This document shows positions 1 through 64,000 of a stretch of DNA of 64,000 nt, piece after piece. The DNA lies in IMG/VR virus record IMGVR_UViG_3300005098_000017, positions 62,001 to 126,000 of that record. One strand, written 5' to 3'. The stretch is from a virus. Below the pieces are notes generated by a model that was not told the origin of the DNA, ran no database searches, and was given only the letters and a program-made list of their open reading frames with translations. Position 1 is the first letter of the stretch. Each line of letters begins with the position of its first letter. Both the position numbers and the translations under genes were made by a program.

Positions 1-11
1 ACAAGAAACTT

Positions 12-779
12 ATGAAGGAGGTTGGTAATGTCATTATAGAACTATCCTTATCAGGAGTTACGTATAAGAGCGTCGAGGAACTGGCGGCTATATGGGGAGA
101 TTATCTAAGCGCGCGCCATATAATAACATATGATAAAGCCGGCCGGCCTATAACGCCTCTATCAGAGAACCAGAAGCACTTTATCAAAGCTGTACAGGAA
201 AATGATATTACGTTTGTAATAGGCCCCGCCGGAACTGGTAAGACATATCTTGCTGTTGCACAGGCTGTGGGGATGTTAAGAAGCCGCCAGATAAACAAGA
301 TTGTAATAACGAGGCCTCTCGTTGAGGTTAATGAGAAGTTGGGGTTCCTGCCAGGGGATATAAAGAACAAGGTAATGCCATTCCTTATACCAATATATGA
401 TGTACTTGGGGAACTCTTCACCAAAAGTGAGCTTGAAAATTTAGAGAAGAATGGTGTTATCGAAATTATTCCTATTGCATTCATGCGTGGGAGGACTATA
501 AAAAACAGCATCGTTATTGCTGATGAGGCACAAAACCTTACGATTTCACAGATGAAAATGTTGCTTACTAGGATTGGGTTAGGTACTAAATATATCATTA
601 TAGGAGATGTAACACAGAGTGACATACATAATGGTAAAAAGAATGGGCTTCTTTATGTTGTTGAGCGCATAAAGAGGGCGGGAAGCCGTGGCTTCGGCAT
701 CGTTAAAATGACAGATGCCGACATAAGACGGCACCCTATTATAACAGAGGTGCTCAAATTGTTTGATAATTTGACTTGA
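12..779 (+). CDS. phoH: PhoH-like ATPase
   Basis: PhoH-family P-loop ATPase, 255 residues from the ATG at 12. Walker A is GPAGTGKT at residues 71-78, Walker B is IVIADEAQN with D171-E172, and the body between them is typical of the PhoH family (RNA helicase-like NTPases common in phages). About 70 residues precede the P-loop. The frame stays open to the window edge upstream of the ATG (Lys-Lys-Leu), so the true start may lie outside the window and the N-terminus may be incomplete. The AAGGAGG at 15-21 lies inside the gene and would serve an ATG in another frame that soon meets a stop. The role in phage infection is not settled; phosphate starvation or RNA metabolism have been proposed for the family. 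The family call is secure. Confidence 0.93.
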   Translation: MKEVGNVIIELSLSGVTYKSVEELAAIWGDYLSARHIITYDKAGRPITPLSENQKHFIKAVQENDITFVIGPAGTGKTYLAVAQAVGMLRSRQINKIVITRPLVEVNEKLGFLPGDIKNKVMPFLIPIYDVLGELFTKSELENLEKNGVIEIIPIAFMRGRTIKNSIVIADEAQNLTISQMKMLLTRIGLGTKYIIIGDVTQSDIHNGKKNGLLYVVERIKRAGSRGFGIVKMTDADIRRHPIITEVLKLFDNLT

Positions 780-803
780 CATATATCAATATATCTATAT
801 ACT
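776..803 (+). promoter_or_regulatory. Sigma70-like promoter before the HNH gene
   Basis: A perfect -35 TTGACA at 776-781 is followed by a 16-base spacer and a -10 TATACT at 798-803. The predicted start of transcription falls near 810, only a few bases before the HNH start codon at 813. There is no Shine-Dalgarno sequence, so the transcript may be leaderless. Confidence 0.55.
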
Positions 804-812
804 AACAGTCAT

Positions 813-1316
813 ATGTGGATAGAAAATAAATATCCATATAAAGATTATAGGGTTTATGGTATCTACGAAACTCATGAAGGGCGTCAGTTTGTTATAGTTA
901 TATCACCACAAGGTAAGAGAACAACAGTATCATATGCGAAATATCTTATAGAAATTAAATATGGTAGAAAGCTTGCCCCTGATGAAACAGTCCATCATAT
1001 TGATGGAAATCCAAAGAATAATGATTATAGCAATCTACAAGTTATAACAAGGTCAGAGCATGCAAAACGGGATGTACATCGTTTAAAGCCAAAAACTTTC
1101 AGATGCCCTATGTGTGGAAAAACATTTAGTTTATCTGGCAAGAAATTACATGATGCAATACTGAACCGAAAATACGGTCGGGCGGGACCATTCTGTTCTA
1201 AGAAATGTGCTGGTAGATATAGCCGTTTAGTACAACTTAAACGCATATTACCATTACCTGTTAAACGTATTAAAGCTGAATATTACAAACTATCTGAACA
1301 TCCACCATCCAAATAA
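813..1316 (+). CDS. HNH endonuclease with C-terminal zinc finger
   Basis: 167-residue HNH nuclease. The HNH core lies around residues 58-90 (ETVHHIDGNPKNN, then a conserved N and SEHAKRDVH), giving H61/H62, D64, N70 and H83 as metal and catalytic residues. A C-terminal treble-clef or zinc-ribbon segment follows, with CxxC at about 98-101 and FCSKKC near residue 127. The architecture is that of free-standing homing endonucleases found between phage genes. The start ATG has no ribosome binding site and sits immediately behind a promoter. The 3' end overlaps the convergent small membrane gene at 1290-1496 by 27 bases. Probably a mobile selfish gene rather than part of host takeover. Confidence 0.88.
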   Translation: MWIENKYPYKDYRVYGIYETHEGRQFVIVISPQGKRTTVSYAKYLIEIKYGRKLAPDETVHHIDGNPKNNDYSNLQVITRSEHAKRDVHRLKPKTFRCPMCGKTFSLSGKKLHDAILNRKYGRAGPFCSKKCAGRYSRLVQLKRILPLPVKRIKAEYYKLSEHPPSK

Positions 1317-1496
1317 GAGAAAGACTCCAAGAATAACCAATATGAAAATCAATAATCCACCACAAATACAAAATATAATATCTGATACGCCATTAAACGG
1401 TAAAAACCACTGCACATATGGAGGTATAAATAAAAGACAGAGGAAACCAATAAGGCCCGCTAACAAAAGAATGAAGATTAATTTAATAATAGACAT
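1290..1496 (-). CDS. Small multi-pass membrane protein
   Basis: 68-residue very hydrophobic protein, nearly all transmembrane: one segment at about residues 3-25, a short polar break (PFNG), and a second long segment at about 38-66 ending WWMFR. The weak AAAGG upstream is the only ribosome-binding candidate. It is the last gene of the leftward cluster and overlaps the convergent HNH gene end. Size and topology would suit a holin or a membrane-modifying phage protein, but no family is recognised and the endolysin-like gene lies 7 kb away. Confidence 0.6.
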   Translation of the reverse strand: MSIIKLIFILLLAGLIGFLCLLFIPPYVQWFLPFNGVSDIIFCICGGLLIFILVILGVFLLFGWWMFR

Positions 1497-1530
1497 TTTG
1501 CATTAACCTTTGTGTCAACTTTTGCGTCAA

Positions 1531-1713
1531 CTACTCACTAGCACGTAATTCACTTGGATATTCCTCCTCCACACGGAATATATCCATGATTGGATACTTA
1601 AGTACTTTCTCTTTCCTCAATAGACAGTAAAACCCTGCTTTCACATATGTCTGTGAGACATTTTCATAAACGATCGGATATGATGTACCTTTTAACCACA
1701 GTACAACCTTCAT
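1531..1713 (-). CDS. Small hypothetical protein (60 aa)
   Basis: 60 residues from ATG 1713 (MKVVLWLKGTSYPIVYEN...). This start is chosen because AAGGAGG lies 6 bases upstream; a longer open frame to 1815 has no ribosome binding site and would overlap the upstream gene. The pattern of beta strands with conserved aromatic residues resembles small phage proteins, but no family is recognised. It follows the duplicated membrane genes in the leftward cluster, with only 11 bases of spacing. Confidence 0.65.
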   Translation of the reverse strand: MKVVLWLKGTSYPIVYENVSQTYVKAGFYCLLRKEKVLKYPIMDIFRVEEEYPSELRASE

Positions 1714-1724
1714 AAATACCTCCT

Positions 1725-2195
1725 TCACAATATAAATTGTTTCATAATTACATTCTTTGGTACATGTATAATATAAAGTCCGATACGAGGCTGCCCTATA
1801 GCTATAACTTTCCACCGAGGGAAGCGGGGCTTCTTCTTATATATCTCAACACTACCATGATATGTACTATCCTCCATTATAATAGCTTTATCAGCAGGGA
1901 TCTGAACCAATTGGAAATGATCATTATTTTTCCTATAAGCTATGTAAACCAAATTCCCATTAGTATTACCGGTACCCAAAAGAAACTTACCTTTCATGCC
2001 CTGGAAGTAATCTATTGATACTATTGTATATTCATCTGATTTATATAGCCCTTTGGGCATGGATTCATATATAATAATTCCTGCCACATAAGATGCAAGG
2101 CATACGAGCACAACATGTATGATATCTAACCTCACTTTCTTGAATAATAAACGCAAAATAATAACGAGACAAATTGGTAATATAAGCCAAACCAT
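1725..2195 (-). CDS. Membrane-anchored protein, copy 2 of a tandem pair
   Basis: 156 residues from ATG 2195, preceded by AAAGGAGG; the longer frame to 2219 is rejected. It has two hydrophobic segments (residues about 2-20 and 27-47) and then a soluble domain carrying DEYTIVSI, EDSTYxGSV, KPRFPxWK and YIIHVPK. It is clearly homologous along its whole length to the neighbouring gene at 2209-2679, which is also 156 residues. The pair therefore arose by tandem duplication followed by divergence. The beta-rich soluble domain may face the periplasm or the cytoplasm. No known family is recognised. Confidence 0.8.
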   Translation of the reverse strand: MVWLILPICLVIILRLLFKKVRLDIIHVVLVCLASYVAGIIIYESMPKGLYKSDEYTIVSIDYFQGMKGKFLLGTGNTNGNLVYIAYRKNNDHFQLVQIPADKAIIMEDSTYHGSVEIYKKKPRFPRWKVIAIGQPRIGLYIIHVPKNVIMKQFIL

Positions 2196-2208
2196 AAGCA
2201 GCCTCCTT

Positions 2209-2679
2209 TCACAAGACAAATTGCTTCAACATAGCGCCTTTTGGTACATGTATTATGTAATGGTGAATGGTTGGTTTACCGATAGCAACTAATTTCCACT
2301 TAGGAAATCGCGGCTTCATTTTATAAACACACACGCTACCATAATATGTGCTATCTTCTAGAATAATAGATTTGGATGCCGGGACATATACCAATTGAAA
2401 TTCATCACCAACCTTTTTATAGGCTACATATACCATCTTCTCCTCGATATGACCTACACCTAAGAAAAACTCTTCCCGCATATGTTGAGATGAGTTGATC
2501 GATACGATAGTATACTCATCATCCTTATATACCTCCTTATTCAACGATTCATACGCAAGCATCCCAAAAAGAATGGTCCCCGCATATGACGCTATCATTA
2601 CAGGTATGGAAATAATAATACTACGTGTACGCAATAGGGCATATAACATAATCAATATTGGTAATATAAACCAAATCAT
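2209..2679 (-). CDS. Membrane-anchored protein, copy 1 of a tandem pair
   Basis: 156 residues, ATG at 2679 with GCTAAGGAGG upstream. Two N-terminal membrane segments (about 2-20 and 27-46) are followed by a soluble domain. It shares DEYTIVSI, EDSTYYGSV, KPRFPKWK and YIIHVPK with the next gene (1725-2195) and has the same length. Thirteen bases separate the two genes. The function is unknown; duplicated membrane proteins in phages sometimes serve superinfection exclusion, but nothing here shows that. Confidence 0.82.
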   Translation of the reverse strand: MIWFILPILIMLYALLRTRSIIISIPVMIASYAGTILFGMLAYESLNKEVYKDDEYTIVSINSSQHMREEFFLGVGHIEEKMVYVAYKKVGDEFQLVYVPASKSIILEDSTYYGSVCVYKMKPRFPKWKLVAIGKPTIHHYIIHVPKGAMLKQFVL

Positions 2680-2688
2680 AAGACCTCC

Positions 2689-3051
2689 TTAGCTTGTCCT
2701 TAGATATATCAGGACTGTTACAATATCATCATCAGTAATGCTTCCATAAGCCTGCTTCAACTGGTACTTTAACGTATTATAATCCCTTGCTGCCATATTG
2801 TGTTCAATCTCAAGAAGCGGGCGTGGTATATCCTTTAGCTTACCGACCCAATGACCTAATATCCACCCCGTACCGACAAGCTCGTACACAAAGGGAGGCC
2901 GGCACCTTCCATAATGATCCTTGTGACACACCCATAATTCAAGCTCTTCACCCAATTCAACCTTAGCCCATCCAGTACCCTTCCTTACTGTCGTAGCAAT
3001 ATGCCCTACAGGTACATCGAATTCATGACACCTGTTTCTCAATCGTCTCAT
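2689..3051 (-). CDS. Hypothetical protein, beta-rich (120 aa)
   Basis: 120 residues, ATG at 3051 with CAGGAGAA upstream. The start codon overlaps the stop of the 27-residue gene upstream (TAATG), so the two are translationally coupled. The middle (GEELELWVCHKDHYGRCRPPF, with a Trp/Cys/His cluster) and a helical C-terminus ending ITDDDIVTVLIYLRTS are visible. The middle slightly recalls PUA/ASCH-type RNA-binding folds, but this is only an impression. It sits between the duplicated membrane genes and thyX. Confidence 0.65.
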   Translation of the reverse strand: MRRLRNRCHEFDVPVGHIATTVRKGTGWAKVELGEELELWVCHKDHYGRCRPPFVYELVGTGWILGHWVGKLKDIPRPLLEIEHNMAARDYNTLKYQLKQAYGSITDDDIVTVLIYLRTS

Positions 3052-3134
3052 TATGATTCTCCTGAATCTTTTCTAATATATTTATAGAAAACAAATCCTA
3101 ATATAAGCCCCACAACGAACCAAAAGAATCCCAT
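3051..3134 (-). CDS. 27-residue single-pass membrane peptide
   Basis: A short gene, ATG at 3134 and TAA at 3051-3053. It has an excellent ribosome binding site (AAGGAGGTGAGCT before the ATG), one hydrophobic segment (residues about 2-18, FFWFVVGLILGFVF) and a basic tail (YKYIRKDSGES). Its stop overlaps the next start as TAATG, and it begins right after the thyX stop. Perfect spacing on both sides supports translation. The function is unknown. Confidence 0.65.
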   Translation of the reverse strand: MGFFWFVVGLILGFVFYKYIRKDSGES

Positions 3135-3137
3135 AGC

Positions 3138-3749
3138 TCACCTCCTTGTTTTTATTATTACATCACCTTGAATTTCCAAGTCAAAGAAGCAGTTAGGCGC
3201 GCGCTCCTTGAGAATCTTTAAGATATCAATAAATATCCGCCTTATCTCCCATTGTGCTGAAGCCGCGCCCCTTAGCTCTATCATATGTCTCCATTGGCGG
3301 AAATTAGCAGTCACAACGATCTGCGATGTACATGCATTGGGTAAAACAAATCTCGCATCCTCTTTAGGAATACCTAATGTCAGGAGGACGCTATATAACT
3401 TCTGTAAATATCGCATTATTTCTTCATATAGAAGGCGGGCTTCCTCATTACCTTCTATTGAAGGTGGTACTATATAAGTGAAGCCGGCCTCCTTTACATA
3501 TCTTTGCGATCTTTGTGTATAGGAACATAACCTGTGCCTAACAAGCTGGTGAGTCGCCGCACGGGATATATTCTTAATAAGGAAGGTAGCAGATGCATGC
3601 TCTAATACTGATAGATGACCCCACTTTATAAGCTTACGTATGAGTTCACCAGGTTGACCTTTAGGTTCCGATGCATGTGATACTCTACCAGCCTGCTCAA
3701 TAAGCTCCTCAGCATTGGGAGTTATTGATAATAATGTTATGTCAGCCAA
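3138..3749 (-). CDS. thyX: Flavin-dependent thymidylate synthase ThyX
   Basis: 203 residues. The diagnostic ThyX motif RHRxxSxxxxSxR is intact at residues 71-83 (RHRLCSYTQRSQR), with the preceding helix HASATFLIKNISRAATHQLV and a C-terminal region RQWRHMIELRGA typical of the family. The enzyme makes dTMP from dUMP using FAD, NADPH and methylenetetrahydrofolate. The start is TTG at 3749, chosen because AAAGGAGG lies just upstream. With the class II ribonucleotide reductase encoded at 11016-13391, the phage appears equipped for DNA precursor supply in a low-oxygen host. Confidence 0.95.
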   Translation of the reverse strand: MADITLLSITPNAEELIEQAGRVSHASEPKGQPGELIRKLIKWGHLSVLEHASATFLIKNISRAATHQLVRHRLCSYTQRSQRYVKEAGFTYIVPPSIEGNEEARLLYEEIMRYLQKLYSVLLTLGIPKEDARFVLPNACTSQIVVTANFRQWRHMIELRGAASAQWEIRRIFIDILKILKERAPNCFFDLEIQGDVIIKTRR

Positions 3750-3806
3750 CTGCTCCTCCTTTTAATGAATACATTATCATCATCCTCTTGCAATATCTTT
3801 AACTAA

Positions 3807-4148
3807 TTATCCATTATGATCCTTTTCCTTTAATTTATTAACTATATTTTCCAAGTTTTTAAATTTATTAATATAATAACCCATAATTTCTATTGCCGTA
3901 TCAATATCAATGGGAATGTCAAAAGCAACAGCCATAATTTCTTGATCATCATAATTCAATTCACAAGATATTGTTAACACCCCTTCATCAAATTCTAAAT
4001 CAAAATCCCCTACTGCCCCCTCAAATGCTAATGGATCTTTCTCTTTTATAAATTCATCATCATAAATCTGTCTTGCTTTTCGTCTTGCTTCTTCTACATA
4101 AGATTCAAACCTCTTATTAAATACATCTATGAATGCCGATAGACTCAT
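3807..4148 (-). CDS. Hypothetical acidic protein (113 aa)
   Basis: 113 residues, ATG at 4148 with AAAGGAGG upstream and an ATGA overlap with the preceding gene stop. It has an N-terminal helix (FIDVFNKRFESYVEEARRKARQI), an acidic beta-rich middle (GDFDLEFDEGVLTISCELNYDD) and a C-terminal helical segment. No family is recognised. The gene is co-transcribed with the Cys-rich protein and thyX in the leftward cluster. Confidence 0.7.
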   Translation of the reverse strand: MSLSAFIDVFNKRFESYVEEARRKARQIYDDEFIKEKDPLAFEGAVGDFDLEFDEGVLTISCELNYDDQEIMAVAFDIPIDIDTAIEIMGYYINKFKNLENIVNKLKEKDHNG

Positions 4149-4351
4149 AATCCCTCCTTTTTTATTTTTGGAACATACATTACCTCTCCATTACTAACTA
4201 TCTTATGTGCAGGCATGCAATTTCTACAATCAGCACCACATGGCATCAGATCATCAACACCACATCCGCAACCCTCATCCGGTGAACATAATCCATCATA
4301 ACCATGATTGACTAACCATTCCTTTACAATCTCCTCTACTGTTTTATCCAC
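4145..4351 (-). CDS. Small cysteine-rich, probably zinc-binding protein
   Basis: 68 residues starting at GTG 4351, with AAGGAGG 5 bases upstream. An N-terminal helix (VEEIVKEWLVNHGYDGLCSP) leads into a cluster of six cysteines (CGCGVDDLMPC-x5-C-x2-C). The layout, a helix followed by GYDGLC...CGCG..DL..C, is a frequent small phage protein of unknown function. The cysteines probably bind Zn. It overlaps the next gene as ATGA. Confidence 0.8.
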   Translation of the reverse strand: MDKTVEEIVKEWLVNHGYDGLCSPDEGCGCGVDDLMPCGADCRNCMPAHKIVSNGEVMYVPKIKKEGL

Positions 4352-4363
4352 AATTCCTCCTTG

Positions 4364-4576
4364 TCAAGATTCTAACAATTCCTCATCAAATATTTTTATT
4401 AACCGCTGCCTGCAGTCATTCCAGCCACTAAAATAAGCCTGCAATTCTCTCTCTGATTCTGATGGAATGTTTTCTTGCCGTAATCTTGCAAGCACAAAAT
4501 TTTTAATGTCTTTAACCAACTCCTTCACAAACCTCTCATAGATAATTCTCTCATAATAATCATTGGATAATAACAT
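4364..4576 (-). CDS. Small helical hypothetical protein (70 aa)
   Basis: 70 residues from ATG 4576, chosen over the frame start at 4609 because AAGGAGGTGGAT directly precedes this ATG and the predicted promoter -10 box lies at 4599-4604. It is all-helical with charged faces (YERFVKELVKDIKNFVLARLRQE, then FSGWNDCRQRLIKIFDEEL). It is the first gene of the leftward cluster. No family is recognised. Confidence 0.7.
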   Translation of the reverse strand: MLLSNDYYERIIYERFVKELVKDIKNFVLARLRQENIPSESERELQAYFSGWNDCRQRLIKIFDEELLES

Positions 4577-4598
4577 ATCCACCTCCTTTTTTCCCACT

Positions 4599-4626
4599 AT
4601 AATATGCATAGAAGCCTAAATGTCAA
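4599..4626 (-). promoter_or_regulatory. Sigma70-like promoter for the leftward cluster
   Basis: On the minus strand a perfect -35 TTGACA (4626-4621) is followed by a 16-base spacer and a -10 TATTAT (4604-4599). It would start transcription near 4592, just before the ribosome binding site of the gene at 4576, and drive the genes down to 1290. On the plus strand a TATAAT at 4629-4634 lies 7 bases before the ATG at 4642, so two promoters may overlap here. Confidence 0.7.
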
Positions 4627-4641
4627 GGTATAATTTCAAAG

Positions 4642-5331
4642 ATGAAACGAATACAACACATACTGTTATTAATAATAGTATTAATAATTATCGCTATAGG
4701 ACATCCCTTCCGTCCATTTTATGTCTTCTTCCAAGAGGGCTATAATGACACAGCATATGTGGACACTACAGATGCATGCATCCCTTGTTCAACATCATAT
4801 AATGTAACGATCTGCACAACAGCTGTCATATCATCGCTACCTATTGACACAACAGACGATACACTATGGCATGGTTACTTATTAAAGCTGTGGATAAAAG
4901 ACACCTCAGGATACACAAGCGATACATTTTATGTGAATGATACATGCTTCAGAACATTGTATCAAGTAGTACCTTGCAATATAGCACCTACATGTTCACT
5001 GGTATGGGGATACCATTTCTGGGTCATAAATCTAGATTGCATCAATATACAATATGGCATCTATGTAGGCGATGGTGATAGCGTATGTGTTTACATCGGG
5101 AAAGATATGCAACATGGACAAAAATGCGTAGCGATAAATAGTAGCACACCAGTACATCAACTAAGAGTGATAGCCGGAGATACAACACCCGTTTACATAA
5201 GTGAATTCCCTGTCATCCCATATCCAGCTTATTCGGATACGTACTGGTATGACATACGTGGAAGAAGAACACTACCGTATAGAAGTGGCGTTTATCTACA
5301 TAGAAGACGGGTTATCGTAATAATAAAATAA
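4642..5331 (+). CDS. Secreted cysteine-rich protein with T9SS-like C-terminus
   Basis: 229 residues. The N-terminal signal or anchor segment (residues about 5-20, ILLLIIVLIIIAIG) is followed by a beta-rich ectodomain with about ten cysteines (DACIPC, TIC, DTC, VPC, PTC, DSVCVY, KCVA). The last 30 residues read YDIRGRRTLPYRSGVYLH..., like the C-terminal sorting domain of type IX secretion cargo. It is homologous along its length to the convergent gene at 5332-6033 (shared GYNDTAYVDT, PTCSxVWGYHxW, GDSxCVYI). There is no Shine-Dalgarno sequence, and a TATAAT 7 bases before the ATG suggests a near-leaderless transcript. Probably exported to the host surface; its function there is unknown. Confidence 0.75.
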   Translation: MKRIQHILLLIIVLIIIAIGHPFRPFYVFFQEGYNDTAYVDTTDACIPCSTSYNVTICTTAVISSLPIDTTDDTLWHGYLLKLWIKDTSGYTSDTFYVNDTCFRTLYQVVPCNIAPTCSLVWGYHFWVINLDCINIQYGIYVGDGDSVCVYIGKDMQHGQKCVAINSSTPVHQLRVIAGDTTPVYISEFPVIPYPAYSDTYWYDIRGRRTLPYRSGVYLHRRRVIVIIK

Positions 5332-6033
5332 TCATTTGAGGTGCACCTTCACCTTACCATCTTCTATATAAACAGTAGGTGGGGTCCCTCGAAGCCGGCG
5401 TCCTCTAAGATCAAATCGCCCTTTTAGGTAGGGAAGCCGCGGCTTCTTCTTATCATCCTCTATAATAAGACTACTTGTATCGGGCAGAACAATCCTCATA
5501 ATTTGATAAAGTGATAGATTATCATATGCAATGCACTTGCGTCCCCAAATGCTGCCTTTCGTTATATAGACACATAATGAATCACCACTTGCTAAACTAG
5601 GATATGCACTTCTGCCTATATCAATGATCCAAAGGTGATAACCCCAAACAGTACTGCATGTTGGAGCAAGATGATCTATGCAAGGCTGCACCCTCCACAA
5701 AGGTATAGATGCTGATGGACATGAATGTATGTCACAGCTATCCCAAATGGTATCCGCAGAACTATCATAGATAAAAAACTTGAGAGAGAACCCATACCAT
5801 ACATCATCAGTACTATCCGTATCAGTACCCATTGACGATATTACTTGTAGTGTACATAGATTGCGGTTGAAAGAAGCCGCGCACTTTGAACAGATGCCCA
5901 TCGTATCAACATAAGCTGTATCATTATATCCCAACTGGAATAGAACAAAGAACCACCGAGGTGGCGGAGGTGGGTCGGCAGCAACCAATGATATCCCGAT
6001 CGCTAATAGTATAATAATACTAATCTTCTTCAT
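5332..6033 (-). CDS. Secreted cysteine-rich protein, convergent paralogue
   Basis: 233 residues with a clear signal peptide (MKKISIIILLAIGISLVAA, likely cut before DPPPPP). The ectodomain aligns with the gene at 4642-5331 (GYNDTAYVDT; LAPTCSTVWGYHLWIIDI; SGDSLCVYI; KCIAY), including cysteine positions. The C-terminal tail FDLRGRRLRGTPPTVYIEDGK again resembles a T9SS sorting domain. Its stop codon abuts that of the paralogue with no base between them, so the two copies lie in exact tail-to-tail orientation. The start overlaps the end of the upstream gene (6020-6223) by 14 bases. Confidence 0.78.
   Translation of the reverse strand: MKKISIIILLAIGISLVAADPPPPPRWFFVLFQLGYNDTAYVDTMGICSKCAASFNRNLCTLQVISSMGTDTDSTDDVWYGFSLKFFIYDSSADTIWDSCDIHSCPSASIPLWRVQPCIDHLAPTCSTVWGYHLWIIDIGRSAYPSLASGDSLCVYITKGSIWGRKCIAYDNLSLYQIMRIVLPDTSSLIIEDDKKKPRLPYLKGRFDLRGRRLRGTPPTVYIEDGKVKVHLK
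5433..5446. repeat. Dispersed palindrome GAAGCCGCGGCTTC (one of many)
   Basis: Perfect palindromic copies GAAGCCGCGGCTTC also lie at 13633-13646 and 16122-16135; TAAGCCGCGGCTTA at 8014-8027; variants with altered cores at 12758-12769 (GAAGCCGGCTTA), 17369-17385 (GAAGCCCGCCGGGCTTA) and 58895-58909 (GAAGCCGCCGGCTTC). Half-sites such as GCGGGCTTC, GGCGGCTTC or GCCGGCTTA occur very often along the window, in different reading frames and in genes of both strands. These GC-rich words stand out in an AT-rich background. Function unknown. Confidence 0.7.
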
Positions 6034-6223
6034 CTTTATCTTTTTTAGATGGCATAAGCAATTTAGCTATAAGTACAATCACACCTACAATTACAACACC
6101 AATTATGCCAAATGTCCCTATCAGCGCCAATGCATCCATCTCGGGACCTGTGAATGGATCCTGAGCAAAAGCGACGTTAAAGATACCAAGTGCCCATAAT
6201 ATGTAATATAGTCTCGCCATCAT
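6020..6223 (-). CDS. Small exported single-pass membrane protein
   Basis: 67 residues: a signal peptide (about 1-20, cleavage likely after NVAFA before QDPF), a short extracytoplasmic stretch, one transmembrane helix (IGTFGIIGVVIVGVIVLIAKLL) and a charged tail (PSKKDKDEED). It is co-transcribed with, and overlaps, the secreted paralogue at 5332-6033. A second ATG lies one codon downstream; AAGG is the only weak ribosome site. It could be a membrane partner for the secreted proteins. No family is recognised. Confidence 0.65.
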   Translation of the reverse strand: MMARLYYILWALGIFNVAFAQDPFTGPEMDALALIGTFGIIGVVIVGVIVLIAKLLMPSKKDKDEED

Positions 6224-6248
6224 TCAATAATACCTTAATCAAAATTCA

Positions 6249-6276
6249 TTGAAGATTCCCAGAAATACGGTATAAT
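6249..6276 (+). promoter_or_regulatory. Sigma70-like promoter for the glycosyltransferase
   Basis: A -35-like TTGAAG at 6249-6254, a 16-base spacer and a perfect -10 TATAAT at 6271-6276 precede an AAAGGAG ribosome site and the ATG at 6300. It is the only gap between divergent genes here. Confidence 0.65.
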
Positions 6277-6299
6277 CAGACCAAAAGAAAGGAGCGTGT

Positions 6300-8204
6300 A
6301 TGATTATAAAGGTCCCACTCAGGCAAGACACAAAAACTGTTTCACAGAAAGGTTACCCTGTCATAGCGGTAATATCTGGTAATACACATTTTTATTCCGG
6401 TGGGAGATATTATATGTACGAGGTAGCTGTTGCATTATCTGAATTAGGAGCCGAAGTGCATTTCATTACGAATGTGCGTCCAAGGCATTTTGAAAAGGAT
6501 TTCAAAGATTATGATATCAGTAAAATTCATTGGCATGTTGATAGAAATTATAAAGCCGATCTACCTCCCTTAGATGCTGTTATCGGCTCCCCTCTTCATA
6601 CAGCTCTCATAGCCGTTGATCTTGCGGGCTTACATTCATGCCCTTCAATTATCATTGTCTTTGAAACACCTAACTGGTATGCAAAATATGAAGAGGATGA
6701 ACATAAATATATGCCACGAAAACCACCATTTGAGATGTTCAAGCAAGCCTTAATAGAGTGTGATCGTATTATAGCAATTAGCCACGAAGGTGCCAAACAT
6801 ATCCCCCAATGGGATAGCAGGATTCCACCAGATAAAATTAGTGTTATAAGACCCGTTGTAAATCATAAATGCGCTGATAAATATAAAAATAAATCCGCAA
6901 GAGAACGTAGTGTTACATACGTGGGTAGATTGGTGTTTAATAAACAATTTTGGGAGCTCTATGATGTTATAATGAATGATCCCGAACCATATGTATTTCA
7001 TGTTGTTACATCAACGATATCAGAAGCCGAGCGCAAAGCACACATGGGAAATGAGAAACACCCCGTCCAGTGGCATCTTAAGGTTGGTGATGACAAAAAA
7101 TTCGAAATATTATCAAAAACATCAGCCTTAATTTTACCAACCAAGTTCGAGGGTTATGGTATGCCTCCACAGGAATCATTATATCTGAATACACATACTA
7201 TTGTTACGGATCTACCTGTTTTCCGTAATGAGCATGCAATAAAGGATGATGCACACTTTGTTAAGGACATGAAAGAAATTCCAAGTGTAGTTCACAAGGT
7301 ACTTGGTAAGACATGTACACCTAAGGGACACATACCAACGATGGAGGATATGAAAAGAGAGCTTCTGCAGGTTAAGGAGATACCATTTAAGTGGCGCTCC
7401 GAAGACGATATCCTCATAAGCTTTTCATGTTGCGTCTTTAATAATGCTAAACATATAAGAGAGTGTATTGAATCAATTTATGATCATGCATATGAGATAA
7501 TCATTGTTGAAGGAGCTACCGATTGGTGGGCTAACTACTTTAAGAGTCCTACAGGTATCAGCACTGATGGAACACATGAAATAATTATGGATCTTATAAA
7601 AAATGATAGCAAGGGGGTTATAAAATATTATGGTCCCCTGCGTTTCCCTCATAAGGTACAGATGAGGCGTTATGCGGTAAATAAAATTGATAAAGAAGCT
7701 GTGAGAAGCGGGCGCCTCGTCTATTGGATCGTGGATGCTGATGAAATCTATACTGATGAAAGCATTAAAGCAATGAAACGCGCCATCCTAACGCATCAAA
7801 GAGGCATTGTTTTTCAACCAACATACAGACATCACTGGATTGATCCACGGTATGTCATAGAAGGCGGGCCATGGAGCGCGCCTCATACAAGAGTCGTCGT
7901 GTGGAATAGGAAATATGGTTACCATAAGCGTGATCAATATTATATACAGAGACATAACGAACCATTGGATGAGCAGGGCATAGGGCTTAATATAATGAGG
8001 CCAAAGTATTATGTAAGCCGCGGCTTAGGTGTATTAGTCCCTGACTGCATCGTTGACCACTATGCATATGATTATAACCTAGAAGCCAAAATGCAATTCT
8101 ATAAGGAACGTGGCGATAATGCATACAAATTAATGGTTGCTGTTATGCAATGGAAGCCTGGCAAACCATTACCAAAAGGTATTACGATTAAGCGCATAAA
8201 TTAA
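6300..8204 (+). CDS. Two-domain glycosyltransferase (GT4-like plus GT2-like)
   Basis: 634 residues. The N-terminal half (about 20-365) is a GT-B, GT4-like enzyme: GGRYYMYEVAVALSELGAEV, RSVTYVGRLVFNKQF, and the nucleotide-sugar signature TKFEGYGMPPQES at about 281-293. The C-terminal half (about 370-634) is a GT-A, GT2-like domain beginning ISFSCCVFNNAKHIRECIESI, with the metal-binding WIVDADE near 475-480. Such fusions decorate phage DNA bases, virion proteins or host surface glycans; the substrate cannot be read here. It stands alone between leftward clusters with its own promoter, and its 3' end overlaps the convergent endolysin-like gene by 4 bases. Confidence 0.85.
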   Translation: MIIKVPLRQDTKTVSQKGYPVIAVISGNTHFYSGGRYYMYEVAVALSELGAEVHFITNVRPRHFEKDFKDYDISKIHWHVDRNYKADLPPLDAVIGSPLHTALIAVDLAGLHSCPSIIIVFETPNWYAKYEEDEHKYMPRKPPFEMFKQALIECDRIIAISHEGAKHIPQWDSRIPPDKISVIRPVVNHKCADKYKNKSARERSVTYVGRLVFNKQFWELYDVIMNDPEPYVFHVVTSTISEAERKAHMGNEKHPVQWHLKVGDDKKFEILSKTSALILPTKFEGYGMPPQESLYLNTHTIVTDLPVFRNEHAIKDDAHFVKDMKEIPSVVHKVLGKTCTPKGHIPTMEDMKRELLQVKEIPFKWRSEDDILISFSCCVFNNAKHIRECIESIYDHAYEIIIVEGATDWWANYFKSPTGISTDGTHEIIMDLIKNDSKGVIKYYGPLRFPHKVQMRRYAVNKIDKEAVRSGRLVYWIVDADEIYTDESIKAMKRAILTHQRGIVFQPTYRHHWIDPRYVIEGGPWSAPHTRVVVWNRKYGYHKRDQYYIQRHNEPLDEQGIGLNIMRPKYYVSRGLGVLVPDCIVDHYAYDYNLEAKMQFYKERGDNAYKLMVAVMQWKPGKPLPKGITIKRIN

Positions 8205-8599
8205 ACATGCCGTTCAAAATGGGGTACATCCTTGAATGTCTTAAAGTTGCCGCCCCATCTGTTCTTCTTATCAAGACTCTCCCAGTACTCACCAAACGGT
8301 TTAATATCATTATAGTCCCATGTTAAAGTGTAATATTTCCCATCAACAACAATAATCGTCTGCTCATACTTATACTTTTCACCCTCCTGTATTGGCTTAA
8401 AGAAATTAAGGTCAATAGCGAGCCGCTTCAAATGATATGAATTCATTGTCTTACTGCGCCCCGTTTCCACATATATCCGTTGCGTTTCAGGAGAGCGCCA
8501 GAGTTCTCCCCCCGTAACAACCCAGCCTCTTTCTTCGACATACTTAATCAGTTTCGCTACATCCTTCAGAAACTCCCACTGTTCCTTCACTAATGACAT
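8201..8599 (-). CDS. M15 family peptidase, probable endolysin
   Basis: 132 residues. Zinc motif S54-x-H56 ... A61-x-D63 (SYHLKRLAIDLNFF), the WGG-x-F segment at 115-119, and DVPHFE with H127 and E129 are the hallmarks of the M15 (VanY / L-alanyl-D-glutamate peptidase) family. It would cleave peptidoglycan stem peptides during lysis. There is no signal peptide, so release would need a holin or other helper. ATG 8599 follows AGGAGG at about 13 bases and AGGAA closer; the gene overlaps the upstream gene by 56 bases. Confidence 0.88.
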   Translation of the reverse strand: MSLVKEQWEFLKDVAKLIKYVEERGWVVTGGELWRSPETQRIYVETGRSKTMNSYHLKRLAIDLNFFKPIQEGEKYKYEQTIIVVDGKYYTLTWDYNDIKPFGEYWESLDKKNRWGGNFKTFKDVPHFERHV

Positions 8600-8876
8600 C
8601 TTCCTGAACCTCCTCTTCTTTTGGTTTCTCCTTTGACCCTTGGAAAATAAGACGATGCCCTTCTTCCTTGCTTATTAATGCAATGGTACCTCCAAAGTCA
8701 ATCTTACCAATATAATTTTCATCCTCATATTCAATATAGATCCATCCAGTGTGCTGCCCACTCGCATCTACAATTTTACCATCCTCTTCGATATAGAATG
8801 CTGGATCACCACGTTGTGTAATAAGACACGCCTTATAGTTACCATAATCATAATAAAATTTGTGAAAAAATAGCAT
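8544..8876 (-). CDS. Hypothetical protein (110 aa)
   Basis: 110 residues, ATG 8876 after AAGGAGG. It has a beta-rich N-terminal domain (YGNYKACLITQRGDPAFYIE, GWIYIEYEDENYIGKIDFGG) and a low-complexity Glu/Lys tail (SKEKPKEEEVQEDV). The tail coding region contains the start of the downstream M15 peptidase. Possibly a small regulator or partner of the lysis enzyme by position only. No family is recognised. Confidence 0.65.
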   Translation of the reverse strand: MLFFHKFYYDYGNYKACLITQRGDPAFYIEEDGKIVDASGQHTGWIYIEYEDENYIGKIDFGGTIALISKEEGHRLIFQGSKEKPKEEEVQEDVISEGTVGVSEGCSETD

Positions 8877-8887
8877 CTAACACCTCC

Positions 8888-9601
8888 TTATGCTATAAGC
8901 CCTGCCTTTACCTTTGATAAATATGATAACAAACATTGTTCCTTCTCTTCATCTCTATATTCTTTTGTTATTACAGGCCAGCCGCGCTTCTTACAACTAT
9001 TATTAATCCATGAGCGACGGTGGAATATAGTAAGCCCGCGGCTTCTCATCTCATCAATTGCCTGCTTACTAAACCCACCGCTATATTTATATCCAAATAA
9101 TTCAACAAACAACCTCCGAAACTCATCATAGACATATCGTGCAATGATGCTTGCCGCCGCTATTGAATAATGCGTCTCATCACCACCATGAACACCAAAT
9201 TGAGGCACACTTAATCCATCAACATCATAATAATCCACGAATACAACCGCATTACCATTATCCTTAGTGATTCGATCTACTATATTCTTAATAACATCTA
9301 ATTCGTGCTTACGATAATTGCCACCACCATCTACAATGTGGAAATCACAGTAATCAACATAAACAGGAAACCTTTCCATAAGTGATAATGCCACCTTCTT
9401 GCGTTCCTTTACCGTAAGTACCTTGCAATCAGCAACAGGTATTAATGGATATTCAACAGGCGGAATAATTTTAACTGCACCCACAATAATAGGTTGCAGG
9501 GAAGAAAAGACATTTACCTCATCAAATCCAATGATAGTCATACCTTCATCAATGTACTGTTTCTCATCAGGATCAAAATCTGTTAACCAATGCTTTCCCA
9601 T
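8888..9601 (-). CDS. RNase HII-like protein lacking the GRG motif
   Basis: 237 residues with the RNase HII frame: D27-E28 in GFDEVNVFSSLQPIIVGAV (family consensus is DExGRG...GPVV), DCKVLTVKER for the usual DSK-LT, D123 in VFVDYYD, and D141 before SIAAASIIARYVYDEF. The four acidic residues (D27, E28, D123, D141) are present. The glycine-arginine-glycine loop that reads the RNA-DNA junction is replaced by V-N-V. The enzyme may act on RNA:DNA hybrids with altered specificity. TAATG overlap with the upstream RuvC-like gene shows coupling in a replication/recombination operon. Confidence 0.8.
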   Translation of the reverse strand: MGKHWLTDFDPDEKQYIDEGMTIIGFDEVNVFSSLQPIIVGAVKIIPPVEYPLIPVADCKVLTVKERKKVALSLMERFPVYVDYCDFHIVDGGGNYRKHELDVIKNIVDRITKDNGNAVVFVDYYDVDGLSVPQFGVHGGDETHYSIAAASIIARYVYDEFRRLFVELFGYKYSGGFSKQAIDEMRSRGLTIFHRRSWINNSCKKRGWPVITKEYRDEEKEQCLLSYLSKVKAGLIA

Positions 9602-10068
9602 TATTCCTCATAAACATTTTGTGTTGCCCAATACCCTAAACAAATAGCATCTGCTATATTATGGTTATCTATCTCCTGTCCTGATAGCTCAGACGCGAGC
9701 CTCATAGAATAACGTTTGCGATCAACACGTTTTGTCTGTGACGAACATTGCAATATATTTGTTTGCCATGTCTGGGGTTGCACAACCACAGGAATCCACC
9801 CATTACATTCAAAAATTGTTGCAATAGAAGCCCGCACCTCAACCAATCTTTCAAAAGTTAATACATTTCTCTTACTTGCCCGGGGATGAAGCCATTGACC
9901 TTCTATAACAAGCACCCGCGTATCTTTATCATATGTTGTGGATAGCTTGTGCATTTTATCCAAAAATTCTTCATCTCTTTCAATTAAACCCCAGCTTTTC
10001 AAGCGTCCATCCTCCCATATACTATAACCAATACGTTTCGTATCAGGATCAATAGCTATAATGATCAT
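9601..10068 (-). CDS. RuvC-like Holliday junction resolvase
   Basis: 155 residues with a RuvC/RNase H fold: D7 in IIIAIDPDTKRIGYSIW, E56 in VLVIEGQWL, and HNIADAICLGYWA with D140 near the C-terminus. Length and order match RuvC-type resolvases used by phages to cut branched DNA before packaging. It overlaps recA upstream (ATGA) and the RNase HII-like gene downstream (TAATG). Confidence 0.88.
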   Translation of the reverse strand: MIIIAIDPDTKRIGYSIWEDGRLKSWGLIERDEEFLDKMHKLSTTYDKDTRVLVIEGQWLHPRASKRNVLTFERLVEVRASIATIFECNGWIPVVVQPQTWQTNILQCSSQTKRVDRKRYSMRLASELSGQEIDNHNIADAICLGYWATQNVYEE

Positions 10069-11000
10069 TTCTTAAGCCTGCTTTCTATAAATTCCTTTAG
10101 GTTATCTTTATTTTGATAAATCTCTAGAGGATAGATACCGTTTTCAAGTAACCGATCAATCGAATATTTTTTACCATCAATTTTTATAGAATTACCTTCC
10201 ATTGGTATGCCAAAATCTGAAGCCGGCGCCAAATCAGACCACATATCAATCAAACCAATGTTCGGTTCAACCAACAAAATGTGATTCTTGCCCTCAATAA
10301 TGCTTGATGTTTTGGTTTTGACAATCGTAATCTTCACTGTGTCAAACTTATATTTACCACTTATACGGTGGAAAAACAATTTCAAATGATAAAGGTGTTT
10401 TAACAAATAAGGACCTGGCTCCCTATAACTCATATAAGCTTTAGTATATCTGGTAACCTGTCCACCTATGAGATCTCTTATTTGATTTATAATGATCGCA
10501 AGAATTTCTTTTTCACCTATCGCCGGAGCCCATACCTTAAGCTCGCGGCTTAATAAGCGCGCCAGTTCTGATACCTTCTGCTCCTGTGGCTTCGCTCTCT
10601 TCTCAAATTCAGTACTCATAGCCACAGCACTATCGAAGACAAACCCAACAATATCATCCAGATGTTTGGCATAAACATTACGCACATCCTCAAATATCTC
10701 CTCAGCTGTTGAACCACGTATAACAATCATTTCATCAAGCTTGCAACCTTGGATCTCAGCCCATCTTCCATCAAACATACGCTCTGCATCAACATAGACA
10801 GTAAGCCCGCCCTTCTTTTGTTCCTGTAAAAGACCTATTAGCGATAGGGCCAATGTTGTCTTACCAGTAGAAGGGCCACCCCAAAATCCTATGAACCTGC
10901 CTAACGGTATGCCATATAATGCTTTCGCCATAAAGGGGAAACGGGCTGACAGATCCAAATACTTGGTACTTGATAGTTCAGTCGCTTTTATTATTGCCAT
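10065..11000 (-). CDS. recA: RecA/UvsX-like recombinase
   Basis: 311 residues. Walker A is GGPSTGKTT at 41-49 and Walker B is DIVGFVFDSAVA. ILAIIINQIRD corresponds to the RecA region with the conserved NQ, and a long loop YTKAYMSYREPGPYLLKHLYHLKLF follows. It is shorter than bacterial RecA and lacks the C-terminal domain, as is usual for phage recombinases. GGGGGT before ATG 11000 is the ribosome site. It belongs to a leftward operon with the resolvase and the ribonucleotide reductase. Confidence 0.92.
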   Translation of the reverse strand: MAIIKATELSSTKYLDLSARFPFMAKALYGIPLGRFIGFWGGPSTGKTTLALSLIGLLQEQKKGGLTVYVDAERMFDGRWAEIQGCKLDEMIVIRGSTAEEIFEDVRNVYAKHLDDIVGFVFDSAVAMSTEFEKRAKPQEQKVSELARLLSRELKVWAPAIGEKEILAIIINQIRDLIGGQVTRYTKAYMSYREPGPYLLKHLYHLKLFFHRISGKYKFDTVKITIVKTKTSSIIEGKNHILLVEPNIGLIDMWSDLAPASDFGIPMEGNSIKIDGKKYSIDRLLENGIYPLEIYQNKDNLKEFIESRLKK

Positions 11001-11015
11001 CTTAAACCCCCTTTA

Positions 11016-13391
11016 TCAATCACACTTCCCACCATACCCACATTTTGGACATGGGTTATTACAATCAAATGCATATTCAACACCTCTGGTTATAATTTTA
11101 TAACCACACATGGGGCATACATTTATTATAGCATCATCTGGTACCTCACCATCCGGTAGAGCACCATTATACATATTTGATGCTTCTTGCACAGCCCTCT
11201 TGCGTTGCTCATATTCCTCCTCAGGCGTAATACCACGCAAGAAGTACTTTAGTGCTAATCCCCAGAATCCCACAGGAGATGCAATCTTGTGTCCTTTATA
11301 CCATGTCATACCATCAGCAGATTTTATGCTTGCAAACTCATTAATAATATGGTCAACAACACGGTGATATAACTCTTCATCTCCAAGGGCATAAATCTGC
11401 TTGAGGAATATCGATGTGATCACATCTAGAGCAATAATAAAATCCGAATGTGGTATATCCTTACTGCCCAAAAAGATTTCTAGTGGTTTACCCTCAACAC
11501 CCGCTACGATAAGATAATAGTTTCGGTCCCTATAAGGAAACTTATAAGCCTTCGCATCAAGTGTATCAGGCCTCTTCCAATCAGATAAAAAGAGGAACTT
11601 GCTCTTCTTCTTGCCACTTCTTATTACAGCCTGCCGGCTTCCTTCTCTGAACACAGTTATACCTTTTACCCCATTTTTCCAAGCATCAATAAAGAAGCGC
11701 GACAGATCATCCGTTGTCCATTGAGCTGGTATCGTATATGTATTGCTAATAGCATTATCGATATGTTTCTGTATCGCTGCATGGATGGCTAATTTATCAT
11801 AAGGATCAACATCATGTGCTGTAACCATGTATGGTGCATTTACATCATAACCATCGGTATTTTCTACCCATTCATATATAGGTTGCTTAAATTTCATCAT
11901 CTTATTGAAGCTCTCGCTCCACCGTTCGATCTCGAAATAAAAAATTGGCTCAAATGCTGCATTAACCCCTGTTAATAATGATATTGACCCCGTCGGCGGC
12001 ACAGTTAACAACGCAACATTCCTTATACCGTGTTCAGCTACCTGCATCATAAAGTCCTTATTAAAATGCTTTTTGATAAATAGCGCCTGCTCAACATAAT
12101 CCTCGTATGAACCATCCCTTTTAAATTGTTCAACAGCAGGCGCGGGGCCTAACTGCTGGGCGAGCTTAACAGATTCATCATATGCTATGTTACATATAAA
12201 TTCAGCTATGCGCTCGGCTTCCCTGACAGACTTAAGGGTACCATACTTAATGCGTTTAATAATAAAATAATCAGCCAGTCCCATAAACCCTATACCAACC
12301 CGCCTCTCAAACTGAGCCTGCTCCTTTACCTTATCTATAGGATAATATGCCCTGTCAATAATAGCATCACCTAATCTAACGGCAAATCGCACCGTTTGTT
12401 CTAACTTCTTCCAATCCATACGGCGAGTAGACAGATCCACATGAGCAACAAGATTGACGCTTAAGAGGTTACAAACGGAATAAGCCGGCAGCATCTGTTC
12501 CCCACACGGATTGCTTGTGGCAATCTTTGCATAACCTGATGAATTTGATGTGCGTTCGACATTGTCTATAAAAATAAGCCCCGGCTCCGCTGACTCCCAT
12601 GCGGTCCTTACAATCGTATCCCATAACTTCTTCGCCCTTATACTACGCTGGACCTTCACAACATCATTTTTGAATGATAGAGTGAAGTCATCATCAGAAA
12701 TCATAGCATCCATAAATTCATCAGTGACCTTAACAGATATGTTAGCATAGCGTACCTGAAGCCGGCTTAATATATACCTCACAAAATCGGCCTCCTCATC
12801 ATCAACATTCAGAAGAGTAAAATAACTCTCCATCGCATTGTTTAAATCACACTTCATTTTTACGAATCGCTCGATATCAGGATGTGTTATGTCAAGACTT
12901 ATCAACAGAGCTCCACGACGCCCGCTCTGACCAACCAACCCTGTAACAGCAGAATATAACTCAGCCCAGCTCCATGCACCCGTAGAAACCTTCGCAGATC
13001 CTGTGTGAACCTTTGCACCCTCAGGACGTAGCGTTGATATATCTATACCACATCCACCACCTGACTTATAAACGATTGCCAATTCCTTCGCCGTATCAAA
13101 AATGCCCTCCATGCTATCCTCTGGTGATGCTATGACATAACAGTTAAATGGCGTTATACGTTGTTCAACACTCCTTCCAGCCGCATACAAAACACGACCG
13201 CCAGGAACAAGCCGCCAGCTTAAATTACAATCATCATCAAAAAAGATGTTATCTGTCTCTATAGGATATGGTTTAAGGAAGTAATCATACACACGCTGAA
13301 AGATTGACTCAATCGGTTCATCAGGTTCTGCCTGATATTTTTTGGCTATCGTATCTCTTATGGTCTTATACTCATCAGATATTGGAATCAT
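11016..13391 (-). CDS. nrdJ: Class II (B12-dependent) ribonucleotide reductase
   Basis: 791 residues, single-chain ribonucleotide reductase. Active-site residues are visible: C84 (PFNCYVIAS), the catalytic N294-C296-E298 in TSNPCGEQMLP, C307 and the GGGCGIDISTLRPEGA loop. The C-terminal CPMCG...CPKCGYGGKCD is the cysteine tail expected of adenosylcobalamin-dependent enzymes. No NrdB or activase gene is seen in this window, consistent with class II. It provides deoxynucleotides without oxygen. ATG 13391 follows AAAGGAG and overlaps the upstream stop (ATGA). I see no intein here. Confidence 0.93.
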   Translation of the reverse strand: MIPISDEYKTIRDTIAKKYQAEPDEPIESIFQRVYDYFLKPYPIETDNIFFDDDCNLSWRLVPGGRVLYAAGRSVEQRITPFNCYVIASPEDSMEGIFDTAKELAIVYKSGGGCGIDISTLRPEGAKVHTGSAKVSTGAWSWAELYSAVTGLVGQSGRRGALLISLDITHPDIERFVKMKCDLNNAMESYFTLLNVDDEEADFVRYILSRLQVRYANISVKVTDEFMDAMISDDDFTLSFKNDVVKVQRSIRAKKLWDTIVRTAWESAEPGLIFIDNVERTSNSSGYAKIATSNPCGEQMLPAYSVCNLLSVNLVAHVDLSTRRMDWKKLEQTVRFAVRLGDAIIDRAYYPIDKVKEQAQFERRVGIGFMGLADYFIIKRIKYGTLKSVREAERIAEFICNIAYDESVKLAQQLGPAPAVEQFKRDGSYEDYVEQALFIKKHFNKDFMMQVAEHGIRNVALLTVPPTGSISLLTGVNAAFEPIFYFEIERWSESFNKMMKFKQPIYEWVENTDGYDVNAPYMVTAHDVDPYDKLAIHAAIQKHIDNAISNTYTIPAQWTTDDLSRFFIDAWKNGVKGITVFREGSRQAVIRSGKKKSKFLFLSDWKRPDTLDAKAYKFPYRDRNYYLIVAGVEGKPLEIFLGSKDIPHSDFIIALDVITSIFLKQIYALGDEELYHRVVDHIINEFASIKSADGMTWYKGHKIASPVGFWGLALKYFLRGITPEEEYEQRKRAVQEASNMYNGALPDGEVPDDAIINVCPMCGYKIITRGVEYAFDCNNPCPKCGYGGKCD

Positions 13392-14089
13392 ATGCCACTC
13401 CTTTCGCTACATGCCTCCCTGCTTCTTAATAATAATGACACACGCTTTATAAATGCATAAAATAACCCGAGATATACAAGATAGTCTCTCACAGCATCCT
13501 CGTACGAATCGTTCTCAACTAATAGTTCACCCTTTTTATTAAATGTTATCATCCTGCTGACCTTATCAGCCATGCGCCATATGAAGCCGAGGCCTATATC
13601 ATAAAAATCCTCCCATTCATTGTATTCCCGGGGAAGCCGCGGCTTCATAACAGCAACAAACATAAAATTAGCCAACGCATCACCACCCAACCCCGTTGCA
13701 TAATCATGGTTCTTTTTGGTATGTAACTCCTTTATTGATTTGATAATATCATCCAATGGCTGGCGCTTCATAGATGTATAGTAGTTAAGCAATTTAGCGC
13801 CTTCTATAATGATAATTGACAACATTAAATCCAACCCCTGGCGGCGGACCTCATCACAGTTGCACTTAGGATGCGCAATGATCTTTACTAAATTACGCAG
13901 CTGCGCTAGTGATCTTACTCTATCCGATATATCCAACCTATCAAGGCGTATACCTCTCTTCGATATGAGATCTAAATATTCCAAAAACAGACGGTCACCT
14001 CTAAACCCATCCTTCTCAATAATAAAATCATCGCGATAAAAATAACACAAGGTGGGGTCAATAACAACATCGGATGGACTTGAACCCAT
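13388..14089 (-). CDS. DUF1599 / MazG-like protein (nucleotide modification associated)
   Basis: 233 residues from ATG 14089, which AGGAGG precedes by 5 bases; a GTG two codons earlier overlaps that site and is rejected. The C-terminal half carries IKELHTKKNHDYATG, then FIWRMADKVSRMI and ENDSYEDAVRDYLVYLGLF, the helical pattern of DUF1599 (nucleotide modification associated domain 1) and related all-alpha NTP pyrophosphohydrolases. The first half is less familiar and has a CNCDEVRRQG segment. It may control nucleotide pools or modified bases. It is directly upstream of, and coupled to, nrdJ. Confidence 0.72.
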   Translation of the reverse strand: MGSSPSDVVIDPTLCYFYRDDFIIEKDGFRGDRLFLEYLDLISKRGIRLDRLDISDRVRSLAQLRNLVKIIAHPKCNCDEVRRQGLDLMLSIIIIEGAKLLNYYTSMKRQPLDDIIKSIKELHTKKNHDYATGLGGDALANFMFVAVMKPRLPREYNEWEDFYDIGLGFIWRMADKVSRMITFNKKGELLVENDSYEDAVRDYLVYLGLFYAFIKRVSLLLRSREACSERSGI

Positions 14090-14133
14090 ATCCACCTCCT
14101 TTTGTCATACATTATAATTATTTACTATATGTT

Positions 14134-14556
14134 TTAATATAAGTGATGGCGTATGGCATTGCGGAAGATTTTGGCAGGTAATCCCATCAAGGACCTCATA
14201 ACCCTGTTGAGCAAACCGCGTCTTGTTATCCTTCCTATCTGCCACTTCTTGCTCCTCATCAGATTCATCACAAATGTATCGATGCGCTTCGATGCTGTCA
14301 AGTGATTTTTTAATATAGGTATTGGTTGATCTATCTTCTTTACCATCTCAGGCGCCTTGGATAGAGCCGCAAGACGTGTCCCAACCTGCGATATCTCCCA
14401 CTTTAATCCTGCATATCGTGCTGGCATGCGTAACAAGGATGGTTTGATGCGTAATGGTAGGTCTACATAACGAGGGGACCATAGCCTTTTGGTATAACGA
14501 TTCGTATCCTTTATATTACGACCTAACTCTAATAACCTGTGATTTAACTTAAACAT
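14134..14556 (-). CDS. Highly basic hypothetical protein (140 aa)
   Basis: 140 residues, strongly basic (many Arg/Lys, few acidic residues), predicted mostly helical, ending RRGLLNRVMRSLMGLPAKIFRNAIRHHLY. In composition it resembles the four basic proteins before the terminase (21576-23930). ATG 14556 has only GAGAG upstream and lies 15 bases beyond the structured element at 14572-14649. It might bind nucleic acid; no family is recognised. Confidence 0.6.
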   Translation of the reverse strand: MFKLNHRLLELGRNIKDTNRYTKRLWSPRYVDLPLRIKPSLLRMPARYAGLKWEISQVGTRLAALSKAPEMVKKIDQPIPILKNHLTASKRIDTFVMNLMRSKKWQIGRITRRGLLNRVMRSLMGLPAKIFRNAIRHHLY

Positions 14557-14559
14557 CTC

Positions 14560-16248
14560 TCACTGTGTGTCGGCCCCGAACCATCTCCGCTGTCGGACAC
14601 CCTCGGGGTTCCCACCTCCACACGGAGGTGAGTTTATCCGCACGGGGCCTGAAACTTTTTTTGTTCCCCTCACTGTCCCACCATGAAGCCCCGCCAAGGG
14701 CTCATTGTCTATGTTAATTATACCACCTATCGATTTTACATATCCATGCTTTTGCAACAGATACAGGAGAGATGTGTGTATATAGACCAAACGACTTGTG
14801 TTCCTACATTCAAGTCTACCGAACTCCTTATAGGTTCCGATAGGTAATCCTATCTTCTCAGCTATGTCATATAGACACCTTACAGCATCGATGAGTAACT
14901 TGTACTTAAACGTATAACGATTGCGGTCCTTAAGGACTCTTATCTTACCGTCAGGTATGTCGATATCCGTCAGTTCCAATGGTTGATTACGCATGTACCG
15001 TACGTATAGATCAATTATATGATTAATGTCATTTTTTATAAGTATGTTATCTAATAGATATTGATGTGATGATAGGATCTTGTGTAAACATCTTGCTATT
15101 ATGTGTAGCAATGGCTGCCTTCGTAGGAATTTCATATTGGTAAGTCGTCTGGGTGTTATGCGTCGTATCTGTAGGTTATGTATGGCCTGTGCTATGGGTT
15201 TGTAGTGATGAGCAAGCTGGTGTATGTGTCGTTGGCGTATGTACTTTAATGACTGTAGTTTCTTATCGAATGTGGTGTTTAGTGACCATGTTGATGCATA
15301 TGAGTAGTCAGGTGATGTTGATGGTCGTATGTTATAGACTGATATGTATGCGTCGTTAGATGGTGATGCATCCTTATACTTACTATGTATAATGTGCTTT
15401 TTGTAATATTTACGTATCTTAATGGCATGATTAGTCTGTTCCGTGGTTCGTTTATAGGATCTGATGTGACGGACGGTTAGAGGTAGTGCATACCACTCGG
15501 ACTGAGGCAGGCTGTAGACTTTAATGTCCTTATGAGGAATGTATCTATATGCAGATGGCTGGTATGCGATCTGTGTGTTGATGGGATCGTTGCGGTAGTA
15601 GGTACCTTTATTAGTATGTTTTTTTCTTATGAAATGATATGTTGGTATAAGGCGGAGAAGTTTATGTTTTTTAAGATATGTTATGTGCCGCCTTATAGTT
15701 GGTATGGATAGCTGAAGAAGTGAGGATATGAAATCTTGTGACTTGGGCATGTGTTTGGGATCGGCGGCAAGGAATGATAGGAGTGTTATTATCTGTGTTT
15801 GGGTATGTGCTGGTAGATTATTTAAGTAACTATATAATTGATCTGGTATGTAGACGAGCTTGAGAGGCCAGCCCTCTGGTGCGAGAAGCCGCGGGTTTAT
15901 GTCCTTTAGATCCTTGAGAGAGAATGAAAATGATGCATATGATGTATTAGTATCTTTATCATATTTTATCTTGAAGCCGATGGTTCTTGTTATGTTATAA
16001 ACCTGTGTGTAGTGTTTTTTAAAGGCCGGCAGGTTCTGTCTGACATATGATTTGAAATCATCATAGGGGATAAGCCCGCCGTTGTGCCATATGTAAAGGA
16101 GTGCGTTGAGTGTTTCGTAGAGAAGCCGCGGCTTCAAAGGACTGCGAGGTGCATAATAATTTGATAGAGCATCACCTACATACCTGAGAACGCCGCCTAA
16201 TGTGCTCACTATAATACAGTCATGTATGTCATCAGTGTAATACTTCAT
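14560..16248 (-). CDS. Winged-helix-like DNA-binding protein with displaced C-terminus
   Basis: 562 residues from ATG 16248 (AGAGG just upstream; a TTG one codon earlier is also possible). A helix-turn-helix region near residues 165-205 (KSQDFISSLLQLSIPTIRRH, then ITYLKKHKLLRLI) looks like a winged helix. The middle is basic and rich in His/Tyr/Arg. A second conserved-looking block (IPDGKIRVLKDRNRYTFKYK ... IGLPIGTYKEFGRLECRN) lies near 460-520. The last 40 residues (Gly/Pro/Arg-rich, ending RRWFGADTQ) are simply a translation of a GC-rich hairpin element. A replication initiator or regulator is possible. It is the first gene of the leftward operon. Confidence 0.6.
   Translation of the reverse strand: MKYYTDDIHDCIIVSTLGGVLRYVGDALSNYYAPRSPLKPRLLYETLNALLYIWHNGGLIPYDDFKSYVRQNLPAFKKHYTQVYNITRTIGFKIKYDKDTNTSYASFSFSLKDLKDINPRLLAPEGWPLKLVYIPDQLYSYLNNLPAHTQTQIITLLSFLAADPKHMPKSQDFISSLLQLSIPTIRRHITYLKKHKLLRLIPTYHFIRKKHTNKGTYYRNDPINTQIAYQPSAYRYIPHKDIKVYSLPQSEWYALPLTVRHIRSYKRTTEQTNHAIKIRKYYKKHIIHSKYKDASPSNDAYISVYNIRPSTSPDYSYASTWSLNTTFDKKLQSLKYIRQRHIHQLAHHYKPIAQAIHNLQIRRITPRRLTNMKFLRRQPLLHIIARCLHKILSSHQYLLDNILIKNDINHIIDLYVRYMRNQPLELTDIDIPDGKIRVLKDRNRYTFKYKLLIDAVRCLYDIAEKIGLPIGTYKEFGRLECRNTSRLVYIHTSLLYLLQKHGYVKSIGGIINIDNEPLAGLHGGTVRGTKKVSGPVRINSPPCGGGNPEGVRQRRWFGADTQ
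14572..14649 (-). ncRNA. Compact multi-stem RNA-like element
   Basis: Outer arms GGCCCCG (14572-14578) and CGGGGCC (14643-14649) are perfectly complementary. Inside are a 7-bp hairpin CACCTCC/GGAGGTG with a 4-base loop (14613-14630), a TCCG/CGGA hairpin (14586-14597), and a CCC/GGG or AACC/GGTT stem (14579-14610). A short run of A on the minus strand (14654-14660) flanks it between GGAAC and GTTTC, which could also pair. It covers the 3' end of the gene at 14560-16248. The form recalls IS200/IS605 right-end or omega-RNA scaffolds, but no TnpB or IscB gene is in the window. An attenuator is the other option. Confidence 0.45.
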
Positions 16249-16272
16249 CAACCTCTATCTTGTTTTTGTATG

Positions 16273-16300
16273 ATTATAATCATAATGTACATGGAGTCAA
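16273..16300 (-). promoter_or_regulatory. Strong sigma70-like promoter, leftward operon
   Basis: On the minus strand a -35 TTGACT (16300-16295), a 16-base spacer and a -10 TATAAT (16278-16273) precede the ATG at 16248. It is the likely source of the transcript for 16248 down to 8201. It is divergent from, and adjacent to, the late promoter at 16312-16341. Confidence 0.75.
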
Positions 16301-16311
16301 GAAAAAAATTG

Positions 16312-16341
16312 TTGACAAGATTTATCTGATGAATATATAGT
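16312..16341 (+). promoter_or_regulatory. Sigma70-like promoter, rightward late operon
   Basis: A perfect -35 TTGACA at 16312-16317 is followed by TATATA at 16334-16339 (spacer 16) or TATAGT at 16336-16341 (spacer 18). AGGAGG at 16358-16363 and the TTG start at 16370 follow. No other clear promoter is seen downstream, so this may drive the whole virion operon. Confidence 0.7.
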
Positions 16342-16369
16342 AGTTGAAACCTATATCAGGAGGTTATCC

Positions 16370-16642
16370 TTGATCAAAATGATTGGTGATCATGTTCTTT
16401 TGAAGCCGCGCAAAAAGGAGCAGGTGGGTGGGATATATCTCCCCGAGGCAAAGGTTGAATTTTTTGAGGTTGTTGATGTCGGTGATGGTATACCGCTCCC
16501 TAATGGTACATATGCACCAGTTGATGTCCATGTTGGTGATATCGTTTTGGTACCAGAACATGTAGGTGTTGAATATGAAGATGGTGATACTACATACGTT
16601 ATTGCCCGCCTATCCGATATTGATGCCGTTGTAGAGGAATAA
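16370..16642 (+). CDS. groES: GroES-like co-chaperonin
   Basis: 90 residues. The GroES fold signature is clear: GDHVLLKPRKKEQVGGIYLPEA, the VVDVGDG strand, DVHVGDIVLVPEHVGVEY and a C-terminal DIDAVVEE. It would cap a GroEL chamber, as T4 gp31 does for the capsid protein. No GroEL is in the window, so the host chaperonin is the likely partner. The start is TTG 16370, six bases after AGGAGG; the ATG at 16379 is too far from it. First gene of the late operon. Confidence 0.9.
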   Translation: MIKMIGDHVLLKPRKKEQVGGIYLPEAKVEFFEVVDVGDGIPLPNGTYAPVDVHVGDIVLVPEHVGVEYEDGDTTYVIARLSDIDAVVEE

Positions 16643-16657
16643 GAGGAGGATGGAGAC

Positions 16658-17119
16658 TTGCGCGTCAAGCGATCTGACAAGGTCCTTCTATTTTCATCAG
16701 ACAGGCAGTTGAAATTACACCTATCCGAACGGTATAAGGTTGTAACTCCGGAATCTAATCGATTACCATTATTTATTATATTGGATGCTGTTTCACGGTA
16801 TCAGCACCTCGATGTCTTTTCATTATTAACGTATATGTTTGGTTACTTATATTTTAAGTTAGGTGAGTATGCGCGTCATAAGCAGCATTGTTATTTGGTT
16901 GTGTTGATGAAGCCGCGCGTTTTGAAGGTTTCATTGCTTGAAAAGAGATTAGTCAACCCCTTAAGCCGGTTGTTTAAGACTAAGAGATTTATACGTCAGA
17001 CGTCAGTTCAATCTGTGCGGTCGTTATCGCAGCTTATATCCCACCTTGGTGATTATTATAATGATAAGGGTTCGTATAAGGTTGCTATTTATCGGATAGG
17101 AGGATTTCATGAACGTTGA
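16658..17119 (+). CDS. Hypothetical basic protein (153 aa)
   Basis: 153 residues starting at TTG 16658, with GAGGAGG 8 bases upstream. Mixed helix and strand; a hydrophobic middle (FIILDAVSRYQHLDVFSLLTYMFGYLYF) and a basic C-terminal half (PLSRLFKTKRFIRQ) are visible. It overlaps the following gene by 11 bases. No family is recognised. Confidence 0.65.
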   Translation: MRVKRSDKVLLFSSDRQLKLHLSERYKVVTPESNRLPLFIILDAVSRYQHLDVFSLLTYMFGYLYFKLGEYARHKQHCYLVVLMKPRVLKVSLLEKRLVNPLSRLFKTKRFIRQTSVQSVRSLSQLISHLGDYYNDKGSYKVAIYRIGGFHER

Positions 17120-17717
17120 TATTACAGCAAAGAGGGTTGTTGATGATTATTTGGACAAGGCTGGTATCGTTAGTTCAATAGAGACACCAGATGATTTAGC
17201 TCTTTATATATTAAGGTATGGTCATCGTTATCCGTCTTTATTGGTTGATGCAGTACAGAGGGTATGGAATGAGAAGATTGATCATTATGATGATGTCATA
17301 TATGTAACGGCAGATAAGTTTGCGCAGTCGTATTTGAAGGAGCTTGAGGGGATTGTATATGATTATAGGAAGCCCGCCGGGCTTATTGACACATATCTCC
17401 ATTTATTAGATGTAGCGCCGGCTTCAACACTAATGTTCGGTTACTACTTTTACATACATTCATCGGAGCTTATATTAGTTGCGCCTCTTGATTATTATAA
17501 CATGATAAAAGGTGCTTATGAATCATATTTCTGGGATTTTGAACCTAATTTAACGATTTTTGACCTTATAACATATGCATTTTTCGCCAAGTCCTTGAAC
17601 ATGGGTGTTGCAATTTTAGAAGGCAGTGATATATCACTTAGTATTGTAAAGAAGTTTATGTATCGCGTTAAATCCTTATATACGACAGAGGAGGTGATGG
17701 ATGATTCAAAGGAGTGA
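17109..17717 (+). CDS. Hypothetical protein (202 aa)
   Basis: 202 residues, ATG 17109 after ATAGGAGG. Mostly helical and rich in aromatic residues (KRVVDDYLDKAGIV ... DLALYILRYGHRYPSLLVDA ... FGYYFYIHSSELILVAPLDY). It has no recognisable catalytic motif. It overlaps the metallophosphoesterase start by 17 bases, so the two are probably translated together. Confidence 0.68.
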   Translation: MNVDITAKRVVDDYLDKAGIVSSIETPDDLALYILRYGHRYPSLLVDAVQRVWNEKIDHYDDVIYVTADKFAQSYLKELEGIVYDYRKPAGLIDTYLHLLDVAPASTLMFGYYFYIHSSELILVAPLDYYNMIKGAYESYFWDFEPNLTIFDLITYAFFAKSLNMGVAILEGSDISLSIVKKFMYRVKSLYTTEEVMDDSKE

Positions 17718-18981
17718 ACCTGTTGTTATACCGTTACCTGTTAATATTTACACACAGTGGGATGAAATCAAAAGGTTCATTATTGAACACAAACACGATA
17801 TGGTTAGTATAAATAAGTTGCTTCACGATGTTTTTGGTTTGCCAAAGTCGACTGTCTATGCATTGTTAAAGACATTGGATCTGTTTATTGGTAGCTGGAA
17901 GGAATTAGACCGTATTGATGTTGAACCAGTATTGGGGCAGAAATTGTCCGAGCAGGATGTAATGGATTTATGGCCGGAGATTGAGAGTTATAAGAAGTTA
18001 GGGCGCGAGGGCTTCATAAAAACGCTAATGGACAAGTATAGATTGACATATTGGGCGGCGAGTAAATTATATTATCATGAAGGCGGGCATTCTAAGTATG
18101 ATAAGCGGAAGCACGAGGAGCCTATAGGGAAGGGATTCAAATCTGATGAAATATTAGACTGGCGGGCTTACTTGGAGGAAATGGAACATTTTCGTCATCG
18201 TATAAATTATAGTGAAGGTGATGTGAATTATGATTCCGTTTATGAGTGGCATGTACCGTCATCAAAGGTTGGTGTCATTTTTACATCCGACTGGCATCTT
18301 GGTTCCCGGTTTACTGATTATAAACGTCTTAGAGAACACATAGAGCTTCTTATGGATAATTTTCATGTATTTCTGGTTGGTGACATGGTCGATATGTTTT
18401 TATCATTTAAGAGTAAAGCTGTTGAGTTTCAGCAGATCGTGCCGCCAACGACGCAGTTGAAGCTATTGTATAGTATATTATTGGAGTTACAGCAGAAGGG
18501 GCGGCTTCATGTGATTTTATTGTCAAGCCAGCGCGTTCATGACTCAGCTGTTAGTGCTACGGCCGGCTTCGATCCTTACCAGTTTTTTGATGGTTTAAAT
18601 ACAGTCTATTTCAGGAATAAGGGTACTGTTTATGTACGCATGCCACAGAGAACATGGGAGGTATTAATTTTACATAAATATGGTCGTAATTCTTATAGGA
18701 ATCCGTTTAGCAGACATGTTTATGCTATTGATAATGTTTCAGCGACAGCGGATGTGATTGTTATGGCTCATCTACACCGCAGAGATTATGCCAGCTTCTA
18801 CTTTGGTGGAAAGCAACGAGTTTGTATAAACCTGCCGGGCTTCAAATATAACGATCCTTATACACAATCATATTTTGATCAACATGAAGCGCCGTTCCCT
18901 GTTGTTGTATTTGATGATGATGACAATACGGTTGATGTATATCCATCACCGGAGGTAGCGCGTTATGTTATTAGCAATTGA
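17701..18981 (+). CDS. Calcineurin-like metallophosphoesterase with N-terminal helix-turn-helix
   Basis: 426 residues. The N-terminal 60 residues include a helix-turn-helix-like stretch (SINKLLHDVFGLPKSTVYAL). The phosphoesterase core has SDWHLG (D197, H199), VGDMVD (D228), an LHKYGR segment and MAHLHRRD (H357, H359). The usual GNHD/E motif is replaced by SSQRVHD (275-281), so the central metal-bridging Asn is missing or shifted. A DNA end-processing or repair nuclease role, as for SbcD/Mre11-type phage enzymes, is possible. ATG 17701 follows AGAGGAGG. Confidence 0.82.
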   Translation: MIQRSEPVVIPLPVNIYTQWDEIKRFIIEHKHDMVSINKLLHDVFGLPKSTVYALLKTLDLFIGSWKELDRIDVEPVLGQKLSEQDVMDLWPEIESYKKLGREGFIKTLMDKYRLTYWAASKLYYHEGGHSKYDKRKHEEPIGKGFKSDEILDWRAYLEEMEHFRHRINYSEGDVNYDSVYEWHVPSSKVGVIFTSDWHLGSRFTDYKRLREHIELLMDNFHVFLVGDMVDMFLSFKSKAVEFQQIVPPTTQLKLLYSILLELQQKGRLHVILLSSQRVHDSAVSATAGFDPYQFFDGLNTVYFRNKGTVYVRMPQRTWEVLILHKYGRNSYRNPFSRHVYAIDNVSATADVIVMAHLHRRDYASFYFGGKQRVCINLPGFKYNDPYTQSYFDQHEAPFPVVVFDDDDNTVDVYPSPEVARYVISN

Positions 18982-19144
18982 TTACAATGTTGTTCATAAA
19001 ATTTACAGGTATATGATGCATATAACATTAAATTATAATGAAGATTTACCAATTGAGGATTTGATAGGAGGTGTATATGCGAACGAGGCGAGAGGGCAGG
19101 TATCTGTTGATACAGGGTATCGATCCTCCGATAACGAGGGATGA
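18965..19144 (+). CDS. Small overlapping ORF (59 aa)
   Basis: 59 residues from ATG 18965, preceded by GGAGGT at good spacing, overlapping the end of the metallophosphoesterase gene and 68 bases of the next gene in another frame. It begins MLLAIDYNVVHKIYRYMMHI. It fills an otherwise uncovered gap of about 95 bases. Translation is plausible but unproven; the overlapping tail looks like a read-out of the neighbour. Confidence 0.4.
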   Translation: MLLAIDYNVVHKIYRYMMHITLNYNEDLPIEDLIGGVYANEARGQVSVDTGYRSSDNEG

Positions 19145-19466
19145 TGTATCCGCTGCAACAGCGATCCCGTTACGTCGTTTGTGTGATATTATGCATGTTA
19201 CTGATGATGGTCGTTCTGCGAAGATTGATTTAAGGTCTGTTGGGTTAGCTGAGTTGCTTGCTATAACATCATATCTTACCTTGCCGTGGGTTCCTGTGGC
19301 GATTGATTGGTTCCGTGTTAATATGAAGGCGCGATCTACATATGCTGTTGGTGTTATATTAGGCCGCGCGGCTTCATATATCCGTAAACAATTAGGCATA
19401 AAATTAGAGGGGGCAGATGAGGAAGATTCAGTACAATCTGAAGAAACGGTTGAGGCCAATCAGTGA
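19077..19466 (+). CDS. Hypothetical protein (129 aa)
   Basis: 129 residues from ATG 19077, with ATAGGAGG 5 bases upstream; a GTG two codons earlier is closer to the site and is rejected. Helical; ends in an acidic tail (EGADEEDSVQSEETVEANQ). ITRDDVSAATAIPLRRLCDI looks like a helix-turn-helix-sized segment. Possibly a small structural or packaging protein by its place ahead of the terminase. No family is recognised. Confidence 0.66.
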   Translation: MRTRREGRYLLIQGIDPPITRDDVSAATAIPLRRLCDIMHVTDDGRSAKIDLRSVGLAELLAITSYLTLPWVPVAIDWFRVNMKARSTYAVGVILGRAASYIRKQLGIKLEGADEEDSVQSEETVEANQ

Positions 19467-19857
19467 GGTTACGGCTGTTGTTGTTGATCTGCTTATCAGG
19501 CCGCAGACAAATCTGTACATTCCGGAGTCTGTGTTCGTGTTGCAGTTTGGGCTTGTTCTAAATCCGGGGATTATCAAAAGATTGCCATTGGATTTACATG
19601 AGGGGGACATAATTTTGCGGGCTGCATGGAAGGCCGACCTCATACGAACATGTAGTGGTGAGTATGTTAAGTCTGCTGATTATGTTGATATAGATGTACC
19701 AGATGTACCGGGCTTCATCATCAAACCGGATGACTATCTCAAGCTAGTTTATCATAGAGATATTATAGCAATTTTCGATGATGTTGATGATTGGGTAAAA
19801 TTTGTTAAACATTTAAGCAAGATGGAGGGAAATTATGGGAATCAGTGTACCAAATAA
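19417..19857 (+). CDS. Hypothetical protein (146 aa)
   Basis: 146 residues, ATG 19417 after GAGGGGGC; overlaps the previous gene by 50 bases and the next by 23. Beta-rich (VTAVVVDLLIRPQTNLYIPE, FVLQFGLVLNPG, YVDIDVPDVPGFIIKPDDYL). No family is recognised. Confidence 0.66.
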   Translation: MRKIQYNLKKRLRPISEVTAVVVDLLIRPQTNLYIPESVFVLQFGLVLNPGIIKRLPLDLHEGDIILRAAWKADLIRTCSGEYVKSADYVDIDVPDVPGFIIKPDDYLKLVYHRDIIAIFDDVDDWVKFVKHLSKMEGNYGNQCTK

Positions 19858-20188
19858 TGTTAGGGATGAGATGGAACGAGAGCGTCGTGAGAAGATTGTG
19901 AAGCACGCGCTCCTTGGTGAGTTGATGCCTATTATGGTCGATCTTACGCGTCTGGTTACTGAAATACGTCATATACGTAACAAGGATGGTGATGATGCAC
20001 CACATCCTCATGTGAAAGATGATGTGCTTAATAAAATTGATTCATTGGTTGAGCTATTCTTTACGACATATACTGACTTTATGAAGACTTATATCAATGA
20101 TATCGATGGTCTTGCGCGTAGTGCGCTTGAGCGTATGATGCAGGAGAGTATGACAATGGGGCCGGGGCCTCGCATACCACGAGAGTAA
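19835..20188 (+). CDS. Helical hypothetical protein (117 aa)
   Basis: 117 residues, ATG 19835 after GGAGGG. Long amphipathic helices (NVRDEMERERREKIVKHALL; KIDSLVELFFTTYTDFMKTY) suggest a coiled-coil or oligomeric protein. Size and place in the operon would suit a small terminase or scaffold component, but there is no motif to decide. It is followed one base later by the next ATG. Confidence 0.66.
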   Translation: MGISVPNNVRDEMERERREKIVKHALLGELMPIMVDLTRLVTEIRHIRNKDGDDAPHPHVKDDVLNKIDSLVELFFTTYTDFMKTYINDIDGLARSALERMMQESMTMGPGPRIPRE

Positions 20189-20189
20189 T

Positions 20190-20534
20190 ATGAAACTATG
20201 TAATGGATACTACATAGGTGAGATCATCGATGATGGATCTGTTGCGCAGCGTACTGATATTATTGTGCCATTTGGGGAATTGTCGTATTTGTTAAGAGTG
20301 CGCATTAAGTGGAAGGCATCATCTGCTTTGGTATATTCAAGGAGACAGGACAAGTATATTGACCTACCAGTTTCAGTTAACGTTGGTGATGAGGTGTTGG
20401 TTCTGAGGTTTGATACGCAGCCTCTCGCTTTACGTGGTACCAATGAGCCGCGCTTCGTTATCGGTAGGTTGGTAGACATCTTGGGAGTATATGGGAATAA
20501 GAACAATATTGGCGAAAATAAAGAAGCGCGATGA
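20190..20534 (+). CDS. Hypothetical beta-rich protein (114 aa)
   Basis: 114 residues. The start ATG lies two bases after the previous stop (TAATATG), so it is probably reached by re-initiation. Beta-barrel-like pattern (YYIGEIIDDGSVAQRTDIIV ... VNVGDEVLVLRFDTQPLAL ... FVIGRLVDIL), reminiscent of small OB or SH3-like folds. It overlaps the nuclease gene by 44 bases. No family is recognised. Confidence 0.65.
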   Translation: MKLCNGYYIGEIIDDGSVAQRTDIIVPFGELSYLLRVRIKWKASSALVYSRRQDKYIDLPVSVNVGDEVLVLRFDTQPLALRGTNEPRFVIGRLVDILGVYGNKNNIGENKEAR

Positions 20535-20985
20535 GGCTGCTAATTATGATTATAAATACGAGAAAAAATATGGAATCCTGAGGCGTAAAGGACGCAAGTG
20601 GGATTCGGAACAGGAACGTATATTATATAGTATATTAAGGCAGATATATACGGGTCGTAAGATCTTTAACCATGTTCGTTTTGAGGAAGCGCCGACCCTT
20701 GAGTATGATTTTTTTATACCTGATGAATCCCTTGTTATTGAATATAACGGTCAGGAGCATTACTGTGTCGTTGAAGGTATGACTGTATATGATTTCTATG
20801 GCCGTGTGTATCGTGATCGTTGTAAATTAAATAATGCTTGCAAGCGTGGTTATACATACATACCCATTCCATTCGATATAGGTCTTACTGTTGGTATAGT
20901 AAAGAAGTGGATTGATAGTGGGTGGGATAAGGAAAAGGTAATACAACATTATCTTGAGTACTACGAAAAAAACAAATTCGGATAA
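20491..20985 (+). CDS. PD-(D/E)XK endonuclease (Vsr/DUF559-like)
   Basis: 164 residues. Motifs: E41 in KWDSEQERILYSIL, D73 in LEYDFFIP, then LVIEYNGQEHY with E84-x-N86, and the trailing DRCKLNNACKRGYTYIPIPF. This matches the Vsr-like, very short PD-(D/E)XK nucleases often found in phages as free-standing homing or DNA-processing enzymes. ATG 20491 follows GGGAG. Its place a few genes before the terminase could mean a role in packaging or repair, or it may be a mobile gene. Confidence 0.8.
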   Translation: MGIRTILAKIKKRDEAANYDYKYEKKYGILRRKGRKWDSEQERILYSILRQIYTGRKIFNHVRFEEAPTLEYDFFIPDESLVIEYNGQEHYCVVEGMTVYDFYGRVYRDRCKLNNACKRGYTYIPIPFDIGLTVGIVKKWIDSGWDKEKVIQHYLEYYEKNKFG

Positions 20986-21598
20986 GCTTGCGCGGGCTTA
21001 TGATGAAACAATCCAGCGTGTCTGGGATACATTTTTCCCCGGTGTTGATATCGATTTTGTCGTTGGTATGAGGGATGCTGCATCTGTTGCCAAGCTACCT
21101 ATCAAAAAATGTACCCCGGCGTGTCCATTGTATGATCAGTGTGAGGTAAGGAAGAAGTATTCGCCCTCATATTGCCCTATGGAGTTTGTTAAGTTCTTTG
21201 AGCAGTTGACTAACATGGCAAAGGAGCTTGATATTGATCCTGATAATGTAGTTGAGGCATCGCGTGTATTGGATTACCAGCTATTATCTCTTATACAGGA
21301 TGCGATATTGGAAAAAATACAGCATAATGGAATAAGTCAGTATGTGCCTGTTGTATCGGGGGAGGGTGTTATAGCGGAGGTTGAGGAGGTATCACCGTTT
21401 GTGAAGACGCTTATGGAGATTGCGAAATTGAAGGGTAAGATATTGGAGGAATTTTTAGCAACGCGTCAGTCGAAGAAAAAATTTGGTGAGGGCGAGGATA
21501 GTGATCCCGCGCGTTACTTATCAGGTTTACCTATTGTTGATGCGGAGGTTGAGGATGTAGATACTGAGAAGAAGGATGATGATAAAAAAGCAGATTAA
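20954..21598 (+). CDS. Hypothetical protein with four-cysteine cluster (214 aa)
   Basis: 214 residues starting at TTG 20954; no strong ribosome site is seen, and the first in-frame ATG is 38 residues in, so the start is uncertain. A cluster CTPACPLYDQCEVRKKYSPSYC near residues 53-75 could hold Zn or an Fe-S centre. Helical middle; acid/Lys tail (EDVDTEKKDDDKKAD). Together with its position it is one candidate for the small terminase subunit, but this is inference only. Confidence 0.62.
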   Translation: MSTTKKTNSDKLARAYDETIQRVWDTFFPGVDIDFVVGMRDAASVAKLPIKKCTPACPLYDQCEVRKKYSPSYCPMEFVKFFEQLTNMAKELDIDPDNVVEASRVLDYQLLSLIQDAILEKIQHNGISQYVPVVSGEGVIAEVEEVSPFVKTLMEIAKLKGKILEEFLATRQSKKKFGEGEDSDPARYLSGLPIVDAEVEDVDTEKKDDDKKAD

Positions 21599-22103
21599 AA
21601 TATTAGAGGGACTTGCTAAGTCAGGTAAAGAATTCGTGAGGCATTTTGGACAGTTCTTGCGTGGTTCACATAATTTAGAGCCGCTGATTGAGTTACCCGC
21701 GAAGACATTTAGGAAGCCGCCGCCTCTCCTTCTGTTCAAGAGATCAGCGGGTTTAATAGAAACAAACATCGTTAAACCTAAGTTGGTAAGATCTACGGTA
21801 AGGCGGTTGGAATATGCTATGACACAAGATGTAATTAAGCGGATGCGGCAGAAGCTTAATTATAAGTTTTTGAAGAATAAGGTCGTACCGTTGACCAAAA
21901 ATGTAAGAAGGGCGCGGCTTCGTACATCTTATAAGCTTATGAGACCCAAACCGACAGGCAGGCATATACGTGATGTGATGTCTATACAAGGTGCAGGTAT
22001 TGCTTGGGAGAATTTACATAAGCAGTCTTTAAATAAATTAGAGGTAACAAGGATAGGTTTTAGACCGAGGGTCAGGAAGCAATGGATAGGTTCGATCAGT
22101 TAA
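21576..22103 (+). CDS. Highly basic protein 1 (175 aa)
   Basis: 175 residues, very basic and Arg/Lys-rich (KRMRQKLNYKFLKNKVVPLT; VRRARLRTSYKLMRPKP), with Pro-rich LPAKTFRKPPPLLLF. First of four consecutive basic proteins that overlap one another by 4 to 23 bases. Basic composition points to DNA binding inside the head or during packaging. No family is recognised. Confidence 0.6.
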   Translation: MMIKKQIKILEGLAKSGKEFVRHFGQFLRGSHNLEPLIELPAKTFRKPPPLLLFKRSAGLIETNIVKPKLVRSTVRRLEYAMTQDVIKRMRQKLNYKFLKNKVVPLTKNVRRARLRTSYKLMRPKPTGRHIRDVMSIQGAGIAWENLHKQSLNKLEVTRIGFRPRVRKQWIGSIS

Positions 22104-22864
22104 ATTTATATGCGCAGCAGACTGATGAGTATTTCCTTCCCGAAGATAAATATAGACCATTGCCATGGAGGGTTGCTGCTAGTTATGTAGGTCTTATCAA
22201 ATCACCTTTTACGGCAAGTATTGGTATTGGTAAGGCCTATGCTACCTTAGCAGGCACATCAATCTTATATCATTATGTGTATCGTCCCAAGATATGGCGT
22301 ACTGCTGTTAAGACAGGAGAACTTAAGTGGGTTGGTTTCCCGGGCTTCAGAGGATTTGCGCAGGGTCCACGTGGTGGGGTGATGCGCAAGACAGGTCACT
22401 GGTTGTTTGGGCAGATGTTGAGACCTGTATTGAAGACGCAGGCTTATGATCTGTATAGGAAGCGCGGCTTAATGGGTGTTGCCATGTATATGAAGCAGGC
22501 TGGTAAGCCGGGTCTAGCGAGAAAGATTTATAAGGTTGCTCGTGTTTTGGGTGGTGGCAGCATCAAGGTTGGACGTGTTGCTGCAAGCTTGGGTCGTACT
22601 GCTGCTTGGGGTATGCTTGCGTATGATGTTGTTCGTGGTGGTATAGCACTAGCAGGGGCGGCTATGAACCGCGGGCTTCGCATTCTGGATAGAGTGCATA
22701 CTACATTAGTGCGTCTCAGGAGAAATCAATTACCGGAGGCCTATAGGATGCCTCAAGCGGCAACACTAAGGTCGTTGGCATTACAAGAGATTCATACATC
22801 ACGTACTAATGTAAGAAGTGTTTTACTGGGTAATGAGGCAGCTTATATGCATAGGGCATTATGA
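22082..22864 (+). CDS. Basic, glycine-rich protein 2 (260 aa)
   Basis: 260 residues, ATG 22082 after AGGAAG. Basic with Ala/Gly-rich hydrophobic stretches (VAASYVGLIKSPFTASIGIG; AWGMLAYDVVRGGIALAGAA) like those in the giant proteins at 47883-60775. May be membrane-active or a virion internal protein. It ends with an ATGA overlap into the next gene. Confidence 0.6.
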   Translation: MDRFDQLNLYAQQTDEYFLPEDKYRPLPWRVAASYVGLIKSPFTASIGIGKAYATLAGTSILYHYVYRPKIWRTAVKTGELKWVGFPGFRGFAQGPRGGVMRKTGHWLFGQMLRPVLKTQAYDLYRKRGLMGVAMYMKQAGKPGLARKIYKVARVLGGGSIKVGRVAASLGRTAAWGMLAYDVVRGGIALAGAAMNRGLRILDRVHTTLVRLRRNQLPEAYRMPQAATLRSLALQEIHTSRTNVRSVLLGNEAAYMHRAL

Positions 22865-23208
22865 GAGCATTACGTAGATTAAGGGAAATATATAATAGGC
22901 CGCAGATAGCACCACGGAATGTTTACCATTTTGTTGATCCTTTAGCTCGTGTCAAACGGTTACGGTTGTGGAGGGGTCGATTAGTTAACAGTCAAGGCAA
23001 AAAGGTTGTTAACAAGATTTTGCCGTCTATAAAGCGCAGGAGGCCGCGGGCTTCAATGGCATTGAGTCGTAAATTACTAAAATTAACCAAACGCAGCTGG
23101 ATTGGATCGCGGCTTAGTCATTTTATGGTCTCAAAGGGGCGGCTTCGTAAGTGGGTTGGTGTATTAAATATATTGAAGGATGCTATAAGAATTAGGATGG
23201 TAGCATGA
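22861..23208 (+). CDS. Highly basic protein 3 (115 aa)
   Basis: 115 residues, coupled to its neighbours by ATGA overlaps at both ends. Extremely basic (RVKRLRLWRGRLVNS; LPSIKRRRPRASMALSRKLL; KRSWIGSRLSHFMVS), with almost no acidic residues in the middle. Probable nucleic-acid-binding or internal head protein. No family is recognised. Confidence 0.58.
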   Translation: MRALRRLREIYNRPQIAPRNVYHFVDPLARVKRLRLWRGRLVNSQGKKVVNKILPSIKRRRPRASMALSRKLLKLTKRSWIGSRLSHFMVSKGRLRKWVGVLNILKDAIRIRMVA

Positions 23209-23930
23209 CAACTCAGATAATAAAAAGTTTACGCTCCCAAGTTTTTATACCGCCGTCGTTGCAGGAAATGGAGCATATTGCTACACGTATGCGACATTTT
23301 ACACAGTTGAAGCAGGCACGTAGCGCGTTCCAGCGGGCGTGGAGTTTCGCACGCAAGACTGGTTTAGGAGCTGAGTATATTGCATCAGCGCGTCCATATA
23401 TTTTAGGTAAGTATTGGAAAGCTGTAACTGGAATATCAGGTGGTTATAAAGGTAAGGTATGGGCTGAAGAGGTTTTTAAAACGCTGAGTACGCACTATGC
23501 TAGGTTTACAAGGGCGCCGTTGACTACAACTGTGGGTGTGCGTCAGGGACTGCGTACACCATTACTTGTATCGGAGTCGATTTTAGGTAAGCGAGTTATA
23601 TCATTGAAATCTGTTGCTGGTGCTGCAGCGGCTTCCCGTGCTGCTGCACAGGCTGGTGCTACAGGTGCTGCGAAGGGAGTAACAAATAGGATAATGAGGA
23701 ATCGTTTATTGAAGCGTATTGCTCAGGGAACGTTTAAATTTGCACAGAGCAAAACGGGTGCTTTTACAGCTGCTGTGCTCGGCGGGCTTATAGCATTAAC
23801 AATTGCTGGTGCAAGTTATGTAAGAAGGAATCCATCAGAGGTTGCTTTGGCCCAGCTTAGGCAGCGTAGGGCCACACGTTATCCAAGGGCGCCTTCTGGT
23901 TTGGTCTTTGCACTACATGCAACAAGATAA
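23205..23930 (+). CDS. Basic protein 4 with C-terminal membrane segment (241 aa)
   Basis: 241 residues, ATGA overlap with the previous gene. Basic N-terminal two thirds; Ala-rich segment (SVAGAAAASRAAAQAGATGA), then a hydrophobic helix near 196-212 (AAVLGGLIALTIAGASYV) and a basic tail. The stop TAA is one base before the terminase ATG. Could be an internal virion protein delivered with the DNA. No family is recognised. Confidence 0.58.
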   Translation: MTTQIIKSLRSQVFIPPSLQEMEHIATRMRHFTQLKQARSAFQRAWSFARKTGLGAEYIASARPYILGKYWKAVTGISGGYKGKVWAEEVFKTLSTHYARFTRAPLTTTVGVRQGLRTPLLVSESILGKRVISLKSVAGAAAASRAAAQAGATGAAKGVTNRIMRNRLLKRIAQGTFKFAQSKTGAFTAAVLGGLIALTIAGASYVRRNPSEVALAQLRQRRATRYPRAPSGLVFALHATR

Positions 23931-23931
23931 T

Positions 23932-26388
23932 ATGGAAGGGAAAAGGTTATCATTAAAAGAGCTGAGTGCTGATGAACTTTTGCGCATACGCAAATCCGCT
24001 TCTTACTTTGTTGAATTATTCCTGCGTGATCCAACCGATCCGCGCCGGCCTCTAAAACTCTACGATTACCAGCGTGAGGTTTTGGATTATCCCGGTAAGA
24101 AGGTTGTTATAAGAGGCGGCCGTGGTGTCAGCAAAACAACAATGATGGCATGGAAGGCATTACACCGTGCCTTCACAATACCAAGGCATGTTATTATTTA
24201 TTTAGCACAATCGGAGACGATGCTGCTCAGATTTTTTACTGATTACCTTGACCGCTTCATTACAGATTCACCTCTAAGTAAATCGAAGGTTGCCTACCGC
24301 AAGCAGCCTCAGTATGAGATTGTATTGAGTAATGAGTCAAAAATTTTGGGGTTTGTTGGTAATTCTACGCAGACAATCAGAGGCCCGCGGGCTGGTACCA
24401 TTCTTATTGATGAATGTTTTCACGGTATGACGAAGGTCTTAACACAGCGCGGGCTTATTCCCATCAGTCGTGTTAGGGATGGTGATTATGTTCTTGATGC
24501 TGATAGCAAATGGGTGCGTGTTATCCGCGCTGCGATGACGGGTGTTAAAGAAATGTGGGTTATTGAGCTACCTATATCAGATGAAAAATTGGTTGTTACA
24601 CCTGATCACCCTGTTTTAACAAAGGATTCAGGGTTTCAGCCTCTTAATACGGTTGATGAGATACCGATTAGCTGTCGTTATTATGAGCCTTTTGAGTATC
24701 CTAAGGAAGCGGCGCTGGCGCTTATTTATGCACGATATATAAGCGAGCGTGAATCACTTGTATTTAATAATGAAGGTGTGCGGCTTATTATGTCTGGTTA
24801 TCCCAGATTCCGCACATTTTATGAGCGTTTCACGGCGGGCAGACATATTAATCCTGTGCTTATTGAGAAGGATTTTATAGACGGAAAAATTGATCAGCGT
24901 CTTTTTGTATATTATCTAGCTGCATTTGTTAATAGATTTCCTAAGATTGTCATCGATTATCTGACGGGGTTGGGTTATAAGGTTATAGCGGGTTCGCTGG
25001 CTAGTGATGATGTACCTAGATATGAAAAGGAGATAGGTTTTCCATTTTTTGAGTCAGGATGGTCAACGATTGTAAAATTAGCTGATAAGTTGAACCGTGA
25101 TCCTGTTGAGTTATATAAGGAGATGAATTGGTACAATACAGGCATATTTGTTCCTTATAAGAAGAAATCTACCATTAAGGCGGCGGCTTATAACCTTACT
25201 ACCGAATCGGGGACTTATTGTGTCTTTATTGGTGGATTCCGCATTCCTGTTCACAATTGTGATTATATACCTGAGCGTAAGTTTGTAGAGGTATTTGGTA
25301 CAACAATGTCAATGGAGGATGTTGTTATATGGTTATCATCCACACCCAGTCCTAAGAGAGGTTACTTTTGGCGTGCATGTAATGATGAACGCATGGGATT
25401 CAAGGAGTTTCATTTACCAAGTTGGTTGCATCCGACATGGACGTGGATGAAGGATGCTGAGAGATTGGGCATACCTATCGAAGAGACAACAGAGTATCAA
25501 ACTCGTGTTGAGTTTCCTAATCAAGCTGACTGGTTGCGTGAAATAGCCGCTGAGTTTGTTGATCTTGAGGAGAGCGCTATACCATCAAAATATATAGATG
25601 AAGCATTCCAGCATTATGACGGTGAGGTGAGCAGGAAGCGCGGCTTCCGCATCCTTGGTATCGATTGGAATGCGATGGCAGCAGGGGTTGTTATGGTGTT
25701 AGTAGAATACGATAATAAAAATAATGTATTTAGGGTTATCCATTCAGAAACGATTTCTAATGTTGAATATCATCACCAGAAGGCATTGCAACGTATTGTT
25801 GAGATGGTTAAACAATATCGCATTGATGCTATTGCAGCTGATTGGGGTTATGGAGAAAGTGATATACAGCAGCTCCAGCTTATTGGTAGAGCTAAAGGGA
25901 TTCGCGCGCTTACTGACATTATGGCCGTAAAGTTTAATGAGAAGATAAAAATACCGCTTTTCTCTGGTGGTTATGATGAATGTTATGCTAAGGAATACCT
26001 TATGCGGTTGGTCAGGAAGTTATTTGAGATGGGTGCTATCATGCTGCCTCCATCGGAGGATGAAAGGTTGCCTGAAAATTACGCTGATGCTACGAATATG
26101 TTGGGATACCAGTTGCGTAATTTGCGTGCTAAGGTAACAGGGACTGGTCACCTTACCTATGTTGTTGAACCAGACCATAAATTTGCTGCATTTTTAGCTG
26201 CTGTCTATGGGTTTTATAGAACATTCCAACCACGTATAGACCCGGTGCAGGGGCTTATTATTTATAATGATTTAGAACGGCAAGAACAGAAGTTGGATCA
26301 TGTTCCTAGTATAACATTACAGCCGAAGAAGACACAGCGGTTTGTCCATAGAGTTACAAATAGGTATAAGCCAATAAGAACTGTATGA
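23932..26388 (+). CDS. terL: Terminase large subunit with intein
   Basis: 818-residue precursor from ATG 23932, placed right after the preceding TAA (TAATATG); upstream in-frame starts overlap the previous gene and have no ribosome site. The ATPase half has YDYQREVL, Walker A GGRGVSKTT (62-70) and Walker B ending ILIDE. An intein (residues 162-442) interrupts the gene just after this Asp-Glu. The C-terminal nuclease half shows FRILGIDWNAMAAG, DAIAADWGYGESD and a DHKFAAFLAAVYGF segment, as in RNase H-like packaging nucleases. Mature protein about 537 residues, normal for TerL. It cuts and pumps DNA into the prohead. Confidence 0.93.
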   Translation: MEGKRLSLKELSADELLRIRKSASYFVELFLRDPTDPRRPLKLYDYQREVLDYPGKKVVIRGGRGVSKTTMMAWKALHRAFTIPRHVIIYLAQSETMLLRFFTDYLDRFITDSPLSKSKVAYRKQPQYEIVLSNESKILGFVGNSTQTIRGPRAGTILIDECFHGMTKVLTQRGLIPISRVRDGDYVLDADSKWVRVIRAAMTGVKEMWVIELPISDEKLVVTPDHPVLTKDSGFQPLNTVDEIPISCRYYEPFEYPKEAALALIYARYISERESLVFNNEGVRLIMSGYPRFRTFYERFTAGRHINPVLIEKDFIDGKIDQRLFVYYLAAFVNRFPKIVIDYLTGLGYKVIAGSLASDDVPRYEKEIGFPFFESGWSTIVKLADKLNRDPVELYKEMNWYNTGIFVPYKKKSTIKAAAYNLTTESGTYCVFIGGFRIPVHNCDYIPERKFVEVFGTTMSMEDVVIWLSSTPSPKRGYFWRACNDERMGFKEFHLPSWLHPTWTWMKDAERLGIPIEETTEYQTRVEFPNQADWLREIAAEFVDLEESAIPSKYIDEAFQHYDGEVSRKRGFRILGIDWNAMAAGVVMVLVEYDNKNNVFRVIHSETISNVEYHHQKALQRIVEMVKQYRIDAIAADWGYGESDIQQLQLIGRAKGIRALTDIMAVKFNEKIKIPLFSGGYDECYAKEYLMRLVRKLFEMGAIMLPPSEDERLPENYADATNMLGYQLRNLRAKVTGTGHLTYVVEPDHKFAAFLAAVYGFYRTFQPRIDPVQGLIIYNDLERQEQKLDHVPSITLQPKKTQRFVHRVTNRYKPIRTV
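24415..25257 (+). other. Intein in the terminase (281 aa)
   Basis: Starts at Cys1 (CFHGMTKVLTQRGLIPISRV; block A), with block B LVVTPDHPVLT (Thr-x-x-His). It ends CVFIGGFRIPVHN directly before Cys+1 of CDYIPERKF. All splicing residues (Cys1, TxxH, HN, Cys+1) are present. It is inserted in the Walker B strand after ILIDE. The central 130 residues (EAALALIYARYIS; LFVYYLAAFVNRF) have the spacing of a LAGLIDADG homing nuclease but lack its catalytic acids, so homing is probably lost. Confidence 0.88.
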
Positions 26389-27776
26389 AAATATATGTAA
26401 GTAACATAAGTGAGGATGATGTTATATCTTATGAGGGGCGGCGCAACCGTGTGCTTGTAGTTTATGAAGGTGGCCGCAAGGATGTTGTCTATGCTGAGTG
26501 TGGTAATGGATTCATTGATGTTGATACTGATAGGCGTGATATAAAGAAGATCAAGGGTGTGTTAAAGGGCGGGCGCTTAATTGACATTGATGTCCATGCA
26601 GACATGTTTGATTTTATACCTGATGTTGTAGAAAAACCCACCAGAGAGCGCAGACCTGCTGAACCCTTAAGGGTTGAGACACCAGAAACGCTGACGCCCG
26701 AGAAGGAGGAAGAACTAAAATTAGAAATGTTGGGGATTCTTACCAGCATTATCACTGGTTTACAGTATGCGCATAATTTGAAGACGTTAAATGAGGTTGA
26801 AAAAGTATTGGATGAGAAGCTTGCCAATTTATGCGTTAAATTTGACCCATCAGAGCGTCCTATGCTAGTTAAATCGTTGGCTTTTGTTCGCGGGTGTAAG
26901 GAAAATCAGGTTGGTAATTGCGCTTATGTTGAGGATTTTAATAGAGCAATGAATATTATTAATGCCGCGCCTATATTATTAACAGGTACGAACCCTTTAT
27001 TAATACCTGCTAGTGAAAAGGTTCCTCGTTATAAACTACCGGCGGGGCTTCCTCCGAACATCATAGCACGTAAGGATTTTTATAGGCAGTTAACAGTTGA
27101 CAGAGATGTATCGACGAGTGCTATTGAGGATTTAAGGAGCGTTCAGCTTATTGATGTATGGCGTATTATGATCCTTAAGGCTAGTATTGAGTTTTTGAAA
27201 TTATTGCGTAGCATATTTAGTGTTCTAAGCAAGGTACCGGGGTTAAAAGCGATTCCTCGTACGCTTGATCGATGGATTGAGGATTTAGGTAAACAGTTAT
27301 CGCATTATGTGGATCCTCAAGGTAATGTGTATGTAGGTAATGAAGGATATACCCCGCCATTATCTGTAATACTGGATGAAGAAACTGATTATAGTGATGA
27401 GGATATAGACGATGCAGTAAGTGAATATGAACAATTTAAGGGTGAGCTTAACAAGGGTGTTGCGGGTATAGGTGGTGTTGAATCTTCTAATGCCTTAACA
27501 TATGCTAATACCATTATTAAATTTTTTGCAGCTGAGTTCCCCAAGCAGTATCCTGATAAGATGCATTTGTTAACAGCAAAGTATTATTTACCGCAAGCCA
27601 AGGATAAGGTTATGGCGGCAATTGGTACTGATTGGATGCACTTATGTACCCCTGAGAGGAAGGCTATAATGCGTGAGATTGAAGCGGATCCGCGGCTTAA
27701 CTTTTACTGGGGTACTCTTATTAACCGTTTGGAATCCGAGGAAGGTGTTCATTGGGTGATGGGAGAGAATGGCTAA
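26385..27776 (+). CDS. Hypothetical virion-operon protein (463 aa)
   Basis: 463 residues, ATGA overlap with terL. A small N-terminal beta domain, an acidic/proline linker (EKPTRERRPAEPLRVETPET), a helical region with two Cys (CVKF..., VRGCKENQVGNC) and a C-terminal helical part. Lies between terminase and portal, so it may be a head or packaging component. No family is recognised. Confidence 0.66.
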   Translation: MKIYVSNISEDDVISYEGRRNRVLVVYEGGRKDVVYAECGNGFIDVDTDRRDIKKIKGVLKGGRLIDIDVHADMFDFIPDVVEKPTRERRPAEPLRVETPETLTPEKEEELKLEMLGILTSIITGLQYAHNLKTLNEVEKVLDEKLANLCVKFDPSERPMLVKSLAFVRGCKENQVGNCAYVEDFNRAMNIINAAPILLTGTNPLLIPASEKVPRYKLPAGLPPNIIARKDFYRQLTVDRDVSTSAIEDLRSVQLIDVWRIMILKASIEFLKLLRSIFSVLSKVPGLKAIPRTLDRWIEDLGKQLSHYVDPQGNVYVGNEGYTPPLSVILDEETDYSDEDIDDAVSEYEQFKGELNKGVAGIGGVESSNALTYANTIIKFFAAEFPKQYPDKMHLLTAKYYLPQAKDKVMAAIGTDWMHLCTPERKAIMREIEADPRLNFYWGTLINRLESEEGVHWVMGENG

Positions 27777-29622
27777 ACTTAGTGAAATATTAGCGGATGT
27801 TGAGGGCTATGTTTCGTCTCATTACCCTGAATACATGAATTTTATAAATGATAGATCTGTTGAATATGCTAGGGTATCTGAGTCTGAAAGAGATCGTTGG
27901 TGGAATTTTTGGTATAGTGCGATACGTTCATCTACTGAGTATGTATGCGAGAGTATTTGGCGGGATGCTGAAAATGATGTAGGGTTAACGTATGTTATTT
28001 TTGTACGGGATGTTGTTGTAGATTTATTAGAGGAACGATTTAGGGGTAATGATGTGTATATAAACTCGATAATAACCGATATAGCTGGTGAATCATCATA
28101 TATTTATGCTGTGAGGGAGGGTACGGCTGGTGAAGATGAGCGTGGTAGCGAGGATGAGGCAGAAGAAGGTGATATACAATCTAAGATTTTAAATCTGATT
28201 GAGTCAGTAGATTGGCGGGCGCTTAGCGTTGCTTATGAAGAGGATAAAGGATTTCATCTACGTGCGTTGGGTACTTATCATCTTGAGATGTTATCCCGTC
28301 CTGATACATTTATAAATCAAGTGTGGAAAGAATACCGTTCATGGGCAAGAGAGAATGGTTTATCACTAGATGTTACGCATACCAATATTAGGGCATTTTT
28401 GGCGGCTAGGTGGGGGCTTCATTATCCAACAGATGCAGATGTAAAGGTTGATGAAGGGCGTATGGTTACGGTTACGGTTGCCCGTCCCGGTGAACCTTTT
28501 GCAATAGGTCTTGGGTTTGATGATTCATGGAATATTATAAAGGAGGATATGCAGCACATATGGAATTCGTTTGTTAGACGTTATGATGTCCTCAAATCAT
28601 TTGATTGGAAAACCTATTTTATGAAGCAAGTGCAGGATATCGTTGATCATTTTGTTCATATAATTGATGTTGATCCTATTTATATGGCATGTTGTCTTTT
28701 GGATACGGGTTTAACATTGGAGAGATATCTGAATCCAAGGCTTCTAGGAGCTATAGGACGTATTCTTGAGATCTTGACATACTCGCCTTATATAGGATTG
28801 TCATTTGGGTTTGATTTCATGAAGGCAATAAATGCTACATTAAGTTTCATGATACGATCCGGTTGGATAATATTTTTGAAATTTACTGTTTTTAATGCTG
28901 TTTCCAGCATTTGGTATAAGATTGATAGATTTTTGTATGAGTTGGGGACTTGTATTACAGGGCCGGGCATAAATAGGGATTGGTGTAAGGGTTGGATGGC
29001 TTTTTTGAGGTGTGTCCCGCTTATGGATTTTTTGTATTTCCTATATAATAAGCTTACAGGTATAAAGAATAGTATACTAGCATTTTATTTTAACTTATTA
29101 GATGATTTGAAATTTCGGGAATGGCATTTTTTGGAACATTTAAGGGGTATAACACGCAATGCTATTAATATTAACATAATTAATAATTGGCGTACTTATT
29201 TTAATAAATTATTAACAATAGCTGATGCATTAGCATTGTGTATATCATCAGCTGATGTGCAGGATTACAAGGGTCGGTTCAGACAATATAGAGAGCCTAT
29301 TATACCACCGCCGGGTGGTATACCGGAGGATGAAGAGCATATCCATACGTCGGGACGTATACCTAGTGAGCACCATGATGTTGCCAGACAGAGGAGTCGG
29401 CGTTCATCATTTTATTATAGTCCTGTTGGTATAAGCGCTGATGATATGGTAAATATGCCTGTAGACAGCGTTATTGCTACAGTTGTACCAAATGAATTGT
29501 ATAGAAGACTTGTGGAATGGTATAATTTTGTGCAAGAACACGTTCATACAGAAAGTAAGGATGAATGTGATCGCCGGTTGATAACCGGCTTGTTTAAGCT
29601 AATGGAGGACTTGTATGAATAG
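27769..29622 (+). CDS. Hypothetical virion-operon protein (617 aa)
   Basis: 617 residues, overlapping both neighbours by 8 bases. Helical and rich in Trp/Tyr/Phe (ERDRWWNFWYSAIRSS), an acidic stretch near 118-135, hydrophobic helices at about 370-440 (LSFMIRSGWIIFLKFTVFNA) and a His-containing linker (PEDEEHIHTSGRIPSEHHD). No known family. The position before the portal suggests a structural role. Confidence 0.66.
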   Translation: MAKLSEILADVEGYVSSHYPEYMNFINDRSVEYARVSESERDRWWNFWYSAIRSSTEYVCESIWRDAENDVGLTYVIFVRDVVVDLLEERFRGNDVYINSIITDIAGESSYIYAVREGTAGEDERGSEDEAEEGDIQSKILNLIESVDWRALSVAYEEDKGFHLRALGTYHLEMLSRPDTFINQVWKEYRSWARENGLSLDVTHTNIRAFLAARWGLHYPTDADVKVDEGRMVTVTVARPGEPFAIGLGFDDSWNIIKEDMQHIWNSFVRRYDVLKSFDWKTYFMKQVQDIVDHFVHIIDVDPIYMACCLLDTGLTLERYLNPRLLGAIGRILEILTYSPYIGLSFGFDFMKAINATLSFMIRSGWIIFLKFTVFNAVSSIWYKIDRFLYELGTCITGPGINRDWCKGWMAFLRCVPLMDFLYFLYNKLTGIKNSILAFYFNLLDDLKFREWHFLEHLRGITRNAININIINNWRTYFNKLLTIADALALCISSADVQDYKGRFRQYREPIIPPPGGIPEDEEHIHTSGRIPSEHHDVARQRSRRSSFYYSPVGISADDMVNMPVDSVIATVVPNELYRRLVEWYNFVQEHVHTESKDECDRRLITGLFKLMEDLYE

Positions 29623-32035
29623 ATTGCTTAAGCAGTTATTGCAGCGTCTTGCAGGTAGGGACTTGAATGCGGAAGCGTTATCTAGTATCACTGCTGAGCT
29701 GCCTCGTGCGGCAGTACATACGGTTAAGTATATGGATCCAAACAGAAGTATTATTTATGACGAACCGCCGCGGCCTCGCAATGCTGTTATGATCCATCCG
29801 CATTTTGATATGCACCAGTTAGCACAAATCTATGATTCTGTAGCGGGCGACCGGCCTATAATAGTTAAATTCAGAGATGATATAACTATAACAACACATG
29901 CTTTTTTATTTTCATGGATGGGTAGCCTGTTTGGTATAAGGAATGAACATCCATATGAGGTTGTTTATCCTGATGATCTGGAAACAATCGTACCTGTATC
30001 AAGTGATGGGTTTGTGTTTACAGGGACCTTTAGGCCTGTAAAAAAGCTTATCCGTCATGCTGTTGATAAGGATTTGGTTATGTTCCGTAGCACATTAGGT
30101 GAAACGGTGGTAACAAAAGATCATTCTTTAGTATTTATAGATGGAAGCACTGGCACTGTAGATGATGTTGAAAAGAAGGTGCCTGGTATTATTGCATATG
30201 TAAAGGATGTATCATTTTCTAAGGCGATAACATATAAACATTCGACGAGCACGTTTTTGGGATTCGCACGCAATAGAGTTGTTGTACATGCACCATCTCT
30301 AGCTGAATTTGTGAAATTCATGATTGTATTATTTGAGCATGGTGATTATGGTGTTTTTAATGATCAGTTAGGGTGGCGGCTTCCCGTCTGCCCATTTTTA
30401 ATAAGGTTAATTGATGATAATAATTATCAGGTTACATATGATGACGAGTATGTTTTTGTACCGAATGATAGTGCATTAGGAGAGGTTCTTTCCTACTTGT
30501 TACCATATGGGTTGGATGCATTGCCAAAGTGGTTCTTTGATGAAAAGTTTATTAATATTGCTATATCAGTCTTTTATAATGAATGGGAAGGGTATTTAAG
30601 GAGTCATATACCATTAATTGCATCGTATATATCATTTTTATTAAGGCATAAAGGTGTACAATTTGCGTTAAATTATGATGAGAACGGTTATAAATTCATG
30701 GATATACGCAATTTTGAGATTCCTATTATTTATTCGGATATACAGGTGTTGCCATATATGAGTGATGATCCATATGTTTATGATATATCAGTTGAGGGTG
30801 AGGTTTTTGTAGATCCTGTTGGATTTTTGACATTACATAATACAGAGGCCATTGTCCGCCGCGGGATTGAGGAATATGTTATTCGTATTCCATGGCATGA
30901 GGTTGAGGTTATTAGTGATAGCATAAAGGCTAAAAATCACTTATTGCGGCGGCTTCAAATTATGAGGCGCCGCTTCAACTGTGACCTATTAGGTGAATTT
31001 TCGCAGTCATTTATAAGACAATTATTATTATTTGGTAATGTTTTTATCAGAATTGTATATTCACGTGAAACCTATGAAGGCCGCAAGCTGCCACTCTATC
31101 CTGAATTGCTCTATCCACCTGATGTAGCTATAATGTATGATATAAAGAGAGATAAGATTATTGGGTATACATATGATCGTTATGTATTTAAACCTGAACG
31201 CATTATTCATGTGACCTTAGCAAAGTTTCCCGGGTATTTTTATGGAAATTCTATCCTATCTGCAACTGTGGAGGATGTTAAGGTTCTCAGGTTATTGGAA
31301 CAGCAAGCAGAGATTATGTCTGTTTTATATTCGTCACCACAGATATTTTTGAAGGTTGGTACGCCAACGATACCAGCTGGGCGGCCTCCTAATGATCTTT
31401 TAGATAGACCGATGATGATTGATGCATTAACAGAGGAGGATTTAGCGCGTGAAGGGCGCCGGCTTGAAGGTTCGGAGCCTCATTCACTAAAAATTATTCC
31501 ATATTATGATGAACCTGTGGCTATATCACCGGAGGCACCGATTGATTTGGAACCGTTCTTGAAGCATTTTAAGAATCGTGTCTATCAAGCGCTTGGGATC
31601 GATCCTGTTATATTGGGTGATCCCCAGGGGTCAAATAGAGATACATCTGTTATTGGTGAGTCAGCAACGAATAAACGCATTGAATATATAGCACGTCTTT
31701 GGCAGAGACATATTAATTTCATTATAAATGATATATTTATGAGTGAGGTGCCTTATACAGAGCCTGTTTATGTGCATTTACCGAAGATTGATACAACAGA
31801 TTACATGGCACGCATAAGATTAGGGCTGAACTTGTATCAAAATGGTATAATTACCAATGACGAAATGCGTCGTTTGTATCTTGGTTATGATCCATTAAGT
31901 GATGATGGACTTGCGAGGACCATTTTTGGTTTAACGGGGCGCTTAGTAATTAACACAAATGAAATTGAGTCTCAGTTAAGCCCCGAGAATCAATATGGGA
32001 GGCAGATGGCGCCTCCTAAGGTGAAGAGGAGGTGA
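29615..32035 (+). CDS. Portal protein with intein
   Basis: 806-residue precursor, about 471 residues after removal of the intein at residues 75-409. The mature sequence reads ...MHQLAQIYD then TEAIVRRGIEEYVIRI, a typical portal junction, followed by RRRFNCDLLGEFSQSF, GNVFIRIVYSRE, the wing region PGYFYGNSIL and a C-terminal DPVILGDPQGSNRDTSVIG segment, as in many portals. The portal is the dodecameric ring through which DNA enters the head. Position between terminase and protease agrees. Confidence 0.88.
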   Translation: MNRLLKQLLQRLAGRDLNAEALSSITAELPRAAVHTVKYMDPNRSIIYDEPPRPRNAVMIHPHFDMHQLAQIYDSVAGDRPIIVKFRDDITITTHAFLFSWMGSLFGIRNEHPYEVVYPDDLETIVPVSSDGFVFTGTFRPVKKLIRHAVDKDLVMFRSTLGETVVTKDHSLVFIDGSTGTVDDVEKKVPGIIAYVKDVSFSKAITYKHSTSTFLGFARNRVVVHAPSLAEFVKFMIVLFEHGDYGVFNDQLGWRLPVCPFLIRLIDDNNYQVTYDDEYVFVPNDSALGEVLSYLLPYGLDALPKWFFDEKFINIAISVFYNEWEGYLRSHIPLIASYISFLLRHKGVQFALNYDENGYKFMDIRNFEIPIIYSDIQVLPYMSDDPYVYDISVEGEVFVDPVGFLTLHNTEAIVRRGIEEYVIRIPWHEVEVISDSIKAKNHLLRRLQIMRRRFNCDLLGEFSQSFIRQLLLFGNVFIRIVYSRETYEGRKLPLYPELLYPPDVAIMYDIKRDKIIGYTYDRYVFKPERIIHVTLAKFPGYFYGNSILSATVEDVKVLRLLEQQAEIMSVLYSSPQIFLKVGTPTIPAGRPPNDLLDRPMMIDALTEEDLAREGRRLEGSEPHSLKIIPYYDEPVAISPEAPIDLEPFLKHFKNRVYQALGIDPVILGDPQGSNRDTSVIGESATNKRIEYIARLWQRHINFIINDIFMSEVPYTEPVYVHLPKIDTTDYMARIRLGLNLYQNGIITNDEMRRLYLGYDPLSDDGLARTIFGLTGRLVINTNEIESQLSPENQYGRQMAPPKVKRR
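29837..30841 (+). other. Intein in the portal (335 aa)
   Basis: Begins at Ser1 in SVAGDRPIIVKF (block A, here Ser rather than the commoner Cys), block B ETVVTKDHSLVF, and ends VYDISVEG...FVDPVGFLTLHN before Thr+1 of TEAIVRR. The middle (residues LPKWFFDEKFINIAISVFYN and HIPLIASYISFLLRHKG) keeps the shape of a LAGLIDADG endonuclease without convincing catalytic acids. Ser1 and Thr+1 are a less common splice pair. Confidence 0.85.
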
Positions 32036-32036
32036 T

Positions 32037-33383
32037 ATGGCTATAAAATATAGGGATGAAGATGGTAATCTTATTATAGAGGGTGTTGAAATATCACATC
32101 CCAATGTAGTTAATGATAATTTTAGGTTCTATGTTAATGCAGCTGAAAAAATAAATACTCTTTTGGAGCCGGCTCCTGTGCCAGTGCTTTTATATCATCA
32201 GGATCATGTAGATCCGATAGGAGAGGTGAAGGATGCTAAGTTTACTGACTCGGAGTATGTTGAGGGTGCAAAAGCTATTAGTGCTACGCTTGTAATAAAG
32301 GATGAGGAGGCGGCTAAAAAGTTTGAAAAAGGTTTATATAAGAGGTTTTCTATTGGGACAAAACCGAAGAAGGTTGTCTGCAGCATATGTGGCAAGGAGC
32401 GTGGTGAATGTGAACATATAGTAGGCAAAATTTATGATGGCAAGCTTTGTTATGATAAGGTTTTCGTTGATAGGTTTCTGGAGGTATCTGTTGTTAATAT
32501 TGCAGCTGATAAATTTGCTGTATTACATGAGAAGGATGATTTGAAAGATGCCCTTTTTGACGAAATAAATTTAGAATTAGACACGGAGGAAGATATGGCA
32601 GATAAGGACAAAACGATTGATACAGATTTCGTTGAATATGCTGAGAGTATTTTAGGGGAGGATCTTAGTGAGGAGGAATTGAATGATCTTGAAACGATTA
32701 TAGCGGGGCTTGATGAATGTGATGAGTGTGGTGATGAGGATGTTGAAGATAGCGAGACAGAGGATAGGAAGCTTCCTCCTGCGGGATCAAAAGCACGTAA
32801 GAAAATGAAGACCACATTCTGCGGTCCTAATAAGACATTTCCTGTTCCTGATTGTAAACATGGTGCTGTCGCGTTGGCGATGCTTAATTGGCCGCGTGTC
32901 AAAGCAAAGTATAAAGGCCAGATTTCGAAGATACGCGCTTGCATAATGAGAGTTGGCCGCAAGCTTGGCTGCGCATATGCGAAGAAGAAAAAGGATGAGC
33001 TTCAGGCAGCTCTTGATGATCTCAAGCAGATTGTTGATTCTATGAACCAGGCGCCGGCTTCACTCGATATAGATTTCACCCCCATTAATGAGCGTTTTGA
33101 CCGTATTGAGGAAACGCTGGCTGAATTGGTGGCACTTATGAAGGATCTTATAAAAGGTATAACGGATAAGATGACAGTACCTGTGCCTGTTAAGGAATAT
33201 GCTGCTGGTGGCAAGCTTCTTGATGAGATTAAGGCGTCGCTTAGTGAAGCCGTGAAGGAAAACACTGATAAAATATTGGAGTTTTTATCCAAAGCTACAT
33301 CGGAAACCGATGATACGAAGACCGATGATGAGGTACCTAATAAGGTACTCGATGGAAGTGTGTTTGGGAAAATAAAATCGTAA
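32037..33383 (+). CDS. Prohead protease fused to scaffold-like region
   Basis: 448 residues. The first 185 look like a prohead serine protease: VLLYHQDHVDPIGEVKDAKF with the catalytic His, KRFSIGTKP with the probable Ser, and DRFLEVSVVN. A CxxC...C-x2-H insertion (CSICGKERGECEH) may bind Zn. The C-terminal half is acidic, then carries TFCGPNKTFPVPDCKH, a segment common in phage protease-scaffold proteins, and ends in coiled coil. It cleaves scaffold and capsid proteins during maturation. ATG 32037 follows GAGGAGG. Confidence 0.82.
   Translation: MAIKYRDEDGNLIIEGVEISHPNVVNDNFRFYVNAAEKINTLLEPAPVPVLLYHQDHVDPIGEVKDAKFTDSEYVEGAKAISATLVIKDEEAAKKFEKGLYKRFSIGTKPKKVVCSICGKERGECEHIVGKIYDGKLCYDKVFVDRFLEVSVVNIAADKFAVLHEKDDLKDALFDEINLELDTEEDMADKDKTIDTDFVEYAESILGEDLSEEELNDLETIIAGLDECDECGDEDVEDSETEDRKLPPAGSKARKKMKTTFCGPNKTFPVPDCKHGAVALAMLNWPRVKAKYKGQISKIRACIMRVGRKLGCAYAKKKKDELQAALDDLKQIVDSMNQAPASLDIDFTPINERFDRIEETLAELVALMKDLIKGITDKMTVPVPVKEYAAGGKLLDEIKASLSEAVKENTDKILEFLSKATSETDDTKTDDEVPNKVLDGSVFGKIKS
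32595..33383 (+). CDS. Internal in-frame start: scaffold protein from the protease gene
   Basis: Inside the protease frame GGAGGAAGAT precedes an in-frame ATG at 32595 (residue 187), exactly where the protease domain ends and the acidic scaffold-like region begins. The product would be 262 residues (MADKDKTIDTDFVEYAES...). Nested scaffolds of this kind are known, for example lambda C/Nu3. Translation here is inferred from the ribosome site and domain boundary only. Confidence 0.55.
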   Translation: MADKDKTIDTDFVEYAESILGEDLSEEELNDLETIIAGLDECDECGDEDVEDSETEDRKLPPAGSKARKKMKTTFCGPNKTFPVPDCKHGAVALAMLNWPRVKAKYKGQISKIRACIMRVGRKLGCAYAKKKKDELQAALDDLKQIVDSMNQAPASLDIDFTPINERFDRIEETLAELVALMKDLIKGITDKMTVPVPVKEYAAGGKLLDEIKASLSEAVKENTDKILEFLSKATSETDDTKTDDEVPNKVLDGSVFGKIKS

Positions 33384-33409
33384 ACTAAGTAATATTATAG
33401 GAGGAAATT

Positions 33410-34609
33410 ATGGCAACACTTAGGCCTGAAGGTTATTACCGTAATATGGCGCTTCGTGACATTCCGTGGAAGCATAAGCGGAATGTCGTTCCTTCAATAG
33501 GTGTTATAGCGGATATAAGAGCGGTTGGTCCGTTTGCACCACATCCTGCCCTGCCAACAGCGTGGATTAATAAGGTTGATGAGAGACCATTTGTCATACC
33601 TGTTGGTAAGATTGTATGTGTGGTGCCTATAGATTATTCAACAGCGAAGACACTTGGCAGAACAGATCTTTATACAGAGATGATATATCGTTCTGGGGAG
33701 AAATCTACTTATAAATGGACGATACCTGAATCGGAGCTGGGTTCAACCACATATGCTGATCCCTATTATGGTTATGGTGGAATACTGGGATTTATGATAC
33801 CTTTTGGTAGAGGTACCGGAGGTGCTCATTATAGTCTTACGCCTGGTTATAAAATATCTGGAGAGGATGCTATGCCTTATTTTGTTGAAGGTGAATATGA
33901 CTATGAAGGTTGGGTCCCATTTGGATTTGTAATACATGATGTGGAGAGGTTTGTTGCAGGGGATGATCTCAACTATAGGACGCGCCAAGCATATCCCATA
34001 TGGAAGGAAGGGCTTCTTACTCTTCCATTCATGAATATATTGGGCCTTGTGCATGAACTGGAAGGTGATGATAATATTGAGAGAATAAATGCATGGATTA
34101 GGCATGATTTGACATCAACGGAGTCTGAGCCTACTAGTTCGAATGTGTATATGACTTATAAATATCTATCTAGATATTATACAGCTGCTGTTGGGAGTGA
34201 GTGTTCATCGGATTATGCAGGAATAACCGTATATACTGGATATGAATTTAATGTAAGGGTTATGAAATCTGGATATGTTGGTGTGACTTGTCATGGGGAT
34301 TATCTTCTTACATCAGCATTTTCGGGTACAGAAATGTGGTGTGTTGGTACGATTGTTAATGTTGATTATGAATTCCCGAAGAGCTTTATGGAGATGGTTG
34401 ACGCACCACCTGCTTCAGGAATAGGTACAGCTAATGGTGGGATACCTGAAATTGTATATCAGTACATGCATGATTTTGTGGTGATATATAATGAGCTAGC
34501 GGGAACAGATACATTGAGTTTGAAACCAGCAGATCTGATAAGTTATATAGATAAAGGTTATTTCGGTGCTGCTTATATTTTGGCTGACTTTAACCCTCTT
34601 GGTAAATAA
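33410..34609 (+). CDS. Probable capsid decoration or accessory head protein
   Basis: 399 residues, ATG 33410 after ATAGGAGG. Beta-rich with many Gly/Tyr (YADPYYGYGGILGFMIPFGR), no membrane segments. Lies between the prohead protease and the major capsid gene with strong ribosome sites on both, the usual place of head decoration or stabilising proteins. No family is recognised, so the role is by position. Confidence 0.62.
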   Translation: MATLRPEGYYRNMALRDIPWKHKRNVVPSIGVIADIRAVGPFAPHPALPTAWINKVDERPFVIPVGKIVCVVPIDYSTAKTLGRTDLYTEMIYRSGEKSTYKWTIPESELGSTTYADPYYGYGGILGFMIPFGRGTGGAHYSLTPGYKISGEDAMPYFVEGEYDYEGWVPFGFVIHDVERFVAGDDLNYRTRQAYPIWKEGLLTLPFMNILGLVHELEGDDNIERINAWIRHDLTSTESEPTSSNVYMTYKYLSRYYTAAVGSECSSDYAGITVYTGYEFNVRVMKSGYVGVTCHGDYLLTSAFSGTEMWCVGTIVNVDYEFPKSFMEMVDAPPASGIGTANGGIPEIVYQYMHDFVVIYNELAGTDTLSLKPADLISYIDKGYFGAAYILADFNPLGK

Positions 34610-34651
34610 GATCGTAATAATTTAAGTTTAAAATAAATTTGGAGGAGGAAA

Positions 34652-36136
34652 ATGGAAATTTTGAAGGATACACTATATGAGGCGCTTTTGCACAATGGAC
34701 GCGTTCAGGTAACTGATAAGCTCCGTGAGGAGTTTAAGTCCGAGATACCAGAGATTGCTGAGGCGAGTGAGATACGGTTTACACTTCGGGATGTACTTAC
34801 TAATAGCATGCTTGCGCCTCTCTTCCCTGAGGTTATAACGGTTATTGTTGAGGACACGATGGAGCCGCTGCTTCTTATAACCAAGCTATATGATGTTGTC
34901 AGGGGTATACCCAATGCTCTTACAGTAAGAATCCTGCTGCCGACACCGATGCCTGTAGTTAAGCTTTCACCTAATGCTCCCACACCGAATCTTGGAAATC
35001 CATCGCTTCATGAGATAGGTGGTACCGTATCCATAACTGCGGAGAAATGGGGTGTTATATGGAGTGTTGATGAGCATGTTATTAAGAACAACCAGTGGGA
35101 TATCCTTAAGATGTCTCTTAGGAATGCTGCTCGAGCGCTTGCTAGACATAAGGAGAAGCAGGCCTATGAGCACATAAGGCATGGTGGGATAATACTATTC
35201 TCGAACTGGAGAAAGAATCATGCTGTTTTCAAGAACTTCCTCAGGGGGCGTGATATAAAGTTAAGGCAGAACGGTAGCCTTTCACCGAGAGACTTTTTCC
35301 AGGGTTATGCGTACTTCCTGCAGAATGAATTTATCCCTGATGTTGTTATTATGAACTCATGGTCGTGGCTTGTATTTCTGTACTCACCTCTTACCAGAGA
35401 GATTGTTATGAATGGTAATACCATTGCGCCTGACTTTACCAACTTTAACATGAGAGTCCGCAGCAGATGGCGTGAGGTATGGAACTCTCTTGGTAAGAAG
35501 GGTATTCTTGGTGGCAACAGCCCTGATGATATATTTGGTAAGATAGGTCTGAGCATTTTTGAGCCGACGAATGCTCCTTGGAGCTGGAATCCGCTTGGTG
35601 TTGAGGTTTATCATAAGCCTTCTTGGATGCCGGCTGGTATAACATTCCTTATTTCACCATATGCTGATTGGTCGGCCAATGCAACTGATTACATGAATAA
35701 ATACTTTAGTGGTTGGGACTTTACAGGTGCTCAGTCTTGGGCAGATACGGCAACCCCGAAGGACCCGCTTAATATATTTGCGCACAACGACGCCGCGAAT
35801 AAGAATGATCCTACGAAGACGACAGGTTTCAAAGAAGATGGTACTGTGGCAACATCACCTAGTGATGCACGTACTTATGCAGATCCGACGCTTAATCTAA
35901 CCGATATAATCATGGTTGATAGTTCAGAGGTCGGAATTCTTTATCAGTATTCAGATCCGACGACTACTAAGTGGTCTGATGCAATGCTGGATATACAGAA
36001 TAATAAGATTGCTGAGGAATACGGTTTCGCTGTTAAGTGGGGTGGACGTGCAATTGGTATCTTTGAGGCTGTTGTCATTGATGAGCAGTATACCGCTGAG
36101 CTTGTAGCACAGAATGAGATAGCAAAACCGCTCTAA
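34652..36136 (+). CDS. Major capsid protein, HK97-like
   Basis: 494 residues, ATG 34652 with a very strong GGAGGAGG site. HK97-type features: an N-terminal arm, a long spine helix (WDILKMSLRNAARALARHKE), and an FFQGYAYFLQNEFIPDVVIM strand-helix unit followed by SWSWLVFL, common in the P and A domains of such proteins. Codon use is smoother than in its neighbours, as expected for a highly expressed gene. A hairpin follows at 36147-36200. Family call from pattern and position. Confidence 0.82.
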   Translation: MEILKDTLYEALLHNGRVQVTDKLREEFKSEIPEIAEASEIRFTLRDVLTNSMLAPLFPEVITVIVEDTMEPLLLITKLYDVVRGIPNALTVRILLPTPMPVVKLSPNAPTPNLGNPSLHEIGGTVSITAEKWGVIWSVDEHVIKNNQWDILKMSLRNAARALARHKEKQAYEHIRHGGIILFSNWRKNHAVFKNFLRGRDIKLRQNGSLSPRDFFQGYAYFLQNEFIPDVVIMNSWSWLVFLYSPLTREIVMNGNTIAPDFTNFNMRVRSRWREVWNSLGKKGILGGNSPDDIFGKIGLSIFEPTNAPWSWNPLGVEVYHKPSWMPAGITFLISPYADWSANATDYMNKYFSGWDFTGAQSWADTATPKDPLNIFAHNDAANKNDPTKTTGFKEDGTVATSPSDARTYADPTLNLTDIIMVDSSEVGILYQYSDPTTTKWSDAMLDIQNNKIAEEYGFAVKWGGRAIGIFEAVVIDEQYTAELVAQNEIAKPL

Positions 36137-36146
36137 TATAGATTAG

Positions 36147-36200
36147 GCCCGGTCTTCTAGCTCGTTAGACATTGTGATTCTTGTGGCTAGAAGGCCGGGC
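36147..36200 (+). promoter_or_regulatory. 15-bp RNA hairpin after the capsid gene
   Basis: Arms 36147-36161 and 36186-36200 pair over 15 bases with a single G-U, around a 24-base loop. There is no U-run after it, so it is not a standard terminator. It ends 8 bases before the AGGAGG of the next gene. It could protect the capsid mRNA 3' end, be an RNA cleavage site, or lower downstream translation. Confidence 0.65.
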
Positions 36201-36219
36201 TTCCTATAGGAGGACTATT

Positions 36220-36723
36220 GTGTATTGGGTAAAGCTATCAGGGCGCGCACCTGTAGCTACGATAACTTGTGGGCATCGTGTTGCACAGGTATCAGTCCGG
36301 TGCCCTATTTTTCCTCTTAAGGATTTTACGCCTCATTGTATAGCTCAGTTTCAAAGACATGTTGATGTATATATCATAGAGGAGAATTTTCCTATTGATG
36401 AGGACCGGAAGGTAGAAATTTTCTCTACGCTTATGGATGGTGATATTGATATCGAACCTTCTGAGGAGGAATTCGTTATGTGGTTAATCTCCAATGGGTT
36501 CCAGCCTAAGGGTACCTATCATAAGGTTGTAGTGAAGGAAACGGAGTCAGAAGAGGAAAATATTGTGTCTCCTGAAGTAAGTGAAGAGGATGGTAAGGTT
36601 GATGATGTTTCTGTACAGGAGTCTGATACAGTTAATGAGGTAACTAGTGATGAAAAACCTAAATCGGTAGGGAAGAAGAAAGGTGCGCGTCGAGGTAGAA
36701 CAAACAAGCGTAAACGTAAATGA
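36220..36723 (+). CDS. Hypothetical head-completion candidate (167 aa)
   Basis: 167 residues from GTG 36220, chosen because AGGAGG ends 6 bases upstream; a longer frame from 36181 would start inside the hairpin. A globular N-terminal part (VYWVKLSGRAPVATITCGHR), an acidic Ser/Glu/Val linker and a basic tail (KKKGARRGRTNKRKRK). The basic end may touch DNA. Position after the capsid suggests a head or connector protein. No family is recognised. Confidence 0.62.
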   Translation: MYWVKLSGRAPVATITCGHRVAQVSVRCPIFPLKDFTPHCIAQFQRHVDVYIIEENFPIDEDRKVEIFSTLMDGDIDIEPSEEEFVMWLISNGFQPKGTYHKVVVKETESEEENIVSPEVSEEDGKVDDVSVQESDTVNEVTSDEKPKSVGKKKGARRGRTNKRKRK

Positions 36724-37933
36724 TACGATTATAATTTCATGTGATCAGACACCTGATAGTAGTACTGTAGATGAAACGACCATCCGTCTTTATTATAAAG
36801 ATTATCCCCTGCCGCCTTCCTATGATTGCAGGGTCAATGGAAATAATATTGAGGTAATACCAGTTGAACCGTGGTTGGCTGGTTATACAATAATTTTAAC
36901 AGTAGTTGGTGAACAGTATGGTGTTAAATCTGTTGAAGGGGAGTCACTTGAGGAACCGGTTTATACATTTACAATAGCTGTATTACCTGCAGAGGAACCC
37001 GGCACGGCGCCTTCATATGAGCATGCATTAATTGTAACGGCGACAATACCAGAGGATTATTATACAAATTATACGGATAATCATATTAAATTTTTCTTCA
37101 ATGTTCCTATTGATCCGAGTATTGAGGATGCATATGAGGAACATGTTTTTATACATGTTAAGCCCGTAATAGTCCTGCCTCCTAATAGTCATCTGCCGGT
37201 GCCGCCTCAAGGCTATCTTGCGCCCGAGGCTTATTCTGTTGATGTTGATGGTACTACAATGACTGTAACAATAGGTGTGCCTATCTATAATGCAGAAATA
37301 AATGTCAAGATTGTTGATATCCATGCATTGAATATAAGTTATGTTCCTATATCAAGTTATGAAATAGTATTTACATATAGATATTCACCTCTTCTTTATA
37401 CACCTGATTATTTTGAGGTTGATCTACCAGATGATGTTATCTATCGGTACATTTTAAGGGCGGAGGCAATAGCTGACACACTTTATCCGGGTGTTCTTGA
37501 TTGGAATGACCCTGAGTGGTGTGTTGTTATGTTTGTTTATTATATGACGCAGCGGCTTATTTTAGAGCGTCTTTATGGCATATTAGCAATAATGGGTGGT
37601 TCATTTAGCAAGAGATTGGGCGATTTGCAGATATCGTATAACATTAGGCCTGATAATGATTTGAATAAGTTGCTAGGTCCTCTTTCTGCATTGGTGCGTA
37701 ATAGGTGTGCTAAGGTAGCTTTACATGGTGTCATACCGGGCCGTCTTGTCTATCCAATACCATATCACCGTCCTGATGTAGCATGGCGCCGCTTCCCTAT
37801 ATTAAAGGATTATTTTATTGAGGAGCCTACGGTATTTATGGGTGATCGGGCATGGGATTATGGTGTGTTTTTCAGGAAGCATATGGATCAATTGGAGACA
37901 GGTAGAGAGGTGCTTGGTGAAGAGAATGTATGA
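36683..37933 (+). CDS. Structural protein with N-terminal Ig-like domain (416 aa)
   Basis: 416 residues from GTG 36683, overlapping the previous gene by 41 bases; no better start exists in this frame before the conserved region. Residues about 15-95 and 105-220 look like bacterial Ig-like (SbsA/Big type) sandwiches (DQTPDSSTVDETTIRLYYKD). A different C-terminal region has VMFVYYMTQRLILERLYGIL. Likely a neck or connector component by position. Confidence 0.62.
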   Translation: MRVEVEQTSVNVNDTIIISCDQTPDSSTVDETTIRLYYKDYPLPPSYDCRVNGNNIEVIPVEPWLAGYTIILTVVGEQYGVKSVEGESLEEPVYTFTIAVLPAEEPGTAPSYEHALIVTATIPEDYYTNYTDNHIKFFFNVPIDPSIEDAYEEHVFIHVKPVIVLPPNSHLPVPPQGYLAPEAYSVDVDGTTMTVTIGVPIYNAEINVKIVDIHALNISYVPISSYEIVFTYRYSPLLYTPDYFEVDLPDDVIYRYILRAEAIADTLYPGVLDWNDPEWCVVMFVYYMTQRLILERLYGILAIMGGSFSKRLGDLQISYNIRPDNDLNKLLGPLSALVRNRCAKVALHGVIPGRLVYPIPYHRPDVAWRRFPILKDYFIEEPTVFMGDRAWDYGVFFRKHMDQLETGREVLGEENV

Positions 37934-38465
37934 GAAAACTACCTTTACTGATCCGATAAATCTGCGTGTTGAGATGGATTTTTTTATGGATGGTGGAGGT
38001 GGTATAGGCCCCAAGGGACATTATGTTATTTTACGGCATTATTTAGTTGATCAGAAGTCTGATTATTACTCGCACATAACAGGAGAAGGGCATGGCGGGC
38101 CGGCTTACAAATTTGAGGAAGCTTGTATAAAGACACGGCGAGTGCCATTTAGATCGATGCAACAGGAAGCTGACATGACTCAGATTGGTGAGGTACAGAA
38201 TTATGATTATATTTACTATTTTAGATACGATGATGTGCCGTTTGATTTACTTCCGGGTGATCATATTTATGAATTACAACCTCCTTATGATTTAGATGGT
38301 AGTGCGGATGACGAGGAATTACTCAGAGTTCCGCGTTATGCGCGTTATCGTATAGGATTTGTGCATCATTATAGAGAGCGTTCAGGGCGTGTTGAATATG
38401 TTGCGGCATTAGTAACTTATGACAGTATAGGTGGTGAAGCCCCGCTTATGAAACAAAATGGCTAA
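37926..38465 (+). CDS. Hypothetical head-tail connector candidate (179 aa)
   Basis: 179 residues from ATG 37926, overlapping the previous stop by 8 bases; the longer frame upstream has no ribosome site and mirrors the neighbour. Begins MYEKTTFTDPINLRVEMDFF. Beta-rich with DYIYYFRYDDVPFDLLPGDH, typical of small neck or tail-terminator-like proteins. Function by position only. Confidence 0.6.
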   Translation: MYEKTTFTDPINLRVEMDFFMDGGGGIGPKGHYVILRHYLVDQKSDYYSHITGEGHGGPAYKFEEACIKTRRVPFRSMQQEADMTQIGEVQNYDYIYYFRYDDVPFDLLPGDHIYELQPPYDLDGSADDEELLRVPRYARYRIGFVHHYRERSGRVEYVAALVTYDSIGGEAPLMKQNG

Positions 38466-39156
38466 TAGTAATAGTACAGCACAATTTGTAGATCTTATTT
38501 TTGATCCGCGGTTTCTTGATGCGTTAAAGTCTAATGTTATACCGAGGCCGATAAGATATGGCGAGATCTTATCCTTGTCGCAGTTATTTGGTGTTATAAA
38601 GCAGGTTATTGAGCATCTGAGGCCGCAGTGCAAAGTTTATCCGGCATATGGAAAGCATTTTTTGTATGCTTATGGTCTTGTTGATGATGAGCCTGAGGCG
38701 GGCTTCAAAATTCCAGATGAGATTATCGGTTATGTACTATATAGTGCGGAGCCTGCGACGATGGGTGGTTCACAACCTGGTTCAAGTCCACAGGTGCGGC
38801 GGCCTCGTCCGGTACATAATGCTTTAACCGTAGATGTGGATTATGCTGCGCAGTTATATTACTATGCACTTGATGCGTACATTGATTTTTTCTTTTTTGC
38901 AAAGGATACACAGAGCATATATGAGTTGATGGATTGGTTTCAGGAGTTGATGTTTTCGACGCTGTCGCCTTTGTTAAAATATTTGGGTGTAGAGCAGGTT
39001 CATTTTGATTCGGCGGGCTTCGATGAATACATGCGTTCTGTTCGACCAGAGATTGTAATTCCGATAATGAGGTATTATTTTAGGATACAGCGTCTGTATG
39101 TTTCGTATCAGAAGATTATCAAAGCAATTTTGTTTAGTCTTATAGAGGAACAATAA
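38458..39156 (+). CDS. Hypothetical tail-terminator/connector candidate (232 aa)
   Basis: 232 residues, overlapping the previous gene by 8 bases, last gene before the sheath. A Gly/Pro/Arg linker (TMGGSQPGSSPQVRRPRP) splits two folded parts; the second is aromatic-rich (YYYALDAYIDFFFFAKDTQS). In many myoviruses the protein just before the sheath is the tail terminator or a neck protein. No family is recognised. Confidence 0.6.
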   Translation: MANSNSTAQFVDLIFDPRFLDALKSNVIPRPIRYGEILSLSQLFGVIKQVIEHLRPQCKVYPAYGKHFLYAYGLVDDEPEAGFKIPDEIIGYVLYSAEPATMGGSQPGSSPQVRRPRPVHNALTVDVDYAAQLYYYALDAYIDFFFFAKDTQSIYELMDWFQELMFSTLSPLLKYLGVEQVHFDSAGFDEYMRSVRPEIVIPIMRYYFRIQRLYVSYQKIIKAILFSLIEEQ

Positions 39157-39175
39157 AACATAGGAGTGGGGAAAA

Positions 39176-42100
39176 ATGCCAAGGGATATAAGAGTAAGAT
39201 TCAGGCCTACGTTGGTTACCCCTCAGATAAGAGGGGGGTTTCCCACGCTGGGTGTTTTGATTATTGGTACGGCTACTGATGGCCCGACAAATGAGCCGGT
39301 TATTGTAAGGGGTCTTGAGGAAGCACAGGAGATTTTTGGCAACTTAGGTGAGGGGACTCTGCTGGAGGGTTATCATGAATTTATCACAGGTGCTTCACGT
39401 GGTGCAGACCTGCGTACTGTTGTGGGGCTTATGAGACTGGATTTCGGTGAGTATGCTAGTGTGGAGCTACCAGAGCCATCGACGGGTACAGGGCTAAGCG
39501 AGCCAATGGGTGCAACGGCGCTTACTATTAGAGCAAGATATAAAGGTGAAATATACAATATGTTTACCATATCATATAAGGCAGTAGCTGGCGGGTTTGC
39601 TGTATCTATAGTTGTGCCAGCTGAGAAAGATCCATCAGGAAAAAGCCAAGAATATGTGCTTCTTTGTGACCCATCAGGTAGTAATACAGAGCTTATAAAT
39701 AATCTTACGGAGCTGGCTAATGCTATTAATCATCATCCAGTGCTGGCACGTTGGTTGTATGCGGAGGTAAACCTTCTTGATAGTAGATATTCAACGTATA
39801 TATCCAATGGATTTTATTCGGGAGCTGGTGAGTCATTTAATGCGTGGGGTGTAGGATATAATGATACTGATAAGGTTATAGATTTTGTGAGCCGATTTAG
39901 TGGTTCGCCTAGTAGTGATGTTTTGGATTCAGGTGGTGACGATACATTAGGACAGTATCATCCTTATACGATATTTGGGACGACTCCTGTCAATGTTAGG
40001 GCCACATCACTTGACAACATACAAAATATAAGGAATTTTGGAAAACTGGCATTGTATGATGTGTCTGTAGATGCGAATACAAAGATTGCCAATTTAGGTG
40101 TCTATCCTCTTATACAGACCAAAGCCGGTGCAACAAAATTTTATCCCATAAGCGCATATAATGATTATGATGATGATGGTATGTATATTGATGTACCTAA
40201 TTATCTAAGGAATTGGGACACCCCCGCGACAGCTAAATATCTTATACCGGGTAGATTTCCTGTATCGGAGGCTGTCTTCTATATGGATGTGATTCTGAAC
40301 CCCAGCGGGGCTTCAGGGGATGTGAATTATGTCGAAACTAATATGTTCCTGCCTGTGGATGTTTATGGTGATGTATCACTAGCTAATCTTATTAATGCAT
40401 CAAGTGTTAGTGATACAAGACGGTTTAGTTATAAATGGATAATACAGACAGAAGCCGGGACGGTTTATGATAGTGGGGCATCTACTTATACAGGTTGGAT
40501 GTTGCCTCTTTTCCATTCTCCAATGTCATCTATCGGTGGATTAATATTATTCCATCAGAAAGATGGATCGCCGGTTGATGAGTTGGATACGATATTTGGT
40601 TCATGGAAATATCTCTATTTAGGTGTGCCTTCACAGGTAGGTGGATCAGCGCCTGATTGGTATTCTACGACACCGGATGCAGCTACATTAAAACTTATTG
40701 ATACAGGGGATAGTGAGAAGGTCCATATAGGTTTGGGTCCTGCATCAGCATTTTTCACGAAGACTGATGTAACGAGCCATTATGGTAATGAGACATCACC
40801 GGATGAGAATTATACTAATGCCATAAATACGGATGTAAAAGATTTTGATGGTTCATATTCAGGTAATGAGTTCAAGCTCTATTATTCAACGGATGGTTCA
40901 TCTTGGCATGAGATCCCTTTGTATTATGAATATGATGGCAAATATTGTTCTGGCCTTACATTAGAGTGGACATTTAATGGTCAAACAGATCTGGCCGCCT
41001 TAACTGATTTGAATACATTCAAGATCAAATTCTTTGATGGGATCACATGGTCCTCGGAGGATGATCCCGAGATCAAAGAAATCCAGTCGAAGTATCCATT
41101 CCTTGAGGTTGCGAAGGATACCAGCACTGGTGAATATTATCTCGTAATAGCTGCTGGAACAAGAATAAGACTAACGGGTTATACACCGAAGGTTATGTTG
41201 AAGTACCTGCCTTCGAGAGCGGCGCTTAATGACTGGTATGAGTATACTGTCTATCAGGATAGGATTGAGTTTGGTACACCTTATCCATACACAATTAAAT
41301 TCAAGGTTCATTATCTCAAGGAGTTTGTTGAGAATGTTGATTACATATATGATTCCGCACAAGGTACATTCCAGATGCTTGACTCTGAATTGATACCACC
41401 TGATAAGCTAACATTGCTGTATATGGATTATCAGTTTGAGCCTGAGTGGTTTGATACATCTCGTATCTATACATTATCAGGTGGTTCATCTGGGTTTGAG
41501 AGGGCGCGGCCTCTTGAATACTATGCAAAGTTCCGTACGGCTTTGCAAGCTATAAGCACAGATGATAGATTTGACATTATAGTGCCGAAGGGTGCTTATA
41601 TAGACACAGTTGATGAGGTATATGATGCATCTATATCTTCGACGACATATGTTAATGTAGGCTATGTGGATCTCTTTGATGAGTTTACGCAGAAACGTGC
41701 TGATGATGGCAACCCAACGATTGTTATCCTAGCAGCGGAACCTTATAAACCTGAGACAGCTATTGTAGGTTATACCCGTGAGGGTATAGCTAATTGGGTA
41801 ACAAGGATGACCGATACTACATCAATTGATCCCCGTTCGCCGGCGGGCTTAATTGCCTCTGTGACTGACAATCCAATGATGTGTGTTACTGTTGTACCGA
41901 TAGCACTTATAGCACCGGGCGGCGCTTATTACATATCGGATGGAGCTGCATTCCTTGCGGGTCTTGCTGCAAGATTCCATTATGTGCCCCGCACTGCAGC
42001 TAATGAGAGTCTTTACAACCTTGCACTTCCTAATGGTGTCAGACCTGCGTTTAGATTATCGGAGTCGCAGGTTGATGCATTGCTCAACATGCGTTACATA

Positions 42101-42460
42101 GTGTTCCACATGGGTCAGGATGGAGCGCCGCGGCTTATGAGAGATACAACACTTGCCCAGCCATTTAGTTCATTGAGTGCGCTAACCCACCTAGCTGTGT
42201 TGCTGCGTATTAAGCAGGGATTTATAAGAAGGCTGCGGCCTCATATCGGTAAGATCGTTAACGCTCAGACGAAGATGGAGGTTGATGCAGCTATAACATC
42301 CGAGTTGGCACTATGGCAGAAGAGTGGGATTATACAGCAGGCTATAGTTGATATTGATTGGGCAAGTCTTGAAGGTACATTGGGAGTATTACCAGTGCAT
42401 ATTACGATTGTGAGATCACCCATTCTGAAGGGTGTTGAAATAGATATTGTTGTGCGGTAA
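39176..42460 (+). CDS. Tail sheath protein
   Basis: 1094 residues, ATG 39176 after ATAGGAGTGGGG. The N-terminus (GVLIIGTATDGPTNEPVIVR) and the C-terminus (WLP-like SALTHLAVLLRIKQGFIRRL, then a final beta hairpin HITIVRSPILKGVEIDIVVR) match contractile sheath proteins, with a large surface insertion in the middle. Sheath subunits contract to drive the tube through the cell envelope. The gene defines the phage as myovirus-like. A terminator follows 26 bases after the stop. Confidence 0.85.
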   Translation: MPRDIRVRFRPTLVTPQIRGGFPTLGVLIIGTATDGPTNEPVIVRGLEEAQEIFGNLGEGTLLEGYHEFITGASRGADLRTVVGLMRLDFGEYASVELPEPSTGTGLSEPMGATALTIRARYKGEIYNMFTISYKAVAGGFAVSIVVPAEKDPSGKSQEYVLLCDPSGSNTELINNLTELANAINHHPVLARWLYAEVNLLDSRYSTYISNGFYSGAGESFNAWGVGYNDTDKVIDFVSRFSGSPSSDVLDSGGDDTLGQYHPYTIFGTTPVNVRATSLDNIQNIRNFGKLALYDVSVDANTKIANLGVYPLIQTKAGATKFYPISAYNDYDDDGMYIDVPNYLRNWDTPATAKYLIPGRFPVSEAVFYMDVILNPSGASGDVNYVETNMFLPVDVYGDVSLANLINASSVSDTRRFSYKWIIQTEAGTVYDSGASTYTGWMLPLFHSPMSSIGGLILFHQKDGSPVDELDTIFGSWKYLYLGVPSQVGGSAPDWYSTTPDAATLKLIDTGDSEKVHIGLGPASAFFTKTDVTSHYGNETSPDENYTNAINTDVKDFDGSYSGNEFKLYYSTDGSSWHEIPLYYEYDGKYCSGLTLEWTFNGQTDLAALTDLNTFKIKFFDGITWSSEDDPEIKEIQSKYPFLEVAKDTSTGEYYLVIAAGTRIRLTGYTPKVMLKYLPSRAALNDWYEYTVYQDRIEFGTPYPYTIKFKVHYLKEFVENVDYIYDSAQGTFQMLDSELIPPDKLTLLYMDYQFEPEWFDTSRIYTLSGGSSGFERARPLEYYAKFRTALQAISTDDRFDIIVPKGAYIDTVDEVYDASISSTTYVNVGYVDLFDEFTQKRADDGNPTIVILAAEPYKPETAIVGYTREGIANWVTRMTDTTSIDPRSPAGLIASVTDNPMMCVTVVPIALIAPGGAYYISDGAAFLAGLAARFHYVPRTAANESLYNLALPNGVRPAFRLSESQVDALLNMRYIVFHMGQDGAPRLMRDTTLAQPFSSLSALTHLAVLLRIKQGFIRRLRPHIGKIVNAQTKMEVDAAITSELALWQKSGIIQQAIVDIDWASLEGTLGVLPVHITIVRSPILKGVEIDIVVR

Positions 42461-42485
42461 GATTGGTGGAAGGAATATCAAGTAG

Positions 42486-42522
42486 AAGGCCCTCCGTATG
42501 AAGCGGGGGGCCTTTTTGTTTT
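42486..42522 (+). terminator. Rho-independent terminator after the sheath
   Basis: GC-rich stem AAGGCCCTCC / GGGGGGCCTT (42486-42495 and 42505-42514, one G-U, extended by a G-C) with a short loop, followed by TTTTTGTTTT. The clearest terminator in the window. It would reduce but probably not stop transcription into the tail tube genes. Confidence 0.88.
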
Positions 42523-42538
42523 GGTATGTTGTCTTGAG

Positions 42539-42772
42539 ATGAAAGATGTGAAGATATACATTGATGATGGTATTTTATATGTGGAATTTCATGAGTTCTA
42601 CGATCGGGCCGATATATTGATTTATGATGTGAAGGGCCGGCTTATTCATGAAGGGACTGCGGCCGGCTTAAGCGTCTATACATATGACATGTCTCGTTAT
42701 GCAAGTGGTCCTTACATTGTTGTTATTTTGGTTAGTGGTAGAAAATATAGTAAGGTAGTCACATTGCATTAG
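42539..42772 (+). CDS. Stand-alone T9SS-type C-terminal sorting domain
   Basis: 77 residues from ATG 42539; a TTG at 42521 in the same frame lies within the terminator tail and is rejected. The sequence ADILIYDVKGRLIHEG followed by YTYDMSRYASGPYIVVILVS and a closing KYSKVVTLH is the layout of type A T9SS sorting domains (strand, YDxxGR, loop, LASGxYIV, KxxKxxL). Normally this is the last domain of a large secreted protein; here it is nearly the entire protein. There is no signal peptide. It lies between the sheath terminator and the tube gene. Confidence 0.72.
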   Translation: MKDVKIYIDDGILYVEFHEFYDRADILIYDVKGRLIHEGTAAGLSVYTYDMSRYASGPYIVVILVSGRKYSKVVTLH

Positions 42773-42787
42773 TATTAGGAGGTTATT

Positions 42788-43645
42788 ATGGGACTGACAT
42801 TAAGTTCTAATAAATATGCTAAGACATTTAATTCCTTTTCAGGTGCTGATATATTCATAATCTTTGAAAATGCTACTGTTGGGACAATAACCCAGCTATC
42901 TTGGAATATAACGAGGGAGAAGGCCCCTCTTTATGTTCTTGGCCATGTTGATGCTGTGGGTACATCACGTGGTAAGAGAAGCATTGCTGGTTCACTTACA
43001 GGTCTAATCTTTGACCGTTGGACACTCTTTGATCTGGCATGGGGATCTGACATTACAGGTGAAGGTGGCCGTACCGGTGAGTATGCTGAGTATGCAAGGA
43101 AGACGGGTGATATCTTGGTGCCGGGTGATTTGATGTTTGTGGATTATGCTGATATATATGGCACTGATGTAGCACCGGGTACTAGAGCATGGCCTGTAGG
43201 TGGTGGCGGGTCTGCTGAGGAAGCATGGAAGAAGATGCTTGGTTGGGAGCCTAGTAGGGTTGTATATGCTGACCAAATGCTACCATGTGATGTAACGATT
43301 GTTGGTATTAATGAGGCAGGTAATTTTATGGTTTCGAGGATTTTTGGTATAGATTTGCTATCAACAGGTGCTGGTATATCAATTGATGATGTAACTATGG
43401 AGGAGCAGTATACATGGTTTGCTATGTCAATGCTACCATTTTTACCGAGGTATACAGGCGGTGAAGGTACTGGCTTAGAACTTTATAATCTCCTTAAGGA
43501 GTATTGGGGACTACCGGGTTCAGAGATGGCGTCGTTAAAGTCAGCTATGGAGACAATAGCTAGAGCAAGTCGTTCTGGTTTAGGTACTGGTAGCACTACT
43601 GGTGGAACAGGTACTGGAGGAACTGGTACTGGTGGAGGAGGTTGA
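42788..43645 (+). CDS. Tail tube-like protein 1 (285 aa)
   Basis: 285 residues, ATG 42788 with TTAGGAGG upstream. FNSFSGADIFIIFENATVG, NITREKAPLYVLGHVDA and SRGKRSIAGSLTGLIF are typical of phage tail tube-like proteins. The C-terminus is a Gly/Thr repeat tail (TGGTGTGGTGTGGGG). Position after the sheath agrees. The first of three adjacent related proteins. Confidence 0.75.
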   Translation: MGLTLSSNKYAKTFNSFSGADIFIIFENATVGTITQLSWNITREKAPLYVLGHVDAVGTSRGKRSIAGSLTGLIFDRWTLFDLAWGSDITGEGGRTGEYAEYARKTGDILVPGDLMFVDYADIYGTDVAPGTRAWPVGGGGSAEEAWKKMLGWEPSRVVYADQMLPCDVTIVGINEAGNFMVSRIFGIDLLSTGAGISIDDVTMEEQYTWFAMSMLPFLPRYTGGEGTGLELYNLLKEYWGLPGSEMASLKSAMETIARASRSGLGTGSTTGGTGTGGTGTGGGG

Positions 43646-44820
43646 TGAGATTAGAGGATGCTGAAAGCAAGCAGTATGTATTTAGTTTTAGTGGTGCTGA
43701 TTATATACCATTTGCTTTTGTGGGGGGGCGGCTTCGTGCGCTCCCCCTTGTTATGACGATAACGGCTTCTTTCGTTGCTGACCAAGCGCCGGCCTTAACC
43801 CTTGGTAGTAAGGTACCATTAACGATACGACCTGGTCATGTTACTGTCGCGGGCTCCATTATAGGAGCTGTCAGTGATGTACACCCTCTCTTTCCATTGA
43901 CATCATTGTTTGTTAGGGATGTGCGCTTCGGTACTGATGTTGCGCTAAGGACATATGAATTACCCCTTTTTGATATTATTATTGTTGGTATTAATGAGGT
44001 AGGTAGGACAACTGTTGCGAAGGTTTATGGTGCGCGTATTCAGCAGGGAGGATATACATATTCAATCCAGGATCTTTACACAGAGACAACATTTCAATAT
44101 AGGGCGTTGGATATGGATGAACCTCAGGTAGCACCTGTTATGGAAGGTGAGATGATGCATTATATCAATCCAGCCATATTTTTTGACCGGCTTAATAGGA
44201 TTCCTATCTTAGCGAAGAATAAAGCGGAGGTTGGTGCTGTATTGGGTGTTATATTATCATTGCGTGCGAAACTTATTGACATCTATGACAAGATTGCTAA
44301 TGCAAAGAGCATAGAAGAGCGTGAGCATTGGTTGCAGGAAGCTAAAAATGTGCAGGAAGAAATCCGCAGGTATGAGGATGCGCTTAATACGACATTGAGG
44401 TTATATTCGAGGACTGTTATATCAGGTAATCAATTTGCGGATGCTGTATTTGGGGATTTGGTTTGGCCGCGGGATTTGAAGTATGTTGAAGTGGAGAAAT
44501 CTTATGTATATCCGCAGCGTTATTATGCATCTGTTGGGGATACACAGAAGATTGGTACCTATCAGTGGCGTTCTGAACATGAGACTGATATGTGGAATAT
44601 ATATACCTATTTCCAACAGATTTATATAATGTTACGAGATTCGTATCGAAAAGGAGATGTACCTATGCATGATTTATATAGGAGGTGCTTAGATTTCCGT
44701 GCGAAGTTAATAAGTGCTATGTCAACCTTTAAGGAGGATAAATATTTACATCCATATTATGGTGAAGCTTTATTGAAGCGTTATGATGAGTTAATTAAGC
44801 AGATAAGAGAGAGACTATGA
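43642..44820 (+). CDS. Tail tube-like protein 2 with coiled coil (392 aa)
   Basis: 392 residues from ATG 43645 or the GATG just before, overlapping the previous gene. N-terminal 150 residues repeat the tube-like pattern (FSFSGADYIPFAFVGG; LTLGSKVPLTIRPGHVTVAG; IIIVGINEVGRTTVAK) seen in the preceding gene. A helical coiled-coil region (YDKIANAKSIEEREHWLQEA) and an aromatic C-terminal part follow. Likely a baseplate or tube-terminal protein built on a tube domain. Confidence 0.68.
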   Translation: MMRLEDAESKQYVFSFSGADYIPFAFVGGRLRALPLVMTITASFVADQAPALTLGSKVPLTIRPGHVTVAGSIIGAVSDVHPLFPLTSLFVRDVRFGTDVALRTYELPLFDIIIVGINEVGRTTVAKVYGARIQQGGYTYSIQDLYTETTFQYRALDMDEPQVAPVMEGEMMHYINPAIFFDRLNRIPILAKNKAEVGAVLGVILSLRAKLIDIYDKIANAKSIEEREHWLQEAKNVQEEIRRYEDALNTTLRLYSRTVISGNQFADAVFGDLVWPRDLKYVEVEKSYVYPQRYYASVGDTQKIGTYQWRSEHETDMWNIYTYFQQIYIMLRDSYRKGDVPMHDLYRRCLDFRAKLISAMSTFKEDKYLHPYYGEALLKRYDELIKQIRERL

Positions 44821-46823
44821 TAGTCCGCCGTTTTGTAAACACTAACATATATAAGAATCTACAGGAGAAGCAGGGCATAACAGACAATGATGGTACTGTT
44901 TCCTATAAGCCGGCTGAGGAAACGACTTTTGATATACCTTATTTAGAGGATTTTTATACCCCTGCGCTTATTACGCTTTACTTTGATGGCATAAGGATAG
45001 CTGAGGCTGTTTTTGTGGAATATGTTTATAATGATCAGAAGATACCTGTTTATGGTTATGGGGATCGTTATGTTCGTGCATTTGAGGAGGGGCATCATTT
45101 AATAAGCGGGCGCATGGGGTTTTTATTTAAGGAGACGGCTTATTTATCGAGTGTTATTGATTTGGTATCAGGAAGCCGGCTTATTACCACACCCGGAGGT
45201 GAAAGTGCTGTATATGCATTGCTGCAGAGAGTACTGAGCGATCCTGAGGTTAATGAAAAAGTTGAATATATGAGGCAGATTTTGACATCGGTATTTGGGT
45301 TGGAGCCCTTCAAGGTTGGGCAGCTTAATGCTAATCAGATGATTAATTTATTAAAGATTTATAAGTCTGTTATTTATATGACTGTGAATCCCCGCTATGG
45401 CGCCACAGGTCCTTTGGTGACAGAGGCAATGAACAGTAGCGAAGCGCTTAGTTCTCCCTCATCGCCACTGGTATGGAAGATCGGCTCGCCTCATGTTATA
45501 TCGGCAATGTTAGATATGGAGGATGTCTTTGGTGAGGTGGCTATTGAAGGATTGTGGGAATCAGTGGAAGATGCATTATGGAGTAAGGAGGTGCCGGGCT
45601 TAGACATTGCACCCATCGTAGAGCATGATTTAGGTTATACAGGTTATGGGTATGTAATATCTGACAAAACATTTGATGTTTTTATAAGGTATGGTGCTGA
45701 TGGATCAAGCATTACAGACCATACAGTTGAGGTTATCAATGATGTCCATCTTGTATCAAGTGGCAAGAGCATCAATGTTGGCTCGCCTGATCTTGTTGTT
45801 GAGGTTTTGGAGTTCATAGCGCGCACTAACAATCGGCGGCTTAATATCTACCAGCATAAACAGGTATCGGAGACGGATGAGCTTATTCCACCGCAAATGG
45901 ATAGTGGTATGAGCGAGGGGAAGAAGTATTTTAGTTATAAGAAAGAAGAAATGGAGAATGCGAGGGTCGGGGATCAGGAAAAGGAGAAATATAGAAAGCT
46001 TTCAGAAGAGGAATTGAAAGAAATGCGGGCTACCTTGTGCGGTCGTTGTATTGATGAAAGATGTAGTATCAAGGTGGGTAGTTTTGGGTTTAACACGTTG
46101 AAAGATAGCTTGTTTGAACATACAGGTATAACATTAGATATTAGCTATCGAGGTGAGACTCATTTTGGTCCTTTGGTCATATATGAAAAACCGACATTTA
46201 CTTTGAGTGTGGAGAAGACAGTTGATAATTTGTTGGCTAATATTGCAAAATTATCGCAGGCTGCTACAAGGGGATCATTGGGTGGATTTGTAGTAGAGAA
46301 AGGTTTGTTGGAAGTTGTGTGGGGGCAGCATCCTAAACTTGAGCAGCAGGGCCCTCATAAAGTAAGGACAGTTGGTTGTCCTTTTGCGTTTGCGGAGGCG
46401 GTTGTAGAAAATTTGAAGCCATCATTTTGTTTACGCTACTTGAATGCTCTTTTAAGGTATAGTGCCCCACCGAGTGCTATTATTGATGATTTGCGTGCTA
46501 TTTTAGATTATGTTACTTCGCATTCAGGTATCGCAAGTTTGAAGTTTCCTATAGCTATTGCTATGGCTGGTCATGGTGATGAGTTTAATAAAAACATTTC
46601 GCAATATATGAAAGGGGTTCATGTGCCACAATTTGATGTATATGATGGATTAAAGATAAGTGTAAAAAAAGCACTACTACAAATAAATGAAGGGGAAAAT
46701 ACTCCTTATAAATTGGCTGTTTTGCCGTTGTACATAATTATGATTGATTTAGCTGACCGTGAATCGGTATTGAATTTTAAAAATAAGCTTGACACATGGA
46801 CATTCCATCATTATTATTACTGA
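44817..46823 (+). CDS. Tail/baseplate protein with tube-like domain (668 aa)
   Basis: 668 residues, ATGA overlap with the previous gene. The N-terminal 110 residues again show the tube-like layout (ALITLYFDGIRIAEAVFVEY; VYGYGDRYVRAFEEGHHLIS; GRMGFLF). A CGRCIDERC motif lies near residue 407. The rest is mixed helix/strand without a known family. Probably a tail-end or baseplate protein derived from a tube duplication. Confidence 0.62.
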   Translation: MIVRRFVNTNIYKNLQEKQGITDNDGTVSYKPAEETTFDIPYLEDFYTPALITLYFDGIRIAEAVFVEYVYNDQKIPVYGYGDRYVRAFEEGHHLISGRMGFLFKETAYLSSVIDLVSGSRLITTPGGESAVYALLQRVLSDPEVNEKVEYMRQILTSVFGLEPFKVGQLNANQMINLLKIYKSVIYMTVNPRYGATGPLVTEAMNSSEALSSPSSPLVWKIGSPHVISAMLDMEDVFGEVAIEGLWESVEDALWSKEVPGLDIAPIVEHDLGYTGYGYVISDKTFDVFIRYGADGSSITDHTVEVINDVHLVSSGKSINVGSPDLVVEVLEFIARTNNRRLNIYQHKQVSETDELIPPQMDSGMSEGKKYFSYKKEEMENARVGDQEKEKYRKLSEEELKEMRATLCGRCIDERCSIKVGSFGFNTLKDSLFEHTGITLDISYRGETHFGPLVIYEKPTFTLSVEKTVDNLLANIAKLSQAATRGSLGGFVVEKGLLEVVWGQHPKLEQQGPHKVRTVGCPFAFAEAVVENLKPSFCLRYLNALLRYSAPPSAIIDDLRAILDYVTSHSGIASLKFPIAIAMAGHGDEFNKNISQYMKGVHVPQFDVYDGLKISVKKALLQINEGENTPYKLAVLPLYIIMIDLADRESVLNFKNKLDTWTFHHYYY

Positions 46824-46850
46824 TGTTAAATCTTAACAAAGGGGTGGTAT

Positions 46851-47528
46851 ATGGATCCCAAAGAGTATAAACAGCAGCATGGTGTTGATATTTTTGCGGT
46901 TGGTTGTAATGTTCTGAAAAATACTTATAAGGCATATTTTCCTATTATGTCTGTTGCTGATCTTACGACTGATGTTATGTATAATGACCCTGCGCGGGTT
47001 CATCTATTAAATGTTGTCCGTAACCTTGTTGAAAAGATAAGTTTAGGAACGATGACTGATGATGATTTGGTTGCTGTCATGGGTGGTTGCATTCATCTCG
47101 AAAAGAATATGCAACCTATTGATCCGATGTCTGTAGAGAATGCTATAGCTAAGCTCTTAGCTGAACGGTGGATTACTGCGATGGGCTTCTTTGATACACC
47201 GCGGGTTTATGTTGCTGAGGTGGATGGGCAAACATGCGATGTTGTTGAAACTGTTTATGCAGGTAAGGTTTACAAAATTTATCTAAAGCCTATATCAGGT
47301 GACAATGATCCTCGTATTGAGCATGTGTTGAAGGTCTTGGGTAGAGAGTATACGATTGATCAGACATATGATGTATTTAGAAGCTCGGTTGTGAAGGTTG
47401 AAGCCGCGCCCTTTGGGCAGCTATCGTTTGAGGATGTTGAACTTAATGATAAAGTGCTGTTTGCAAGTGCTGTTATGGCGTGGATTGAGAATACAGGTAG
47501 CATTGAATATGATTACGAAATTATATAA
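46851..47528 (+). CDS. Hypothetical tail assembly protein (225 aa)
   Basis: 225 residues, ATG 46851 with GGGGTGG upstream. Helical N-terminal half (ARVHLLNVVRNLVEKISLGT), beta C-terminal half. It and the next small gene lie directly before the tape-measure-like giant, the usual place of tail assembly chaperones; the next ATG overlaps its stop (TAATG). I saw no frameshift slippery run between them. Function by position. Confidence 0.58.
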   Translation: MDPKEYKQQHGVDIFAVGCNVLKNTYKAYFPIMSVADLTTDVMYNDPARVHLLNVVRNLVEKISLGTMTDDDLVAVMGGCIHLEKNMQPIDPMSVENAIAKLLAERWITAMGFFDTPRVYVAEVDGQTCDVVETVYAGKVYKIYLKPISGDNDPRIEHVLKVLGREYTIDQTYDVFRSSVVKVEAAPFGQLSFEDVELNDKVLFASAVMAWIENTGSIEYDYEII

Positions 47529-47905
47529 TGAATCTTATACGTATTAAGTATGAGGATACCACCTATGAATTTAATTATCCCACCCTATTTGATTACTACT
47601 TGTTTATTGATGGTCAAAAAGTTCGGGTATTTGATCGCCTCGCATTAAAGGATTATAGTATTCCATCAATTAAGAAGGTGCGCATTATAACCATCCTCTT
47701 TCGTCACTTCCCCGCCTTTGCTACAGAGGATGAGGTATTTTCCAATATACCGGATGCTGGTGGTTTAATTTATTTAATACGGGTGTTTGGATATAAACCT
47801 CACGAATTATTGCAGTTAAATCCTTATGAGCTTGATTTTGCGGTAAGGTTGGCGGAATATATAAACAATCCAAAACTAGAGAATGACAGTAGTCCGCAGG
47901 AATAA
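47528..47905 (+). CDS. Hypothetical tail assembly chaperone candidate (125 aa)
   Basis: 125 residues, coupled to the previous gene (TAATG) and overlapping the giant gene by 23 bases. Small mixed protein with FRHFPAFATEDEVFSNIPDA and a helical end (HELLQLNPYELDFAVRLAEY). Candidate second chaperone for tape measure folding by position only. Confidence 0.55.
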   Translation: MNLIRIKYEDTTYEFNYPTLFDYYLFIDGQKVRVFDRLALKDYSIPSIKKVRIITILFRHFPAFATEDEVFSNIPDAGGLIYLIRVFGYKPHELLQLNPYELDFAVRLAEYINNPKLENDSSPQE

Positions 47906-50900
47906 GCCCTTTCTTTTCCAGAGTGATTTAGCACGCATACGCACAGATGAGACATTGCGCAGCCGTTATGGGTGGGGTCGTACACTTTTGCGTTTTGGAG
48001 TGGCGATGGCTTCCTTTGCTGTTTTGTCTTATGGTGCGCGTTCCTTATCGCGTGCATGGCGTGCATTGGCCACATCTGGAGCATTATCACGGAAGTTTGT
48101 TGAAGGCGTTAAGGTAGTAAAGAAGTTAGGGCTTGAGCAGGGTAACTTACTTGATGTAATATTATCAGTATCTAGGCGTGCGCGTCGAGTTGCTTATAAA
48201 TATGTTAAGTGGTCGCAAGATTATAGGGATGCGTCGCGGCTTCTGCATTTTGGTAAGGCATTAAGGAAAATATGGAGCGGTGGTAAAGCATCATTAAAGG
48301 GTTTTAGGAAGGCGCGTGAGGCTTATCGACGGGTTGGATTACGAGGTGCATTGTTTGGTGCCTTTTTGCGTGGTGCAGAAAGAGGTGTTGGATTTGCGAT
48401 TTTATCTTCGGCTGCTGATGCATTAACACATTCATTTATAACACCTGCGGATAGAGAGAAGACAAGAAAGTATGGTCCTGTTGCTCGTGTGAAGCGTTTT
48501 TTCACTGATGCTGTCCTATTTAGTGGATTACAAGGACTTTGGGGTGTATCAAAAGTTGCCTTTCCTACCTATATACATAGGTATAGCCCACAAATACAGC
48601 GTTTTCTTACCCGCATTGGAGCGCCTACTTATGTGGCTAAGTTTTATGGATGGAGGCGTCGCTTCTATGATTATCTAATTCGTGCTATAGAATATAAGCA
48701 GAAGTTTACTCAGAAATTGCAAGGTGCTAATATATGGCAGCACATAAAGCAGCAGATGAAGGAGCATCCCGGGTTAGGTGCTATTGCAACCTATTTGCGG
48801 GAGCAGATAAGGGAAGCTCATCTACATGCTAAGAAATCGTTTAGGAGGCCGGGTGGATTTCCACCAAGGAGTGGTTATGATACAGTTATAACAATGATGA
48901 ATTATGCGAAAGAGGTTAATGTTAAGGATCCTAAGTTTGCAGCGGAGATTGCAGCTCAAGCTGTTGGACGTTATAAAGGTGTGAGTAAGTGGCGGCGGCT
49001 TCTTAATATCGAACGTGAAAGGTTGACCAAGAAGCAGGCTGTTGCTTTCAGGGAGATGCTTGAGAAAATGGGGTTTAGCAAGTCATGGATCGAGACATTA
49101 AAGGGGGAGGAACGCAAGTTTTATGAGAATCTGTATTACCGTGTGATGAGGGGACCATTGTTCCATGGTCCCGGATGGTTTGAAGTAGCCGGGCAAAAGT
49201 TTTCACAGTATGAGACGCGTTATTTTGTAAAAAGAATTCTCCAGAATCTATATGCTGGTCGATGGAGGGGGGTTACACGCATTTTGGCTTCTGCGGCGGG
49301 CTTAGACCTCTATGCCAACCGCAGACCTGTATTTATCTTCCATCCTACCATGGATATTCCGATGAGCGTTCCTATACCGACTGATGAGGGTGTTCGTATG
49401 CTACGCTTGGTAACCGAACGTGGTAATGATCGGGTTCGTCATGGGATTGTATTCTTACAGAATAAATTGTACAGATTATCGCCAACGGAGGAGGGTGGTG
49501 AATACTTTGTGGATAGGGTTATAGAGAATGTTAAATTATATGAGAGCCCGGCTTATAACATATTAAAGAGGGAGTTAACGCAGTATTATATCAAGCAGAG
49601 GCGGCGCACGGATGAGATAGGTTTGCGTCCACCAGGTGAATATGTTAGGGATATAATCAGGAAATTATCGCGGGGTGTTGATAAGGCTAGCTTAGAGGAA
49701 TTGGTTAATGTATATAAGTCAACCCGTTCGACGGCCCATATTATCTTTGGTAAATTGTTATCAAAGAAGGAGGTCCGTGAGGTTGCATCGCAGATCTTGG
49801 AGCAATTAGGCGCGAGTAGAGCGCAAAGGATCTTGCAGATGGATGAGGCATCATTAATCAGGGAACTTGAGAAGGTTATAGAAAAGCCTGCACAAGTAAC
49901 AGAGCGGCTTCGTAACAAGTTTATCTATCTTATAAACGCATCACGGAGTAGGATGAGGACTATGAAGGATCTTTTGAATCAGGAGTTTATAGGTTCTGGA
50001 TATGCAGAAGCACGGGCTAGGCATGTTATTGAGTCGTTCTTAATTGAGCAGCATTTGACACCAGAAATAAGGGCGAAATTCTTTAGCAGGCTTGCTGAGG
50101 AGCAGTTGATCGGGAAGTGGATAAGGAAGCCGGCTTATACACATTTCTTCAAAGCATTAGCAGAGCTAGCACCTGTTGAGATGGATGCAGAAGCTCTAAG
50201 GTCTACTATAAAGGGCGCGCTTAATGATATTGTAGTCGGTTGGAAAAAATTACCTACAGTTGATCCATTTAGGCCGATATCTGCCTTATTCCAGTATGGT
50301 GGATTGGGTATCCACAGGTTATTTGAACCTACCATAGAAGGTATACGGGTAATGGGTACTACAGTACCATTTACTGTTGTTAGAGAAGGTATGAGTCCAT
50401 TTAAACGGTATACGGTAACAAGTTTATTGTTTTCCCATCACTTACGGCGCATATGGGGATTTATGGATTATGTAAGCAAAGCTCCTCGCAAGTTTCCTAT
50501 TATCAGGCATTTATTAAGGCGATTAGACCCTAGATTGGCTGATACGGCGCATATCTTTCCATTTGAGACTAATACTACTGGTTGGACGGCTTCAGATATG
50601 ATAAAGAATTTATGGAAGCCGGCGGCTACATTATTGGCATTAGGTGTAGGATATAAGGCTGTTGATACATTCTTTGATGAAAGTGGTTTATTTGAAGGGA
50701 CTGCATTAGGAGAGGGGTTGACACCTGCTATACTGGATGCATATGCATTAGGTCGTCTTTCTTTGGCAAGAGTATTGGATATTGCAGGTGTAACTGATGC
50801 AGCGCGGTATTTAGAGGGATTAATGCCGGGGTCTATGACATGGTTACCAGGTGCACTATATGGCGTATGGAAGTTTGCACCTGCGGGGCCGGCGGCTTCC

Positions 50901-53714
50901 GCTATGGGTGCATTAATAATGGGTGCTGTTAATAAAATGTTAGCGCCATTTTTGCCTGATTTAACAAAGAGTTACGATCAGCTGAAGAGGATATATAGAG
51001 GTGAGGAGTATGTGCCTGTAAGGAGAGCAAGGTATTGGCCTTTATCTTTAACCCCTTGGGAGGGTTATGATATTGAATATTGGCGGCCTTCTCTATGGTT
51101 CATTGTAAGACAGCAGGCAAAATATACTCCTGATATAAGTGGTAGCAAGATACAATCCTTATTACAGGGTGATTGGTTATTTGGATTTAATCCATTGCGT
51201 GCATTTGATCCATATGCTAAAGAGAGGCAACATTATTTCTCTAGGCCGGCGCCTCTCACACAGTTGCCATTTTGGGATGTGCCAGTTATAGGGCCGTTTT
51301 TAGCTTTAACTGTTGGGCAGGTATTGAAACCACAGCAGATGATGCATACAGCCTTTTTGAAGGAGATGTATCCCGGTGAGTATGGTGTGCCGAAGGGTGA
51401 AGTTGTCACACCGGAGGATTTATCTAATCCTGATCAATATGTATCAGCTATGCAATCCAATCAAGCTGTTGCAATGTTAATGAATAGATATGCGGGGCGG
51501 GCTTACAGGCATGTCACAGGAGATATGCTTAATAGAGGTATAACAGAAACTCTGTATAGATCGATGGAGATGGCGGGCTTAAGAGGTTACCTAACATCGT
51601 TATTATTAGGAACACAGACACCGCTTAATTTCAGTAGGTACCTAGAAATGTATGGTGAGAACGAAGGGTTTTTATCTGAATACTGGAACATGGAACTTAA
51701 TGATGTAGCTGGTGGGTTATCTGAGATGATAAGAAGATTCCGGCCTGACAAGCGGATAAATACAGTTAACCCTATCCCCAACCTTATGGCACAATTTTTA
51801 CCCGAAGGAGAGTATGGTGGTAGCGATTTTCTACATGGTGATCCTTATACTAAAATTCCTATGGGTTTCATAAGATTGCCGGGGACTGGATATGAGGCAA
51901 CACATAATGTAATGCATACATTTCCTGCATCGTTAAGAATGTTGGGTAAGACAGTAACAGAGATAAGGGACATTATGGCCGGGTGGGAGGATATTATTGA
52001 GGAGAGAACGGAGCGGGAGCTAAATAGATTTTATGATGCTAAGAAGATTGTGCAGGGATTGCTTGAGATATCAGGACAGAATGTTGAGATGGATGTGCAG
52101 ATTTACGATCCATATAACAACATTGTTGGTACCGTTGATGCAGTTGTGAGGAGAGGGCGATTTAGGCAACCTATTATTATACGTCCTGTTAGTGAGGAGG
52201 AATTTAGGGAGCTTGTTGCCCCGAAGGAGGAGCATGCGAGTCAGGTAAATTTTGCTATGAAGTTTTTTGGTGCGAAGACGGGTAAGTTGATTTATGTGAA
52301 TGTAAGATCGCCTGAACAGATTAAGACATATACCATCTTTTTTGATCCATCAAGGTTAAGAGAGGATATAAGTGCATTAAAGAGGGCGAGGGAACAGGCT
52401 GGTGAGTTGTTAAGGGCAGGAGCTGTTTTTGATTATGGTCGTAGTTATAGCTGGTTTGATAGATATAGAATTTTAGCTGATGTTGCTCCTTTATCTGATC
52501 AATATAAGCAGGCGCGTGCTATTATATTGAAGCAATTGCAACAGGGATTTTTGCCACCTGAGTTATGGGATGAGGTGCATGAGATTGAGCGAAGGCGGCG
52601 GCTTCAGCTTTTAAAATATCCTATGTATGTGCGTCGTTTTACTGGTGAAAATGTTGTTGAAACGGTGCAGAAGCTTTTGCATCCGCCCAGGCTTTCCGGC
52701 AGGGAGTTATCGCTATCTTTGAATCCATATTTAAGGTCGCCTGATGAATACAGTTTACCAGAAAGGATCGTAGGTAGTATCTGGGAGACATTTACACATT
52801 TACCAACACCTTATAATAGGAAATTCTTTTTCCAGTACTCACCGTCAGAGATTTATAAGTATTTCCATTTATATGATCGGGAGTATAAAGCATGGACGCG
52901 GCCTATTGAGGATTGGGTTAAGCCGCAGGTTAGGACGATGCTTGCTTCACAAGGCGTAATGGAGGGCGTGGCTTCATGGGCTACAGCAGGTTATGCTGTT
53001 GGTAGGTTATACGGCGGGCTTATAGGTGCAGTGGCTGGATCCATATATGGGTTGATACCTAAGCCGCCGATGATACCGGAGGATGTGGAGAAGGCGCGCG
53101 AGGCTTATTCGTATTATGATAAATTGAAATATGCACGTAACATGCAGTTTTATGTTATGACAGGTAATAGAATATATGAGGAGCGTGCTGAGCGGACCTT
53201 ATTGGGTGCGAAGAACTTACGTGATTATGTAAGAGCATTACCACGTTTTGAGCGCCCATTTACTGTAGCGTTTATGAACATAACTGATGAGAGTGAAAGA
53301 GAAAGGATAAGGCAGATTATATCACCTGAGGCGCGTCGTGCCTTGGATGCAGCATGGGCGAGACGTGAATTGCGGTATAGTGTTGAAGAAGGTGGTTATG
53401 AAGAGGTACCGAGAACACCAGCTAATTGGGCTGGTTGGATTTTTGCGATACCTGATGAGGATATTTATGTGAAGGAGCTTGAGCAGCGGGGTGTTGATCC
53501 TCTAGATTTTGGTTATGGTTATCATGGTCAGGCAGCTGCTGTACGCCGTCTATCTGAAGATTTTGCTATACCTGATCAGACGGTAGATGTAGTCAATATT
53601 ATGGATGTACAGGAAACAATAGTCAGGTCATTGCAGGCGCAGGGTATTAGTGCTTCTGTATCCATCATGGGATTTGATAATAGTAGAAGAGTTGATGTCG
53701 TTATTTATAAATAA
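47883..53714 (+). CDS. Giant virion protein, probable tape measure (1943 aa)
   Basis: 1943 residues, ATG 47883. Strongly basic helical N-terminus (VRRNKPFLFQSDLARIRTDE; SRRARRVAYKYVKWSQ), several hydrophobic Gly/Ala segments near 930-1040 (LWKPAATLLALGVGYKAVDT; AAGP-rich GALIMGAV) and near 1700 (GVASWATAGYAVGRLYGGLI). Near 1385-1490 is a Cas4/RecB-like PD-(D/E)XK fold pattern (GTVDAVVRRGRFRQPIIIRP, then EEHASQVNFAMKFFGAKTGK) whose catalytic E-x-K has become I-x-R. Size and place after sheath and tube fit a tape measure, although the nuclease-like domain is odd. An injected cargo protein is the alternative. Confidence 0.65.
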   Translation: MTVVRRNKPFLFQSDLARIRTDETLRSRYGWGRTLLRFGVAMASFAVLSYGARSLSRAWRALATSGALSRKFVEGVKVVKKLGLEQGNLLDVILSVSRRARRVAYKYVKWSQDYRDASRLLHFGKALRKIWSGGKASLKGFRKAREAYRRVGLRGALFGAFLRGAERGVGFAILSSAADALTHSFITPADREKTRKYGPVARVKRFFTDAVLFSGLQGLWGVSKVAFPTYIHRYSPQIQRFLTRIGAPTYVAKFYGWRRRFYDYLIRAIEYKQKFTQKLQGANIWQHIKQQMKEHPGLGAIATYLREQIREAHLHAKKSFRRPGGFPPRSGYDTVITMMNYAKEVNVKDPKFAAEIAAQAVGRYKGVSKWRRLLNIERERLTKKQAVAFREMLEKMGFSKSWIETLKGEERKFYENLYYRVMRGPLFHGPGWFEVAGQKFSQYETRYFVKRILQNLYAGRWRGVTRILASAAGLDLYANRRPVFIFHPTMDIPMSVPIPTDEGVRMLRLVTERGNDRVRHGIVFLQNKLYRLSPTEEGGEYFVDRVIENVKLYESPAYNILKRELTQYYIKQRRRTDEIGLRPPGEYVRDIIRKLSRGVDKASLEELVNVYKSTRSTAHIIFGKLLSKKEVREVASQILEQLGASRAQRILQMDEASLIRELEKVIEKPAQVTERLRNKFIYLINASRSRMRTMKDLLNQEFIGSGYAEARARHVIESFLIEQHLTPEIRAKFFSRLAEEQLIGKWIRKPAYTHFFKALAELAPVEMDAEALRSTIKGALNDIVVGWKKLPTVDPFRPISALFQYGGLGIHRLFEPTIEGIRVMGTTVPFTVVREGMSPFKRYTVTSLLFSHHLRRIWGFMDYVSKAPRKFPIIRHLLRRLDPRLADTAHIFPFETNTTGWTASDMIKNLWKPAATLLALGVGYKAVDTFFDESGLFEGTALGEGLTPAILDAYALGRLSLARVLDIAGVTDAARYLEGLMPGSMTWLPGALYGVWKFAPAGPAASAMGALIMGAVNKMLAPFLPDLTKSYDQLKRIYRGEEYVPVRRARYWPLSLTPWEGYDIEYWRPSLWFIVRQQAKYTPDISGSKIQSLLQGDWLFGFNPLRAFDPYAKERQHYFSRPAPLTQLPFWDVPVIGPFLALTVGQVLKPQQMMHTAFLKEMYPGEYGVPKGEVVTPEDLSNPDQYVSAMQSNQAVAMLMNRYAGRAYRHVTGDMLNRGITETLYRSMEMAGLRGYLTSLLLGTQTPLNFSRYLEMYGENEGFLSEYWNMELNDVAGGLSEMIRRFRPDKRINTVNPIPNLMAQFLPEGEYGGSDFLHGDPYTKIPMGFIRLPGTGYEATHNVMHTFPASLRMLGKTVTEIRDIMAGWEDIIEERTERELNRFYDAKKIVQGLLEISGQNVEMDVQIYDPYNNIVGTVDAVVRRGRFRQPIIIRPVSEEEFRELVAPKEEHASQVNFAMKFFGAKTGKLIYVNVRSPEQIKTYTIFFDPSRLREDISALKRAREQAGELLRAGAVFDYGRSYSWFDRYRILADVAPLSDQYKQARAIILKQLQQGFLPPELWDEVHEIERRRRLQLLKYPMYVRRFTGENVVETVQKLLHPPRLSGRELSLSLNPYLRSPDEYSLPERIVGSIWETFTHLPTPYNRKFFFQYSPSEIYKYFHLYDREYKAWTRPIEDWVKPQVRTMLASQGVMEGVASWATAGYAVGRLYGGLIGAVAGSIYGLIPKPPMIPEDVEKAREAYSYYDKLKYARNMQFYVMTGNRIYEERAERTLLGAKNLRDYVRALPRFERPFTVAFMNITDESERERIRQIISPEARRALDAAWARRELRYSVEEGGYEEVPRTPANWAGWIFAIPDEDIYVKELEQRGVDPLDFGYGYHGQAAAVRRLSEDFAIPDQTVDVVNIMDVQETIVRSLQAQGISASVSIMGFDNSRRVDVVIYK

Positions 53715-56700
53715 TGGCAGTTATAAGGAAAAAACATACATATTTGCGTACTTTTACACGCAGGAAGGAACGGGAGAAGGGCAACCGTTTTGCGAAGTTT
53801 GGACTGGGGGTTGCTGCTCTTGTGCCTATTGTTTATTTGGTCAGGGGGCGCGGCTTCGAAAGGCTACATGATTTTCTTAAGACCTTTGCTGAGGCTTCAT
53901 ATAAGAAAGAGGCGCGGGCTTCAGAAGCATCTCTATGGGCGTATGGGCCTCTTGATAGGATAAAAAAGGCATTCATGGATAATCCATTTTTGTCAGTACT
54001 GGGTAATGTTACCAAAAAAGAGGCACAGGGGAGATCTGTAAGGGAGGTATTGAATAAGTTAAAAGATATTGTTGAGCTTCTGCGTGAATATTATTCAGTA
54101 GCTGAAATAAGAAAATTATTTAATGAGGATATTATTCCTTATGCTGATAAAGCGTCTAAGCTTATTGTTGAGGAGGAGAAGCAATTAGTATATAAGTATC
54201 AGTTAATGTTTGAGCGGGCGCTTAAGATTCTCACGAGGAAGATTAATGAAAAAGGGTGGCTTCCGCGAGACCCATTTCATTTTCGTCTCCTAAGTAAGTA
54301 TTTACCACATAGCTACAAATTTGGATTGTTTTATGGTACGATGCCGAGTTTTTCGGCGCCTCTATTTGAGATTTCTACAGCTAGTGGGCAGTTTGCACAG
54401 ATTTTCCAAAGGGAGGTAAAGAATCTATCAGAAAGTGAGGTTTTACTTGGTCAACATGTTGAGCAGGTTATAAAAGATTATGTAAAAAAGCATGTGGTTG
54501 TGAATCCTGAGTGGGAGCTTGCTGCTAGTGAGGTGTTTAAGCATCTATCAGCTGAGGAGCATTTACAGGTCCGAAATCTTGTTACAAGAATTACAGAGCA
54601 GGTAGCTAAGTGGTTGCATCGTCATGCCGGTATTGATGCAACAGATTTGCCTGATGTGCATGTTGTTATAAAGGCGCAGCGTTATTATGATGTTCCTATG
54701 CTAGTTGCTCAGCTGTCGGTTGTTGATCTGCGTGGGGTCAAAAGGAGTATAGAGATCAAGCTTGGTGTTCCCCAGAAAAGTGGATTGATGGCAGCTATAG
54801 GAAATTATCCAACAGCAAATGTCAGATTTGCTCAAGGTAACAGGGTAAGGTCGATCTTTTCCTTGAAGCTGGAGCGCTTAGGCGAGATGTTTGAGCATGC
54901 CTTGAACGATTTATACGAAGGGAAGTCAGAGGATTATGTTACCAGACGCATTCATAGAATCATTGGACGATATGATTTATATGGAACTGGGCGTAATGAT
55001 AAAGCATTCCAGTTGGTGCATTCCATTGTTGATAAGGACTTTAAGGATTATGCGGCTTATAATGCTAAAAAGAGATTTTTGAAGCGCGCCGCTGAGTTGG
55101 TGCTTGGTGTGAGAAAAGGTAAGTATCGGGTGTTTATGGATGCTGAGTGGGTTATGGCTGGTATATCGAGTACTGGGACTCAATATGCAGTGACTGAATC
55201 CCGCCGGCGCTTGATATGGAGTTTTGCCATACAAGTTTTTGATGATCTTGGTAATGAGGTTGATAAGTTGGTTGTATTTATAGATCCGAAGACGATAAGC
55301 GATGAGTTCTTCATGTCGCAGGTGCGTCGTTTTGGATTATCAAAGGCAGCTGCTGAGGAGGCATTAAAAGCGGTTAGAGGTCGTGTTGCGATGCCTGCTG
55401 GATATGTCAGAGTTGATAGTGAGATGGAGGCCAGCCGGCTTATATGCAAGAAAATAAAAGACATAATTAATAAATATGGTAAGGATGATCTACTTGTTAT
55501 GGGTAAGAACTTCTGGAGCTCAGAGGTTGCATTGTTGGAGCGGGCCTTTAAAGCTGACAGTAATATATTAAATTATATCAAAAGAAAGTTAGTTGATATA
55601 GAGGATATATATAGGTTGGTATATGGTGCTAAGGCTATTAACAGGTCATTAAGTGTTGAGGCTATTCTCGATTATGTAAAGGTATCGGATGAAGGATCGA
55701 AGCTATTGGGCCGGCTTCTTAATTATGAACCGAGGGTTGAGGTCCAAGCGTTTGCTAATTTAGTTAGGTCGCTACATTTTGGTGAGCAAGATAACAGGAT
55801 TGCATACATCCTATCAAAAATTGCGGAGAGCATGGTTAATAATGATCCTGAGTTGCGTGAGAGAGTACTAAGGATTTATGATATTGTAGCGAAGTCACAG
55901 GGAGCTGTTTTATCATTTACAACGCAGCAGGAGTTCATGCAGCGGGCTTATAATTATGTAAAGGAGCAATTGAAATCTGTTGGTGTTGGTTCGCCTAATG
56001 CTGCGCGTAAGTGGCGTTTTGAATATCCGTTTAATCCAGCTGATTGGGTTCCGCTATTTGTTCCCACCTTGGAGAAACAGAGGTATCAGTTAGGCCGCGG
56101 CTTACCTTTATCGGAGGCATCGAAAAGATTGCTTGAAACTCTTAAGAAGGAATATGCTAGGCGCGTATTAGGGTTGGGTGAGGCTGATATCAATTATCTA
56201 GGACCGGCGCTTATTTCTATGCCATTTAAGAGATTCCTAGAACAGCAGATGTTATATAATGTCCGTAGTGTATTTACGATACCTGTCTTCTCAACATTTT
56301 TCCCATTTGCTGGCGAAGGACATATGTTTATACACAGGAGACTTACTGAGCTATCGACAGTAGTGCAGGAGGTGATTAGTCAGAAAATTCCGATAAGTAG
56401 GTTGGAGAATATGGATGCTCGTATGCAGTTGTGGGCGAAGCTTTTTGAATCTGCCATGGAGGCTGTTAAGACATCTCCGAAGCTGGGTGAGTTAATTAAG
56501 AGCAAATTTAATAATGATATTGTTAAGTTTTTGAGAGCTGTAGATTTGTCGATTGTTATTGGTAGATATCGTGGATGGATAAAGGATTCTGAGCGGTTGG
56601 CTAATGTTTTAGCGCAGTTGTTTCCGGGGTTTCCTATCAAGCGTTTTGTTGGTCATGCTATTGGTAGGAATCTAAGAGGTCTTACTATAAAACAGTATAT

Positions 56701-59700
56701 GGCATTGCGCCGCGGTGTGCGTGCACCAAAAATAAATTTGGGGGATATATGGAAGGAGATATTTAGCGACAAAGCAGCTGCTCATCCGTTATACGACATG
56801 TTGAGTAATGATAATATGTTGAAACTTGGATTGATGGATGAGTCTGCTCAGGCAGGTTATGCACAATGTGCATTAATAAGGGAGATCTTTAATAGATTGG
56901 TAGAATCGGGGCTTCATCTTACCAACCCAGAGCAGTACATCAAGTATGGTACTTTCGTAATGACGGACCGGCTTCAGCTTGGTGATAAGGTTGTAAAAAT
57001 TGGTTATAATGGTAAATTGGTTTTTAATAAGGTAATTACATCTTATGATCTTACAGGTATACCTTCATTAGATTTTTCACTTACCTATGAGATAGTTTTG
57101 CCAACCCCCTTAAAGTGGGTTACATATTATCAAAAAGGTATGGGGACAGCACAGCGCTGGTCCTTAAGTCAATTTCCGTATTATCTTATAGAGCCGGCAC
57201 GTTTTATGGAGCGTGGTGAATTGGGCATCTTTATAGAGACAGAGATGACCCGGCTAAAGGAGGCATTAATTAAAAAATATGGTGTGCGGGAAGCCGCCAA
57301 TGTTATGTCAAAGATGACAAAGGACCTCAATGATTATATGAATAGAGTGGTTAATTACGCTATTAAGGAGCACGGGCTTCCCATCAAACTTACCAGTCCG
57401 TTGTTTATATTCAATCCCAAAATGATGGCAATAGAGGGCAATTATGATTTGTTTAACACATTGACAACAGAACAAAAGGGATTATTGTGGACAGTATTTT
57501 TGGAGGGTTTACCTGAGAAGGTGGGAAAGATTGGTGGATATCCAAGCTTGTTTGATTATCTTGAGGCTAAATTCAAGGAGCATGGTATTGTTGTAACTCC
57601 CCAAGAAAGGAGGATATTCAGAAGATATGTACAGAAACAATATGCGTTGTATAAGAACAAAAAGATAAGCGAAAAGGAATTTTTTGAAACAGTCTTGCTG
57701 AAGGACATAGCTGATGAGAGGATACGAAACTGGTTTAGCAGATTATATTATGGAGATGATAGGGAGCAGCTGGCGCGCTTATTCGATATATATCAGATAA
57801 AATTAGGTAAAAGGGTTGTTGAACTTATTGGTTTGGGCCGTCATAGCCCCTTTGGGTTGGGTGATACGGCTCTAACTAGTACCTACAAAAGTTTTGTTCG
57901 TATACCAATGCAGATGTATTGGGATATCCATCGCTGGCCTCATTTGGAGGGTATGGCTCAATTTATTGATGCCTTCCAAGCTCAGAATCTACCTATTTAT
58001 GAGACACTTCTTAAGATGGCTGATATGCTAAAAATGAGTCAGTCATCTATTGATGAGTTGGTGAAGGCAGGGGGTATCTATGCTGTACCGGTGCGGCGCT
58101 TCTTTGACTTTGTGCGCAAACATATGAATCTTCTTAGGTCAATAAGGGAGGATATATATGTACCAGAAAAGATATTAGAGGAGGCTCATGGTGATATGGT
58201 TCGTGCTGTCCAAATGATGCTTGATCTGGGTGTATCGTTAACGGATTTTAAGGAGAATGCTATAAAGTTTGAAGGCGCGCAGGTCCGTGCGCAGGTTGCC
58301 AAGGAGGTGCAGGATTTCCTCAGACAGATATTTGAGGAGGCGCAAGGGAAGCGCGTTGTTATCGATGTAGGCAGGGCAATGTCTGTTTCCTATAAGAACC
58401 TTGAGTCGATGATTGGTCAGAATGATGCTATTATTAGGGATCTTATAAAATATTTAGAGAGAATGGGTTACAACAAGCTGAAGTATATACCATTGGGGAC
58501 AAGGGAATTTTGGGATCTGTCATTTCACCAGATTGGTAGAGACCAAGTTATTGTTGAGCCTCAGGTTAAGAAGTTGCTGCAATTAATGGCATCGATTGCA
58601 TCAATTAAGGGTAAGGTGCAAGCAACTGGTGTGCCATCGGCGCAGGTTAAATTTGAAGAGAGAAATGTATTTTATAAGCAGTTTGTTAATTATCTTGGTT
58701 CTATAGCTAGTAGCTTTATAGGCCGGCAATCCTTATGGGCACGCACTGCTGTAACACATCTTCCTGGTGTTGAGGGTGTTGGACTTCCGTCCTTCTTGCT
58801 TTTTAATAAGTCGCGGCTTCTTGACACAGTTGTATGGGAGCCATTTACGACCTATGTTGATGCTTCTGTTATTGAGAATCTCAGAGGTATGTTGGAAGCC
58901 GCCGGCTTCTCCAAAGAATTTATCGATGCTTTTTACAAGGGTAGTCCTAATGTAGCATTTTTAGGTATGCCCGGACGTATGCCATTCCACCCCGGTATGG
59001 GATTGATAGGATTTATAAAGAGTTTAACCAAGCAGCAGAAGAAACATGTTTCATCTGTAAGCGATGCTGTTAAAATATATATGGATCCTTTATTGATAAC
59101 GAAGGTTCTATTGGGTGACTGGGATACAGATAGATTGATGGCGTTACTAACAATGACATCTCCGAAGGGTGCTGAGGATATAACAAGGATATGGAAGTGG
59201 GTCTATGGTTTATCAGATCAGGATGTTGCATTTCTTATGTCGTATGGTAAGTTTAGAGCTGGTGACAGGAAGGCTATAGGTGAATTGCAGACATTTTTTA
59301 CGTCTGTTTTTGAGAAGATGACAAAAGAGCAGAAGGAGGCATATATACAGAGCAAAGAGTTTGAGGATATGCTCCACAAAAGATTATCAGCCATTGTTGC
59401 AAGAATGAAGGAAGGATATTTGAGCTGGTTTGGTAAGTCTGAGGCAGAAGAGTTAAGCGAGCGGGTCGAGTTTTTAGTGACAGGTGATGTGACGAAGATA
59501 CCGACAACGGAGGGTAAGGTTATTTATTTACCGACTATATTAGCGCAGATGCGTGGTTATACGATGAAGATTGAAAAAATGTGGCCGTTTATACAGGAGG
59601 CTAAAGAGATTGCGAGGAAGGAAGGAATTCCATTCAAGGAGGCGTTAGCTAAGCATATGGCTGACGTTTTTGCTAATAGGGAGCTTAGGAATGTACTGGG

Positions 59701-60775
59701 TACATCGATGGCTGGTAAAGCTGATGTGATAAGAACAGGGTATGCATTAGCATTGCAGCATATATATAAATTAAGAGCTGAAGGGCTTTCATATCAGGAT
59801 ATAAGTAAGATCATGGGATTAAGCATTCCAGAAGCATTTGGTCAAGTATTTGATAAATGGATGGCGGCGGGTTCTGAAAGACAGAAGATGATTCTCACAT
59901 TTGAAAGGGAAATACTCGATAAGGTATTAAAGATGAAGCGTGGTGGTTCTCCAGAGGCGATGGCTGAAGCAATAAATAATCTTGCTAATGAGTTGCTGGA
60001 GTATAGTAAGGTTTCATCATCTGTTGCGAAGAAAGGACATGAGTTAATAGATAAATTTGTTGCAGAAATTGATTGGGAGAAGATGGGATTGAAGCCGCGT
60101 GATGCTTTATACATGATGGGGTGGTTATTAAGAAACACGCAATGGACTATCCGTAATTCCAGTTATCTTGTTACGAGACAATCGATAAATAGAGGTCTTA
60201 TTGAAGCATATGCGATGTTTGCATCCCGTTTGCTGAGTCAACCGACGGGTCCTACGGTAAGCCCGACATTGTTAGATGCATTGTCGGGTGAGGTATTAAG
60301 GGGCATGGCAAAGGAGCCGAAGCCATTGAATGAATTACTTGGCGAGCAAACAGCAAATATGAGGTTTAGGGAGGCATTGGCGGGCTTCCTTACAAAAACA
60401 TTTGAGAATTTATCTAAATCAAGAAAACATAGATTGCTATTAGCAGGTGCATTGGCTGGGATAGCGGGATATATATTAAGCGGGCCGAAATTAAGAGGAG
60501 ATATATTTTCATTTGGTATCGATATAGGCACAGTGCATGGATTGGAGCCGAGCTTCTTTGATGGTAGATGGACATACCCTGAGTTGCCCCGAGGGGAGGA
60601 TATAAGGGGTTTGGAGAATCCATATCATAAAAGGAAAATTTATATTCTACGTAATATAAGGCGCAGGAACCCTGCATTATTTAATGAGTTAAGGAGGCGC
60701 GGTATAATTCAAGAGTGGGAAATGTCGGCGCCTTATGATTACCCACGCAGAGAAAGGAAGGTGATCTATGTATGA
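53714..60775 (+). CDS. Giant protein with beta-prime-like DPBB: candidate virion RNA polymerase (2353 aa)
   Basis: 2353 residues, TAATG overlap with the previous gene. Basic N-terminus. Near 300-350 is a possible PD-(D/E)XK segment (SVVDLRGVKRSIEIKLG). Residues 470-690 resemble a DnaQ/DEDD exonuclease (VFMDAEW with D476 and E478; LVMGKNFWSSEVALLERAF; EVQAFANLV), with the later acids changed. Around 1665-1810 the order FIGRQSLWARTAVTHLPG...GVGLPS, then FLGMPGRMPFHPGMG, then LLGDWDTDRLMALL follows the RNA polymerase beta-prime double-psi barrel, with D1802, D1804 and D1806 as the metal-binding DxDxD. Homologous single-chain virion polymerases are known in crAss-like phages. Polymerase identity is inference. 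Confidence 0.62.
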   Translation: MAVIRKKHTYLRTFTRRKEREKGNRFAKFGLGVAALVPIVYLVRGRGFERLHDFLKTFAEASYKKEARASEASLWAYGPLDRIKKAFMDNPFLSVLGNVTKKEAQGRSVREVLNKLKDIVELLREYYSVAEIRKLFNEDIIPYADKASKLIVEEEKQLVYKYQLMFERALKILTRKINEKGWLPRDPFHFRLLSKYLPHSYKFGLFYGTMPSFSAPLFEISTASGQFAQIFQREVKNLSESEVLLGQHVEQVIKDYVKKHVVVNPEWELAASEVFKHLSAEEHLQVRNLVTRITEQVAKWLHRHAGIDATDLPDVHVVIKAQRYYDVPMLVAQLSVVDLRGVKRSIEIKLGVPQKSGLMAAIGNYPTANVRFAQGNRVRSIFSLKLERLGEMFEHALNDLYEGKSEDYVTRRIHRIIGRYDLYGTGRNDKAFQLVHSIVDKDFKDYAAYNAKKRFLKRAAELVLGVRKGKYRVFMDAEWVMAGISSTGTQYAVTESRRRLIWSFAIQVFDDLGNEVDKLVVFIDPKTISDEFFMSQVRRFGLSKAAAEEALKAVRGRVAMPAGYVRVDSEMEASRLICKKIKDIINKYGKDDLLVMGKNFWSSEVALLERAFKADSNILNYIKRKLVDIEDIYRLVYGAKAINRSLSVEAILDYVKVSDEGSKLLGRLLNYEPRVEVQAFANLVRSLHFGEQDNRIAYILSKIAESMVNNDPELRERVLRIYDIVAKSQGAVLSFTTQQEFMQRAYNYVKEQLKSVGVGSPNAARKWRFEYPFNPADWVPLFVPTLEKQRYQLGRGLPLSEASKRLLETLKKEYARRVLGLGEADINYLGPALISMPFKRFLEQQMLYNVRSVFTIPVFSTFFPFAGEGHMFIHRRLTELSTVVQEVISQKIPISRLENMDARMQLWAKLFESAMEAVKTSPKLGELIKSKFNNDIVKFLRAVDLSIVIGRYRGWIKDSERLANVLAQLFPGFPIKRFVGHAIGRNLRGLTIKQYMALRRGVRAPKINLGDIWKEIFSDKAAAHPLYDMLSNDNMLKLGLMDESAQAGYAQCALIREIFNRLVESGLHLTNPEQYIKYGTFVMTDRLQLGDKVVKIGYNGKLVFNKVITSYDLTGIPSLDFSLTYEIVLPTPLKWVTYYQKGMGTAQRWSLSQFPYYLIEPARFMERGELGIFIETEMTRLKEALIKKYGVREAANVMSKMTKDLNDYMNRVVNYAIKEHGLPIKLTSPLFIFNPKMMAIEGNYDLFNTLTTEQKGLLWTVFLEGLPEKVGKIGGYPSLFDYLEAKFKEHGIVVTPQERRIFRRYVQKQYALYKNKKISEKEFFETVLLKDIADERIRNWFSRLYYGDDREQLARLFDIYQIKLGKRVVELIGLGRHSPFGLGDTALTSTYKSFVRIPMQMYWDIHRWPHLEGMAQFIDAFQAQNLPIYETLLKMADMLKMSQSSIDELVKAGGIYAVPVRRFFDFVRKHMNLLRSIREDIYVPEKILEEAHGDMVRAVQMMLDLGVSLTDFKENAIKFEGAQVRAQVAKEVQDFLRQIFEEAQGKRVVIDVGRAMSVSYKNLESMIGQNDAIIRDLIKYLERMGYNKLKYIPLGTREFWDLSFHQIGRDQVIVEPQVKKLLQLMASIASIKGKVQATGVPSAQVKFEERNVFYKQFVNYLGSIASSFIGRQSLWARTAVTHLPGVEGVGLPSFLLFNKSRLLDTVVWEPFTTYVDASVIENLRGMLEAAGFSKEFIDAFYKGSPNVAFLGMPGRMPFHPGMGLIGFIKSLTKQQKKHVSSVSDAVKIYMDPLLITKVLLGDWDTDRLMALLTMTSPKGAEDITRIWKWVYGLSDQDVAFLMSYGKFRAGDRKAIGELQTFFTSVFEKMTKEQKEAYIQSKEFEDMLHKRLSAIVARMKEGYLSWFGKSEAEELSERVEFLVTGDVTKIPTTEGKVIYLPTILAQMRGYTMKIEKMWPFIQEAKEIARKEGIPFKEALAKHMADVFANRELRNVLGTSMAGKADVIRTGYALALQHIYKLRAEGLSYQDISKIMGLSIPEAFGQVFDKWMAAGSERQKMILTFEREILDKVLKMKRGGSPEAMAEAINNLANELLEYSKVSSSVAKKGHELIDKFVAEIDWEKMGLKPRDALYMMGWLLRNTQWTIRNSSYLVTRQSINRGLIEAYAMFASRLLSQPTGPTVSPTLLDALSGEVLRGMAKEPKPLNELLGEQTANMRFREALAGFLTKTFENLSKSRKHRLLLAGALAGIAGYILSGPKLRGDIFSFGIDIGTVHGLEPSFFDGRWTYPELPRGEDIRGLENPYHKRKIYILRNIRRRNPALFNELRRRGIIQEWEMSAPYDYPRRERKVIYV

Positions 60776-60939
60776 AAATTATAGTTAGAGTATCACCAAA
60801 TGCAGATATTGTTCGTGTTGAAGCGGCAATACGTAATGCTTTGATGGCGTATGATTTAGATGTACGGTCGATACAAGTGGTAACAACAGCTTTCGGACAG
60901 GAGGAGTATGCCAGAGGACCCGAAAAAACCGAGGCTTGA
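60772..60939 (+). CDS. Small hypothetical protein (55 aa)
   Basis: 55 residues: MKIIVRVSPNADIVRVEAAI, a central region with DLDVRSIQVV, and an acidic end (EEYARGPEKTEA). The start ATG overlaps the giant gene stop (ATGA), and the 3' end overlaps the next gene by 32 bases; the alternating pattern suggests a small alpha/beta fold. No family is recognised. Real by its tight coupling on both sides. Confidence 0.6.
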   Translation: MKIIVRVSPNADIVRVEAAIRNALMAYDLDVRSIQVVTTAFGQEEYARGPEKTEA

Positions 60940-63900
60940 TTACAGGACAGCTATTATAGGTACTGTTCCTGTGATTGTTACAGATTTTAGAGTTGTTGAG
61001 AATTTTTCCTACCAGCAGATACAGACGCTACGTATGGATAATAATGTTATTTACCAGATACCCGGAAGGAATTTGTATGTTATTATTGGATTAGAATTTC
61101 CTGATGGTTATTCCATTAATACAGGACTGCGTGAGCTCCATGCCATGATGTTTCTTGCTTCCATTGTACCTATTTATAGTCCGTGGCTTAATGACATGGT
61201 TATTGCATCGTTTGATCAATATAGAGGGCTTGCTGAATTAATGGGTGTTAATACAGATGTAAACATTTATGCATTGCGTCGTTTAACGATGAGATCTGTT
61301 GAGTCGCCTTATGCTATTGGTGTTGAGATGGAGATTGCTCCCATGGATTTAGATGCGGCGCGGCTTAAACCCCAATTCCTTGTGGATGAAGAGGCAGCGC
61401 GGGCTAAATCTGAATTTATAGCGAGGTTGTTTGAGTTATATGAAACGATGAAGAGAAGTGAGGACCCGCTGGCTTATTTGGATGGCTTTACATCTATCTA
61501 CAATGATTACAAGAGGGCTGTTGCTAATAAGGTTGTCGACTTCCTATGGCAGTCAGAATTATTTAAAAGGTGGATAAGCATAATATATCCTGAGGGTGAT
61601 AAGTCACTTTTACCAGTTCAAGGGGTGCGGCTTAAACGGCAGCTTGGTATATGGAGACAAACGCCATTTGCTAATATTGTTATTCATTATCTTCATATGG
61701 CTGATGATATCGTATCGTTGCGAGATGAAATCCATAAGTATGTTTCAGATGTGGCTAGTAGTACAGCGAAAATGATCCGTGATTATGTAGCTGATTACGA
61801 ACAAATTCAGCAGGTTGGCGCGCCTCGACGATTTTTTCAAGTATTACAGACATTATATAATAGCATTAAAGGTGGCATACGCACCCGTGTTGATAGTTCA
61901 TTAATGGGTACTATAGCATTTGGCAATCAGATAAGAGAGATGTTACTTGAGGTTGCATTACGTATGGATAATGGGCAGAGAGGTAAGTTTACTAACTATG
62001 TGCAAAGGATTCTATCTCTGACGGCGGGGCCTAATCTAGTAGTCCCTGAGATGATGATGGAAGGTGAATCAGCTATTGTTACAATGTCTGATTTTCTTAC
62101 TAGATTTTTTGCGGAATTAGGTAAGAAGTTGGATACGGATTCATACAAAATTTTTGTTGATTTATTTGCTGATGTTATGTCTGAACGTATTGCGTATTGG
62201 GAGTTGTTTTCAAAGGTGATGAAATATGAGACATTTGATTTTGGTAAGTATCGTGCTACTCCAACCAGATGGGAATACACTGTGACTAATAAATTTGTAC
62301 CTCTGAGGATTGGTGATGCAGTAGCTCCCTTGTTGCAACATCTTGGTACTGACAGTCCTATATTTAGGGTGCAGTATGCATGTGGTGATGGTCTGGCCAT
62401 AAGGCAGCTAAAACAGTTAAGAGATGATGTTGATAAGGCTGTGCAACAGATAAATGAAATAGGGTCATATTTCCCTTGGATTACGAGATATATAGAGCCT
62501 ATAATATTATCCTCAACGGACGGCTTAATTGAATTTCTGGGCATGCAGCATGCGGTTTTAGATTCAGTAAGTATTAATCCGATGGAAGAAGCCGCGATGG
62601 TTGCTGAGGCTACATGTACATTTGTTGCCTCTGATATAACGATTTTTGATTACGAGCAGTTTGAGTTTGCCGATACTGTTGGTGCCAATAATTTATCATG
62701 TCTATTATTATTCTATGCATTGCGTAAATGGTACCAGGAAATTTTTGGCAAAGACCTTCCTCCGAGTGGTACTGTTGCAGAGACGGTGCAGCCATTAAAG
62801 GAAGGTGAAGATATTTCGAAGCTAAGGATTCCGTTTAAATTGTTTGATGTTATGGATTCACAGAATGTAACGAAGCGTGCATTTCAGTATGCGATGACAT
62901 TATCCAAAGCTGAGAATCAGAATTATTATAACTTCACTATCTATAATTCAGATAAAAAGGCTGTATATGCATTAAATGAGGGTGTGGTTACTAACGTAAC
63001 TAATAATCTGGTTGATGGTTATATAGTTCGTGTGAAAAACGGTGATTTTGTAACGGAGTATAGGAATCTGGGGAAATTGGCAGAGGATATTAAGCCGGGC
63101 GAAAAGGTGTTGGGTGGACAATATTTAGGGGAGGCGCGCTTCTTTGCTAGTGGAACATATCCAACCGAAGTACAGGAAAAAGAAGTTAAAATGCTACCTA
63201 ACCTATTAGGATTAGGGGTGCCTGAGGTTGTTCAAGAATACAAGAAGAAAGTAAAAACATCTGGTCCTGCGCCTTATGGGGTGTTTATATTATTTATGTA
63301 TAAAAATATTCCATTGGACCTAGAAATTTATAAAGGTAAGGAGGTTTTTGAAAAAGCAGCTAATATATCTGCGCCCACAGATATATATGCATATTTTTGG
63401 ACCCATACTAAGGATGATAAAATAACATGGGCTGGGCATACCTATGATGTGAAAAATAATCCTTATGTCCAAGGATATGTAAATAGTGTCTTAGGTGGGA
63501 TACCTATTTTAGAATCAATTTCGAATCGTGTTTTTGATGAGAAGACATTTTTTGATGTCCTTATTCGATTACTGATGGAGAAATGTATGACATGTGTATC
63601 GTCATTTGATATTGCTGGCTTGGAGCAGAAACTTGCAAATGAATTGGGTATGGAGCCGGCTTCTGCAACTGATAAAGCTGTTCCAACACAGGAGGAATAT
63701 GTGCCCGTTCTTGGCCGTCCATACTTTACCCACCCATCATTGGAAGAGATGAAACTACCAGAGCCACAATTACCTCCTAAGGTAACTCCGGCACCAGAGG
63801 AAGGAAAAATGGAAGTACCTGAGGAGAAAGTAGAGAAACCGCAGCTTTCTGCACCAAAAGAATTACCTGAGGAGGCCCCGCCAGTAGAGGTGCCGCCTAG

Positions 63901-64000
63901 TGAACCACCAATGATAGAAGAAGGTGAAAAAGAGGAGGGTGATCTTTTAAATAGACTCATAGCACGTTACATGGCGCTTGTATCGCAAGATATGAAATAT
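60908..64000 (+). CDS. Large virion protein, 3'-partial (at least 1031 aa)
   Basis: A frame open from ATG 60908 (GGAGGA 4-9 bases upstream) to the window edge with no stop; I checked the whole frame. Begins MPEDPKKPRLDYRTAIIGTV. N-terminal part is a beta-rich domain (FPDGYSINTGLRELHAMMFL), then a long helical region with many charged residues, then a Pro/Glu-rich linker near 63740-63950 (PPKVTPAPEEGKMEVPEE). No known motif. Possibly a tail, baseplate or cargo protein by position. Minus-strand open frames in this stretch are shadows. Confidence 0.72.
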   Translation, partial: MPEDPKKPRLDYRTAIIGTVPVIVTDFRVVENFSYQQIQTLRMDNNVIYQIPGRNLYVIIGLEFPDGYSINTGLRELHAMMFLASIVPIYSPWLNDMVIASFDQYRGLAELMGVNTDVNIYALRRLTMRSVESPYAIGVEMEIAPMDLDAARLKPQFLVDEEAARAKSEFIARLFELYETMKRSEDPLAYLDGFTSIYNDYKRAVANKVVDFLWQSELFKRWISIIYPEGDKSLLPVQGVRLKRQLGIWRQTPFANIVIHYLHMADDIVSLRDEIHKYVSDVASSTAKMIRDYVADYEQIQQVGAPRRFFQVLQTLYNSIKGGIRTRVDSSLMGTIAFGNQIREMLLEVALRMDNGQRGKFTNYVQRILSLTAGPNLVVPEMMMEGESAIVTMSDFLTRFFAELGKKLDTDSYKIFVDLFADVMSERIAYWELFSKVMKYETFDFGKYRATPTRWEYTVTNKFVPLRIGDAVAPLLQHLGTDSPIFRVQYACGDGLAIRQLKQLRDDVDKAVQQINEIGSYFPWITRYIEPIILSSTDGLIEFLGMQHAVLDSVSINPMEEAAMVAEATCTFVASDITIFDYEQFEFADTVGANNLSCLLLFYALRKWYQEIFGKDLPPSGTVAETVQPLKEGEDISKLRIPFKLFDVMDSQNVTKRAFQYAMTLSKAENQNYYNFTIYNSDKKAVYALNEGVVTNVTNNLVDGYIVRVKNGDFVTEYRNLGKLAEDIKPGEKVLGGQYLGEARFFASGTYPTEVQEKEVKMLPNLLGLGVPEVVQEYKKKVKTSGPAPYGVFILFMYKNIPLDLEIYKGKEVFEKAANISAPTDIYAYFWTHTKDDKITWAGHTYDVKNNPYVQGYVNSVLGGIPILESISNRVFDEKTFFDVLIRLLMEKCMTCVSSFDIAGLEQKLANELGMEPASATDKAVPTQEEYVPVLGRPYFTHPSLEEMKLPEPQLPPKVTPAPEEGKMEVPEEKVEKPQLSAPKELPEEAPPVEVPPSEPPMIEEGEKEEGDLLNRLIARYMALVSQDMKY

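Follow-up and report, generated by a model that had tools for sequence, protein, structure and literature searches.

A gene of 77 codons, whose product is a single free-standing Ig-fold domain of the DUF3244 and type IX secretion system (T9SS) type A C-terminal sorting domain (CTD) group, lies in the tail operon of a 0305phi8-36-like myovirus. It is a real gene under purifying selection, and its product is neither a T9SS substrate nor easily a decoy for the secretion machinery. The window analysed was the 64,000-nucleotide stretch at positions 62,001 to 126,000 of the IMG/VR record IMGVR_UViG_3300005098_000017, and all coordinates refer to it unless stated otherwise.

The 77-codon gene and its conservation

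The open reading frame occupies 42539..42772 on the + strand, from an ATG at 42539 to a TAG stop at 42772, as given by the initial annotation; a TTG at 42521 and a GTG at 42548 are alternative starts. Two more viral contigs from different metagenomes encode the protein with 100% and 90% identity, giving three contigs in all with an intact gene. Between the gene in the window and the 90% copy, 15 of the 20 nucleotide differences were at codon position 3, and dN was 0.048 and dS 0.283 (dN/dS about 0.17), the pattern of a gene under purifying selection. As this ratio exceeds those of the sheath and tube genes (0.03–0.13), selection on the 77-aa protein is looser than on these neighbours, and the protein does not belong to the core parts. 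A recent passenger with no selected function, namely a piece of a host gene brought in by recombination, would fit the restriction of the gene to its own lineage and its lack of a Shine-Dalgarno sequence, but it is largely refuted by the substitution pattern: purifying selection has kept the frame open while the DNA diverged by about 10%, and the gene is intact in all three contigs. We therefore consider a passenger improbable.

A search of viral contigs for further free-standing relatives returned only the same two contigs. In tblastn with the whole protein, no relative was found among phage records, and the only plasmid matches were a Chryseobacterium T9SS protein of weak similarity (E 1) and stretches of Rhizobium that carry no annotation. 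The remainder of the 147-kb record contained no second DUF3244 domain and no PF18962 match.

Position between the sheath and tube genes

The gene lies within the virion structural operon, in agreement with its description as part of a tail operon. Upstream, a tail sheath protein of 1094 aa is encoded at 39176..42460 (+) and is followed by an intrinsic terminator hairpin (42484..42516, +) and by the stretch TTTTGGTATGTTGTCTTGAG (42519..42538, +), which extends to the ATG and is identical in locus L003. Downstream are the tail tube gene (42788..43645, +) with its own Shine-Dalgarno sequence, AGGAGGT, and genes for a second tube-like protein (43642..44820, +) and a third one of weak similarity (44817..46823, +). 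The tube-like proteins have relatives in Moorella phage MTATph1, Bacillus phage KLEB27-3, and Acinetobacter phage ME3, all of the 0305phi8-36 group, and the phage is a 0305phi8-36-like myovirus. The sheath is unusually long, also in the sister phage L021 (1221 aa), and sheath profiles recognise only its ends. A further virion-region protein (36683–37933) carries an N-terminal Big_5 Ig-like domain (PF13205, 23.8 versus 23.6 bits), and the annotated Ig-like structural protein of KLEB27-3, gp021, is likewise located in a tail region.

For comparison, 80 viral loci were collected on the basis of a related tube gene, two of which are copies of the phage's own lineage. In the 78 others, and in MTATph1, KLEB27-3, and ME3, no comparable gene was present at the sheath-tube junction. 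The closest relative, L021, whose tube is 52% identical, has the order sheath, terminator, Shine-Dalgarno, tube; among the relatives, terminator-like hairpins are common at the junction, many of the group having one, and the stem is kept in L003 despite changes in sequence and length. No terminator was found between the 77-aa gene and the tube gene. As the relatives have the junction terminator and no such gene, the 77-aa gene has been inserted after the pre-existing terminator and immediately before the tube gene.

Fusion of the reading frame to the tube was rejected, as two in-frame stops separate them. Ig-like domains of phages are often optional extensions made by stop-codon read-through or frameshifting, and in the window the 77-aa frame is that of the sheath, with the 26 codons past the sheath stop open, as expected of an optional C-terminal sheath extension. 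However, the spacer is 85 nt in L003 against 78 nt in the window, which changes the frame, and it consists of the terminator hairpin, which shows no coding conservation in its sequence. A conserved read-through or frameshift fusion to the sheath was thus rejected, and we regard a sheath extension of any kind as very improbable.

Several observations were made elsewhere in the phage genome. The terminase large subunit frame (23842–26388, 848 aa) probably contains an intein, judging from Vint and Hint_2 matches at residues about 192–269, both below the Pfam cut-offs. An adenosylcobalamin-dependent (class II) ribonucleotide reductase (TIGR02504, above cut-off) is encoded at 11016–13391 on the − strand, and a 634-aa protein encoded at 6300–8204 matches two glycosyltransferase types, Glyco_transf_4/Glycos_transf_1 and family 2. 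Outside the window (L011:18512–19756, equal to 58512–59756 of contig G000), the phage also has a complete gene for a TnpB-family RNA-guided endonuclease (NF040570, 302.7 bits).

Expression signals

None of the possible starts of the 77-aa gene is preceded by a Shine-Dalgarno sequence, whereas core Shine-Dalgarno motifs precede 18 of 50 phage genes and 3.2% of other ATGs. The 20 nt upstream of the ATG at 42539 are identical in L003. Between the terminator and the ATG, as also after the terminator in L021, there is a TTTGGTAT element, which is possibly a −10 region, and the transcript might then be leaderless; as a search for a genome-wide late-promoter motif found none matching the stretch before the ATG, this idea stays a guess. 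From its position directly upstream of the tube gene, the 77-aa gene is probably on the same late transcript as that gene.

Sequence family and predicted fold

The 77-aa protein matched PF11589 (DUF3244) at 31.3 bits, above the curated gathering cut-off of 25, and both copies in the related contigs also exceeded this cut-off. The T9SS models matched the same residues at scores below their cut-offs (PF18962, 23.9 bits versus 27; TIGR04183, 18.5 bits versus 23). A custom HMM was made with 22 CTDs of cellular origin, of which a Candidatus Fermentibacteria MAG supplied 20 and a related genome of the same phylum and Chryseobacterium one each. With this HMM the protein scored 26.0 bits, against at most 11.0 for 5,000 shuffles, and the match was carried by the IYDVKGRLI and DMSRYASGPYIV segments. 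A mixed alignment of CTDs proved too divergent to yield search patterns. Chance resemblance to CTDs was ruled out by the shuffles together with the predicted fold. The initial annotation had called the product a T9SS sorting domain; the resemblance is above chance and extends to the fold, while membership by the curated T9SS profiles does not hold, and DUF3244 is the better family match. Known DUF3244 proteins are encoded by Bacteroidota and exported, which is not a condition of the Pfam model. The protein studied here is encoded by a tailed phage and has no N-terminal hydrophobic signal sequence at any start; it belongs to the DUF3244 domain family and not to the bacterial secreted proteins that carry the domain.

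The fold was modelled with AlphaFold2, run without any alignment, which gave a confident seven-stranded sandwich (mean pLDDT 91.4). The best matches of the model in PDB by Foldseek were three DUF3244 proteins and T9SS CTDs from translocon complexes (8gl6, 8glk, and 8gl8, with CTDs inside SprA-PorV); PorZ was also among the solved structures matched. In VIA-align, the DUF3244 protein 3sd2 aligned with Z 13.1, rmsd 1.5 over 77 residues, TM 0.89, and 26% identity, and the DUF3244 entries 4g5a and 3d33 with Z 11.2. The T9SS CTDs followed (RemA, Z 10.7; NucA, 10.1; RemZ, 10.0; mirolase, 9.9; RgpB, 9.9), set against a background in which a de novo designed Ig-like protein reached Z 10.5 and many unrelated Ig/FN3 domains, many of them from GH2 enzymes, reached 8.7–9.8. 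The CTD matches, at Z about 10, are thus only slightly above the general level of the fold, and the DUF3244 matches (11–13) are clearer. The best matches in a viral structure library were portions of longer proteins, several of them annotated as secretion-system C-terminal sorting domains. By its model, the protein has the fold of the DUF3244/CTD group over its 77 residues, with DUF3244 closest, and not a phage tail-specific fold.

Secretion features

By inspection, no start codon of the 77-aa gene yields a signal peptide, and a lipoprotein or other signal peptide from an upstream start is impossible in the window. The CTD-like domain is the entire open reading frame, which leaves no cargo part; the description of the product as lacking both cargo and signal peptide was thus correct. 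The motifs IYDxxGR and DxSxxxxGxY are shared with T9SS type A CTDs. The PNP motif at the start of the domain, present in nearly all fetched Fermentibacteria CTDs, is absent from the 77-aa protein. In type A CTDs, conserved motifs specify the fold, recognition is by fold more than by sequence, and PorV is contacted by a nearly invariant lysine near the C-terminal end (PMC10994853). The candidate counterpart, K72, is kept in both versions of the 77-aa protein and aligns with a lysine of the Chryseobacterium CTD in a last strand of uncertain alignment, in which the fetched Fermentibacteria CTDs have no clear match.

These features bear on the proposal that the domain jams host secretion as a decoy or, more broadly, that it binds to PorV/SprA, whether in the host, in cells nearby once lysis has occurred, or upon delivery with the tail, and so blocks or borrows secretion. 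The model has the same fold as the CTDs in the SprA-PorV translocon, the mode of recognition and the kept K72 are compatible with binding, and other phages encode T9SS cargo proteins (PMC7468147). However, every known T9SS substrate depends on a Sec signal peptide for entry into the periplasm, in addition to its C-terminal CTD (PMC12618676), and a decoy without such a peptide cannot get there by itself. The sub-threshold T9SS profiles, the missing PNP motif, and the abundance of Shine-Dalgarno sequences in the phage, unlike in Bacteroidetes mRNAs (PMC6847099), also count against it. Without signal peptide, cargo, or PNP motif, the 77-aa protein does not qualify as a T9SS substrate and would hardly work as a decoy; jamming or hijacking of secretion is not supported, and we judge it improbable. 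The variant in which the phage displays or delivers the bare CTD as a weapon or adhesin that docks into the PorV/SprA translocon, in the host or in cells that meet virions, and either uses the secretion machinery as its receptor or blocks it, would be a slightly longer shot still.

Host of the phage

The domain had also been taken as a strong clue to the host phylum, a claim that is only weakly supported: Shine-Dalgarno use in the phage is far above background, and CTDs are abundant outside Bacteroidota as well. Because Bacteroidetes mRNAs lack Shine-Dalgarno sequences (PMC6847099), the strong use of these sequences in the phage argues against a Bacteroidia host. Other CTD-bearing groups are possible hosts. 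In the non-Bacteroidota Candidatus Fermentibacteria MAG there are 69 CTD matches, alongside a distant tube relative at about 30% identity, which together are not evidence enough for a host assignment. The nearest named phages of the lineage infect Moorella, Bacillus, and Acinetobacter. Tail tube relatives in genomes are only about 30–43% identical and are scattered over Acholeplasmataceae, Gammaproteobacteria, Fermentibacteria, Firmicutes, Acidobacteria, and Kiritimatiellae. No tRNA was found as a host clue in the scanned stretches, which covered nearly all of the 147-kb record.

Proposed role of the 77-aa protein

The position of the gene and the lack of an export signal best support an accessory role in the virion or tail. 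A single DUF3244/T9SS type A CTD-fold Ig-like domain would have been captured from a cellular source by one 0305phi8-36-like lineage, its gene coming to lie after the pre-existing sheath terminator and before the tube gene's ribosome-binding site. Its product would be made late as an independent protein, would stay in the cytoplasm during assembly for want of a signal peptide, and would most likely serve the tail or virion as a small accessory or decoration protein, binding another protein or a surface like other phage Ig-like domains. We hold this reading with middling confidence, and late co-expression with the tube, virion association, and the cellular donor are what we infer. An Ig-like fold taken from the host had been among the options offered at the outset and is supported, as is a free-standing T9SS-CTD-like Ig domain. 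Against the accessory reading stand the unfused state of the 77-aa protein, since phage Ig-like domains mostly occur as fusions to structural proteins, its looser selection relative to sheath and tubes, and its missing Shine-Dalgarno sequence.

The main rival is a cytoplasmic Ig-like adaptor outside the virion, such as an assembly chaperone for tube or sheath or a binder in host takeover or anti-defence. The small single-domain product, the missing signal peptide, and the accessory, lineage-specific character of a gene more variable than its structural neighbours would all suit such an adaptor. It is nevertheless a doubtful alternative, to which we give perhaps one chance in four, as the gene sits in the tail operon, no defence-linked gene neighbours it, and no known family has such a role.

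Comparison with known systems

Phage T9SS sorting domains were known before as tags on larger proteins, and DUF3244 was known from Bacteroides. As far as the searches go, a bare, signal-less DUF3244/CTD domain under selection in a myovirus tail operon appears to be new. Such an export-incompetent version suggests that the CTD fold can be a generic binding module outside secretion, and the 77-aa protein is a direct test object for binding to the translocon, the tail, or other partners. It also cautions that a CTD-like match alone proves neither secretion nor a Bacteroidota host.

The best match in both sequence family and structure is with the DUF3244 proteins of Bacteroidota (BT_3571, 3sd2; BT_1867, 4g5a; BVU_0276, 3d33), which are likewise short and essentially of one domain. 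The known members are bacterial (Bacteroides), whereas the 77-aa protein is phage-encoded, and as the matched residues of 3sd2 begin at 41, DUF3244 proteins have an additional N-terminal portion not present in the phage protein. With T9SS type A CTDs (TIGR04183/PF18962; RemA, NucA, RgpB, mirolase) it shares the seven-stranded Ig-like sandwich and both motifs, with K72 as a candidate for the lysine near the C terminus, but it differs in having no cargo, signal peptide, or PNP motif and in scoring below the curated cut-offs. T9SS sorting domains in phage genomes are found in the cargo proteins of Cryophage (PMC7468147) and of crAss-like BACON phages (PMC6949934) and in BFVD entries such as A0A6J5L910; in those cases a larger protein (enzyme, PA14, or BACON) carries the domain as its C-terminal tag, whereas here the domain is the whole protein and is encoded in a tail operon. 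Ig-like domains encoded among virion genes are a known theme, as in T4 Hoc (PMC10385173) and T5 pb10 (PMC5292684), which consist of several domains or are joined to a part that binds capsid or tail, whereas the 77-aa protein is a single unfused domain and a putative virion component.

Follow-up and report, generated by a model that had tools for sequence, protein, structure and literature searches.

Single-chain two-barrel RNA polymerases carried in the virion and fused to a giant tail protein are already known from Thermus phage P23-45. Its gp96, a protein assigned to the tape measure, contains such an enzyme with a DxDxD motif, is present in virions and transcribes the pre-early genes, including the gene of a second polymerase (PMC10770324). 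The same source points (its reference 18) to gp66 of the crAss-like phage phi14:2, also a giant single-chain two-barrel virion RNA polymerase, from another phage lineage (PMC10770324). YonO-type RNA polymerases likewise have two barrels and DxDGD on a single chain but are non-virion enzymes. The RNA polymerases of AR9 and phiKZ, myoviruses with virion RNA polymerase, are split over several subunits. In Bacillus phage 0305phi8-36, orf146 has been assigned to the tape measure, chiefly by tail length, and is described as such and not as a polymerase (PMC2147016). A review of jumbo phages mentions only a separate YonO-like gene for the 0305phi8-36 lineage (PMC7824862). We found no paper describing a tail-embedded RNA polymerase for this lineage; our literature search did not cover preprints or the supplementary survey of viral two-barrel RNA polymerases in PMC10770324.

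The window analysed here, a whole stretch of 64,000 nucleotides, belongs to a 147-kb virus record. It encodes a giant protein, P0001. Very probably an RNA polymerase akin to the cellular enzyme lies within this protein and within its counterparts in dozens of related phages; an identical P0001 occurs in a 176-kb IMG/VR contig. Our preferred reading, to which we give a probability of about 0.78, is that P0001 is a single-chain two-barrel DNA-dependent RNA polymerase residing in the tape-measure-slot tail protein of a 0305phi8-36-like phage. Positional orthology, a conserved catalytic signature and the RNA polymerase fold of the family were established by computation; activity, virion location, injection and promoter specificity are inferred. 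The genes that define the setting are the following.

23842-26388: terminase large subunit
29615-32035: portal protein
39176-42460: tail-sheath-like protein
47883-53714, + strand: P0002, 1943 aa, upstream virion gene, homologue of MTATph1 CDS0026, KLEB27-3 gp031/gp033 and ME3_35
53714-60775, + strand: P0001, 2353 aa, a candidate virion RNA polymerase on one chain, occupying what is presumed to be the tape-measure slot (intact reading frame; synteny)
60908-64000, + strand: reading frame leaving the window, which with its continuation (locus L139) occupies the baseplate-hub slot (blastp of the continuation)

The preliminary description placed P0001 with virion genes, and this is borne out: the gene lies directly 3' of the 1943-aa virion gene, and terminase, portal and sheath genes are found in the same window. 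Inteins apparently interrupt both the terminase large subunit and the portal protein, on Hint/Vint and Intein_splicing matches that fall short of the curated cut-offs, and the tail-sheath-like protein is unusually long at 1094 aa. Relatives of the terminase and of P0002 were found in Moorella phage MTATph1, Bacillus phage KLEB27-3 and Acinetobacter phage ME3; the ME3 record cites 0305phi8-36 as homologue for the ME3 structural genes. In each of these phages a giant gene is located 3' of the P0002 homologue (MTATph1 CDS0027, KLEB27-3 gp034 and ME3_36). Its DxDxD takes the form DYDGD in KLEB27-3 gp034, which is annotated as a structural protein, and DHDQD in ME3_36. The L139 continuation matches KLEB27-3 gp035, MTATph1 CDS0032 and ME3_37 by blastp. 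P0001 sits between P0002 and the hub gene, the position that defines membership of the 0305phi8-36-like tail-slot family. This slot is presumed to be that of orf146; the equation rests on PMC2147016 and gene order, and no orf146 sequence was compared.

The reading frame of P0001 is uninterrupted over its 2353 residues. As first proposed, it contains four segments in the linear order of the beta-prime subunit, GRQSLWARTAV, VGLP (residues 1689-1692), R1755-x-P1757 and DWDTD.

58706-59158, + strand: beta-prime-like double-psi barrel (DPBB-A), residues 1665-1815 (AlphaFold strands, pLDDT, Foldseek, motif order)
58721-58753, + strand: GRQSLWARTAV, residues 1670-1680, equated by eye with the family RGKxxGSR and with AR9 beta-prime GSRINFSARNVITP
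58967-59002, + strand: MPGRMPFHPGMG, residues 1752-1763, including R1755-x-P1757 (the beta-prime RxP); in two alignments neither R nor P varies
59117-59131, + strand: DWDTD, residues 1802-1806, predicted Mg-binding aspartates; Asp invariant in two alignments

Direct searches with P0001 (Pfam, PHROGs, PDB, phage tblastn, viral and genome contigs) assigned it to no family, and only the identical copy was of use. Weak Pfam matches to Sigma70_r4_2 and MerR lay under the cut-off and were disregarded. When P0001 was shuffled at constant composition, DxDxD appeared in 18% of the shuffles and R.P-28..62-DxDxD in 1.5%. Taken alone, RxP plus DxDxD in this one sequence is near chance, or barely beyond it; the motif cannot by itself carry the polymerase claim, and it is the comparative evidence that decides.

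Relatives were gathered via the neighbouring gene, without use of the motif in their selection. Viral contigs were scanned with alignments of the family of P0002, a conserved anchor, and not with the giant gene; more than 100 loci were obtained, and the gene following each P0002 homologue was then inspected. Motifs of the type [AG]DxD[GAK]D recurred in these genes. Of 73 distinct slot genes, 59 contained R.P-28..62-DxDxD, where shuffles predict 1.4; it was present in one of 81 upstream genes and in two of 35 downstream genes. RxP with DxDxD was found in 64 of 72 slot genes when a longer spacer was permitted. As a sequence pattern across positional orthologues, such a recurrence is far beyond chance. 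The DxDxD is positioned at about 70-82% along most complete slot genes. Two alignments, of 10 and of 56 members, keep only five core columns invariant: R, P, D, D and D. Because members without RxP were excluded from the 56-member set, this invariance is partly selected; the count of 59 in 73 is not. Scans of genome contigs yielded no relative.

Searched against the PDB, the 56-member profile matched first the beta-prime subunit of the AR9 non-virion RNA polymerase (E 0.0017, over 130 residues including RGKxxGSR) and second the phiKZ RNA polymerase, and the majority of its 46 matches were beta-prime subunits. A smaller profile gave the same best matches (E 0.014). These two systems have RxP, DxDGD and the GSR segment in common with the family, but here the enzyme would be one chain in a tail-gene slot. 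The profile of a short clade alone (A13) found no RNA polymerase in the PDB, so that the link in sequence between the family and RNA polymerases depends on the wider alignments. Among members scanned singly, three of ten matched PF00623 (RNA_pol_Rpb1_2, best E 0.0043) and two matched the RNA polymerase family phrog_2987 (best E 8e-4). A helical EQxxIxxKH motif is strongly conserved downstream of DxDxD in the family alignment A13, and P0001 as aligned lacks the His; it could be the equivalent of the trigger loop or bridge helix, without any structural assignment.

The core of one relative, L012, was modelled with AlphaFold from 26 sequences with a mean pLDDT of 71.9 and a pTM of 0.71, the pLDDT reaching about 90 for the barrel that surrounds DxDxD. 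Every one of the 50 PDB matches listed for this model is an RNA polymerase (best E 1e-4, with 70 matches under 0.001); TM-scores stay low, as the alignment covers the core alone. phi14:2 gp66 is absent among the fold matches listed. In a viral structure library the second match was ME3_36 (E 3.6e-8), whose model is independent of our alignment. Matches to other viruses included subunits of the beta-prime type and of the beta type (RPO132, Rpb2-like), as expected for two barrels. The model of P0001 itself (residues 1002-2181, 56 sequences) has low confidence overall, with a pLDDT of 54.3 and a pTM of 0.40. The barrel at 1665-1815 is its best-supported beta part: pLDDT is mostly 58-87 over residues 1671-1821, and the order of strands and helices is much as in L012 (strands at 1671-1678, 1712-1715, 1749-1755, 1766-1770, 1787-1790 and 1807-1812). 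The best 30 of its 49 PDB matches are largest subunits of RNA polymerases (best E 0.02, probability 0.84, none below 0.001). Since the alignment included the relatives, which may imprint their fold, this model is supportive and not independent. The preliminary description had taken P0001 for a candidate beta-prime-like polymerase, to be refuted if no barrel formed at 1665-1810 or if DWDTD sat on a helix. Strands are modelled there and DWDTD immediately precedes the last of them, so that neither refutation occurred, and the claim is supported by orthologues with the same signature, by the confident RNA polymerase fold of one of them and by the PDB matches of the P0001 model. The double-psi barrel with DxDxD and an upstream RxP, by which the two-barrel RNA polymerase superfamily is recognized, is present in P0001 and in the family.

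The alternative that survives best is that the motif is chance in this phage, whose slot protein would be an ordinary tape-measure or tail protein: the family would be an RNA polymerase, its domain lost or replaced in the divergent P0001. This is unlikely in our view, but it draws strength from the isolation of P0001, for which pairwise comparison with relatives gave no significant match and which scored no better than shuffles against a beta-prime-region profile built without it. Significant sequence homology of P0001 to the two-barrel superfamily was obtained in none of the family, profile and pairwise searches. Such homology is not strictly defining, as many two-barrel families have no detectable similarity beyond DxDxD (PMC10770324). 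The frequency of RxP plus DxDxD in P0001 shuffles also leaves room for chance, and the polymerase module can be lost, as MTATph1 illustrates with a slot gene that has an IS21 insertion and no polymerase part. In the absence of a significant match to relatives, the assignment of P0001 relies on its synteny, on the order and spacing of the motifs, on the model and on a C-terminal segment. Against the alternative, P0001 follows the family in gene length, in the order GR/VGLP/RxP/DxDxD, in the distance to DxDxD and in the C-terminal segment, and both the barrel and the top PDB matches of its model point to RNA polymerase. Aligned to the family with hhalign, P0001 gave its best match at DxDxD (P 0.0056), though one of 40 shuffles scored higher, a result that counts against our reading. 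The C-terminal segment, a further mark of the family, was recovered with P 0.0027 and a probability of 11.4, against a shuffle maximum of 1.3. It is hydrophobic and similarly placed in the 56 members examined (RKHRLLLAGALAGIAGYILSGP in P0001 versus, for example, NKKIALLGGLALGGVMGYNILS).

60434-60487, + strand: C-terminal glycine-rich hydrophobic segment LLLAGALAGIAGYILSGP, residues 2241-2258 (hhalign)
56972-57136, + strand: candidate second barrel (DPBB-B), residues 1087-1141, LQLGDKVV ... K1134-x6-K1141 (by eye against relatives)

A second-barrel segment with two lysines (GDxLG...KxxxGxKG) is significant across the relatives, about 430-570 residues before DxDxD. Its likeness in P0001, LQLGDKVVKIGYNGKLV...PLKWVTYYQKGMG (K1134, K1141), lies 668 residues before DxDxD and was recognized by eye, without statistical support. 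K1317/K1330, the second-barrel lysines of an initial alignment, were dropped for K1134/K1141 on pattern; neither pair is proven.

If P0001 is the polymerase that we propose, the barrel at 1665-1815 would hold the catalytic Mg through D1802/D1804/D1806, with R1755 contacting the substrate, and two lysines would come from the upstream beta-like barrel (candidate 1087-1141). The protein would be assembled into the virion, packed in the tail, and would enter the envelope or cytoplasm along with the DNA, aided by its C-terminal hydrophobic segment. It may then transcribe the pre-early genes, the first to arrive, before transcription passes to host polymerases or to later ones of the phage. Tail packing, entry and early transcription are inferred by analogy with P23-45 gp96. 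Our reading suggests that the phage lineage brings its own transcription machine into the cell via the tail, injection being inferred from position. Alternatively, the polymerase could be real and not injected: made late, it would act in assembly or late transcription and merely be encoded among tail genes. There is no direct evidence for P0001 in the virion, and the order of action of a candidate separate polymerase is unknown; but the structural annotation of the homologous KLEB27-3 gp034, the assignment of the slot to the virion tape measure in 0305phi8-36, the C-terminal hydrophobic segment of P0001 and the P23-45 precedent all count against this possibility, which we regard as quite improbable. 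A broader proposal goes beyond P0001, namely that single-chain virion RNA polymerases form the core of the tape-measure-slot protein across the whole 0305phi8-36-like lineage, that they are an ancient, widespread and as yet undescribed family, with long forms carrying a DEDD exonuclease, and that transcription begins at the tail exit during genome entry. We hold it to be only a little better than an even bet.

An N-terminal DEDD exonuclease domain is present in about 20 long-form members, as indicated by phrog_192 (best E 4.6e-9), by RNase_T in MTATph1 CDS0027 (E 1.2e-5) and L099 (E 5.9e-5), and by an iterative HMM search. In long relatives including L099, L005, L014 and L016, it lies on the same polypeptide as the RNA polymerase. 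The domain is solid in relatives; in P0001 it was detected neither by HMM nor by hhalign, and only remnant-like strings are visible, VFMDAEW (MDAEW at 475-479) and GKNFWSSE (597-604).

55121-55873, + strand: possible degenerate DEDD (DnaQ-like) exonuclease, residues 470-720 (by eye)

An IS21-type istA/istB insertion splits the MTATph1 slot gene (L004 23387-30743); on its two sides remain the exonuclease part (N-terminal) and the hydrophobic part (C-terminal), without any RNA polymerase core. It is very improbable in our view that the family's two-barrel polymerase does something else, whether RNA-templated synthesis, the making of primers or DNA synthesis of the PolD kind, with the fused exonuclease possibly proofreading. 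Archaeal PolD and RNAi polymerases are also two-barrel enzymes (PMC7281927, PMC7824862) and many long relatives do carry the exonuclease, but the nearest profile and fold matches are beta-prime subunits of DNA-dependent RNA polymerases, a family B DNA polymerase is already encoded in the virus genome, and the precedent for a virion polymerase in such a position, P23-45, is an RNA polymerase.

P23-45 is a long-tailed siphovirus, unlike the contractile-tailed phage described here. No sequence match to gp96 was found, and the layouts differ: the gp96 polymerase is N-terminal, with DFDGD at 779 of 5002, in contrast to the C-terminal-ward position of DxDxD in the slot genes, and no exonuclease domain is described for gp96 in the sections consulted (PMC10770324), whereas many long relatives here have one. 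YonO and phi14:2 gp66 had been named as precedents; the tape-measure-fused enzyme of P23-45 is closer (PMC10770324). As to the idea that a single-chain polymerase in a myovirus would be new, the single-chain form does look new in this contractile-tailed lineage; phiKZ-like myoviruses already carry multisubunit virion polymerases. If our reading of P0001 is true, tail-embedded virion RNA polymerases reach beyond P23-45 into a large lineage of contractile-tailed phages, of which ME3 and KLEB27-3 are cultivated, a function is found for giant proteins so far labelled hypothetical, structural or tape measure, and rifampicin-resistant early transcription is predicted in those phages. It also becomes testable whether it is common for transcription to be coupled to the entry of DNA via the tail, and RNA polymerases fused to exonuclease domains offer material on the evolution of two-barrel polymerases.

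PF05183 (RdRP/YonO-type) genes were found above cut-off in five of 19 related records, outside the slot, which parallels orf99 of 0305phi8-36 (RNAi-polymerase-like gp99, PMC2147016). A separate non-virion RNA polymerase besides gp96 is likewise reported for P23-45 (PMC10770324). In the present record, an 854-codon reading frame with KSPILPGD...GWDADGDKVALA (50581-53142, minus strand; L137:10581-13142:-) had no library match. On its motif only, this DADGD protein is a candidate non-virion RNA polymerase resembling RNAi/YonO-type enzymes. The initial statement that no other RNA polymerase is present is correct for the window proteins scanned, but this candidate lies about 9 kb before the window start. 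Beyond ribosome-binding sites, the intergenic regions of the record contained no enriched motif other than a weak GTCAATTTAATG in three copies, a possible promoter on weak grounds. Two further genes combine domains: a phage ATP-dependent DNA ligase is fused with a LigD 3'-phosphoesterase-like domain (L137:1730-3718:-), and one chain encoded at 6300-8204 carries two glycosyltransferase domains, of family 1/4 and family 2 types.
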